40,407 nt of DNA from Eubacterium sp. Its GTDB lineage: Bacteria > Bacillota > Clostridia > Oscillospirales > Acutalibacteraceae. Under the pieces are notes generated by a model that was given only the letters and a program-made list of their open reading frames with translations, did not search any database and had not been told where the DNA came from. Both the position numbers and the translations under genes were made by a program. The DNA lies in the NCBI GenBank assembly GCA_017458975.1, contig JAFSZK010000024.1:1-40407 (forward strand), written 5' to 3'. Below, piece after piece: positions 1-40,407 of this stretch (the stretch's first letter is position 1; every line of letters starts with the position of its first letter).

Positions 1-42
1 AAGCAGTTTTGGCAAAATCATTTTAGGTCATAACGGCATAAT

Positions 43-80
43 AAAACCGTCTTCATACTTGCGTATTCAGACGGTTTTTT
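43..80. terminator. Rho-independent terminator, possibly bidirectional
   Basis: The arms AACCGTCT (45-52) and AGACGGTT (69-76) pair, with a second inner ATAC/GTAT stem. The plus-strand side runs into six T residues; the minus-strand side has a shorter T run (TTTTAT). It could end the minus-strand sugar operon that stops at 161, or a plus-strand gene left of the window. Confidence 0.7.
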
Positions 81-160
81 ATGTTGTTAGGGGCAAAAGG
101 ATAAAGCCAAAACCTAACCTTCTTTATGACGGGCGCCCCAACGGCGGTTTGTTTTTATAA

Positions 161-613
161 TTATCGGATATTTTTAATAAGTCTTAGAATATTCATATTA
201 TTTTCGTAATTATAGGAATATTCGTCAGCCGTTTCAAAGGTTATATATTTCCCGAGTCCGCCGACCGTATGTTCATAGTCGTACTCGCTGAGTTCAAGAA
301 TCTTTTTCGTCGGGTCGTATTGCTCGCCTTCGTCGGTAAAGGTCATTTCAACCCTGTCGGAAACCTCAAGTCTGAGCTCAACCCTGCCCTTTGTATCCTG
401 ATAGGAATCGGTTTTAATTATAATCTCATTTTCGGGTATACCGCTCGCTTCACAAATCATTTTCCTTGCAAGCAGCTCTGCGCCCACGCTTCTGAGTCTG
501 TCCTTTTCAAAACGAAAGCCGTTAACTCTTTCTTTTTTATCCTTGCTCATAAGCGAGAAATAATAATCGTATTCCTCGCTTTTTATATCGTTAATGTCAA
601 TAATTTTATACAT
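161..613 (-). CDS. Chimeric fragment: Sfp-type phosphopantetheinyl transferase N-terminus fused to RsbW-type ATPase C-terminus
   Basis: This 150-residue protein joins two unrelated half-domains. Residues 1-71 read like the start of Sfp-type phosphopantetheinyl transferases: a KKER stretch, RFEKDRLRS, then GAELLARKM, matching the B. subtilis Sfp N-terminus in spacing. The metal-binding and catalytic half of Sfp is absent. From about residue 77 it reads like the second half of an RsbW-type HATPase: a DEG box (94-96) followed by YDP, GGLGK (118-122), and a terminal NILRLIKN strand. The RsbW N-box helix is missing, so neither activity is expected. It lies 30 bp after the isomerase gene, with a TATAAT-like box but no strong ribosome binding site in the gap. 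A deletion joining two genes, or an assembly join in a metagenome bin, would explain it. I infer a remnant; a functional protein cannot be excluded. Confidence 0.7.
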   Translation of the reverse strand: MYKIIDINDIKSEEYDYYFSLMSKDKKERVNGFRFEKDRLRSVGAELLARKMICEASGIPENEIIIKTDSYQDTKGRVELRLEVSDRVEMTFTDEGEQYDPTKKILELSEYDYEHTVGGLGKYITFETADEYSYNYENNMNILRLIKNIR

Positions 614-643
614 TTTTTTAATCCGTAGAATTATTATAACACA

Positions 644-2122
644 TTATTTAAACGGATTTTCGGTTTTATACGGAATTCCTTCCGGCTGATTGTAGGAAAT
701 GTCATCAACCCCGAGGAAGCGTAATACCTCAAAGAGCGCCCTTCCGTAGTGACCGAACGCAACCGCGCCGTGGTGCGGAAAATGCTTTTCGATAAGCACG
801 TGGCGGTAAAAGCGTCCCATCTCTTTAATTGCAAAAACGCCGATTCCGCCGAAGGAGCCCGTCGGAACGTCAAGTATTTCGCCCTCGGCAATATAGCTTC
901 TCAATACTCCTTCGCTGTCGCACTGAAGGCGGTAGAAGGTTATATCTCCCGCTGCAATATCGCCCTCAAGCGTACCTCTTGTGAAATCGGGCTCGCTGCC
1001 TTCGGGTTCAAGGAGTCTGTGCTGAATAAGCTGGTATTTAACCGCTCTGTCGGCGCACATTTTACAGCTCGGAGTATTTCCGCAGTGGAACGCCATAAAG
1101 GTATCTGTAAGCGAATAATCACTCTTGTCCTTTATCTCTTTTTCGTAAAGAGATGCGGGAACGGAATTATTAATATCAAGAAGAGTAACGGCGTCCTCCG
1201 ATACGCAGGCGCCTATATATTCCGAAAGCGCTCCGTAGATATCAACCTCACCCGCAACGGGAATACCGCGGCTTGCAAGACGGGAGTTAACGTAGCAGGG
1301 CTCAAAGCCGAACTGTTCGGGAAAAGCAGGCCAGCACTTATCGGCGAATACAACGTACTCCCTTGCGCCCTTATGCTCCTCAGCCCAGTCAAGAAGAGTA
1401 AGCTCAAACTGCGCCATACGCGGCAGCATTTCGGGATAATTATTGCCCGTCGTACCGAGCTCCTTTGCCATATCCTCGCAAACCTCGGGGATACGGGAAT
1501 CGTTTTCGTGCGCTTTATAAGAAACAAGAAGGTCAAGCTCGCTGTTTTCTTCAATTTCAACTCCGAGCTCATATAAGCCCTTTATCGGCGCGTTGCAGGC
1601 AAAGAAATCCTGCGGACGCGGACCGAAGGTAATTATTTTAAGCGCCTTAACTCCGATTACCGCTCTTGCAATCGGGATAAAATCAGCTATCATTTTTGCA
1701 ATATCGTCCGCCGTACCCACGGGATAGGAGGGAATATATGCGTCAAGATGTCTCATTGCAAGATTATATGAACAGTTAAGCATACCGCAAAACGCGTCGC
1801 CCCTGCCGTTAATCAAATCTCCGTCGCCCTCAGCGGCAGCAACGTACATAACGGGACCGTCAAATTTTTCGGCAATAAGCGTTTCGGGCGTTTCGGGTCC
1901 GAAATTTCCGAGAAATACAACAAGCGCGTTACATTCTTCAAGCGTAACGTCGGTAAGCGCGTCAAGCATATCAAGCTCGTTTTCAACCGTAACGGGACAT
2001 TCGTAGAGGCTGCCTTTACACGCCTTAACAATTGCCTCACGGCGTTTTACCGAAAGTTCAATCGGGAAGCAGTCGCGCGATACGGCGATTATTCCGAGCT
2101 TTACTTCGGGGATGTTTTTCAT
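644..2122 (-). CDS. L-fucose/L-arabinose isomerase family protein (sugar ketol isomerase)
   Basis: The 492-residue protein belongs to the FucI/AraA-like fold. It would interconvert an aldose and a ketose in the cytoplasm using a divalent metal. The expected metal ligands are visible: Glu292 in AGEVDIYG, Asp316 in LLDINNS, and a His near 450-451 in FPHHGA. The start overlaps the stop of the upstream kinase by 4 bp (ATGA), with a GGAGG site just upstream, so translation is probably coupled. The neighbouring kinase reads as a xylulokinase, so the product is probably a pentulose or a deoxyketose, but specificity cannot be read from sequence. The protein is shorter than E. coli FucI (about 590 residues) and is best called FucI-like. 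It is not a XylA-type xylose isomerase. Confidence 0.8.
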   Translation of the reverse strand: MKNIPEVKLGIIAVSRDCFPIELSVKRREAIVKACKGSLYECPVTVENELDMLDALTDVTLEECNALVVFLGNFGPETPETLIAEKFDGPVMYVAAAEGDGDLINGRGDAFCGMLNCSYNLAMRHLDAYIPSYPVGTADDIAKMIADFIPIARAVIGVKALKIITFGPRPQDFFACNAPIKGLYELGVEIEENSELDLLVSYKAHENDSRIPEVCEDMAKELGTTGNNYPEMLPRMAQFELTLLDWAEEHKGAREYVVFADKCWPAFPEQFGFEPCYVNSRLASRGIPVAGEVDIYGALSEYIGACVSEDAVTLLDINNSVPASLYEKEIKDKSDYSLTDTFMAFHCGNTPSCKMCADRAVKYQLIQHRLLEPEGSEPDFTRGTLEGDIAAGDITFYRLQCDSEGVLRSYIAEGEILDVPTGSFGGIGVFAIKEMGRFYRHVLIEKHFPHHGAVAFGHYGRALFEVLRFLGVDDISYNQPEGIPYKTENPFK

Positions 2123-3513
2123 AATGTTTCCTCCTTATAAAATGGTTTTAAAAGCGGATAAAGCTTTTTATATTTTTCGTACTTTTTCTTATATATTCCG
2201 GTTAAAGCTTCATCGGGCTTAACCGTAAATTCAATCTCAGGGGAGGCGTTCATACCTGCTGCAAGGAGCGCGCCTCCGAGCGCGGGGCCCTCGTTTTTAA
2301 TAACGGAAAGCTCGGTATTAAGAACGGCGGATAGAATTTTCATCCATTCACTGCTCTTTACGCCACCGCCGCAGACGGTTGCCTTTTCGGGTTTATCGGG
2401 GCAAAGCTCAATACAATCCTTAATAGCAAACGCTACTCCCTCAAAAACCGCTCTTTGCATATCCTCTCTCGAGGTCGCGTGGGTAATTCCTACAAATGCA
2501 CCCTTAATATCTCCGTCGTTGTGGGGGCATCTTTCGCCCGAAAGATAAGGGAGAAAGTATAATTCCGCCTCAGGGTTTCCGACTCCGACGTTGTATGGCG
2601 TTTCAAATACCCTTTCGTTAAGCCATTTATTACAGCTTGCGGCAGAAAGAATACAGCCCATAAGATGGTATTTTCCGTTTGCGTGACAAAATGAGTGCAG
2701 GGCGGGATTTTCCGTTTTAACGTAATTATTCGTCGGAATAAATACCGTTCCGCTCGTTCCGAGCGAGATATTGCAACCTCCCGCGCTTACGGTATTCGTA
2801 CCTATCGCCGCCGCGGCGTTATCGCCCGCGCCCGCAACAACCCTTGCGTTTAAGCCGAAAAGATTTGTACTTCCTATAACGTCACAGCTCTCGTATACCT
2901 CGGGTAAATACCCTTCATCTATGCCGAGAATTTCAAGCATTTCCCCCGACCACTTTCGCCTTTCAACGTCAAAATAAAGCGTTCCCGAAGCGTCGCTTAC
3001 GTCGGTTGCAAAATTTCCGGTAAGTCTGTAATTTATGTAGTCCTTCGGCAGGCAAATCTTTTTGCACCGTCTGAAAATTTCGGGCTCGTTGTTTTTAACC
3101 CACAGAATTTTCGGAGCGGTAAAGCCGGCAAAAGCGATATTGCCCGTATATTTTTGTAAAAGCTCTTTACCGATAACGTTATTGAGATAATCTGTTTCCT
3201 TGCCCGTTCTCGTGTCGTTCCATAGAATTGCAGGGCGCAGCACGTTATCCTTTTCGTCAAGCATAACAAGTCCGTGCATCTGCCCTCCGACGCCTATTCC
3301 CTCTACGTCGGCTTTATCAATTTCCGCCGTGAGCTCCTCAACACCTTCGCTCACTGCGCTCCACCAGTCCTCGGGATTCTGCTGGCTGTAATTCGGCTTC
3401 GGAAAAAAGAGCGGATATTCCTTTGAAACCGTTTTTATTATTTCGGCATTTGAGTCTGTTAAAACAAGCTTCGCTGCCGAGGTGCCGAGGTCAATTCCTA
3501 TATAGTATTTCAT
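2119..3513 (-). CDS. xylB: Xylulokinase (FGGY carbohydrate kinase)
   Basis: This 464-residue FGGY-family kinase would phosphorylate D-xylulose or a related ketose with ATP. The phosphate-1 motif is IDLGTSAAK (7-15). The xylulokinase-type GGQMHGLV segment lies at 76-83 and WNDTRTG just after it. The catalytic Asp231 sits in GAGDNAAAAIG, and the adenosine motif CGGGVKSSEW is in the C-terminal lobe. The length is slightly below the usual 480-500. It overlaps the genes on both sides by 4 bp, so GH3, kinase and isomerase form a tight operon: release of a sugar, isomerisation, phosphorylation. The isomerase partner is FucI-like rather than XylA, so the true substrate may be a ketose other than D-xylulose. 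Confidence 0.85.
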   Translation of the reverse strand: MKYYIGIDLGTSAAKLVLTDSNAEIIKTVSKEYPLFFPKPNYSQQNPEDWWSAVSEGVEELTAEIDKADVEGIGVGGQMHGLVMLDEKDNVLRPAILWNDTRTGKETDYLNNVIGKELLQKYTGNIAFAGFTAPKILWVKNNEPEIFRRCKKICLPKDYINYRLTGNFATDVSDASGTLYFDVERRKWSGEMLEILGIDEGYLPEVYESCDVIGSTNLFGLNARVVAGAGDNAAAAIGTNTVSAGGCNISLGTSGTVFIPTNNYVKTENPALHSFCHANGKYHLMGCILSAASCNKWLNERVFETPYNVGVGNPEAELYFLPYLSGERCPHNDGDIKGAFVGITHATSREDMQRAVFEGVAFAIKDCIELCPDKPEKATVCGGGVKSSEWMKILSAVLNTELSVIKNEGPALGGALLAAGMNASPEIEFTVKPDEALTGIYKKKYEKYKKLYPLLKPFYKEETL

Positions 3514-5558
3514 AATTTCACTTCTTCTGTATTTTCACAGTCCTGACCTACAAAGAAGGTGTAATTATCCTCAAGATACCAACTTCCGCTTTCAGGGCTG
3601 TAGAATTTCAAATCGTCTTTTTTTACGGCGAGCTTTACGTTTACGCTTTCACCCGCTTTAACAAATACCTTTTTAAAGCCCTTGAGAAGCTTTACGGTAT
3701 TATCCGAAGCGGCGTAAACCTGAACGACGCTTTTTCCGTCGTATTCACCCTTATTAGTAATCTTAAGTGAAAATTCAATTTCCTCTTTGCCGTCCTTCGC
3801 CTTTATGTTTTTAAATTCAAATTCCGTATACGAAAGACCGAAGCCGAAGGGGTAAGCTGCTTTCTTATTCTCGTTTTCAAGAAGCGTATATCCGTGGTAA
3901 TAGCCGTATGTAATATCCCTTGTTTTTGAGCTCGGGAAGAGGAAATCGGGATAATCCTTTTCATCCTTGGCAACGGTGAACGGCATATGACCGCAGAAAT
4001 TAGCCCTGCCCGACAGCAGCTCAGCGAGCGCGTTTCCGCCCTCCATACCGCTGTAAAACGAGTGAAGAATTGCATTTGCTTCGTCCTTCCACTCCTCAAT
4101 TACATAGGCGCTTCCGCCGATAATGTTTACAATAACCTTATCAAAAGCGGCACAGGCTTTATGTATAAGCTCAACCTCCTCCTTCGGAATTCTCAGCGAA
4201 TATCTGTCTCCGCCGAGCGCCTTTTCGGTTACGTCGTCGCTCTTAGAAAAATTCGCAAGGTTTTCGCCCTCCTGCTTATAATCGCTTCCGACGCACAGAA
4301 CCACCGCGTCGCATTTCTTTATTTCATTTTCCTTTTCGGTAAAGTCCGTACCCTCGCATAAAACGGTATTCTCTTTTCCGAATACGTTGCAAAAGCCCTC
4401 ATAGGGCGTTACCGTATACGGCGCAAACACCGAGCTTGAGCCGTGGTCGCCTACGTTGATTTTATCGGCGTAGCGTCCGATAAGCGCAACCCTCTTTTCA
4501 CCCGTAAGAGGAAGGACTCCGTCGTTTTTAAGAAGCACGCTGCCCTCGAGCGCCGCCCGTTTTGCAAGCTCGGTATGCTTTTTGCAGGCGATTACCGATT
4601 TCGGGGTATGTTTTATCCTCGGCGTGATTTTAATAAGTCCTCTTAAAATACTTTCGACCGAAGCGTTAACGTCGTTTTCGCTGATTTTTCCGAGCTTTAA
4701 GTCAAGCGGCAACGCGGCGTAATGCATAATCTGGGGCATTTCGATATCAAGCCCCGCTTTAAGCGCCCTTGACGAATTTCTAACTCCCATTAAGAAGTCG
4801 GAAATAGTGAAGCCCTCAAAGCCCCACTGCTCCCTCAACACGTCCTTTAAAAGATATTTGCTTTCACAGCAATGCTCGCCGCGGAAAAGATTATATGCTC
4901 CCATAATTGACATCGCGCCCGCGTCAACGCACGCCTTAAAATGAGGAAGATACACCTCATGCATTGTCTTTTCGTCGGCAAGAACGTTAACGTCAAAGCG
5001 GATATTTTCAATGCTGTTTACCGCAAAGTGCTTGGGGCAGGCTATTACGCCCTTATCCTGAACGGCTCGTGTAAGCGCAGCGCCCATTTTGCCGAGGAGG
5101 AAGGTATCCTCGCCGTAGGTTTCCTGTGCTCTGCCCCAACGCGGATTACGAAGAAGGTTAATGCATATTCCCGCAAAATAGTTTCCGCCCTGGGCAACAA
5201 CCTCGTCGGCAATTGCAGAGCCGATTTCGTATTCAAGCTCCTCATCAAACGAAGCGCCCCTTGCCATAGATACGGGAAAACAGGTGCTGTTACCCATAAC
5301 GACTCCCCTCGGTCCGTCGGAAAACGCAACCGCGGGAATACCGAGCCTTTTAACTCCGCCGCTCAGACAGGGACGGCAATTATACTTTTGTCCCTTTGTA
5401 ATAAGGTCAAAGCCGTTACGAAGAAAAAACCTCTGCCCTGAAAGCATATGCAGCTTTTCGCCGAGCTTCATTTCAGCGCACAGCTCGTTTGCAACTTTTC
5501 TTAACGTTTCGTCGCTCGGGCTTGAATAATACCTTTTAACCGCTTCGTTAAAATTCAT
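3510..5558 (-). CDS. Glycoside hydrolase family 3 (beta-glucosidase/beta-xylosidase type), cytoplasmic
   Basis: This 682-residue enzyme has the three-part GH3 layout: a TIM barrel (about 1-310), an alpha/beta sandwich (about 340-545) and a C-terminal fibronectin-III-like domain (about 580-675). The barrel shows DGPRG (81-85), NLLRNPRWGR (134-143) and KHF (176-178). The nucleophile is probably Asp254 in FTISDF. There is no signal peptide, so it acts on imported oligosaccharides. It is the first gene of the minus-strand operon, with a good divergent promoter at 5594-5622, and overlaps the kinase start by 4 bp. Together with the pentose-type kinase this suggests a beta-xyloside or related pentoside, but GH3 specificity cannot be assigned from sequence alone. 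Confidence 0.88.
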   Translation of the reverse strand: MNFNEAVKRYYSSPSDETLRKVANELCAEMKLGEKLHMLSGQRFFLRNGFDLITKGQKYNCRPCLSGGVKRLGIPAVAFSDGPRGVVMGNSTCFPVSMARGASFDEELEYEIGSAIADEVVAQGGNYFAGICINLLRNPRWGRAQETYGEDTFLLGKMGAALTRAVQDKGVIACPKHFAVNSIENIRFDVNVLADEKTMHEVYLPHFKACVDAGAMSIMGAYNLFRGEHCCESKYLLKDVLREQWGFEGFTISDFLMGVRNSSRALKAGLDIEMPQIMHYAALPLDLKLGKISENDVNASVESILRGLIKITPRIKHTPKSVIACKKHTELAKRAALEGSVLLKNDGVLPLTGEKRVALIGRYADKINVGDHGSSSVFAPYTVTPYEGFCNVFGKENTVLCEGTDFTEKENEIKKCDAVVLCVGSDYKQEGENLANFSKSDDVTEKALGGDRYSLRIPKEEVELIHKACAAFDKVIVNIIGGSAYVIEEWKDEANAILHSFYSGMEGGNALAELLSGRANFCGHMPFTVAKDEKDYPDFLFPSSKTRDITYGYYHGYTLLENENKKAAYPFGFGLSYTEFEFKNIKAKDGKEEIEFSLKITNKGEYDGKSVVQVYAASDNTVKLLKGFKKVFVKAGESVNVKLAVKKDDLKFYSPESGSWYLEDNYTFFVGQDCENTEEVKL

Positions 5559-5593
5559 AATGCCGCTCCTTTATTTTAGAATAATCTATTCTT

Positions 5594-5622
5594 ATTATAA
5601 TGTATTGAGTCTGATTAATCAA
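5594..5622 (-). promoter_or_regulatory. SigA-type promoter for the GH3-xylulokinase-isomerase operon
   Basis: On the minus strand, -35 TTGATT (5617-5622) and -10 TATAAT (5594-5599) are separated by 17 bp. A perfect 10-bp palindrome, TGATTAATCA (5612-5621), covers the -35 box and may be an operator. Confidence 0.75.
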
Positions 5623-5668
5623 GACTTCCTAAAGCAACATATAAGACAAAAAGAATATAAAATATCGG

Positions 5669-5697
5669 TTGAATTAAACCGACGCTTAGTTTATAAT
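5669..5697 (+). promoter_or_regulatory. SigA-type promoter for the GH5-GH130 pair
   Basis: The boxes are -35 TTGAAT (5669-5674) and -10 TATAAT (5692-5697), with 17 bp between them. The inverted repeat CGGTT-N6-AACCG (5666-5681) spans the -35 box and is a possible repressor site. Confidence 0.75.
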
Positions 5698-5730
5698 ACA
5701 AATTAAGAAATCATTAACAGGGAGGATATA

Positions 5731-7194
5731 ATGGAAAGGATTACTACCGAAAAGCTCCGCTTTGTTGACGAGAGCTCAAGAACAAGAATTTTTAACGGTA
5801 TGAATATTGACGACAAGTTAATAGACCAAAAGGAATTCCGATATAATTTAGACGAGAATTTCTTTAAAAAATATAAATCAAGAGGTCTTGACATTATCCG
5901 CCTTGCCGTAACGTGGCAAAACCTTGAGCCCGAAATGGGAAAATACAACGAGGGATACCTTAAATCAATCGACTCAATTTTTGCCCTTGCCGAAAAATAC
6001 GAAGTTTATATTCTTCTTGATATGCACCAGGATATTTATTCGGGAAACGGCGGAAAAAGCGTAGGCGACGGAGCTCCCGAGTGGGCGGTAATTACCGACG
6101 GCGCAAAGCCGAGAATGCCTGTTTTTGTATGGGCTGACGGTTATTTCTTCGGTCGATGGGTACATAATTCCTTTGACCATTTCTGGAATAACGACTGCGT
6201 AAACGGAAAGGGACTTCAGGACTGTTACTGCGAGCTGTGGCAGATGCTTGCAAAACGCTACGGCGACAGCCCTGCTCTCTTTGGCTTTGACCTGATGAAC
6301 GAGCCCTTCCCCGGCTCCGACAGCAAAAGGATGTTTGCCCGTCTTGTCGGAGGAGTCGCAAAAACAATTATGTTTAACAAAAAGGTTAACCGTCCCAAGT
6401 TCTTTAAATCAGCTGTTAAGGGTGATACGCGCACATTACTTGACTGTATCGGCGGAGATGTAATAAGGGACGCGGTGCATAAGGTTGACCCGCTTTCAGC
6501 TCAGTTCGACTATAAAAAATATTCCCCCTTCCTTAATAAGACCGCCACGGCTATAAGAGAGATTACCGACAACGGAATTATTATGATGGAGCAAAGCTAT
6601 ATATGTAACAGCGGCGTAAGACAATCCGCTCCTCCGATTAAGGTAAACGGAAAGCGAGAGCCGAATCAGTGCTTCGGTCCTCATTCCTACGACTTTGCGG
6701 TAGATACCCCGCTTTATCAATACGCAAACGCAAGCAGGGTTAAGGCGTTCTTTAACGAGATGTATAACACCCAGATGAGACTCGGCGTTCCCTGTATCGT
6801 CGGAGAGTGGGGAGGCTGCAGCGATAATAACGATACCTCATGGTTCCCCCACGCATTTGAGCTTCTCGACTATTTTGACGAAAAGCAATGGGGTCAGATG
6901 TATTGGTGCTATCACGACGAGCCGCTTGACGCTGCGCTTATGGATATGCTTTGCAGAACTCATCCCGTTGCGGTTGCGGGAACGATTGAAAAATACGGCT
7001 ATGACCGTGAAAACAAAATTTTTACTCTTAAATTCAATGCGGATAAAAAGGGCGAAACGATTATATTTGTTCATAAGCCCTTTACCTGCGATACAAAGCA
7101 TAAGGTAATCGAAAGCTATGAAAACGGCGCAAGCCTCGTTTCGTTTAAGACCGATGCGGGCGAGCACGAAATTGAAATTAAAATAACCGACTGA
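5731..7194 (+). CDS. GH5-like glycoside hydrolase (endoglycoceramidase-type fold), cytoplasmic
   Basis: The 487-residue enzyme has a TIM barrel of clan GH-A type. LLDMHQD (96-101) and FDLMNEPFPG (186-195) put the acid/base at Glu191. GEWGG (358-362) gives the nucleophile Glu359, and YWCYHDE follows at strand 8. The DMHQD and NEPFPG signatures resemble endoglycoceramidase-related GH5 subfamilies, and residues from about 405 form a small beta domain as in those enzymes. There is no signal peptide, so its substrate must be imported or made inside the cell. It has a GGAGG site, its own promoter, and is followed 12 bp later by a GH130 gene. The pair suggests hydrolysis and phosphorolysis of a mannose- or glucose-containing glycoside. 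Activity on ceramide glycans is not implied. Confidence 0.82.
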   Translation: MERITTEKLRFVDESSRTRIFNGMNIDDKLIDQKEFRYNLDENFFKKYKSRGLDIIRLAVTWQNLEPEMGKYNEGYLKSIDSIFALAEKYEVYILLDMHQDIYSGNGGKSVGDGAPEWAVITDGAKPRMPVFVWADGYFFGRWVHNSFDHFWNNDCVNGKGLQDCYCELWQMLAKRYGDSPALFGFDLMNEPFPGSDSKRMFARLVGGVAKTIMFNKKVNRPKFFKSAVKGDTRTLLDCIGGDVIRDAVHKVDPLSAQFDYKKYSPFLNKTATAIREITDNGIIMMEQSYICNSGVRQSAPPIKVNGKREPNQCFGPHSYDFAVDTPLYQYANASRVKAFFNEMYNTQMRLGVPCIVGEWGGCSDNNDTSWFPHAFELLDYFDEKQWGQMYWCYHDEPLDAALMDMLCRTHPVAVAGTIEKYGYDRENKIFTLKFNADKKGETIIFVHKPFTCDTKHKVIESYENGASLVSFKTDAGEHEIEIKITD

Positions 7195-7206
7195 GGAGGT
7201 ACGGAT

Positions 7207-8157
7207 ATGGCAAAAATATTAGGAAACGCACTTAAAAACATCCCCTGGCAGGATAAGCCCGAGGGATACCGTTATCCCGTATGGAGATATACCGAAAATC
7301 CTATTATTACAAGGGACGATTTGTTTTTTGCAAACAGTATTTTTAACTCCGCGGTCGTACCCTTCGGCGACGGCTTTGCGGGAGTTTTCCGCGTTGACGA
7401 CAGAACGAGATACCATAATATCGTAATGGGTACAAGCAAGGACGCCATCCACTGGGAGCTCGATGAAAAGGTTATCTTTAACGGCTATGACCCGAGGCTT
7501 TGCGAAATTGACGGAAAATACTATCTTACATGGGTTAATCTTACCCCGAACGGAACAACAATCGGCGTTGCCGTAAGCGAGGATTTCAAGGAGTGGACCC
7601 AGCTTGAGGACGCTACCTATCCCGTAGCGAGAAACGGCGTTCTCTTTCCGAGAAAAATCGGCGGCGAATATGCGCTTCTCGTTCGCCCGTGTGACAGAGG
7701 ACATACGCCCTACGGCGATATTTTCCTTCAGTACAGCAAGGATTTAACCTACTGGGGCAAGTACCGCTTCGTTATGAAGCCCGAAAAGTTCTGGGAAAAA
7801 ACAAAAATCGGCGCAGGTCCGACTCCCATTGAAATTGACGAGGGCTGGCTTCTTTTCTACCACGGCGTATTAACAAGCTGTAACGGCTTTACCTACAGTA
7901 TGGGCGCGGCAATCCTTGACAGGGATGACCCGTCAAAGGTGCTCCACAGAGCGGACAGCTTCCTTCTTGCTCCCCACGAGCTTTATGAAACTGTCGGCGA
8001 CGTGCCGAACGTTGTATTCCCCTGTGCGGCTTTAACCGACGCCGAAACGGGAAGAATAGCGCTTTACTACGGCGCTGCGGATACAACCGTCGCTCTTGCG
8101 TTTACAACGGTAGACGAGGTTGTAAGCTATATAAAAGAACACGATATAATAAAATAA
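7207..8157 (+). CDS. GH130 family glycoside phosphorylase (beta-mannoside type)
   Basis: The 316-residue protein has the five-bladed propeller character of GH130. Its NGYDPR (92-97) holds the likely catalytic Asp95, and KIGAGPTPI and GWLLFYHG carry phosphate/sugar contacts typical of the family. GH130 enzymes mostly split beta-mannosides with inorganic phosphate to give mannose 1-phosphate. No signal peptide is present, consistent with an intracellular phosphorolytic step that saves ATP. It follows the GH5-like gene by 12 bp with a GAGGAGG site and ends at a strong terminator. Some GH130 members are hydrolases or act on other mannosides, so the exact substrate is open. Confidence 0.87.
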   Translation: MAKILGNALKNIPWQDKPEGYRYPVWRYTENPIITRDDLFFANSIFNSAVVPFGDGFAGVFRVDDRTRYHNIVMGTSKDAIHWELDEKVIFNGYDPRLCEIDGKYYLTWVNLTPNGTTIGVAVSEDFKEWTQLEDATYPVARNGVLFPRKIGGEYALLVRPCDRGHTPYGDIFLQYSKDLTYWGKYRFVMKPEKFWEKTKIGAGPTPIEIDEGWLLFYHGVLTSCNGFTYSMGAAILDRDDPSKVLHRADSFLLAPHELYETVGDVPNVVFPCAALTDAETGRIALYYGAADTTVALAFTTVDEVVSYIKEHDIIK

Positions 8158-8196
8158 AAGAAGCTGACTGAGGGACGCCCCTCAGTCAGCTTCTTT
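8156..8196. terminator. Bidirectional 19-bp hairpin terminator between GH130 and larC
   Basis: A perfect 19-bp stem (8156-8174 with 8178-8196) encloses the loop ACG. A-rich and T-rich ends give a T run on both strands. The right arm lies inside the last codons of larC, encoding its final Lys-Glu-Ala-Asp-stop. Confidence 0.9.
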
Positions 8197-9336
8197 TATT
8201 CTTTTTCTTGCTTCAAAAATTGAAATGTTTTCTTTTATCGCAAGGTCCTTTATATCCTCAAATTCAATTTTTTCCTTTTCCTCGCCGTAGCCCTCGCTTC
8301 TTTTAATATGAACTCCCGCGTCCTCGCGGATTTCGCGTTTCAGGGTGTATCTCGACGGGGTGTATTCCCTTATGCCGATTGTTGAGGTGTGGCGGAAAAG
8401 TAAGCGTACAAACCTCTCTCTTTCGCCCGATTCACAAAGCACCGTAAGCATATACGCCGGTCTGCCCTTTTTCATAAATACGGGAGTTGTAAAGGCGTCC
8501 CTTGCGCCTGCGTTCATAAGAACCTGAACGGCAAAGCCGATTTCCTCGCCCGTCATATCGTCAACATTGCACGAAAGCTCGACGACCTCGCTTTCATAAA
8601 GATATGCCCTGAGGATATTCGGCGCGGAGTCAAATTCCTTCTTTCCTGCCGAGACGCCGGTTTTAACGTTTTTATCAAATCTTGCCGAGGAGGAAAAATC
8701 ATTTGCAAAATACTTAATCAGCGCCGCTCCCGTCGGAGTGCAAAGCTCACTTTGAATATCGCTTTTATAACAGGGAACGCCGTTTATAATCTTTTCGGTT
8801 GCGGGGGCGGGCACGGGCATAATACCGTGAGCGCACTTAACCGTACCGTTTCCGAGATTTATAGGCGAGGCAATAATTTTTTCGGGAGCAAGACGGTTAA
8901 CAAGGTACGCCACCGCCGTTACGTCGGCAATTGCGTCAAGCATACCGAGCTCGTGAAAATGAACCTCGCCGACCTCTTTTCCGTGTACCTGAGCCTCAGC
9001 CTCGGCAATGATTTTATAAACCGCCTTTGCGTCCTCCTTTACCTTTGAGGGGGCGTTTATTTTATCGATTATTTCGAACACATCTTCGAGGTGCCTGCCG
9101 TGGTGATGCGAATAATGTCCGCCGCCCGGCTCCTCCTCTTTTCCGTCAATTATAACGCTCACTCCGAGCGCACCGATACCGCAGGAGCTTCTTTTCTCAA
9201 GCTTAAAAACCGTATCGGGTATGTTAAGAGAATTGAGTTCGTTTTCAATTCCGGTTTTATTTTCAAACAAATCCGCAAGCGCCGCGGTCAGCATATCTCC
9301 CGAAGCGCCCATATTGCACTCTAAATATAAATTCAT
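8182..9336 (-). CDS. larC: LarC, nickel insertion protein for the nickel-pincer nucleotide cofactor
   Basis: The 384-residue protein starts with the LarC signature LYLECNMGASGDML. LarC is a CTP-dependent cyclometallase that inserts nickel into the dithio-pincer nucleotide, the last step of the cofactor used by lactate racemase LarA and its relatives. A His-rich loop (HYSHHHGRH, about 74-83) and EVHFHELG (about 128-135) are plausible metal sites. In Lactiplantibacillus the gene is split and read by frameshifting; here it is one open frame. It overlaps larB by 4 bp. The C-terminal codons form one arm of the shared terminator. Confidence 0.93.
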   Translation of the reverse strand: MNLYLECNMGASGDMLTAALADLFENKTGIENELNSLNIPDTVFKLEKRSSCGIGALGVSVIIDGKEEEPGGGHYSHHHGRHLEDVFEIIDKINAPSKVKEDAKAVYKIIAEAEAQVHGKEVGEVHFHELGMLDAIADVTAVAYLVNRLAPEKIIASPINLGNGTVKCAHGIMPVPAPATEKIINGVPCYKSDIQSELCTPTGAALIKYFANDFSSSARFDKNVKTGVSAGKKEFDSAPNILRAYLYESEVVELSCNVDDMTGEEIGFAVQVLMNAGARDAFTTPVFMKKGRPAYMLTVLCESGERERFVRLLFRHTSTIGIREYTPSRYTLKREIREDAGVHIKRSEGYGEEKEKIEFEDIKDLAIKENISIFEARKRIKEAD

Positions 9337-10094
9337 TTTTCACTCCGCATTTTATTAATCATACCCGCCGTGTAGCCTGCTCCGAAGCCGTTATCAATAT
9401 TAACCGCGGTAACTCCGCTCGCGCAGGAATTAAGCATTGAAAGAAGCGCGGCAAGCCCTTTAAAGCTTGCGCCGTAGCCCACGCTTGTAGGTACTGCGAT
9501 TACGGGCACGTCAACCATACCGCCGATAACGCTTGCAAGAGCGCCCTCCATACCCGCAACGGCAATAACTGCATTTGCGCGCGTGAGCACCTCGGCGTTA
9601 TCCATAAGTCGGTGGATTCCCGAAACGCCCACGTCGTAAAGTCTTACTACCTTATTTCCGTAATACTCGGCGGTAAGCGCCGCCTCCTCTGCAACGGGAA
9701 TATCGCTTGTGCCGCCCGTTGCAATAACTATGCACCCGCGAGAGCAGTCTTTATTTCTTTTTCCCGCAATACCGATTTTTGAAAGCTCGTGATAAAACAG
9801 AGGAATTCCGTTTTCTTCAAGGAGCTCCGCCGCGCTTTTATTCATACGCGTTATAAGCACCGAGCTTTCGCCGTGCTCTAAAATATGGGATACTATTTTA
9901 AGTATCTGAGAGTCGGTTTTGCCCGCTCCGTAAATTACCTCGGCAGCTCCCTGACGAACCCCTCTGTGGGTGTCGATTTTAGCAAAATCCAAATCGTCAT
10001 AGGGCGCGGTTTTTATTTTCAGAAGCGCGTCGTCGACCGATATTTCTTCATTTTTTACGGCTTCAAGAAGCGCTCTCATTTCTTCCTTATCCAT
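9333..10094 (-). CDS. larB: LarB, nicotinate-nucleotide carboxylase/hydrolase for the pincer cofactor
   Basis: The 253-residue protein has the PurE-like C-terminal domain of LarB. LarB carboxylates the pyridinium ring of nicotinic acid adenine dinucleotide and releases AMP, giving the biscarboxylic mononucleotide. Recognisable parts are the N-terminal helical region (MRALLEAVKNEEIS), VIYGAGKT, TGGTSDIPVAEEAA, AGMEGALASVIGG and VIAVPTSVGYG. The start overlaps the larE 3' end by 8 bp and its stop overlaps the larC start by 4 bp. The order larE-larB-larC is the biosynthetic set, so all three are probably made together. Confidence 0.93.
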   Translation of the reverse strand: MDKEEMRALLEAVKNEEISVDDALLKIKTAPYDDLDFAKIDTHRGVRQGAAEVIYGAGKTDSQILKIVSHILEHGESSVLITRMNKSAAELLEENGIPLFYHELSKIGIAGKRNKDCSRGCIVIATGGTSDIPVAEEAALTAEYYGNKVVRLYDVGVSGIHRLMDNAEVLTRANAVIAVAGMEGALASVIGGMVDVPVIAVPTSVGYGASFKGLAALLSMLNSCASGVTAVNIDNGFGAGYTAGMINKMRSEK

Positions 10095-10842
10095 CGCTTT
10101 TCCTTTCGTCGGGGCTCACGCTGACCCCGTTATAATATTTCTTAAGCGAAGCTGTAATATCGTTTTTCTTTTCGTTAAATATTTCAAAATCCTTTTTCGA
10201 CAGTTCCAAAAGGGCGTCGCCGCCGCGGTATCTTACCCTGAAATCCTTAAGCCCGAAGGCAAAAAGCGCATTTTCGGCAAGCTCGGTTTTTTCCAAAAGC
10301 TCTTTTGTAATAGCCGTTCCCGCAGGAACCCTTGTTGCAAGACACGCGTAGGAGGGCTTATCGCTTACGGGAAGGTTGTTCTCCCTTGCGATTTTTCTTA
10401 TTTCAGCCTTTGTAAGTCCGCACTCCTTAAGCGGGGACTTAATGCCGTACTCGGCGAGCGCTTTTGTACCCGGTCTGTCGGAAATATCATCGCTCGCATT
10501 AGTACCGTCGCAAAAAACGGAAAAGCCGTCCTGCTTCGCTTTTTCGCAAAGCGCTCCCATTATTTCCCTTTTACAGTAATAGCATCTTTCCCGACTGTTT
10601 TCGCATACCTTTTCAAAGGCGAGTATATCCTTTTCAATTATTTCAAGCTCAACGCCGAGCTGCTTTGCAATTATTACTGCGTCCCCGAGCTCAAATTCGG
10701 GCTGAAACTGCGATTTGACAAAATATGCTTTTACTCTTTTTGAATACCTCTTTGCAAGAAGAAGCAATACCGCCGAATCAACGCCGCCCGAAAAGGCAAC
10801 GGCAATTTCAGGATTTTCTTTAAAAAATTCTTTGGCTTCCAT
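10087..10842 (-). CDS. larE: LarE, ATP-dependent sulfur insertase for the pincer cofactor
   Basis: The 251-residue PP-loop enzyme has AFSGGVDS (16-23) for ATP binding. LarE adenylates each carboxylate of the LarB product and adds sulfur to make the dithio acid. The sacrificial-type cysteine is Cys167 in PSYACLAT. A second pair, Cys87 and Cys90 in RERCYYCK, is also present. LarE proteins with three such cysteines (Thermotoga type) carry a [4Fe-4S] cluster and can donate sulfur repeatedly, so I infer that type here. I chose ATG 10842 because AGGTGAT lies at the right distance; an in-frame GTG at 10851 overlaps that site. It is the first gene of the lar operon. No larA is in the window. Confidence 0.9.
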   Translation of the reverse strand: MEAKEFFKENPEIAVAFSGGVDSAVLLLLAKRYSKRVKAYFVKSQFQPEFELGDAVIIAKQLGVELEIIEKDILAFEKVCENSRERCYYCKREIMGALCEKAKQDGFSVFCDGTNASDDISDRPGTKALAEYGIKSPLKECGLTKAEIRKIARENNLPVSDKPSYACLATRVPAGTAITKELLEKTELAENALFAFGLKDFRVRYRGGDALLELSKKDFEIFNEKKNDITASLKKYYNGVSVSPDERKSDG

Positions 10843-10896
10843 TATTATCACCTATCAGATAATAACATATTGTGTTGACAAAATAAAGATATTGTT

Positions 10897-10924
10897 AAAC
10901 AAAAAGCACCGAGCCTTCGGTGCT
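10897..10924 (-). terminator. Terminator after the STAS gene (minus strand)
   Basis: Arms AGCACCGA (10905-10912) and TCGGTGCT (10917-10924) enclose a four-base loop. On the minus strand they are followed by TTTTTGTTT. It closes the signalling operon before larE. Confidence 0.85.
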
Positions 10925-10933
10925 GTGTTTTTA

Positions 10934-11230
10934 TTATTCAATTGTAATGATATCCGAGAAGCCCGTAACCTCAAAAATCTCATTAACAATCTCATTAACT
11001 CCCGTAACCTTCATTTTTCCGCGGGTGTTCATTGCCTTTTGAGCGGAAAGCAGAATACGGAGTCCTGCGGAGGAAATATAATCGAGCTTTGAAAAATCAA
11101 AGATAAGCTCGTCAATACCCTCAATCTCCTCCTTAACGGCTGCGTCAAGCTGAGGCGCCGTCGTAGTTTCAAGTCTTCCTTCAACCTCAAGAGTAAGCGA
11201 GGTTCCTTTTTTGATTTTATTAATATCCAT
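10934..11230 (-). CDS. STAS-domain anti-sigma factor antagonist (RsbV/SpoIIAA type)
   Basis: The 98-residue single-domain protein is a typical anti-anti-sigma factor. In the known systems it binds the RsbW-type kinase when unphosphorylated and so frees a sigma factor or another target. The conserved phosphorylation motif is YISSAGLR (51-58), with Ser54 as the likely phospho-site. The last gene of the signalling operon, it also has its own promoter (11271-11299) and a GGAGG site. The RsbW-like kinase (12119-12547) and the PP2C phosphatase (12548-14149) are its evident partners. No sigma factor gene is in the window, so the output is unknown. Confidence 0.92.
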   Translation of the reverse strand: MDINKIKKGTSLTLEVEGRLETTTAPQLDAAVKEEIEGIDELIFDFSKLDYISSAGLRILLSAQKAMNTRGKMKVTGVNEIVNEIFEVTGFSDIITIE

Positions 11231-11270
11231 AATATTGCCTCCACGTGCAGATGTATCAGTTATATGTTAT

Positions 11271-11299
11271 ATTCTATACTTTTTTTAATTATAAGTCAA
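11271..11299 (-). promoter_or_regulatory. SigA-type promoter for the STAS gene
   Basis: On the minus strand, -35 TTGACT (11294-11299) and -10 TAGAAT (11271-11276) are 17 bp apart. They sit in the short gap after the hydrolase, giving the STAS antagonist a source of transcript separate from the kinase operon. Confidence 0.65.
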
Positions 11300-11303
11300 T
11301 CAT

Positions 11304-12107
11304 TTATTTTGTAAAAAAATTATATAGCCTTTCGGTATAATCGGGCGCCGTATCGTATACCGCGTGACCGAAGGAGGAATACAAATAAGCTTCAAAATCC
11401 TCCTTGTCGCTCAGCAGCGCTTCAAGCTCCTTAAAAGCCTCTTCTCCGAGTACCCCGTCGCTGTCGTCGCCTGTTAAAAGAAGCGGACAATTAATATTTT
11501 CAAGCTTATCGGTAACGTCAAAGCCGAGCGTACCCCTTGCAAGAATAATAAAGCGTTTTAAATCCTCGTCGCTTACCGTTTTTGCCATTTCCTTAAAGGT
11601 ATCCTTAAAGCTTTCAAAAACGTTTTCGGGATAAACTCTTTTTCCGAAGGACAGATAAAGTCCTTCGCAATCCGCCTTTTCGGCAAGTGAAATCCACTCT
11701 TTAATAACGCCGCTTCGGCTTTCACTTACGCGTGCCGCCGTCGACCCGAGGGCGAGCCTGCTTACAAGCTCGGGATAATCAAGCGCAAGACACATTGCAA
11801 TCATACCGCCCTGCGACGCGCCGAAAATACAGGCGTCTTTAATACCGAGGGTCTTCATAGCCCCTGCGGTATCGTTGCCCATATCGTAAACGCTGTAGCT
11901 CCCGGGAAGGTCTTTTCTCCGCTCAAAAAGATAAACGGTAAATTCGTTTTTAAACAGCCCGTACTGCTTTTCTATTGCGGGTGCAAGAGGGATAAGACTC
12001 TGTACGCTGAGTCCCGGAAGGATTACCAAAGCCTTGTCGCCCGAGCCGAATTTTACATATTCAGTTTCAAAGCCTTCGCATTCGGCTGAGTCGGTAATAA
12101 AGCTCAT
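11304..12107 (-). CDS. Alpha/beta hydrolase
   Basis: This 267-residue protein has the alpha/beta-hydrolase fold. An oxyanion-hole region is seen at VILPGLS, the nucleophile elbow is GASQGG (Ser in the middle), a late acidic residue lies in LLTGDDSD, and the catalytic His is in FGHAVYD near the C-terminus. There is no signal peptide. Its substrate is not recognisable. It sits 11 bp after the RsbW-like gene inside the partner-switching operon. An RsbQ-like role, where a hydrolase makes a signal for an RsbP-type phosphatase, is a tempting parallel to B. subtilis RsbQ-RsbP. That role is inference from position only. Confidence 0.85.
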   Translation of the reverse strand: MSFITDSAECEGFETEYVKFGSGDKALVILPGLSVQSLIPLAPAIEKQYGLFKNEFTVYLFERRKDLPGSYSVYDMGNDTAGAMKTLGIKDACIFGASQGGMIAMCLALDYPELVSRLALGSTAARVSESRSGVIKEWISLAEKADCEGLYLSFGKRVYPENVFESFKDTFKEMAKTVSDEDLKRFIILARGTLGFDVTDKLENINCPLLLTGDDSDGVLGEEAFKELEALLSDKEDFEAYLYSSFGHAVYDTAPDYTERLYNFFTK

Positions 12108-12118
12108 TTTAAGTCCTT

Positions 12119-12547
12119 TTAAATAATGCTCTTTTTCATTGTAAAGATATTCTTTGAATCCTCATAAGCATATGAAACAAAGTCCATATTCTTTTTAACA
12201 AGGAATATTCCGAGTCCGCCGATTTGTCTTTCCTCGGCTGAAAGCGAGATGTCGGGGTCGGTTTTTTCAAGAGGATTGTACGGCGTACCGCTGTCCTTAA
12301 CAACGATTATAACGTCGTCGCCCTCTCTTGATACCTCAATTTCCGCCTTGCCGATTTCGTCACCGTAGGCGTAATTTGCAATATTAACATATATTTCCTC
12401 AAGCGATAAATCAATTTTCGCCTGATTTTTCATTGAGCACTCGTTTTCCTCAAGATATCCGTCAACGAAATCAATAACGGTATCAAGATTTTCAAGTGTT
12501 GCGTCAACCTTTATTTTCTTCATATTATTACTCTTATTATCCTTCAT
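12119..12547 (-). CDS. RsbW/SpoIIAB-type anti-sigma factor serine kinase
   Basis: The 142-residue HATPase has the full RsbW layout: an N-box helix LSLEEIYVNIANYA with Glu51 and Asn55, the G1 box DSGTPYNPL (85-93) and the G2 box GGLGIFLVKK (110-119). Such proteins phosphorylate a STAS antagonist and bind a sigma factor or other target. The start codon follows directly after the phosphatase stop (TAG ATG), implying coupled translation. An internal ATG eight codons in is the alternative start; neither has a strong ribosome binding site. Its partners are the STAS protein at 10934 and possibly the STAS domain of the kinase-like fusion at 15764. Confidence 0.9.
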   Translation of the reverse strand: MKDNKSNNMKKIKVDATLENLDTVIDFVDGYLEENECSMKNQAKIDLSLEEIYVNIANYAYGDEIGKAEIEVSREGDDVIIVVKDSGTPYNPLEKTDPDISLSAEERQIGGLGIFLVKKNMDFVSYAYEDSKNIFTMKKSII

Positions 12548-14149
12548 CTAAATACAGAGCATTGTTAAATCGTCAAACTGAGACGCGTCGCCTACAAATT
12601 CGTCAACGCTGCTGCGAACTCCCTTTAATACGTCTTTCGGCGTACCCGAAGCGTTTTCGTTAAGCGCTCTGAGCATTCTGTCCTGGGTAAACATACTATT
12701 ATTTTTGTCCGTAGCCTCGGGAACTCCGTCGGTATAAATAAAGAGCTTATCGCCCTTGTCGAGCTGAATTTCAAAGTCCTTGTATTTCACGCCCTTCATT
12801 GCGCCGACGGCTAAATTATGCCTCGTTTTATAAAGCTCAAAGGTGCCGTCCTTTTTACATATCGCCGCGTCGTCGTGACCTGCGTTAGCGGCAATAATCT
12901 TACCCGTAGGTATTTCAAGAACTGCGAGGAAGAGCGTGACAAACATATCCGCCTTGTTGTGGTCACAGATATTATTATTAACAAAGGTAAGTATCTCGGC
13001 GGGAGTTCCGCCCATAAGCGTTCTGTCGCTTACAAGAATATTTGTTACCATCATAAACAGCGCCGCGGGAATACCCTTACCCGAAACGTCGCCTATAACA
13101 AACGCAAGATGGTCGTCGTCGATAAGGAAGAAATTATAGAAATCTCCGCCGATTTCCTTTGCGGGGTCCATTGAAGCGTAAATGTCAAACTCGGCTCTTT
13201 CCGGAAAGGCGGGAAAAATATTCGGAATTGAGTTTTCCTGAATCGTTTTTGCAATGGTTAACTCCGCGCCCATTTTTTCCTTTTCGGCGGTAATGCTTGT
13301 AAGATTATCAATGTATTTAAGCATATCCGTCTCCATTTTATCAATGGAGGACGCGAGTGCCGATATTTCGTGAATATTGCTTTTAACCTCAAAGCTCTCA
13401 CCCTTTGCATTTTCCTTTGCAAAACGGGTTGCCTCCGCCGATATTTTACTAAGCGGATTAACAAACTGCTTTCTGCTGTACGAAGCAAAGAAAAGCGCAA
13501 ATAAAACGGCAAAGCCGAGCGCGGTAAATCCTACCTTCGCCATATACTTGTCCCTTACCGTATCGAGCTCCTTCATAGGTCGCTGGATACACATAAGGCT
13601 GACAACCTTGCCGCCCGAATCCTTTATGGGAACAAGAGTTGTAATGTGGGGCGGAGCGCCTCTAAGGTCCTTTGTACGGTAAACGGTTCCGTATTTAAGA
13701 GAGTTTTCGTAAATATCCTTATAAATCCTTACGTACTCATCGTTGGTAGTATCCTGCTGATAACCGATTTCCCACGGAGTATACGGGGTATCCTTACCTA
13801 CGGAATTGAAAACTGAGGTAAATCTTCCGTAGTCCGAGGTGTCAACCTTAATAACGTAAACTATGGAAACGTTCATCTTGTCGCAGTAGCTGTCAAGATA
13901 TTCGCGGGTTTGCTTGTACTCGGCAGATTTTCCGCCCTCGGCAAGATACCTGTCAATATTATCCGCTATTACAAGCGTTGCCGCCGTGTCCGCAATATGA
14001 TAGGTCGTATCGGCATATTCTCTTTTAAACGCGTTTGTAAAGCTGACGTAGCCGATAGTACTTACGATAATACTGAAAATCAGCATTAACAAAACAATGC
14101 TTCCGATAATATTCGTCGCCAGACTTGTACGCATTTTGGCAAGTTTCAT
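12548..14149 (-). CDS. Membrane PP2C (SpoIIE/RsbP-type) serine phosphatase with extracellular sensor and HAMP domain
   Basis: The 533-residue protein has a transmembrane helix at about 12-34, an outside sensor region (about 36-204, Cache-like in appearance), a second helix at 206-223, a HAMP linker (about 224-280) and a C-terminal PP2C phosphatase. Metal-binding motifs are GGDFYNF (Asp336), GDVSGKG (Asp354) and FDDLT near 525-529. It should remove phosphate from a STAS antagonist in response to an external ligand, opposing the downstream RsbW-like kinase. It lies 3 bp from the transporter gene. The ligand is unknown; the transporter neighbour suggests a link with the carried substrate. Confidence 0.92.
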   Translation of the reverse strand: MKLAKMRTSLATNIIGSIVLLMLIFSIIVSTIGYVSFTNAFKREYADTTYHIADTAATLVIADNIDRYLAEGGKSAEYKQTREYLDSYCDKMNVSIVYVIKVDTSDYGRFTSVFNSVGKDTPYTPWEIGYQQDTTNDEYVRIYKDIYENSLKYGTVYRTKDLRGAPPHITTLVPIKDSGGKVVSLMCIQRPMKELDTVRDKYMAKVGFTALGFAVLFALFFASYSRKQFVNPLSKISAEATRFAKENAKGESFEVKSNIHEISALASSIDKMETDMLKYIDNLTSITAEKEKMGAELTIAKTIQENSIPNIFPAFPERAEFDIYASMDPAKEIGGDFYNFFLIDDDHLAFVIGDVSGKGIPAALFMMVTNILVSDRTLMGGTPAEILTFVNNNICDHNKADMFVTLFLAVLEIPTGKIIAANAGHDDAAICKKDGTFELYKTRHNLAVGAMKGVKYKDFEIQLDKGDKLFIYTDGVPEATDKNNSMFTQDRMLRALNENASGTPKDVLKGVRSSVDEFVGDASQFDDLTMLCI

Positions 14150-14152
14150 ATT

Positions 14153-15760
14153 TTACTTCACCGGCTTTCTTAAAACGTCGTAATTAAGCATATTGTTTTC
14201 TTCAGCCTGTCTTATTAATTCAAGCTGCATTAACGCGCCGTCAAAGGCGGTTGCAAAGAAATCAAATAAGATATCAAGCGCAATTACAATTGCAAGCGCT
14301 TCGCCTGGTATGCCGAGCTGAGCGAATATTACCGTATACGCTGCAATCGCGCCGCCGGGAACGGGGGGAGTTGCAATAGCGACAAAGGTACATATAACTA
14401 TCGCAAGAAGAAACCACATAATTGATACGTTTACCTTATAGTAAGACGCCATATAAATTGCGCATACCATAAAGTTAATAGCGGTTGTCGGCATAAACAC
14501 AACGCCGCCTACGGGTTGACCGAACTCAACAAATCTTTTATTAAGTCCCATTTTTCTGTTAAGGCTTTCGGCACACTCACCGTTTGCCGCAACGGAGGAG
14601 GCGGTACCGAAGCCGATAAGGAAGGTCGGTATCATCTTCTTAATAAGAACGTTCACTTTGACCTTTTCCCTGAAGCATATATAGAACAAATTACCGAGGA
14701 ACAGCGCCGCCGAAACGCCGATAAACGCGACGATAGGTCTCCACATACTGATAAAGGTTTTTGCGTTTCCGCTCCAAATCATATCAAGAAGCACTATAAA
14801 TATGAATACGGGCAAAAGCCTGCATATAAGCGAGGTCATATAAACAATAATGCTGTTACCCTCATTTATAATTTTAGCAATCGTTTTAACTTTTGTTCCG
14901 AGAATTACAATTGCAACCGCAATAAAGATTGCGCAAGCCACAACCTGCATCGTATTTCCCGTTGAAATGGGCTCGGCAAGACTGTCGGGAATTAAATCAA
15001 GGAGCATTTCAACTCCCGTTTTAAGAGATATTTTCGCCGTGGCGTGGGCTTTGAGATTTAAAAACATAGCCATAAAAGCCACGCCCGCAATAGAGGTGAA
15101 GCAAAGAATAACCCCTACGAAGCGAAGAACCATTTTTCTTCCGATTTTACCGAAAACGTTACTGTCGCCGATACCGATAATTCCGCAGGCTACGGAAAGG
15201 AATACAAGGGGAACCTCAACCGTTTTCATAAGACCGAGAAAAGTATTGTAAAACGGGTCGAGCACGCTTTCCTTAATATACGTTACCGCTTCCTCGCCTA
15301 TAACGAATCTGAGAAGCGAAAAAAGAACCGCCGCAATAATTGCAATAAACATTTTTAAAACGGGATTCATCTGTTTTTTGGTAAAGCGTATAGTAACGGT
15401 ATTAACGCCCTTGTCGTAAGAATACGTAGGAGTGTAATCCGCGTTCTGAATTAATGCGCTCGACCAATCGCCGAATTCGTCCTCGTCGCCCGCCTTTTCA
15501 AGAGGATTAAAGCTCTCTCCCTTAACCGAAAAGCTTATAAACTGTCTTGAAAAAAAGCTGCTCTTAACAAAGGTGAATTCGGTGTCGCTTCCGTATTTGT
15601 CCATAAGGTCAAGCAGTATTTCCTCGCTTGAAAGCCTTGTTTCGATTATGTTTTTCTTTTGCGCCTTCAGCCCTGTCAGAAATTCCTGAATTTCCTCGCT
15701 TACGGTATCAATGGCTTCGGGCGTAAGTTTATATTCCTGTTTAGTAGATTTAAGCTTCAT
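14153..15760 (-). CDS. Dicarboxylate/amino acid:cation symporter (DAACS) with a degenerate RsbW-like N-terminal domain
   Basis: The 535-residue protein has two parts. From about 133 it is a DAACS (GltP/SstT-like) symporter with about eight membrane spans and two re-entrant loops. Loop one carries GFGTASSVAA (383-392), loop two has TPPVPGGAI, and a late IALDILFDFFAT segment is typical of the family. The usual NMDGT motif is replaced by FMPTT (422-426), so substrate or ion binding may differ. The first 130 residues resemble the RsbW fold: SSEEILLDLMDKYG (44-57) aligns with the N-box of the neighbouring kinase, but Asp51 replaces the Asn, the G1 aspartate is missing from VKGESFNPL, and no GGLG box exists. 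I infer a non-catalytic binding domain, perhaps for a STAS protein. It is 3 bp from its neighbours on both sides. Confidence 0.87.
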   Translation of the reverse strand: MKLKSTKQEYKLTPEAIDTVSEEIQEFLTGLKAQKKNIIETRLSSEEILLDLMDKYGSDTEFTFVKSSFFSRQFISFSVKGESFNPLEKAGDEDEFGDWSSALIQNADYTPTYSYDKGVNTVTIRFTKKQMNPVLKMFIAIIAAVLFSLLRFVIGEEAVTYIKESVLDPFYNTFLGLMKTVEVPLVFLSVACGIIGIGDSNVFGKIGRKMVLRFVGVILCFTSIAGVAFMAMFLNLKAHATAKISLKTGVEMLLDLIPDSLAEPISTGNTMQVVACAIFIAVAIVILGTKVKTIAKIINEGNSIIVYMTSLICRLLPVFIFIVLLDMIWSGNAKTFISMWRPIVAFIGVSAALFLGNLFYICFREKVKVNVLIKKMIPTFLIGFGTASSVAANGECAESLNRKMGLNKRFVEFGQPVGGVVFMPTTAINFMVCAIYMASYYKVNVSIMWFLLAIVICTFVAIATPPVPGGAIAAYTVIFAQLGIPGEALAIVIALDILFDFFATAFDGALMQLELIRQAEENNMLNYDVLRKPVK

Positions 15761-15763
15761 AGA

Positions 15764-16891
15764 TTAAAAATACAAATTCTCCGTTTTTGGCACAAGCTCG
15801 CAAAGACGGTTTGTGCAATTTTCAATAATATCCTTCTTTTCGGGTTCTCTTTTGATTGTTCTTCTGAGAAGTCTTGTATATCCGATAATTCTTGCTTTGT
15901 CAACCGCGCTGTTAATAAACTCCTCGTCCTTGCCGTCAAAATAGTATTTAAGAGAAGCATTCCAGAATTTGTTTGAGATTTCGCGGTCAATACCAAGAAA
16001 TTCTTTAACGTTATCATGGTTTGTTTCGGAAAAGCCGAGGTACGCAAGATACATCTGGGAAAGCTCAAAAACGGGATGTCCCATTGAAAGAGTATCCATA
16101 TCAATAAGCAGGTTTTCGCCGTCTTGCTGCATAATATTCTTAATGTGAAAATCGCCGTGGAGCATATTATTGGTTTCGGGTATAGCCTTTACAAGCTCAA
16201 GGAGCTTTTCGCCTACATCCTCGGGAAGATGGGGCTTACAGAATTCAGCCCACTTAACCGCTTCCTCCTTCTTGCTCGGAAGCTCGCCGTCCTTAAGAAT
16301 TGTTTCGTGAATAATTTTTAATATATCAATGCTTTCCTTTGCAAGGCGGTCAATATCCTCTCCCTCGTTAATGAGCTTTGAGAAGGATTTTGCGTTAAGA
16401 AGTTCAAATACCGAGCCATATAAATCTCCTATCTGAACCACGTCATAGGGGATTGCGGTGGGAATTCCCATAACAAAGGCTTTTCTTGCAAGCTCTCTTT
16501 CATTATGGATTTCCTCAAGTGAATCGGGGCTTTTGTAAACCTTTACGATTGTATCGGGGTCGGTTCTGTAAACAATACCGTTTGAGCCCTCTCCGATAAC
16601 CTCGCAGCCCTCGATTGAGAGCTTTCTGTACGCTTTTGATATATCCATCATTTCGGTAAAGCCGGTCATATCAAAAATCTCATAGGTCTCCGAATTGCAG
16701 TTAATAAGCTTTACGTTATTGTATTTCTTTTTCAGTCTTAAAATAACGCGAAGCCCCGCGCTTGAAATATACTCAAGCTCGCCTGCATCAAGTATTAATT
16801 CATCAAGCGTCTCCGGGAGCTGAGAGAGAATATCCTGCTCAGTCTGCGCCGCATTTGCCGAATCAATTTTTCCGTTAAGCTTAATTTCCAT
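15764..16891 (-). CDS. STAS domain fused to an aminoglycoside-phosphotransferase-like kinase domain
   Basis: The 375-residue protein starts with a STAS domain (about 1-90) with YISSAGLR (41-48) and candidate phospho-site Ser44. It continues with an APH/choline-kinase-like fold: a glycine-rich GEGSNGIVY (100-108), Lys117 in IVKVYK, the catalytic loop HGDFHIKN (245-252, Asp247) and the metal-binding LLIDMDT (261-267, Asp264). The kinase half may phosphorylate a small molecule or a protein; the target is not evident. A STAS-kinase fusion inside a partner-switching operon suggests that the RsbW-type kinase or PP2C phosphatase controls it through the STAS serine. It is not evidence for antibiotic resistance. 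It overlaps the HD gene by 1 bp. Confidence 0.87.
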   Translation of the reverse strand: MEIKLNGKIDSANAAQTEQDILSQLPETLDELILDAGELEYISSAGLRVILRLKKKYNNVKLINCNSETYEIFDMTGFTEMMDISKAYRKLSIEGCEVIGEGSNGIVYRTDPDTIVKVYKSPDSLEEIHNERELARKAFVMGIPTAIPYDVVQIGDLYGSVFELLNAKSFSKLINEGEDIDRLAKESIDILKIIHETILKDGELPSKKEEAVKWAEFCKPHLPEDVGEKLLELVKAIPETNNMLHGDFHIKNIMQQDGENLLIDMDTLSMGHPVFELSQMYLAYLGFSETNHDNVKEFLGIDREISNKFWNASLKYYFDGKDEEFINSAVDKARIIGYTRLLRRTIKREPEKKDIIENCTNRLCELVPKTENLYF

Positions 16892-17463
16892 CAGTCTTCC
16901 TCCTGTATGTAATCACTGAAAACCATTTTGTAAAGTGTTTTATATTCCTTATAAGCGGGATAATGCGAAAGCTCTTTGGTGTATTCAAGCACCTTGCCGT
17001 GATACCAGCACTGCTTTCTCGGGTCGGTAACATTAAAGCGCTGAAAAACTAGCTCGCCGATAGCGTCGTATCCCCTCGTCAGGGAACGCATATTTGACAG
17101 CTTATCTCCGACCCAGAGCATTTTGGATTCAATCGGGCTGTTTTTAAGCACCTCAAGGCTTTCCTTCTTGCGTATTTCCCAGGTATCCTTCGGGTCAAGG
17201 TGGGGTCTTTTATTTTCCGTTTCGTGAGAAACAAGCTCAGCCACCCTCGGACCGAAATTTTCTTCAATTTCCTCAAGCGTTGTGTCGGTGTCCTCAACCG
17301 TATCGTGAAGCACCGCTGCTGCAAGAAGCTCCAAATCGTCGGTCATGGTTCCGACTATCGTAGCGTCCTCAAGGGGATGAAGAATATAAACTCCCCCGTC
17401 CTTTCTTCTTTGTCCTTCATGCGCCTTCATTGCAAAGGCAACCGCTTTTTCAAAAATATTCAT
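16891..17463 (-). CDS. HD-domain small (p)ppGpp-hydrolase-like protein (RelA/SpoT hydrolase domain only)
   Basis: The 190-residue protein matches the hydrolase half of RelA/SpoT: AHEGQRRKDGGVYILHP, LHDTVEDTD with His53-Asp54 and Glu57-Asp58, and a later VGDKLSNM. The synthetase, TGS and ACT domains are absent, so it resembles small alarmone hydrolases. It may also act on another phosphorylated nucleotide. I chose ATG 17463 because GGAG lies seven bases upstream. The open frame reaches back to 17673 but crosses a promoter and a terminator there. It is the first gene of the signalling operon, which begins at a good promoter (17492-17520). Confidence 0.87.
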   Translation of the reverse strand: MNIFEKAVAFAMKAHEGQRRKDGGVYILHPLEDATIVGTMTDDLELLAAAVLHDTVEDTDTTLEEIEENFGPRVAELVSHETENKRPHLDPKDTWEIRKKESLEVLKNSPIESKMLWVGDKLSNMRSLTRGYDAIGELVFQRFNVTDPRKQCWYHGKVLEYTKELSHYPAYKEYKTLYKMVFSDYIQEED

Positions 17464-17491
17464 ATACTTCTCCAAATTAAAATATATAATT

Positions 17492-17520
17492 ATTATAATA
17501 AAATTCAGTATTGATTGCAA
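17492..17520 (-). promoter_or_regulatory. SigA-type promoter for the HD/partner-switching operon
   Basis: On the minus strand, -35 TTGCAA (17515-17520) and -10 TATAAT (17492-17497) are 17 bp apart, upstream of the start at 17463. Confidence 0.75.
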
Positions 17521-17559
17521 CAAAAAAATAATAAAGGCCCGCTTCTTGTAAAAGCGGGC
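17521..17559 (-). terminator. Terminator after the VanX-like gene
   Basis: Arms GCCCGCTT (17537-17544) and AAGCGGGC (17552-17559) form the stem. On the minus strand it is followed by CTTTATTATTTTTTT. Confidence 0.85.
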
Positions 17560-17569
17560 GGAAATCTTA

Positions 17570-18229
17570 TTATCTTTTAAGTACCTCAGCGGTAACGGGA
17601 AATTCAAAATAGGTTTCGGGGTACGGCTCGTTTTTAAGCGTAAAATGCCACCACTCGCAAAACATCGGCTCAAAGCCGTTTCTTAACATAATATCGCGAA
17701 GAAGCATACGGTTGTTGTACTGCTCCTCGGTTATACCCTTATAATCGGGATGGGACATTTCGGAAAAGAAATCAAACGGGCTTCCCATATCAAGCTCTTT
17801 ACCGCTTTTCATATCAAGAAGGGTCAAGTCAACCGTGCTTCCCCTGCTGTGGCTCGACCGGCTTGCAATATAGCCCTGCTTAAAAAGCTCCTGCTTTTCA
17901 AGGTCGGGATAGAAAAAGGGCTTCATCCTCTGGTCAAGGTCCTCGATTCCCCACATAACGAAATGTCTTACCGCCTTTGCAGGACGGTATGCGTCAAAAA
18001 TCTTAAGGCGCCAACCGAGTACGTTTGCCTCGTTGCTGACGGTTTTAAGCGCACGCGCCGCTTCCTTTGTAATTATTGCGCAGGGTTCCTCATATCCGTC
18101 AATTCTGTCGCCGACAAAATTATAAGTCGAAAAATAGCGTATTTCCTGAACAATACCCGGAACGTAGTCCGAAAGCAGAACAAAATCCGAAGCGTCGTGC
18201 GTCGCTTCCTTTTTATAATCAACAGCCAT
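17570..18229 (-). CDS. VanX-family D-alanyl-D-alanine dipeptidase
   Basis: The 219-residue zinc peptidase has all the VanX signatures: AYRP with Arg82, SHSRGSTVD with zinc ligands His127 and Asp134, and EWWHF with Glu192 and zinc ligand His195. It should split D-Ala-D-Ala or similar dipeptides. No signal peptide is seen, so it is cytoplasmic. There is no vanH, vanA-type ligase or vanRS pair around it, so it is unlikely to confer glycopeptide resistance by itself. Wall-dipeptide recycling or nutrition is more likely. It forms a single-gene unit with its own terminator, divergent from the phosphatase-like gene at 18390. Confidence 0.88.
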   Translation of the reverse strand: MAVDYKKEATHDASDFVLLSDYVPGIVQEIRYFSTYNFVGDRIDGYEEPCAIITKEAARALKTVSNEANVLGWRLKIFDAYRPAKAVRHFVMWGIEDLDQRMKPFFYPDLEKQELFKQGYIASRSSHSRGSTVDLTLLDMKSGKELDMGSPFDFFSEMSHPDYKGITEEQYNNRMLLRDIMLRNGFEPMFCEWWHFTLKNEPYPETYFEFPVTAEVLKR

Positions 18230-18333
18230 AATAAAACTCCATATATCTTATATCATTATTCCATAAACCAAACAGAAAATTTCCGCTTTGTAATTATATT
18301 ATAAGCCCATACGAAAACTATTTCAATAAAGTA

Positions 18334-18362
18334 TTTAGAAAAATGAAAAAATGTGTTATTAT
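18334..18362 (+). promoter_or_regulatory. Candidate promoter for the alkaline-phosphatase-superfamily gene
   Basis: TTTAGA (18334-18339) and TATTAT (18357-18362) are 17 bp apart in an AT-rich stretch, 28 bp before the start at 18390. The match to consensus is moderate. Confidence 0.5.
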
Positions 18363-18389
18363 ATAAATGAATTTTTTGGAGGTGTTACT

Positions 18390-19373
18390 ATGAAGAAACC
18401 GTTAAAAATTATTCTCGCATGCATTTGCGTAGCTGCAATCGCGGTATGCGCGGTAATTGCAATTGTAAATCTCAATAAAAACAAAGGAGCCGAAGCCGTG
18501 AGCGATACGAATTTCGAAGAAAATATCGACAGCCTTGATATGATGCAGAATACCTGGCAGACGGCTGTTCCGCAAACCGAGATATACGATATGATAAGCA
18601 ACCATTTTGCGTCGCCTCTCCCCGAGGGAAAAACCGAAAAGAAGGCGATTGTTATCGGTTATGACGGTTGTCGCGTTGATAATTTTACCCTTCTTAAAAA
18701 CGCCGAAAAAAGCGGAATAAACGCTCTTCTTGATAATGGCGGTAAGGCGGTATTCAGCTATGCGGGAGGAGTTAATTATCCCGCCGAGCCGACCCAAAAA
18801 ACATCAACCGCTCCGGGCTGGTGCTCGATGCTTACGGGCAAATGGGCTGACGTTCATAAGATTACCGAAAACGGTCATCCTAAGGAAATCGAGCCGAAAA
18901 CCCTTCTTTTAAGTCTTGTTGAGGACGGAACCGTCGATAAAAGCGCATTTTACGTTTCGTGGAAGGGTCATTTTACAAAGAAGAAATCAACCTATATAAA
19001 TGAAAAGCAGTATATAGAGGATAATAAAATCAACTCGGTATTCCTTCGCGCAAAGAACGACGAGGGAACAAAGAAAAATGTTTTAAGCGACATTAACTCA
19101 AAGGATTGCTCGGACTTTATTTTCCTGACTCTCGAATACACCGACCACTCGGGTCACGGCAGCGGCTTCTCACTTGAAAATCCGAAATACGTTCAGGGCT
19201 TCAGAGACGCCGACGAAACGGGAGCGGAGTTTATCGACGCAATTAAAGCAAGAGAAAATTACGATAAAGAGGACTGGCTCATAGTAATTACCACCGACCA
19301 CGGCGGATATCTTAAAGAGCACGGAGGTCCGACCATTCAGGAAAGAATAACTTTTATTGTTTCGAACAAATAA
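18390..19373 (+). CDS. Membrane-anchored alkaline phosphatase-superfamily protein
   Basis: The 327-residue protein has an N-terminal hydrophobic helix (about 6-26) that anchors it outside the membrane. The rest has alkaline-phosphatase-superfamily metal motifs: IGYDGCR (Asp92), a nucleophile region TSTAPGW (Thr138 or Thr140), TDHSGHG and TTDHGG near the C-terminus. The spacing resembles phosphodiesterase/pyrophosphatase relatives more than true alkaline phosphatase, so a phosphate mono- or diester outside the cell is the likely substrate. I chose ATG 18390 for its GGAGG site; an upstream in-frame start at 18351 lacks one and falls in the promoter. It is a single-gene unit closed by a strong terminator. 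Confidence 0.82.
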   Translation: MKKPLKIILACICVAAIAVCAVIAIVNLNKNKGAEAVSDTNFEENIDSLDMMQNTWQTAVPQTEIYDMISNHFASPLPEGKTEKKAIVIGYDGCRVDNFTLLKNAEKSGINALLDNGGKAVFSYAGGVNYPAEPTQKTSTAPGWCSMLTGKWADVHKITENGHPKEIEPKTLLLSLVEDGTVDKSAFYVSWKGHFTKKKSTYINEKQYIEDNKINSVFLRAKNDEGTKKNVLSDINSKDCSDFIFLTLEYTDHSGHGSGFSLENPKYVQGFRDADETGAEFIDAIKARENYDKEDWLIVITTDHGGYLKEHGGPTIQERITFIVSNK

Positions 19374-19397
19374 AAAAGCACCCCGCGGGGTGCTTTT
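19373..19397. terminator. Bidirectional terminator
   Basis: AAAAAGCACCCC pairs with GGGGTGCTTTTT (19373-19396) around a minimal CGCG loop. It lies between two convergent genes and carries T runs on both strands. Confidence 0.9.
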
Positions 19398-20317
19398 TAT
19401 TTCCAGTCTTTTATAACCGATACGTCGCCGAAGATTTCGTCAAGTCTTCTGAAAAACGGGATAATATCGGGATAATCGTACGCTCTGTGGTCAAAGGCAA
19501 GCGTCATGGGAAGAATCTGACGAATTGCAATTTTGTCCTCTCCGTTTTCGTCCGTTACAACAACAGGCTCTTTTCTTATTGAAAGAAGCGCGATGACGCA
19601 GGTCTGAGGCGGAACAATCTGGAGCATATAACATCTCTGGCTTCCCTCGCGGTATACGGAGCCGAGATTTGATACGGTAATAGTACCCTGCTCTAAATCC
19701 TTTTGGGAAAGTCTTTCGCTTTCGGGGATTGAATAATACTTCTTCTTTTCATCGCCTTTAAGAGTTTCGACCCTGTACTTACCCGGCATTTTTGCGCCGT
19801 AAAGTCGTCTTGCCGCCTGGAGCACCTTGCCCTTTTTCAGTCCCTCTACGGTATCGTTAAGAGATACGTTAAACAGCGCCTCGTTAATATCGGTATTCTT
19901 TGCCTTTTTAACAGTTTCCTTAACGGTTTCGTCCATTTCGGTAATGCTCTTTTTCTCCATATCGCGAAGATTTACCGTCATCATTTCGCCCGTGGGAAGC
20001 ACCATCGGGATTGATATATTAATAGTATCAAAAACCTTAAGCGTACCTCTTACAAGCTTTCTGTCAAATTCAAGGTGGGAGTTAATAAGGGGCATAGCCT
20101 TAATTCCCTCGGTAATGATTTTAAGCATTACGGAATTAACGGTAATCTTATTAGCCTTGTCAACGCCCTCGTTCATTTCTTTAATAAGCGGCATAAGCTC
20201 GGTAACGTCGGCTTCGTAGGATACAACGCTGTGAGCTATAGTCTCCCAGCTTTCGCCCGTCATATTCGCTTTAATTTTCCGCGCAATGCCGAATATTTCC
20301 TGATTGTTTACTTTCAT
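19397..20317 (-). CDS. Stand-alone 2-oxoacid dehydrogenase E2-type acyltransferase catalytic domain
   Basis: The 306-residue protein consists only of the chloramphenicol-acetyltransferase-like catalytic domain of E2 enzymes. There is no lipoyl domain and no E1/E3-binding domain. ISIPMVLPTGEMM, GTITVSNLGSV and the catalytic DHRAYD (276-281) are visible; the usual HxxxDG keeps His277 and Asp281 but has Tyr282 in place of Gly. It could move acyl groups between CoA and another carrier, or have changed role. I chose ATG 20317 with its GGAGGA site rather than the longer frame from 20416. It is divergent from the T-box operon, which also handles acyl-CoA and 2-oxoacids, so a shared pathway is possible but unproven. 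Confidence 0.83.
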   Translation of the reverse strand: MKVNNQEIFGIARKIKANMTGESWETIAHSVVSYEADVTELMPLIKEMNEGVDKANKITVNSVMLKIITEGIKAMPLINSHLEFDRKLVRGTLKVFDTINISIPMVLPTGEMMTVNLRDMEKKSITEMDETVKETVKKAKNTDINEALFNVSLNDTVEGLKKGKVLQAARRLYGAKMPGKYRVETLKGDEKKKYYSIPESERLSQKDLEQGTITVSNLGSVYREGSQRCYMLQIVPPQTCVIALLSIRKEPVVVTDENGEDKIAIRQILPMTLAFDHRAYDYPDIIPFFRRLDEIFGDVSVIKDWK

Positions 20318-20348
20318 TTTTATGTCCTCCGCAAAAAAAGTTGAACCT

Positions 20349-20377
20349 ATTATAACAGATTGATTCGCTATATTCAA
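20349..20377 (-). promoter_or_regulatory. SigA-type promoter for the E2-type acyltransferase
   Basis: On the minus strand, -35 TTGAAT (20372-20377) and -10 TATAAT (20349-20354) are 17 bp apart, and 33 bp from the divergent -35 box of the T-box operon. Confidence 0.75.
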
Positions 20378-20409
20378 TAGTAAGAATTGTGCGATATCGA
20401 AAAAAAGTA

Positions 20410-20438
20410 TTGACAAATTAAAAATGCAGTTATATAAT
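20410..20438 (+). promoter_or_regulatory. Consensus sigA promoter of the T-box operon
   Basis: TTGACA (20410-20415) and TATAAT (20433-20438) are both perfect hexamers with a 17-bp spacer. Transcription should start near 20445, just before the T-box leader. Such a strong promoter fits control by attenuation downstream. Confidence 0.9.
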
Positions 20439-20449
20439 AAGTAACAATC

Positions 20450-20715
20450 AAAAGCAATGACGAAGACGGACGAATTTTAAGCTTCAAAGCGAATCGGGGA
20501 CGGTGCGAGCCCGATAAGTAAGAAATTCATGCTCCTATCCCTTCCGAGCCGGAAATCCGAAAGTTAAGACAAGTAGGCGTTTCCCGTGTAGGCTGCGTTA
20601 AAGCATACGGCTTGATAGAGCCTGAGTGGCGCATAAGCGCAATTTGAGTGGTACCGCGGGTGCTGAAAGATGTTTTCAATGCTCGTCTCAAAGGAAGCTT
20701 TGGGACGGGCTTTTT
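20450..20715 (+). ncRNA. T-box riboswitch (tRNA-sensing leader)
   Basis: The leader has the K-turn AATGACGAAGA near 20456 and the apical AGCGA bulge (20488-20492). A distal hairpin ATCGGG/CCCGAT (20493-20498 with 20510-20515) encloses GACGGTGCGAG, very like the B. subtilis glyQS apex. GAGC (20546-20549) closes stem I. A GCGTTA box lies near 20595 and the T-box GAGTGGTACCGCGG at 20646-20659, followed by a terminator. The UGGU bulge should pair with a tRNA ending A73-CCA, which argues against Ser, Gly and Cys. Stem I shows GAATTTT/GAAATTC pairing, with the specifier loop below it around 20529-20540. The codon is unresolved: ATC (537-539) fits the distance to GAGC, while CTC or CCT (532-536) fits the distance to the apex. 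Confidence 0.93.
20681..20715 (+). terminator. T-box-regulated attenuator terminator
   Basis: A 13-bp stem (20681-20693 with 20698-20710) around the loop GAAG is followed by five T residues. The upstream T-box can pair with the left arm to form the antiterminator when uncharged tRNA is bound. Confidence 0.92.
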
Positions 20716-20772
20716 GTTTTCAGAGCTTTCCGAATCTATCGAATATTTCATAATATGAAAAGGAGAAAGAAA

Positions 20773-23040
20773 ATGAGCGAAAACAATGTTATGACTCAAC
20801 TGTCCGAGGTTGCCGCAAGAATTAAGGGTACCCGTGAAATCATGGGCTGGTCAACTTCAAAGATGGCAAAAAAGACCGACGTTGACAAGGACACCTACCT
20901 TGCGTATGAAAGCGGAGAGCTTGACCTTCCGTTTACCTTCATTCACAAATGCGCGCTTGCCTTCGGTATTGAAATTACCGAGCTTCTTGAGGGTCAGGGA
21001 GCCCACCTTTCCTCGTTTACGGTAACAAGAGCCGGCGAGGGCCGCGAAACCGCAAAAGAGGACGGAATTACAATTAAAAACCTTGCCCACGAATTTAAGC
21101 ATAAGATTGCCGAGCCTTACTGGGTAAAATATGAATACTCAAAGGAGCTTCAGAATAAGCCAATCCACCTCACCAAGCACAGCGGTCAGGAATTTGATAT
21201 CGTTATCAAGGGCAGCCTTAAGGTTCAGGTAGGCTCTAATACCGCAATTCTTAACGAGGGCGACTCCATCTATTATAATTCCTCAACTCCCCACGGTATG
21301 ATTGCAATTGACGGCGAGGACTGCACCTTCCTTGCGGTCGTACTTCCGGGTAAGGAGGTTCAGGAAAACAAGCTTCGCGAAAGCATCGCCTCAACAAGAC
21401 CGAGCGAAAAGCTCCTTTGCGAAGAATTTATTGATACAACCGAAAACGAAAAGGGTAAGCTTACCGATATCAAGTTTAAAAATACCGAGCGCTTCAACTT
21501 TGCCTTTGACTGCGTTGACGCCGTTGCGGATAAATATCCCGATAAGCTTGCAATGATTCATCTTGATAAAAACAAGAACGAAAGACGCTTTACCTTTAAA
21601 GAAATCAAACAGGAAAGCAACAGAACGGCTAACTATTTTACCTCGCTCGGAATTAAAAAGGGCGATAAGGTAATGCTTATTTTAAAGCGCCGCTACCAGT
21701 TCTGGTTCTCAATGCTTGCGCTTCATAAAATCGGTGCGGTTCCGATTCCCGCTACCAATCAGCTTAAGGCGCACGACCTTGTTTACCGCTTCAACGCGGC
21801 GGGCGTAAAGGCTATTGTTTGTATGGAGGACGACGGTATTCCCGAGTCGGTTGAAGAGGCTATGAAGGATTCTCCGAGCCTTGAAACGAAGGTGCTCGTT
21901 GGAAAAGAGCGCGAGGGATGGCATAACTTTGAAAAAGAATATTCAATGTTCTCAACCCATTATAACCGTACCGAGTCTTCCCCGGCAGGCGAAGATACAA
22001 TGGTTATGTTCTTCACCTCGGGTACAACGGGAAATCCGAAAATGGCGGCTCATTCCCACCTCTATGCACTCGGTCATTTTGTAACCGCAAAGTATTGGCA
22101 CTGCTGTGAGCGCGACGGACTCCACCTTACAATTTCAGACACGGGCTGGGGAAAATCCCTCTGGGGCAAGCTCTACGGCCAGTGGCTTTGCGAGGGCGCG
22201 GTATTTGTATACGATTTTGACCGCTTCCATGCGGACGATTTGCTTCCGCTTTTCAAGCAGTATAATATCACTACCTTCTGCGCTCCGCCTACAATGCTCC
22301 GTCTTTTCATTAAAGAGGATTTATCCAAGTACGATTTATCCTCAATCCACCATATGACTACGGCGGGCGAGGCGCTCAATCCCGAGGTATTCAAGCGCTT
22401 TGAGGAGGCTACGGGCCTCTCAATTATGGAGGGCTTCGGCCAGACCGAAACGACTCTTATTATCGCAAACCTCTACGGCTCAAGAACCAAGGTAGGCTCA
22501 ATGGGCAAGCCCAATCCGCAGTACGATATTGACATCGTTGACGAAAACGGCAGGAGCGTTGAAACCGGCGAAACGGGCGAAATCGTTGTACGCCTTGATA
22601 AGGGTTATCCCTGCGGACTCTATAAAGGATATTACAGGGACGAGGAAAAAACCAACGAGGCAATTTATGATAATATGTACCACACGGGCGATACCGCATG
22701 GCGCGACGAGGACGGATATTTCTGGTACGTCAGCCGTATCGACGACGTTATCAAGTCCTCGGGCTACCGTATCGGTCCGTTTGAAATTGAAAGCGTTATT
22801 ATGGAGCTTCCCTATGTTCTTGAATGCGGCGTATCCGCTGCTCCCGACGAGGTAAGGGGCCAGGTTGTCAAGGCAAGCGTCGTGCTTGTTAAGGGTACCG
22901 AGGGAACCGAGGAGCTTAAAAAGGAAATCCAGAACTACGTTAAAAAGAATACCGCTCCGTATAAGTATCCCCGTATAGTAGAATTCCGCGAGGAGCTTCC
23001 GAAAACAATCAGCGGTAAAATTATAAGAAATCAGCTGTAA
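20773..23040 (+). CDS. HTH-cupin-acyl-CoA synthetase fusion (AMP-forming acid:CoA ligase)
   Basis: The 755-residue protein has three parts. Residues about 8-73 are an XRE-type helix-turn-helix. Residues about 100-192 are a cupin barrel with HLTKHSGQEFDIVIKG and YYNSSTPHGM. Residues about 235-755 are an AMP-forming acyl-CoA synthetase. The ligase motifs are FFTSGTTGNPK (413-423), GFGQTE, YHTGDTAWRDEDGY, SRIDDVIKSSGYRIGP and the C-terminal KTISGKI with the adenylation lysine. It resembles medium-chain/acetate-type ligases. It should activate a carboxylic acid to its CoA thioester; the DNA-binding and cupin parts may sense a ligand. I chose ATG 20773 because AGGAG lies eight bases upstream; in-frame ATGs at 20755 and 20626 lie before or inside the leader. 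It is first of six genes under the T-box. Confidence 0.9.
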   Translation: MSENNVMTQLSEVAARIKGTREIMGWSTSKMAKKTDVDKDTYLAYESGELDLPFTFIHKCALAFGIEITELLEGQGAHLSSFTVTRAGEGRETAKEDGITIKNLAHEFKHKIAEPYWVKYEYSKELQNKPIHLTKHSGQEFDIVIKGSLKVQVGSNTAILNEGDSIYYNSSTPHGMIAIDGEDCTFLAVVLPGKEVQENKLRESIASTRPSEKLLCEEFIDTTENEKGKLTDIKFKNTERFNFAFDCVDAVADKYPDKLAMIHLDKNKNERRFTFKEIKQESNRTANYFTSLGIKKGDKVMLILKRRYQFWFSMLALHKIGAVPIPATNQLKAHDLVYRFNAAGVKAIVCMEDDGIPESVEEAMKDSPSLETKVLVGKEREGWHNFEKEYSMFSTHYNRTESSPAGEDTMVMFFTSGTTGNPKMAAHSHLYALGHFVTAKYWHCCERDGLHLTISDTGWGKSLWGKLYGQWLCEGAVFVYDFDRFHADDLLPLFKQYNITTFCAPPTMLRLFIKEDLSKYDLSSIHHMTTAGEALNPEVFKRFEEATGLSIMEGFGQTETTLIIANLYGSRTKVGSMGKPNPQYDIDIVDENGRSVETGETGEIVVRLDKGYPCGLYKGYYRDEEKTNEAIYDNMYHTGDTAWRDEDGYFWYVSRIDDVIKSSGYRIGPFEIESVIMELPYVLECGVSAAPDEVRGQVVKASVVLVKGTEGTEELKKEIQNYVKKNTAPYKYPRIVEFREELPKTISGKIIRNQL

Positions 23041-23041
23041 T

Positions 23042-23692
23042 ATGAAAAGAGTTACACTTTTTGCAGGCCACTACGGCAGCGGAAAAACAAATATCGCGGT
23101 TAATTACGCGCTTAAAATGCACGAAGAGGGATATGACGTTAAAATCGCCGACCTTGATATAGTTAATCCGTATTTCAGAACCAAGGATTCGGCTGACGAT
23201 TTAGCAAGGGCGAATATTGAATTAATCTCCCCCGCCTATGCAAATTCAAACGTCGATTTACCCGCCCTTCCCCAGGAAGTATACGGACTCGTGCAAAATA
23301 AAAGATTTTATGCTATAATGGATATCGGCGGCGACGAAAGAGGCGCGCTCGCGCTCGGAAGATACCGCCCCTACATTCTTGAGGAAAACGACTTTGAAAT
23401 GGTATTCGTCGCTAATTTCTACCGTCCCTTAACCCGTACCGCCGAGGAGGCGCTCGAGGTTATGAAAGAGATTGAGGCGGCGGGCGGAATCCCGTTTACT
23501 TCTATTGTAAACAACTCTAATATCGGAGAGGAAACGACCGTCGGGGATATTAAAAAAAGCGAAGCCGAGCTTAAAAGGCTTTGCGAAATATCAAATCTTC
23601 CCGTACTTTTCACAAGCGTTAAAGAGGATTTAGCAAACGAGCTTGACGGAGATATACTTCCCCTCAGGCTTCAGAAAAAGTTAATTATTTAG
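23042..23692 (+). CDS. P-loop ATPase of the MinD/ParA/CobQ (SIMIBI) class
   Basis: The 216-residue protein has a Walker A FAGHYGSGKT (7-16), a switch-like IADLDIVNPYFR and a Walker B-like IMDIGGDERG. It keeps the nucleotide-binding character of the deviant Walker-A/SIMIBI group that includes MinD and metal-cluster maturation ATPases. No membrane segment and no iron-sulfur cysteine pair are seen. It starts one base after the ligase stop and is followed 15 bp later by the ferredoxin subunit gene, so it belongs to the operon. A role in assembling or activating the oxidoreductase is plausible from position only; its function is otherwise unknown to me. Confidence 0.82.
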   Translation: MKRVTLFAGHYGSGKTNIAVNYALKMHEEGYDVKIADLDIVNPYFRTKDSADDLARANIELISPAYANSNVDLPALPQEVYGLVQNKRFYAIMDIGGDERGALALGRYRPYILEENDFEMVFVANFYRPLTRTAEEALEVMKEIEAAGGIPFTSIVNNSNIGEETTVGDIKKSEAELKRLCEISNLPVLFTSVKEDLANELDGDILPLRLQKKLII

Positions 23693-23707
23693 CAAAGGAG
23701 ATATATT

Positions 23708-23914
23708 ATGCCAAAAGTAACCTTTAACGAGGATTTGTGTAAGGGCTGCGGACTCTGCGTCAACGCGTGCCCGAAACAGATTATCGAAATCAAAAAAGAC
23801 ATTATTAACAAGAAAGGACATTCTCCTGCGGGTATTACCGACCAGTCAAAATGTATTGCCTGCGCTTTTTGCGCTACAATGTGTCCCGACTGCGTAATTA
23901 CCGTTGAGAAATGA
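23708..23914 (+). CDS. 2-oxoacid:ferredoxin oxidoreductase delta subunit (2[4Fe-4S] ferredoxin)
   Basis: The 68-residue protein carries two classic [4Fe-4S] motifs: CKGCGLCVNACP (Cys11, 14, 17, 21) and CIACAFCATMCP (Cys49, 52, 55, 59). It matches the small ferredoxin subunit of four-subunit oxidoreductases and would pass electrons between the thiamine-diphosphate site and free ferredoxin. It has an AAAGGAG site. The alpha subunit start follows 10 bp later. Confidence 0.93.
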   Translation: MPKVTFNEDLCKGCGLCVNACPKQIIEIKKDIINKKGHSPAGITDQSKCIACAFCATMCPDCVITVEK

Positions 23915-23924
23915 GGTGAAAGCA

Positions 23925-24986
23925 ATGAGCGAAAAAGTTTTAATGAAGGGTAACGAGGCTATCGCGGAAGCCGCTATCAGAGCGGGCTGCCGTCATTACT
24001 TCGGCTATCCCATTACTCCCCAGACCGAGCTTGCCGCATATATGGCTAAGCGTATGCCTAAAATCGGCGGTTGCTTCCTTCAGGCGGAAAGCGAAATCGC
24101 CGCAATCAATATGGTTTACGGCGTATCTTCAACAGGTAAAAGGGTTATGACCTCCTCGTCAAGCCCCGGCGTATCACTTAAGCAGGAGGGTATCTCATAC
24201 ATCGCAGGCGCAGACCTTCCCGCTCTTATCGTTAACGTTCAGAGAGGCGGTCCGGGTCTCGGCGGTATCCAGCCCTCACAGTCGGATTATTTCCAGGCTA
24301 CAAAGGGCGGCGGACACGGCGATTACCATCTTATCGTACTCGCTCCCGCTTCGGTTCAGGAAATGGCTGACCTCACGGCAAAATGCTTTGAGCTCGGCGA
24401 TAAATACCGTATGCCCGCAATGCTTCTTGCCGACGGAACAATGGGTCAGATGATGGAGCCCGTTGAGCTTCCCGAGGAAAGCGACGTTACCGTTGAAAAA
24501 CCCTGGGCGCTTACCGGTACCGAAATGAAAAGAGAGCATAATATCGTTAACTCCCTTTATCTCAAGCCCGAAGAGCTTGAAGAAAAGAACTTCGAGAGAT
24601 ATGAGAGATATAAGGCAGTTGAAGAAAACGAGGTTATGTTTGAGGAATATATGATGGACGACGCCGAAATTTGCGTAATGGCATTCGGCATCGCCGCAAG
24701 AGTTTCCAAAAACGCAGTTGTTGAAGCAAGAAAGCAGGGTATTAAAGCCGGTCTTTTAAGACCGATTACCCTCTGGCCCTTCCCGAAAGAGGCTGTTAAA
24801 AAGGCAAGCGAACACGTTAAGGGCTTCATATCCGTTGAGCTTTCAATGGGTCAGATGATTGAAGATATTAAGCTTTCAAGCGACTGCGCAGTTCCCGTAG
24901 AGCTCTGCAACCGTGCCGGCGGTATGATTCCGTCGCCCGAGCAGGTTCTCGATTCTATTAAGAAAATGGCAGGAGGTAATGAATAA
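23925..24986 (+). CDS. vorB: 2-oxoacid:ferredoxin oxidoreductase alpha subunit (VorB type)
   Basis: The 353-residue subunit starts with KGNEAIAEAAIRAGCRHYFG, then GYPITPQTE, the signature of the pyrimidine-binding half of these oxidoreductases and closest in look to the branched-chain (VorB) group. QAESEIAAINMVYG and RGGPGLGGIQPSQSD follow. The enzyme interconverts a 2-oxoacid with acyl-CoA and CO2 using ferredoxin, and the reaction is reversible in anaerobes. I chose ATG 23925 for its AGGTGA site; an upstream ATG at 23904 overlaps the ferredoxin gene. Its stop overlaps the beta start by one base (TAATG). Confidence 0.9.
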   Translation: MSEKVLMKGNEAIAEAAIRAGCRHYFGYPITPQTELAAYMAKRMPKIGGCFLQAESEIAAINMVYGVSSTGKRVMTSSSSPGVSLKQEGISYIAGADLPALIVNVQRGGPGLGGIQPSQSDYFQATKGGGHGDYHLIVLAPASVQEMADLTAKCFELGDKYRMPAMLLADGTMGQMMEPVELPEESDVTVEKPWALTGTEMKREHNIVNSLYLKPEELEEKNFERYERYKAVEENEVMFEEYMMDDAEICVMAFGIAARVSKNAVVEARKQGIKAGLLRPITLWPFPKEAVKKASEHVKGFISVELSMGQMIEDIKLSSDCAVPVELCNRAGGMIPSPEQVLDSIKKMAGGNE

Positions 24987-25735
24987 TGGTAGTATTTGAA
25001 AAACCGAAATCACTTTGCGACGTACCGCTTCATTACTGCCCGGGCTGTACTCACGGTATTGTTCACCGTCTTGTAGCCGAGTCCATCGACGAGCTCGGCG
25101 TTGAGGGCAAGGCAATCGGCGTTGCTCCCGTAGGCTGCGCCGTTATGGCGTACGACTATTTCAAGTGCGATATGATTGAGGCTGCTCACGGCAGAGCGCC
25201 CGCTGTTGCAACGGGTATTAAGAGAGCGCTTCCCGAAAACGTGGTTTTCACATATCAGGGCGACGGCGACCTCGCTTCAATCGGTATGGCTGAAACGGTT
25301 CACGCCGCAACAAGAAACGAAAATATTACGGTAATCTTTATCAATAACGCAATTTACGGTATGACGGGCGGTCAGATGGCTCCTACCTCGCTTCCCGGTC
25401 AGGTTACTCAGACCTCTCCCTACGGACGCGACGTGTCAACCGCAGGCTACCCCGTTAAGGTAAGCGAGCTTCTTTCCGCGCTTGACGGACCCGCTTATAT
25501 CCAGAGAGTTGCAGTTAATAACGTTAAAAACGTAAAGCAGGCTAAAAAGGCAATCAAAAAGGCTTTTGAAAACCAGATTGAGGGCAAGGGCTTTTCGCTT
25601 ATCGAGGTTGTATCCTCATGTCCCACAAACTGGGGTATGACTCCTCAGCAGGCGCTTGACTGGGTAGAAAGCGATATGATTCCCTACTATCCGCTCGGCG
25701 TTTATAAGGATAAGACAGCACAGGAGGGCGAATAA
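24986..25735 (+). CDS. 2-oxoacid:ferredoxin oxidoreductase beta subunit (thiamine diphosphate binding)
   Basis: The 249-residue subunit holds the TPP-binding domain. HYCPGCTHG near the N-terminus contributes to the active site, VGCAVMAYDYF follows, and the TPP/Mg motif runs from GDGDLASIG to INNAIYGMTGGQM. AHGRAPAVATG is the usual family loop. It pairs with the alpha subunit to form the catalytic core. The gene is coupled to both neighbours: a one-base overlap upstream and one base before the gamma gene. Confidence 0.92.
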   Translation: MVVFEKPKSLCDVPLHYCPGCTHGIVHRLVAESIDELGVEGKAIGVAPVGCAVMAYDYFKCDMIEAAHGRAPAVATGIKRALPENVVFTYQGDGDLASIGMAETVHAATRNENITVIFINNAIYGMTGGQMAPTSLPGQVTQTSPYGRDVSTAGYPVKVSELLSALDGPAYIQRVAVNNVKNVKQAKKAIKKAFENQIEGKGFSLIEVVSSCPTNWGMTPQQALDWVESDMIPYYPLGVYKDKTAQEGE

Positions 25736-25736
25736 A

Positions 25737-26267
25737 ATGAATACTAAAATTTTAATTGCCGGCTTCGGCGGTCAGGGTATCCTTTTTGCGGGTAAGGTTC
25801 TTGCTTACAAAGGACTTGTTGAGGAAAAACAGCTTTCATGGCTTCCCTCCTACGGTCCCGAAATGCGCGGCGGTACGGCTAACTGTAACGTAATTATCAG
25901 CGACGAGCCCGTCGGCTCTCCGATAGTTGACGCGCCCGACGTGCTTATCGTTATGAACCTTCCCTCGCTTGACAAATATGAAAACGCCGTTGAAAAGGGC
26001 GGAAAGATTTTTGTTGACGAAACTCTTATTAACCGCAAGGTTGAAAGGGACGACGTTGACGTGTTCTATATTCCCGCAACAAAAATGGCTCAGGAGCTCG
26101 GAGTTCCGACTCTTGCAAATATGATTATGCTCGGCAAGGTTATAAAGGAAACCGATGTTGTATCCTTCGAGGGTATGGAGGACGCACTTAAAAAGGTCGT
26201 TTCTGCAAGAAAAGCTAACCTTATCGACATTAACCTTAAAGCAATCAAGGCAGGCTACGATTTTTAA
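25737..26267 (+). CDS. 2-oxoacid:ferredoxin oxidoreductase gamma subunit
   Basis: The 176-residue protein has the gamma-family start [19 protein letters not shown], then [17 protein letters not shown] and the later [12 protein letters not shown]. It completes the delta-alpha-beta-gamma set, so the oxidoreductase is whole. It is the last gene of the T-box operon; a terminator follows at 26266. No aminotransferase is in the operon, so any amino acid product would rely on an enzyme made elsewhere. Confidence 0.93.
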
Positions 26268-26292
26268 AAAACACCCTTCGGGGTGTTTTTTT
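26266..26292 (+). terminator. Terminator of the T-box operon
   Basis: AAAACACCC and GGGTGTTTT pair around a TTCG tetraloop, followed by further T residues. Confidence 0.9.
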
Positions 26293-26301
26293 AATGTATA
26301 T

Positions 26302-26322
26302 TGAATAGTGAATAATGAATAA
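26302..26322. repeat. Three tandem heptamers TGAATAG/TGAATAA/TGAATAA
   Basis: Three 7-base units lie end to end between the operon terminator and the next promoter. They may be slippage-derived or the remnant of a small mobile repeat. No function is evident. Confidence 0.5.
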
Positions 26323-26356
26323 TTTCGGTTACTCGGCTTCGCCTCAAACAAAAAAT

Positions 26357-26385
26357 TTGTATTATTTTTTTATTTGTGCTATTAT
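26357..26385 (+). promoter_or_regulatory. SigA-type promoter for the lipoprotein gene
   Basis: TTGTAT (26357-26362) and TATTAT (26380-26385) are 17 bp apart, 18 bp before the GTG start at 26404. Confidence 0.65.
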
Positions 26386-26403
26386 AGGGGTGAGGTGAGA
26401 AAC

Positions 26404-27363
26404 GTGAAAAAAGTTTTTAAGGCTGTAATCTGTATTGCTTTATGCGCAGTTTTTGCATTTTCTTTAAGCGGCTGCGCTAAGGTAAGCTATGTTTTTGACG
26501 GTACGCTAAAGGCTGTATCCGAGGTTAAATCGGGCGAGTGGAATAAAAAAGACAAAGCCGAGGACGAGGGCGACGCGAGCTCCGACCCTGCGGTTATTGA
26601 CGAGCTCAAGCCCGGTACCTACGGCGGAATTGAGTTTAAGACGCTTGACGACGTAGCAAACTACTACGCCGAAGCATATAAAATAACAAAAGCCGAAACC
26701 GCCGAATATATTGACGAAAACGGAAAAAAGGCAACCTTCTATAAATTCATTGACGAAAAGCGCATTGAGGTAAACGATATTCTTGTTGAGGGAAGCTCAA
26801 ACGCGGTTATCAACAAGCTCATACCTCAGCTCCTTGACGCGCTCTACGTTCCTACAATCGGCGGACTTCACCCGTGTAATGCGCGCGAGCCCGAAAACGA
26901 TAAGGACGAAAAGGGCGGCAGCCTTCTTGAATCAAGAATTAAAGGCGACGACCTTACGGCAGCTAACGTTAAGGATAACGGCGACGGTACAATTACCCTT
27001 ACAATGCAGCCCAAGCTTACCGAAATGTCACGCGTAGGTATGGACCCCCAGGGAAAGATGTTTACAACCCTTAACGATATAGGCGCGGTTGTAGACGCTG
27101 TTGACGCTTTCAGCTGGGCAAGCGGTACTACCGAGGAAAACTGTAAGGTAACATATAAGGGCGGAACCGCGGTTATTAAAATTGATACAAAGACAAAAAA
27201 GGTTGTTGAAGCGGACTACACAATGATTGCATACGTTGATATTCAGCACGCTAATATTGCGGTAGTACACGATAAATCCTTAAGCGCTACGGTTTATTAT
27301 AAATGTCACTTCCCGTGCTCTAAGGAATTTCTTGAAAAGGTTAACGTTAAGCCTGTAAATTAA
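26404..27363 (+). CDS. Lipoprotein of unknown function
   Basis: The 319-residue protein begins with a lipoprotein signal: a lysine start, a hydrophobic core and the lipobox LSGC with the acylated Cys24. The mature part is soluble, rich in Lys, Asp and Glu, and should sit on the outer face of the membrane. I recognise no family. A GTG start at 26404 is chosen because GAGGTGAG lies just before it; an in-frame GTG at 26374 lies inside the promoter. It appears to be a single-gene unit, with a hairpin about 10 bp after the stop. Confidence 0.8.
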   Translation: MKKVFKAVICIALCAVFAFSLSGCAKVSYVFDGTLKAVSEVKSGEWNKKDKAEDEGDASSDPAVIDELKPGTYGGIEFKTLDDVANYYAEAYKITKAETAEYIDENGKKATFYKFIDEKRIEVNDILVEGSSNAVINKLIPQLLDALYVPTIGGLHPCNAREPENDKDEKGGSLLESRIKGDDLTAANVKDNGDGTITLTMQPKLTEMSRVGMDPQGKMFTTLNDIGAVVDAVDAFSWASGTTEENCKVTYKGGTAVIKIDTKTKKVVEADYTMIAYVDIQHANIAVVHDKSLSATVYYKCHFPCSKEFLEKVNVKPVN

Positions 27364-27370
27364 TAAACGG

Positions 27371-27400
27371 GGGCGGATAATATCCGCCCTTATATATTTC
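27371..27400 (+). terminator. Hairpin terminator after the lipoprotein gene
   Basis: GGGCGGA (27371-27377) and TCCGCCC (27383-27389) pair around TAATA. The following T tract is broken (TTATATATTTC), so termination may be partial. Confidence 0.6.
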
Positions 27401-27429
27401 TTGACAAACGTTAGTAGACAATTTAAAAT
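27401..27429 (+). promoter_or_regulatory. SigA-type promoter for the secreted Fn3/Big2 protein
   Basis: A perfect TTGACA (27401-27406) and TAAAAT (27424-27429) have a 17-bp spacer; a GGAGG site and ATG follow at 27460. Confidence 0.75.
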
Positions 27430-27459
27430 AAAAGTAACAAATATTTTGGAGGAATTTAT

Positions 27460-29220
27460 ATGAAAAAAACATTAGCAACATTACTTGCGCTTATAATGGC
27501 GCTCGCGTGTATGCCGATTACTGCACACGCTTCGGCGGATTCAATAGCGGCTTATTTCCCCGGTGGAATTCAAAAGCCGAAAACGCCTTATATTCATCTT
27601 GCTTTTAACGATGCCTGGGATGAAATATTCTTATATCAGGACGCAAACGACGATATTATCAATTTCGGCGAGATAGTTAACGCAGTCGGCGCAGACAATT
27701 TTATGTCAAATAACGGCTTGTGGGATCTCTACGCCCAGATTCAGGTTGATTATAAGATTGACAACGGCAATTGGCATCATACCGCAAATTGGGACGATGA
27801 CTATATTGATAATATTCCTAACTCCGGACTTAACGAGGTTACGCATAACTATACTCCGGGAGAGCTTGCAAATAAAATGCTGTCCTTTAAATTCTCCGAC
27901 GCAATTGCTTATAACTTTGACGACCCTGCGGAAAACGGCGATTTTACAGGCTGCGTTTCGCGCGGAGGCGCTTATCCCGATTATACAAATTACCGTTTTG
28001 ACACTGAAAATCACACGTATACCTACCGTTACAGATATAAGATTTTTTCATCTGATTCAGACGGCTCAAGGAATATATATTCCCCGTGGTCGGATTCGGT
28101 TTCAATAGGTAAAAACGCAACCCAGCAGACTCTTACAAAGAATTTAAACCCCGCAGCTTTAACTATTCGTATTAACAGTCACCTTAATATCGGAAGCGAT
28201 AGCAAACCGCAGAACGGCTTCTGGCTCGGCATTGATAATCCGCAGAGCATTTATGACGACTTAAAATACTATGAGATTATTGAAAAGCTATTTGAACCCC
28301 TTATGTATGAGGTTGAATACAGAGTAAACGGCGGCGCATGGCAGGAGGGCGGCGTAGCAAACGCTACGTGGCTTGACGTTGACAAACCGTTTAACGGAAC
28401 ACAATCTCCTCTTAAGAAGGGAGATAAGGTTGAATTCCGCGTTCGTATTGCCGAGGGCGCTGATAAGAGCATAAAAGGTCCGTGGTCAAATATTGCTTCC
28501 GTTGAAGCACAATATACCGACTATGATTACAAGGCTCCTGCTCCTTCAAAGCCTGCGGCTAAGCCGGAGCCCGCTATTTCAAACCTTAACGGTAACCCCT
28601 CCGCAACCCAGGTAAATAAATACGTTACCTCGCTGAGAAACGATAACGATATTACGGGCTCAAGCTTTGCAAAGCTTCAGTTTAAGCAGGCTAAGATTAC
28701 CAATACTTCAATTAAAACTACAAGCAACAAGATTGCCGGCGCAAAGTATTACGCTCTTTACGGTAACAAATGCGGAAGAACAAACCCCTATAAGTTTATC
28801 AAAACCTCTTCTTCACCGAGCTTTACCGTAACGGGTCTTAAAAAGGGTACTTACTATAAGTATTTCATTTGCGCTTTTAACGCTAACGGAAAGCTTATCG
28901 CTTCCTCAAGAACGACTCATATCGTTACAAAGGGCGGTAAATACTGCAACTTTAAAAAAGTAACTACCAAGGCAAAGAAAAATAAGGTAACTCTTGCTAA
29001 AAAGGGTAAGACCTTCAAGCTCGGCGCAAAAGCTGTTAAAGAGGACAGCAAAAAGAAGACGAGCACTCATAAGAACATCTGCTACGAAAGCAGCAATACA
29101 AAGATTGCAACCGTTGATAAAAAAGGCAAAATCACTGCAAAGAAAAAAGGCACCTGCTACGTTTACGCATATGCCCAAAACGGCGTGTTCGCCAAAATTA
29201 AGGTAACGGTTAAAAAGTAA
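27460..29220 (+). CDS. Secreted protein with fibronectin-III-like and C-terminal bacterial Ig-like (Big2) domains
   Basis: The 586-residue protein has a signal peptide with likely cleavage after AHA near residue 25. The middle (about 30-350) is rich in aromatic and Asn/Asp residues and contains two WQEG/WSD-type beta segments, as in Fn3-like modules. A Pro/Ala/Lys linker follows (about 360-375). Residues about 410-490 form another Fn3-like unit (YYALYGNKCG, VTGLKKGTYYKYFICAFN). The final 90 residues are Lys-rich and Big2-like: YESSNTKIATVDKKGKITAKKKGTCYVYAYA. It has no LPXTG or membrane anchor, so it may attach through its basic C-terminus. A surface-binding role is inferred; the ligand is unknown. 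Confidence 0.82.
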   Translation: MKKTLATLLALIMALACMPITAHASADSIAAYFPGGIQKPKTPYIHLAFNDAWDEIFLYQDANDDIINFGEIVNAVGADNFMSNNGLWDLYAQIQVDYKIDNGNWHHTANWDDDYIDNIPNSGLNEVTHNYTPGELANKMLSFKFSDAIAYNFDDPAENGDFTGCVSRGGAYPDYTNYRFDTENHTYTYRYRYKIFSSDSDGSRNIYSPWSDSVSIGKNATQQTLTKNLNPAALTIRINSHLNIGSDSKPQNGFWLGIDNPQSIYDDLKYYEIIEKLFEPLMYEVEYRVNGGAWQEGGVANATWLDVDKPFNGTQSPLKKGDKVEFRVRIAEGADKSIKGPWSNIASVEAQYTDYDYKAPAPSKPAAKPEPAISNLNGNPSATQVNKYVTSLRNDNDITGSSFAKLQFKQAKITNTSIKTTSNKIAGAKYYALYGNKCGRTNPYKFIKTSSSPSFTVTGLKKGTYYKYFICAFNANGKLIASSRTTHIVTKGGKYCNFKKVTTKAKKNKVTLAKKGKTFKLGAKAVKEDSKKKTSTHKNICYESSNTKIATVDKKGKITAKKKGTCYVYAYAQNGVFAKIKVTVKK

Positions 29221-29232
29221 TTCTATATCATA

Positions 29233-30180
29233 ATGAGAACTGATTTTTTAACATCAAATGATAAAACGGCTCATAAAAAAATAATTATTCGGTTATGCTG
29301 CGTTTTTATTTGTCTTTCGGTTTCGTTATCCTTCGGGATACGGGCGTTAGCGTTTAATAACGAATATCTAAGCCCTGCAAAATGGAGAAACAATAAAAAC
29401 GTCGTCAGCGTCAGTATTAACAAAACGGCGACGGGTCATCATTTATACGGAAAGCTTGATTACTTTGTTGATAACAGCTCCCTTACGTTTTACACCCGCT
29501 TTTCGGTTAAGGAGGAAAACGGTAACGATTCGCTTGAAAACGCAAAGGTTATCTACAAAATAACTACGCCGTCCGACAGTAACGACTTATCTGTCGGACG
29601 GGACGGAATTATTAATCAACAGGGGAAAATTCCGCTTGAAGTTAAAACAAACTACGCTAACGCGGAATACGGCGAAATTATCAGCGCCGTTGAGTACAGG
29701 GGTAAAGAGAGCGAGCTTGATATTGAAGTAAGCTTTTCCACAAACCGTAATTATAATAAACTACTCGATAAGGTGCACCTTGAGCTGCCTGAAACCACGC
29801 GACCCGAGAAAACGACCCTGCCTAAAACCACAAAGGCAAAAACTACCAGGCCTCCGAAGGCTGCAACAACAAAGGTTACCAAATTCGTACCTAAATACAA
29901 AAACGGTACGGCAAAGGCAACGGGCGGTAAGGCTTCGGCTTCTTCCGAAAGCGGCGAAACGCTTTATCAGACTACGGGACTCGCACCCGAAAACGAAACC
30001 GAAACTCAGCTCTATGAAAAATCAGACTTTGAAAACCGGATTTATAAAAGAACTAAAATGGCAACAATCCTGCTTATTATCGGTACCGTTTTGGGAATTG
30101 CGGGAATTATAATGCTATTATACTCACTTATAAACAAAAACAAGAATTCATCCGACGGGGAGGAAAACGAAAATGAATAA
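29233..30180 (+). CDS. Secreted, C-terminally membrane-anchored Thr-rich protein of unknown function
   Basis: The 315-residue protein has a signal-like helix (about 19-40), an extracellular beta-rich region (about 45-185), and a Thr/Lys/Pro linker (about 186-235) with repeated TTKAKTTRPPK-like units. A Ser/Glu stretch follows, then a C-terminal membrane helix (about 274-295) with a short acidic tail inside. I recognise no family. It begins 12 bp after the Fn3/Big2 gene without a clear ribosome binding site, so it may depend on coupling, and it overlaps the GDPD gene start by 8 bp. The trio is probably one surface-related transcript. Confidence 0.75.
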   Translation: MRTDFLTSNDKTAHKKIIIRLCCVFICLSVSLSFGIRALAFNNEYLSPAKWRNNKNVVSVSINKTATGHHLYGKLDYFVDNSSLTFYTRFSVKEENGNDSLENAKVIYKITTPSDSNDLSVGRDGIINQQGKIPLEVKTNYANAEYGEIISAVEYRGKESELDIEVSFSTNRNYNKLLDKVHLELPETTRPEKTTLPKTTKAKTTRPPKAATTKVTKFVPKYKNGTAKATGGKASASSESGETLYQTTGLAPENETETQLYEKSDFENRIYKRTKMATILLIIGTVLGIAGIIMLLYSLINKNKNSSDGEENENE

Positions 30181-31039
30181 ATTTTTAGGTCACTGTTTAA
30201 ACGCTGCCGTGCTTGCGGGCGCAGGCTACGGCGCTTATATGGCGGGAAGAAAGGTTGAGTGGTTTAAAAACTACTGTAAGCTCATCCCCTATGAGGTAAG
30301 GTATGCAAAGGAAGCTAACCTTCCCGAGGACGCAGATTACGTTCTCACCGCGCACAGGGGCTTCAGAGCCGTCGCGCCAGAGAACACCCTGCCCGCATAC
30401 GAGGAAGCGGGAAAAGCGGCTTACTGGGGTGCTGAGTGCGATACTTACCGTACAAAGGACGGCGTATGGATTGTTCACCACGACCCGATTACCACCCGTA
30501 TGATGGATAAAACGAGGGTGCTTGAGCTTTCAACCTACGACGAGCTTCTTAAGCTCAATTATACAAACGGCCACAATATTGACAAGTACCCGAATCTTAA
30601 GGTCTGCACTCTTGAGGAATTCTTCGCTAAGTGCGCCGAATACGGTATGACGGCAACCATCGAGCTTAAATACAACCGCAACCGCGAACACTACGACGAG
30701 ATTGTTGCGCTTGCCGAGAAATATAATGTTGAGGCAACGTATATCGCCTTTTCCTTTGAGGACCTTGTTGATTTCCGTAAAATCTGTAACAACAAGCTTT
30801 TCCTTCTTGTTGACGAGATTACCGACGAGGCTATCGCAAAGGCAAAGACGGTTGAAAACTGCGGTATCAGCTATAACTGTAATCTTACTCACAACACGGG
30901 TAACGACGGCGAAATGATTAAAAAAGTCCACGCCGCGGGACTTGAAACCGCAACCTGGACCTGCGACAGAATCGACCTCTTTGAAAACCTTGTTAAATGG
31001 GGCACGAAGTACATTACAACAAACTGCATAAGATATTAA
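30173..31039 (+). CDS. Glycerophosphodiester phosphodiesterase (GDPD)
   Basis: The 288-residue protein has an N-terminal hydrophobic helix (about 8-24) and a GDPD TIM barrel. LTAHRGFRAVAPENT gives His61 and Arg62, GAECD gives Glu88 and Asp90, and VHHDP supplies the second catalytic His103. Later, ATIELKYN is the family strand with a metal-binding Glu. It would cut glycerophosphodiesters to glycerol 3-phosphate and an alcohol, at the membrane. The start sits 8 bp inside the upstream gene with a GGGGAGG site. A bidirectional terminator follows. Confidence 0.9.
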   Translation: MNKFLGHCLNAAVLAGAGYGAYMAGRKVEWFKNYCKLIPYEVRYAKEANLPEDADYVLTAHRGFRAVAPENTLPAYEEAGKAAYWGAECDTYRTKDGVWIVHHDPITTRMMDKTRVLELSTYDELLKLNYTNGHNIDKYPNLKVCTLEEFFAKCAEYGMTATIELKYNRNREHYDEIVALAEKYNVEATYIAFSFEDLVDFRKICNNKLFLLVDEITDEAIAKAKTVENCGISYNCNLTHNTGNDGEMIKKVHAAGLETATWTCDRIDLFENLVKWGTKYITTNCIRY

Positions 31040-31064
31040 AAAAGAGCCTCTCGGCTCTTTTTTA
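31038..31064. terminator. Bidirectional terminator
   Basis: AAAAAGAGCC and GGCTCTTTTT pair around TCTC between the convergent GDPD and symporter genes. Confidence 0.9.
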
Positions 31065-31080
31065 ATTACAAATTTATGTT

Positions 31081-32565
31081 TTATTCGTTTTCCTCAAGCG
31101 CCGCTGCGGCGGCAGCTGCTTCGTTATCAGCCTGAACCTTTTTATAAATCGGCTCGAGCTTTTCCTTTGTAAGCGGATATCCGAAGCGATAGAGAAGCCA
31201 GATAAGAGTATATGTAATTGCGGGAATTAACGTACAGATTGTAAGAATCTTATCGCTTGTGCCTGCAATATAGCCTGAATTTGACATCTTGTTTACGTCG
31301 TAGTGAGCAAACTTTTCAAGAAGCATAAGTCCGCCGTAATCGGCAATGGTCTGACCGAGCTTTCTTGAGAAGGTGTAAACCGCATAGATTGCGCTTTCGC
31401 TCTTAATTCCCGTTTTAACATACTGGTAGTCGATTACGTCGGCAACAACCGCCCAGTTAGTAATCGAAACAAAGGAGTAACCGAAGCCGATTACAAATAG
31501 CGTAGCCATAAATACAATTATTGTAAACTTATCGCCCTCGGGCTTGAACATACCGAACTTGCCCAAAAGGAAGCAGGCAATAGCCGCAAAGGCGGCGAAC
31601 ATTGAGCCGAAGCCCGCAAGCTCTTTTTTTCCGTACTTCTTTGAAAGAGTCGGCGTAACAAGAATCATAAGCGCCATCGGGAAGTACTGAGCCACGGTTC
31701 CTACAACCGAAAGGTTTGTATTTACAAAATAGTTTTTAAAGAGATATTGGTTAAGAGAAGCAAACTGAAGCTGACCGCTGATAAGCACGCCCGTTATTGC
31801 AAGAATAACAAAGGGACGGCTTTTAAACATTGCCTTATATGCTTCCTTCATATTTATATTCGGTTTAGCCTCGCTCTTAACGCGTTCCTTTGTTGTGGCA
31901 TAGCACGCAAAGTAGAAAACAATCGCACAAACGCACATAACCGCGGCAAAGGTAAACATACCCTTTGCGTCCGCAACCTTAACGTTGGAATCGCCGCCCT
32001 TAGCCTTATAGATAATAAAGGGAGCTACAAGAAGCGGAGCCGCACCGCCGATACCGCCGCCGATTGCGCGGAAGGTGGAAAGAAGGGTTCTTCCCTCGGG
32101 GTCGTCGGTAATAACGGAGGCAAGCGAGCCGAACGGAACGTTAATACCCGTATACATCATACCGAAGGCAATATAGGTAATATACGCAAAGATAAGAATT
32201 ACCGCGGTATTGTCGGTATGTCTTGAAATATTATAAAAGCAAATAAGCTGAGCTACCGCAACGGGTATTGCAACCCATTTTAAGTACGGGCGGAATTTAC
32301 CGTCCTTTCCGGGCGGGCGCTTAGCTACTATACCTCCCCAGAGCGGGTCGTTAATTGCGTCCCAGAGTCTTGTTACAAGAAACAGCGTTGCAACGTTTCC
32401 GGGAGTAATTAAAAGAACATCCGTATAAAAAACCTTAAGGAACGAGGAAACGTAGGTTAAAACAAAAAGATTGCCCGCGTCGCCGAGCGCATAGCCCATT
32501 GCTTCCTTAATTCCGATTTTGTTGGGATGTTGATTTACGGCTTTAACCTTTTCTTTTTTAGCCAC
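31081..32565 (-). CDS. GPH-family sugar:cation symporter (MFS)
   Basis: The 494-residue protein is a 12-helix glycoside-pentoside-hexuronide transporter (MelB/XynP-like). The sequence begins with KIGIKEAMGYALGDAGNLF, and then VTRLWDAINDPLWGGIV carries the acidic residues of the cation and sugar site. A FRPYLKW loop, STFRAIGGGIGGAAP and a late SITNWAVVADVIDYQ follow. The C-terminus is Ala/Glu-rich and cytoplasmic. It begins with GTG after GAGGGG. As the only sugar carrier in the window it may feed the cytoplasmic glycosidases at 3510-8157, but it is 23 kb away, so that link is speculative. Confidence 0.9.
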   Translation of the reverse strand: MAKKEKVKAVNQHPNKIGIKEAMGYALGDAGNLFVLTYVSSFLKVFYTDVLLITPGNVATLFLVTRLWDAINDPLWGGIVAKRPPGKDGKFRPYLKWVAIPVAVAQLICFYNISRHTDNTAVILIFAYITYIAFGMMYTGINVPFGSLASVITDDPEGRTLLSTFRAIGGGIGGAAPLLVAPFIIYKAKGGDSNVKVADAKGMFTFAAVMCVCAIVFYFACYATTKERVKSEAKPNINMKEAYKAMFKSRPFVILAITGVLISGQLQFASLNQYLFKNYFVNTNLSVVGTVAQYFPMALMILVTPTLSKKYGKKELAGFGSMFAAFAAIACFLLGKFGMFKPEGDKFTIIVFMATLFVIGFGYSFVSITNWAVVADVIDYQYVKTGIKSESAIYAVYTFSRKLGQTIADYGGLMLLEKFAHYDVNKMSNSGYIAGTSDKILTICTLIPAITYTLIWLLYRFGYPLTKEKLEPIYKKVQADNEAAAAAAALEENE

Positions 32566-32602
32566 GAATAATTCCCCTCTTTAATAAAAATTGTTCATTA
32601 AT

Positions 32603-32631
32603 ATTATAGCATAATAAAATTATTCTTTCAA
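32603..32631 (-). promoter_or_regulatory. SigA-type promoter for the symporter
   Basis: On the minus strand, TTGAAA (32626-32631) and TATAAT (32603-32608) have a 17-bp spacer. Confidence 0.75.
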
Positions 32632-32637
32632 TATAAA

Positions 32638-32667
32638 AATAAGGGAGTCCGAAGGGGCTCCCTTATT
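32638..32667 (-). terminator. Terminator after the giant surface-protein gene
   Basis: AATAAGGGAG (32638-32647) and CTCCCTTATT (32658-32667) pair, with an inner CC-GAAG-GG hairpin; a T-rich tail (TTTATATTG) follows on the minus strand. Confidence 0.85.
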
Positions 32668-32676
32668 CTGTTAAGT

Positions 32677-35600
32677 TTAGTGTGAGGTTACGCTGTGGGG
32701 GATGTATTCTCCCGGAATGAAGAACTGTCTTGCGCCTTCGCTTTCAAGTTCGGTATTCTGTACCCTGTACCTTTCGTCAAGATAGATATCGTCAACGTTG
32801 GGTGCAGCGTCGTCATACTTCTTCTGAGGAATAATGAATACATTACCCGACTCAACAACGTGGAGGTCCATGGTTCGCCAGTTCTCAAATCTGTGAAGTT
32901 TGAGATAGTACGAGCTCATATCAACCGTATCACCGAGGATACAACCCCAGATTTCGTTGTAGAAGCCGTCAAGCGTAATTGATTCAACCTTGGTCTTGTT
33001 GCCCGTTAACCAGTGCGTGTCAACCTGCTGGCTCTTAGTGGGCGCGTAGAACAGAGCTCCGAGCTTTGAATACATACCGAAGTAAGTGATATGGCCGAGG
33101 TACGAACAAATTGCGTTAGGCAATTCTTTTGCGTTTCTTTCGGCATTTTCGGTTTGTGTATAAACGTTTCGGATGTTCGCGTTACCCTTGTTAGCAACAA
33201 TATAGGTCATACGCATCTGGATGGTGGTTGAAATATCAATATTATTATACGCATATACAACCGCAGGATAAGATACCTGACACTTAACCGCTTCGGAGGC
33301 GGGTATCGCAGCTCCGCAGACGTCGCACTTAACGTATCCGCTCGTCGGCTTTTCGGTATCTCTTACGGTCATATTGTAATAATAACCGTCGTGCTTTTCG
33401 TAATTCTTACACGTGTATCTCCAGCCGAGACCTGCGCTTCCGTAGGAGTCGAAGCCTACTACGGATTCGTTTCCGAACAGAGCGTCAAGCGAAAGGTTAA
33501 CGCTCGGAGCGTTACAGTTAAAGTCGTGGCCGAGATAAATCAGTGTATCCTGACGAAGTACGCACTGGCCGAGTACCTGGCAGTCATACGTGCCGAGGAG
33601 CGACGCATTTCTGTTAAGCGTGAGCTCACCCATTGTATAAAGCGTACCGTCGTGGGCAGTGAAATATTCTTCCTTAATGTTATATGCAGCGCCAAGGAAG
33701 AAGTCCTTGATATCGCCCCAGATTGAGCCGTCGCTCGTCGGATGATAAGGCTCATAAACATAGGTCTTGTTATCCTTATCGCCGTAGAGACTGTAAAGCT
33801 CGGGAAGAATCCACATATCCGCATTATGACGAAGCGTTACGTACTTAGGAGTAAATACAACGCCGCCGACTGATACGAAGGAGAATGCAAATTCCTTAAT
33901 ATATCCGGTATATGACAGGAGCGAGCCTGCAATAAACATATCGCCGCCGAGAGCCGGGTCGCTTGTATCGTCCGTAAGCTCGGTTGAGGTATTGAGCGTT
34001 TCGGGATATACGTAGTTACCGTTTTCGTCGGTAATCGGATTGCCGTTGCTGTCCTTAACGGGCTCGGCAACCTCGCCCTGCTCGTCGTCGTTACCACCGC
34101 TGGTATTATTATCCTGGCTACCTTCGGTGGAATCGCCGCTCTTTTCGCCCTCCTCACCTTCATACTTAGCCTCGCCGCCTTCAAGGGCGTTGACCTTGTT
34201 GAGGGTCTTGTCGGTTCTTACGAAGTCGCCCGCCTTACCGAGCTCAATATAACTAAGCGCGGTTGCGTTACCTCCGACTGCAACAGTCGTCTGGTCTCGG
34301 ATTTTCATCTTACCCAGCTTAGCTTTAAGGTCGCCGGCACAGATAATATTCGAGTACGAGCCCGCGTCAATATCCGTATCAGCCAATACCCTGCCGTTTG
34401 CAATAAGCTTAGCGTCGTGACGAAGCGTAATATACTTATTAGAAACTACGTCGCCGTCGGCTCTGAGCGTTGCAGAGGCGAAAATCTTTGTATAGCTCTT
34501 AGCAAAGAGAAGGTTTGTAATAAGGTTATAACGACCGCCGCTCTCGTAATTTCCGCCTACGTACATATAGGTCGAGTTAGAGAACTTATAATCGTCAAGA
34601 TATGCCTGCTCGCTGTGATTAGCAATCCATGCCAGTTCTCTCGGCGTTCGGAACCGGGCTTCCTTTGCCTCGGTTTCATCCACGCCGTCTATCGCCTTTC
34701 CGAGCTCAACATAGTCGGTACACCTGAAGTTACCGTAGAAGTAGTTTTGGGTCATATCGCGGATTTTAGCCGTATCCTTGACATAAGCCGAACCGTTAGC
34801 GGTAATTCTTGAGTTTTCATTTTCGTCAAACGCCTGGTATACGAAGAAGCGATAATCCGTCTGGTCAAGCAAGCCGATAATATTAGCCGCAGCAGTCGGG
34901 TTTGTAAACGCCTCAAAGATTGTTCTGATAAGGCTCTTTCTTACATAGAAGTCCTTAACGCCCGCAACCTGAAGGGTTACATTCTTCTTCATATAAACCT
35001 TGGAGTTAGCGAAGAAGGAACCGCCGACGTACATATTCGTATTAGAATAAATATCAAAGTCACGCGACGCGTTCATCGGTACCTGGTAGAGGTTTGAACC
35101 CCACTGGTAATTTGCTTTACCGAAGGAGTTAGCAATCAGGTTACCGCCGCAGTAGAAATAGGTTTCTCCGTAGAGATCCGTATCGTCGTAATCCATTACA
35201 GGAACGTTACTTGTTGTAATAATGTTAAGTATGTTAAAGCCGGCTTTTCTGAAATCAACGTTTGCGCCGAGCTTTGTAGCACGCGATGACTTATAGTCGC
35301 CTCCGCACATAAAGATTGAACCGTTACCAATTGCAACGCCCGAGCCGCCGTGGAAGTTTCTTCCTACAAAGGTCTGAGAATTCTGACCTGCAAGGTATGC
35401 GGTATAGAAGTATGAATTCTTCTTACCGAAGATACCCGAAAGAAGTCCGCCGCCGGAGAATACATTGTACCACGCGCCGTTCTCAACCGTCTGGTCGAAG
35501 GTATAAACAAGAAGGTCGTTTCTTACGTAAACCTCGCCTATATTAACCATTGAGCCTGCGGGACCGCCGTTATCAACCTGATAACCGAACTGCATCGTTC

Positions 35601-38600
35601 CGCCGCAGTAAACGGTTGCCTGGGGATATCTGTAGCTTCCGTCAACTACCTCTGCGTCAATCTTAAACAAGCCGTTCATAAACGAGAAGCTGTTGTCCTT
35701 ATTTCTGTAAGCCTTTGCGCTCGGACGGGTTGTTTCGCCGTCTGCCTCATTATTGGTAATATCGCCGGTTACGTAGAATTCGCCGCAGTTATATGCACAC
35801 ATACCGTAGGTAAGCTTACCCGAAACGCCTACCTTACCGTAACCCTTGTTAATAATCTGGTTAGAGTTACATCTGAGGTCGCCGTTAATATGGGTCTGAG
35901 CGTTTTGATAGTTAACGTATGCAAAATCCTGAGAGGCTTCGCCAATAGTCGTATAACCGTTAACCGAAAGCGCGGAATTCATATAAACCTTACCCGCGTT
36001 TTTAACAACGCCGACAAAGTAAATCGGATTGTTCTGAGCGCCAACATAGAAGGTTGCGTTTGTATCGCCTTCATATTCGCCGTTTTTAAGCGAAATACCC
36101 TCTTGCTGCTTGTTCTGCTCCTTCTTATCGGTTGACCATGTTGTCGTCTGAAGGTTAAAGCGGTTACCGATGATAAGCTTACCGTAGTTGTAAATAGCAC
36201 AGCCCATGGTAAGGTTATCCTTCATAATGAGTCCGCCGCTCTGCTTAATAAAGAACGCGTTGTCGTTACAGGTTGTTACGCTGCCCGAAACGAAGGTATT
36301 ACCGCTCGGAATCCAAACGGTTACGCCTCTGTTGGGGAAGCCCGGATTTCCGCTTGTTGTGTCAAGCTCTTTGTCGCCGTTGGGAATGTAACCGTCTACC
36401 CTAAGGTTACTTTCAAAATATACGTTTCCGCGGGCTTCATACTGCGAATTAAAGGTAAAGGTATCGGAGCCCTGAACAGGACCGATATATGAATCGGAGC
36501 CCGAAAGGAAATCTGCGTCACAGAAGCTTGTATACTCGTCAGTACCAATAAGAACGTCATTAGTTTTTACACGTCCTCGTTTTGTAGCGTTACCGTAATT
36601 AATACCGCCGACAAGATACATCTTTCCGCTTGTGTTAATAAAGCAGTTTTCAAAGGTGGAAATACCCTTTACGTAGCAGTAGCCGTTTGAGCCGATGCTG
36701 AAGTCTTCCTTGACTCCGCTTTTATAATCGCCGCCTCTGCCCATAAACTTGGCATTACCCTGAATAACCGCAAAGCCGCCGCTGCCGATATTAAAGCGGT
36801 CAAAGTTAATTGTTGAGGTCGGATAATAGAACTGACCTGCCGCAATAAGCGCCGCATTATTGCCGGTTGAGGATTTTTCACCGCAGAAGATAAGACCCTT
36901 GTTTCCGTCGGATACAAATTTACCCGTAGTCGGATTATCGCGGTTATCGCAATCCGCCTTAAGGTCTACGGCGTAGAAGCCGCACACCTCGGAGTTAATA
37001 GCGCTTACGGATTTAGCGGTAATTCTGCCCTCTGCGTAAACGTATGAGCTTCCGTTTGCATTAATAGGTCCGTTACAGTAAATGTTTGACCTGTAAGCGT
37101 TAAACCAGTTTGCAATCGCCTGTAAGGTTGAAATTGTAAAGCTTGCAAGCGTAGTTGCATCAATATCGTTTCTGCAAAGGATTGTCGATTTGTCGTTAAG
37201 ATTAATTGAGGTCGGAGTTAAGCCGCCGTCTTTACCTATACCGCGGTCAGCATAGAGCTTTGATTTAGTTACAGTGATAATTCCGCCGTACTCAATATTA
37301 CCCGTAACGTAAAGCTTTGAATTACCGGTTAAGTTAAAGCTGTCGCCCGTTCCCGTAATCTTTAAGTTACCTACAATCTTAAGAACCGAATCATTAATAT
37401 TAACGCTCGGTACCGTTAAGGTTCCGCCTTCGGGAATGTAAATGTAATGGGCAATACCGTTTAACTGAATCGGTGTATTATCAGCTATACTAACGGTCTG
37501 AGGACCGTGGAGCGTTCCGCCGCCCGAGGTAGTAACGCCGTTTAAAGCGGTTGCGCCCGTTATTGCTTCAAGATATGCGCCGTCGGTAATAACAATGCAA
37601 TCGCCCGCAGTAACCTGATTAGAATGAACCCAGGTAGAGCTTCCGTCAACAACAAGCTTTAATACATTTATCTGGCCCCTTACAAAGAGCTTATGTCCGC
37701 CGTTTACGGTAAGGGTTGTGCCTGTTGCGGAAATATTTCCGTCAACATAGCTTGTGTTCGACGTGGTATACGTTGCTTCGGAGATATTGCTTAAAGTAAG
37801 GTTTCCGAATACGTACATCCGTCCCTTATTATAGAAGCCGCCTCCGTTTACGGTAAGGCTCTTACCGAAGTATACCGACGAGGAGTTAGCGTTATTCTGG
37901 AATTTGACAAGCTTTGAGTTGCCGCATTCGCTGTAACCGTTACCTAATACGCTGAGAGTTACGTTTGAGGAAACGCTGTCGTCCTCAATCCAGATTTTAC
38001 CGCCGCCGCTTGCCGAGGAGGTAATAGCGCCGCGGATAAATACCTTAGTATTTGAACCTCTTATTTCAATGATATTGCTGTCGTCGCCGGTTGTGTTAGC
38101 GCCGCTTAAATTTGCTAAGGTATAAAGGTTACCGCCCTGCTGAAGAACTGTTCCGTTAGCTGAAATAGTTCCGCCGCAGAAGATATTACCTAAATTATAG
38201 ATAGAGAAGTTATTTCTTCCGCTGAATTCGCCCGAGCCGTTAAAAGTACCCTGAACTGTTAAGCTGCCTGTACACGTTACGTCTCTTGTATTAACAAGCC
38301 AGCCCTGAATAGTAAGGTTCTTAGCGCAGATTGCAGAGCCCTCTTCGGTAACGCTTACGTTGCCCTTAATAACGCTTGCGTTGCCGCGGCAGATAATCTT
38401 AGCGTTCTTGCCGAGAGTAACCGTACCGTCTACTAATAAGTCTCCGTTACAGATAAGCACGCAGTTTTCACCGAGTTCGATGTCGCGTCTGGTCCAGAGC
38501 TGTCCGTCACAGATAACGATTGAGTTATTGCTCATTCTTAAGTAACCGCTGTCACTGCCGTTATCAACACCGACGTCGAGCTTGTTTTTACAGATAAGGA

Positions 38601-40407
38601 AAGAGTTGCTTCCCATATCAATATTAGTATCAACTCTAAGACCGTAACCGTTTCCGTCTGCACCTTCTGTGATAACACCTGCGTTCTGAGCCATTACAAG
38701 AGCTTTCTTGTTCTGGGTGTACATATAACCCGTGGTTCTGAAACGCATTGATTTACCTACATAGAAGCCCTTGCTTTCAATGCCGTGTTCACCACCGCCA
38801 TCATTAGCCCAGTTACCGTTAACCTTGTAGAAATCATCGCCGCTTGTGCAGGTGATCTTACTTTCGTTTCGGTCTTTCATGCCCCAGCTGAAATATCTTG
38901 CTCTTACAACGTTTGAACCGTCTTTCGGCTCAAGAACCTTGTAGTAATCACCCTTTCTAAGACCTTCAGTACCACTGAAAGCTCTGAGTGAACCGTCATT
39001 GTTACAAATAATTATTTTATCTGCCGGATTGCCGTCCCAGTCAGCGGAAGCCGCATAAGTATTCCAGTTAGACCTGTACGAATCAAGCTCTGTAATAAAG
39101 CCTGCTGCAGTAGTATTGTATTTAAGAGTAAAATCGTGCTGCCAGTCGTCGCCGGTACCTGAGAAATTAGAAGTCCAGCCCCACATACCGTAGGTTTTAA
39201 TATTAGTTGACGCACTTACGCTCATTGAAGTGATTTTACTGTTATAGGTTGCTCTTGCGCCCGAGGAACCAATACTTTTGCTCTCGCCGTTAACATTTAT
39301 AGAGCCTGTGCCGAGGAAGAGCGGATTATAATCAGTAGGATAGTCAAAGCTCTTTGTCGGTTCAACCGACTCCTCGGAAGCGTTCTCGGGAACGTCCGGC
39401 TTTTCAACCGCTACAATATCGTCCTTTACGGTCTTTTCCTTTTCTTTGTAGCTCTTCTTCTGGTTAGTAAGGTCGTTTTCAATTTCGGTTTTCTTGTTAG
39501 CTACGGCATTGAAGCTGTCGTTCTTAGCAAAATACTGCTGAGCAACAACGGTATTATAAAACGTACCTACAGCCGCTCCGCCGAAGTCCTTATGGCCCAT
39601 ATTCGGATTAAGGTGTGCATCATAGAATTCCTGAATAAAGGTCTGAGGAGTCTTAAGATAATCGCCGTCATAAAGGTCATATCCCTTAAAGGTTGTATGG
39701 CGGTTATCGTAAACCTTATTACCGTCCTCATCAAGAGAATAGTAATATGTAAGTCCGCCGGATTCGCTCTCTCTCTTTTGGGTGAAGAGGAGAGTTTTAT
39801 CCTTCTTTGTATAATCGTTATGACTTGAATATTCGTATACCTGGTCGTCGGTTAAATCATCGTCGGCATAATCGGGAAGGTCATACTTTCTGTCCTGATA
39901 GGTGTATTCATAGGTAGTGTTGCCTTCGTCGTCGGTGCCGGTAGCGTACTTATTTTTAGCCGCCTTAATAATATCCTGGTATTCCTTACCCTTGGTATCA
40001 ACAGCCTGCTTAATATTTCTGTCGCCCGCGGTGGAGGAGCCGAGCTCTTCCTTTGTCTTTGTAGCGTTTCTTACCGAACGGTTAATCTGTCTTGTAAAGT
40101 AAGGCTTAAGGTTCGGCATCGAAATATATTCGCTGTCCTCCTGGAAGGTATTTAAAATTGCGGATTTAACGCCTAAGTCGGTGCTTTCGGGAGCTGTTGC
40201 GCCGAGCTTAGTATAGTTTCTTGCAACAGCCTTACCGGTTACCGAAAGATTAAGGGTATCGCGTACGGGCGCGCCGTTGTTATCAATAACCTGGTTGCCC
40301 GCGTTGTCGGTCTTGGCTCTTGAGAACTGAACGTTATATTCAAAGTTCTCGCCCTTATCGCTGCTGTTAGCAAAGAGTAATTCGTCACTGTTCTGCTTTG
40401 TAAGCGG
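32677..40407 (-). CDS. Giant repetitive, probably beta-solenoid surface protein (5' end outside window)
   Basis: At least 2,576 residues are visible; the frame stays open to the right edge, so the N-terminus, signal and any pilin-like segment are missing. The apparent ATG at 40119 is internal. A long stretch (from about 36.0 to 38.7 kb) repeats short strand units such as IFCGGTISANG, VYCGGTMQFG, YFYCGGNLIANS and MYVGGSFFANS, at the spacing of a right-handed beta-solenoid. Runs like GNLTLSNIS, KLYVTGNIEY and VICDGQLW recall bactofilin-like or minor-pilin solenoid domains; that assignment is inference. An acidic Gly/Ser/Asn-rich linker lies near 34.0-34.2 kb, and a CxxC-x(11)-C cluster near 33.3 kb. 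No LPXTG or C-terminal membrane helix exists. Confidence 0.75.
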   Translation of the reverse strand, partial: PLTKQNSDELLFANSSDKGENFEYNVQFSRAKTDNAGNQVIDNNGAPVRDTLNLSVTGKAVARNYTKLGATAPESTDLGVKSAILNTFQEDSEYISMPNLKPYFTRQINRSVRNATKTKEELGSSTAGDRNIKQAVDTKGKEYQDIIKAAKNKYATGTDDEGNTTYEYTYQDRKYDLPDYADDDLTDDQVYEYSSHNDYTKKDKTLLFTQKRESESGGLTYYYSLDEDGNKVYDNRHTTFKGYDLYDGDYLKTPQTFIQEFYDAHLNPNMGHKDFGGAAVGTFYNTVVAQQYFAKNDSFNAVANKKTEIENDLTNQKKSYKEKEKTVKDDIVAVEKPDVPENASEESVEPTKSFDYPTDYNPLFLGTGSINVNGESKSIGSSGARATYNSKITSMSVSASTNIKTYGMWGWTSNFSGTGDDWQHDFTLKYNTTAAGFITELDSYRSNWNTYAASADWDGNPADKIIICNNDGSLRAFSGTEGLRKGDYYKVLEPKDGSNVVRARYFSWGMKDRNESKITCTSGDDFYKVNGNWANDGGGEHGIESKGFYVGKSMRFRTTGYMYTQNKKALVMAQNAGVITEGADGNGYGLRVDTNIDMGSNSFLICKNKLDVGVDNGSDSGYLRMSNNSIVICDGQLWTRRDIELGENCVLICNGDLLVDGTVTLGKNAKIICRGNASVIKGNVSVTEEGSAICAKNLTIQGWLVNTRDVTCTGSLTVQGTFNGSGEFSGRNNFSIYNLGNIFCGGTISANGTVLQQGGNLYTLANLSGANTTGDDSNIIEIRGSNTKVFIRGAITSSASGGGKIWIEDDSVSSNVTLSVLGNGYSECGNSKLVKFQNNANSSSVYFGKSLTVNGGGFYNKGRMYVFGNLTLSNISEATYTTSNTSYVDGNISATGTTLTVNGGHKLFVRGQINVLKLVVDGSSTWVHSNQVTAGDCIVITDGAYLEAITGATALNGVTTSGGGTLHGPQTVSIADNTPIQLNGIAHYIYIPEGGTLTVPSVNINDSVLKIVGNLKITGTGDSFNLTGNSKLYVTGNIEYGGIITVTKSKLYADRGIGKDGGLTPTSINLNDKSTILCRNDIDATTLASFTISTLQAIANWFNAYRSNIYCNGPINANGSSYVYAEGRITAKSVSAINSEVCGFYAVDLKADCDNRDNPTTGKFVSDGNKGLIFCGEKSSTGNNAALIAAGQFYYPTSTINFDRFNIGSGGFAVIQGNAKFMGRGGDYKSGVKEDFSIGSNGYCYVKGISTFENCFINTSGKMYLVGGINYGNATKRGRVKTNDVLIGTDEYTSFCDADFLSGSDSYIGPVQGSDTFTFNSQYEARGNVYFESNLRVDGYIPNGDKELDTTSGNPGFPNRGVTVWIPSGNTFVSGSVTTCNDNAFFIKQSGGLIMKDNLTMGCAIYNYGKLIIGNRFNLQTTTWSTDKKEQNKQQEGISLKNGEYEGDTNATFYVGAQNNPIYFVGVVKNAGKVYMNSALSVNGYTTIGEASQDFAYVNYQNAQTHINGDLRCNSNQIINKGYGKVGVSGKLTYGMCAYNCGEFYVTGDITNNEADGETTRPSAKAYRNKDNSFSFMNGLFKIDAEVVDGSYRYPQATVYCGGTMQFGYQVDNGGPAGSMVNIGEVYVRNDLLVYTFDQTVENGAWYNVFSGGGLLSGIFGKKNSYFYTAYLAGQNSQTFVGRNFHGGSGVAIGNGSIFMCGGDYKSSRATKLGANVDFRKAGFNILNIITTSNVPVMDYDDTDLYGETYFYCGGNLIANSFGKANYQWGSNLYQVPMNASRDFDIYSNTNMYVGGSFFANSKVYMKKNVTLQVAGVKDFYVRKSLIRTIFEAFTNPTAAANIIGLLDQTDYRFFVYQAFDENENSRITANGSAYVKDTAKIRDMTQNYFYGNFRCTDYVELGKAIDGVDETEAKEARFRTPRELAWIANHSEQAYLDDYKFSNSTYMYVGGNYESGGRYNLITNLLFAKSYTKIFASATLRADGDVVSNKYITLRHDAKLIANGRVLADTDIDAGSYSNIICAGDLKAKLGKMKIRDQTTVAVGGNATALSYIELGKAGDFVRTDKTLNKVNALEGGEAKYEGEEGEKSGDSTEGSQDNNTSGGNDDEQGEVAEPVKDSNGNPITDENGNYVYPETLNTSTELTDDTSDPALGGDMFIAGSLLSYTGYIKEFAFSFVSVGGVVFTPKYVTLRHNADMWILPELYSLYGDKDNKTYVYEPYHPTSDGSIWGDIKDFFLGAAYNIKEEYFTAHDGTLYTMGELTLNRNASLLGTYDCQVLGQCVLRQDTLIYLGHDFNCNAPSVNLSLDALFGNESVVGFDSYGSAGLGWRYTCKNYEKHDGYYYNMTVRDTEKPTSGYVKCDVCGAAIPASEAVKCQVSYPAVVYAYNNIDISTTIQMRMTYIVANKGNANIRNVYTQTENAERNAKELPNAICSYLGHITYFGMYSKLGALFYAPTKSQQVDTHWLTGNKTKVESITLDGFYNEIWGCILGDTVDMSSYYLKLHRFENWRTMDLHVVESGNVFIIPQKKYDDAAPNVDDIYLDERYRVQNTELESEGARQFFIPGEYIPHSVTSH

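Follow-up and report, generated by a model that had tools for sequence, protein, structure and literature searches.

An isoleucine T-box operon of Eubacterium sp. probably serving amino acid synthesis by reductive carboxylation of a branched short acid

The window considered here, that is, the whole analysed stretch of 40,407 nt, comes from contig JAFSZK010000024.1 of the draft, 90% complete genome of Eubacterium sp. (GCA_017458975.1) and carries on its + strand an operon spanning positions 20410-26267, in which a promoter, a T-box leader and a terminator precede six genes (Table 1). The original prediction had described a T-box leader behind a perfect promoter, followed by an acyl-CoA synthetase fusion, an ATPase and a four-subunit oxidoreductase of the VorB type, and both parts of this description were borne out: the first by full agreement of the promoter with the consensus and by a covariance match considered below, the second by profile matches, which identified all of the alpha, beta, gamma and delta subunits, so that the Vor set is complete. 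Three promoter-like sites occur in the stretch, and shuffled sequence gives a mean of 0.8 (sd 1.0). A second Vor set was sought in the draft genome, and the count of VorB-type genes was one, the other match being an IorA-like frame with 27% identity. The predicted structure of the NTPase (pLDDT 89.7) has SRP GTPases and HypB as top Foldseek matches with TMq of about 0.5-0.6; this fold comparison is SIMIBI-like and pointed to no clear function.

Table 1. Features of the operon, their positions in the window and the grounds for their assignment
Feature	Position	Strand	Evidence
Promoter, sigma-70-type, TTGACA-17-TATAAT	20410..20438	+	Consensus match 12/12
T-box leader (RF00230)	20448..20693	+	cmscan 70.6 bits, E 1.8e-15; own-genome search E 1.9e-15
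Specifier codon ATC (Ile), as read by rule	20537..20539	+	Placement rule from own-genome T-boxes; ATC kept in Ile-type homologs
T-box sequence TGGTACCGCGG, pairing with tRNA acceptor end predicted	20649..20659	+	RF00230 alignment; UGGN rule
Intrinsic terminator stem, then U run TTTTTGTTTT	20681..20710	+	13 pairs, 7 G-C
HTH-cupin-AMP-forming acyl-CoA synthetase, 755 aa, Ile-type ligase	20773..23040	+	PF07883, PF00501, PF13193 above cut-off; PF12844 slightly below; Ile clade
P-loop NTPase, SIMIBI type, 216 aa	23042..23692	+	ParA/CbiA matches, weak
VorD, ferredoxin-like delta subunit	23708..23914	+	Fer4, two stretches
VorB, alpha subunit, 2-oxoacid:ferredoxin oxidoreductase	23928..24986	+	NF005507 555 bits, cut-off 399
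VorA, beta (TPP) subunit	24986..25735	+	PF02775; NF007207 and TIGR02177 under cut-offs
VorC, gamma subunit	25737..26267	+	PF01558; TIGR02175 82.1 bits, cut-off 81.1

T-boxes turn genes on when the amino acid that they name runs short. In the covariance search of 421 nt with RF00230, the leader scored 70.6 bits (E 1.8e-15), which is below the gathering score of 93 bits, and it is absent from the matches of the whole-window Rfam scan run at that threshold. The alignment to RF00230 is full-length (model positions 1-219), and the assignment of the leader as a T-box is based on this alignment, on the E-value and on homologs rather than on the gathering cut-off. Homologous leaders do reach this score, giving nine T-box matches in five of nine scanned loci and none in the other four, with 103.6 and 99.0 bits in locus L057 and 98.0 and 128.4 bits in L106. 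The terminator overlaps the antiterminator region of the model, and competition between the two structures is read from this overlap; minimum free energy folding of the isolated leader gave no useful signal (z -1.32), and a check of four-base pairing in the leaders proved too weak for use. Pairing of T-boxes with tRNA is described as proceeding via UGGN (TBDB, PMC7778990).

The specifier was placed according to a rule by which the codon is followed by one nucleotide and then by the 3′ strand of lower stem I. The genome possesses nine T-boxes at E < 1e-14, and the expected codon stands at the rule position in all seven of those located before valS, pheS, asnS, cysE, thrS, a trpB-like gene and trpE, the names of the genes being assigned by reading of their proteins; five of the seven come from a computed listing, in which further candidate places appear too, and the remaining two, pheS and thrS, were determined by eye. 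By the same rule the window leader reads ATC, implying isoleucine. In the Rfam alignment the columns of the specifier fall next to this codon, a small insertion being present, and the specifier loop of the leader is unusual. The amino acid so named has a matching short acid, namely 2-methylbutyrate.

In a loose survey of 60 relatives, 25 genomes contained a synthetase match at 1e-50, and 14 distinct leaders, including that of the window, were readable (13 ATC and one GTA); no T-box motif was seen upstream of the synthetases of L024 and L026, which are 59% and 56% identical, respectively. The scan of named genomes covered the best 80 of at least 591 confirmed loci, the titles of which refer mostly to metagenome-assembled genomes and name a ruminant host in 39 cases; with the addition of L049, 81 loci holding 131 synthetase genes or large fragments were considered. 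Readable leaders were found for 110 of the 131, where 70 carry ATC (Ile), 37 GTA and three GTC (both Val), and other codons are absent from these readable leaders; since the leaders share ancestry, these counts do not represent independent trials. Automated calling supplied 69 ATC, 33 GTA and two GTC, reading by eye added L055 (ATC) and L056, L061, L086 and L091 (GTA), and the GTC of L106 was obtained via the Rfam alignment. Another 20 synthetase genes are cut or have no T-box motif within 400 nt, and one further leader, that of L054, proved on reading by eye to be cut. These 20 genes, like L024 and L026, count against the interpretation given below.

Synonymous changes of the codon that keep the amino acid (GTA/GTC) and two particular loci are stronger evidence than raw counts. 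Thus, in L114 the Ile leader CCC-ATC-CCTTCCGAGCCG and the Val leader CCC-GTC-CCTTCCGAGCCG differ around the specifier in the first base of the codon only, and in L106 the Val leader (128.4 bits) is built differently, as a canonical T-box, and has the specifier GTC. Many loci have two synthetases in series, the first with an Ile T-box and the second with a Val T-box, followed by a single Vor set. In the FastTree phylogeny, whose outgroup branches are long, the synthetases fall into an Ile group of 78 rows (70 ATC, seven without a codon label, one cut) and a Val group of 46 rows (38 Val, eight without), with no crossing between them.

The synthetase itself points in the same direction as its leader. 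Its best match in PDB is 3etc (MacsMa, 631 bits), reported to prefer 2-methylbutyrate as substrate (PMC10455477), and its best NCBIfam match is MbcS (NF047394), at 461 bits against the curated cut-off of 850, so that the enzyme is not filed as MbcS and yet may work in an MbcS-like manner. MbcS of S. aureus is described as selective for the activation of 2-methylbutyrate and isobutyrate and as using isovalerate poorly (PMC10026030). Between the Ile-type and Val-type enzymes, 13 positions bear different residues (each at least 85%), 11 of them within residues 53-116, i.e., in the HTH-cupin region; the other two belong to the ligase and are Gly/Ala differences at 460 and 475. Residue 460 belongs to the motif DTGW-G/A-K and precedes Trp464 by four positions; Trp464 is aligned with the pocket residue Trp259 of MacsMa, this correspondence and the numbering being taken from our own alignment. 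Alanine at 460 is predicted to yield a smaller pocket fitting isobutyrate; as an exception, one Ile-type row also has Ala there. A Val-type synthetase was sought in the genome under study and none was found; the other relative of the synthetase listed there is a split pair of HTH-cupin and ligase proteins on contig C14, for which no T-box is listed.

The complete NTPase-VorD-B-A-C array follows the synthetase on the same strand in 45 of the best 80 of at least 591 loci, and 28 of these 45 operons include a branched-chain aminotransferase (IlvE). Where at least 3 kb of sequence is available after the last synthetase, VorB is present in 48 of 56 loci, and for two of the remaining eight (L066 and L097) the Vor genes are on the opposite strand. 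The aminotransferase in the operon of L049 (NF009897, 475 bits; TIGR01123, 398 bits) and the IlvE of the present genome, which is unlinked to the operon (444 and 374 bits, respectively), pass both cut-offs.

The third branched-chain amino acid is represented by a separate module. Contig C8 of this genome carries a further T-box, located before a gene for a LeuA-like protein and one for an 840-aa protein in which an AP-endonuclease-2-type barrel is fused to an AMP ligase; a LeuA-like gene of this type occurs in 24 of the 80 loci (best 80 of at least 591). All 24 readable T-boxes of the module name leucine, by two synonymous codons (17 CTC, seven CTG). They were collected from a sample of 13 loci, with 10 leaders readable (nine CTC, one CTG), one cut (L134) and two without motif, and from a sample of 24 loci, with 14 readable (eight CTC, six CTG), nine without motif and one spurious motif (L065); the codons were read by eye, and for L118 and L121 the partner stem on the 5′ side is poor or out of view. 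The sequences TLRDGEQ and HxHND, the DRE-TIM catalytic motif and the metal-binding motif of 2-isopropylmalate synthase LeuA, are both lost from the LeuA-like proteins of the module (0 of 13 and 0 of 24, where three rows of the 24 are without the first region and two without the second), and both are present in all seven rows of ordinary LeuA. The copy on C8 keeps the allosteric LeuA_dimer domain. We infer that the LeuA-like protein could be a leucine sensor for the ligase of the module, and that this ligase presumably acts on isovalerate. Thus, among 134 readable leaders (110 of synthetases and 24 of the Leu module), specifiers name Ile, Val and Leu only; a codon for an amino acid with no matching short acid, Pro for example, which had been put forward as evidence against biosynthesis, was looked for and not encountered, and aromatic amino acids are named by none.

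The genes of the textbook pathway were searched for in the same genome. Neither IlvC (PF01450) nor IlvD (PF00920) turned up in this draft, which is 90% complete, and among the matches listed there is no aconitase-family gene with a frame as long as that of LeuC (about 420-440 aa), the family being represented by two pieces on separate contigs, together about 650 aa. In the same-genus set of 37 genomes including the studied one (62-99% complete), IlvC is present in one of seven genomes with the synthetase versus 25 of 30 without it, and IlvD in one of seven versus 26 of 30; both are absent from six of the seven, own genome included. In G026, a sister genome that lacks the operon, the order is ilvB-ilvN-leuC, and in this genome and two operon-bearing relatives ilvB-ilvN is followed, in the conserved place, directly by the next gene. 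At the level of the order (395 genomes, at least 90% complete), IlvC was detected in 35 of 113 genomes with a strong synthetase homolog versus 213 of 282 without it (Fisher p 2.7e-16 in a test that ignores phylogeny). These positives are defined by the synthetase homolog and not by the T-box, with the threshold (best E ≤ 1e-270) set after the table had been seen, and G120 (1.1e-269) and weaker homologs are counted as negative. Subdivision by the LeuA-like gene, likewise with phylogeny ignored, gave IlvC in five of 56 genomes having both genes and in 30 of 57 that have the synthetase alone; the corresponding figures are 208 of 275 for genomes lacking both and five of seven for those with only the LeuA-like gene. 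The synthetase is not always a replacement for IlvC, because 35 of the 113 genomes with a strong homolog also have IlvC; both are present, for instance, in G001 and G050.

Taken together, these data make it highly probable that the operon serves reductive carboxylation of branched short acids under T-box control, here of 2-methylbutyrate to isoleucine, where substrates and direction are deduced from genetics. According to this scheme, when charged tRNA-Ile is low, uncharged tRNA-Ile (anticodon GAU) would pair with the ATC specifier and the T-box sequence, and the tRNA-bound leader would adopt the antiterminator form allowing transcription of the operon. The synthetase would convert 2-methylbutyrate to its CoA ester and perhaps isobutyrate as well, because a separate Val-type synthetase was not found in this genome. 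VorDBAC, operating backwards with reduced ferredoxin and CO2, would then produce 3-methyl-2-oxopentanoate, and branched-chain aminotransferase, encoded within the operon in many relatives and elsewhere in this genome, would complete the synthesis of isoleucine. In relatives, the Val-type synthetase under its own Val T-box would share the oxidoreductase with the Ile-type enzyme, the Leu T-box module would supply a third ligase, presumably for isovalerate, and the carboxylation route as a whole would stand in for the IlvC/IlvD and LeuC pathways. Biosynthesis by reductive carboxylation, as originally suggested, is in this way supported by the Ile specifier, by the Val and Leu versions, by the IlvC, IlvD and LeuC genes not found and by the aminotransferase in many operons, the direction being that expected from genetics.

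Other assignments of the operon have to be weighed against this one. If propionate were activated and carboxylated by the oxidoreductase to 2-oxobutyrate, isoleucine could arise via AHAS, IlvC and IlvD of the ordinary pathway, and the Ile specifier would fit equally well. An AHAS-like ilvB-ilvN pair is in fact kept in this genome without ilvC or ilvD, as AHAS is in operon-bearing genomes of the same genus, and this pair has no role in the carboxylation scheme and counts against it. The propionate route is nevertheless very unlikely: the two enzymes following AHAS are both missing from those six same-genus genomes, the closest solved homolog prefers 2-methylbutyrate, and Val T-boxes on sister synthetases before the same oxidoreductase genes are inexplicable by propionate. 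It was set aside on account of the IlvC and IlvD genes not found and of the oxidoreductase common to synthetases with Val T-boxes.

The opposite direction, in which branched 2-oxoacids would be converted to acyl-CoA to gain energy or to supply branched membrane lipids, with salvage of acids for lipids by the synthetase, is suggested by the family name of VorB, a 2-oxoacid dehydrogenase, and by the role of MbcS in S. aureus, reported to be lipid synthesis (PMC10026030). We regard such catabolic use as improbable to a similar degree, given that separate specifiers are kept for Ile, Val and Leu, that the same genomes do not show the biosynthetic genes, and that a T-box switches its operon on at amino acid shortage, when breakdown of the corresponding 2-oxoacid would be harmful. 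It is hardly credible, finally, that the T-box is inherited baggage on an operon of mixed or aromatic role, acting for example on aryl acids. A broad range of substrates is common in the superfamily of AMP-forming ligases and leaves room for such a role, but the absence of aromatic specifiers from the readable leaders speaks against it, as do a separate IorAB-like set and two PaaK-like ligases on contig C19 (names by reading). The phenylacetate option of the original prediction found no support for this operon, the specifiers being the reason for discarding an aromatic role.

A wider reading can be put forward, which is slightly less likely than not to be right. In a large set of uncultured gut Clostridia, the textbook branched-chain pathway may have been replaced by a tRNA-coded one, where three ligases, each under a T-box naming the amino acid of its acid, would feed one oxidoreductase, a dead LeuA with its leucine-binding domain would sense leucine on behalf of the isovalerate ligase, and in the Ile and Val ligases the same sensor role would fall to the HTH-cupin parts.

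As T-box codons predict the substrate of each ligase without an assay, the carboxylation route would become recognisable in genomes; those without ilvC, ilvD and leuC would not necessarily belong to amino acid auxotrophs, and Vor genes would not necessarily be a sign of amino acid degradation.

What is new is the gene system and its tRNA code, the carboxylation chemistry being long known. Incorporation of isovalerate into leucine, isobutyrate into valine and 2-methylbutyrate into isoleucine by rumen organisms is old knowledge due to Allison and co-workers (cited in PMC7356843), and branched volatile fatty acids are described as growth factors for rumen bacteria, isoacids being fed to ruminants. 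In the literature on T-boxes combined with Vor or with branched-acid carboxylation, most subscription papers being outside the scope, we found no description of a T-box-coded gene system, and the terms oxidoreductase and CoA are absent from the main texts of the 2008 T-box survey (PMC2494555) and the TBDB paper (PMC7778990).

Compared with known systems, the leader resembles the transcriptional class of RF00230 T-boxes in stem I, specifier, T-box sequence, antiterminator, terminator and control of amino acid supply genes, but it is positioned before a putative carboxylation operon, where Ile and Val T-boxes may follow in series within one operon and a Leu T-box may belong to a neighbouring module. 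The three conversions of acids to amino acids are the same as those of rumen reductive carboxylation (PMC7356843), whereas what is proposed here for them is a set of genes under tRNA-sensing control, in mostly uncultured Clostridia. For Methanobrevibacter ruminantium, which requires 2-methylbutyrate, isoleucine is probably formed from this acid by a proposed reductive carboxylation (PMC2812497), i.e., by the same route; this organism, however, is an archaeon, and a T-box is unmentioned in the available part of that source. The synthetase has AMP-forming sequence in common with MacsMa (3etc) and MbcS and differs from them in the additional N-terminal HTH-cupin region. The oxidoreductase is alike to VorDBAC, 2-ketoisovalerate:ferredoxin oxidoreductase, in its four subunits, with VorB over the NCBIfam cut-off, and activity on branched-chain 2-oxoacids is predicted for it, while the logic of the operon in which it resides appears to be biosynthetic.

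Eleven of the thirteen near-fixed differences between the synthetases of the Ile-type and Val-type clades, named by T-box specifier, fall into the HTH-cupin region (residues 53-116), and because of this concentration the region is suggested to act as a specific sensor. As for the leaders themselves, the Val T-boxes of two of the loci compared, L106 and L114, are, judging by their sequences, of two separate origins; that of L106 is canonical, and that of L114 resembles the Ile leader, being nearly identical to it around the specifier.

Among the genes flanking or embedded in the operon, the divergent E2-type acyltransferase has homologs with 73-88% identity in L012-L015, L017, and L050 and turned up in none of the other loci compared. 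The NTPase between the synthetase and the Vor genes is possibly an assembly factor. Elsewhere in the window, a long open frame is found, as well as a cluster that includes GH3, FGGY kinase, fucose isomerase-type protein, GH5 cellulase-type protein, and GH130 phosphorylase.

Coordinates of features in the window and in the compared loci
Feature	Location	Strand	Remark
Gene cluster (GH3 to GH130)	window 644-8157		
Lipoyl-less 2-oxoacid dehydrogenase E2-type acyltransferase	window 19397-20320	-	divergent from operon
HTH-cupin region	window 20929-21120		
SIMIBI-type NTPase	window 23042-23692	+	after synthetase, before Vor genes
2480-aa open frame	window 32677-40119	-	
LeuA-like pseudo-enzyme	L048 (own contig C8) 4251-5636	-	Leu T-box upstream; adjoins barrel-ligase fusion
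Val T-box	L106 6301-6494		
Val T-box	L114 near 3084		
THF riboswitch	L111 248-348		74.6 bits

The copy of the LeuA-like gene in the related genome G007, which has IlvC, carries TGA within the match. The ilvB-ilvN pair, an orphan AHAS, is kept without ilvC or ilvD in L166 (own contig C1), L167, and L168; leuC is present in the sister genome (L172), and the same place is devoid of it in these three loci. On own contig C19, for which no T-box motif is listed at the locus concerned (L170), an ACT-domain-like protein is encoded alongside IorA- and IorB-like genes and two genes for PaaK-like ligases, all named by reading; the set is possibly an aromatic counterpart.
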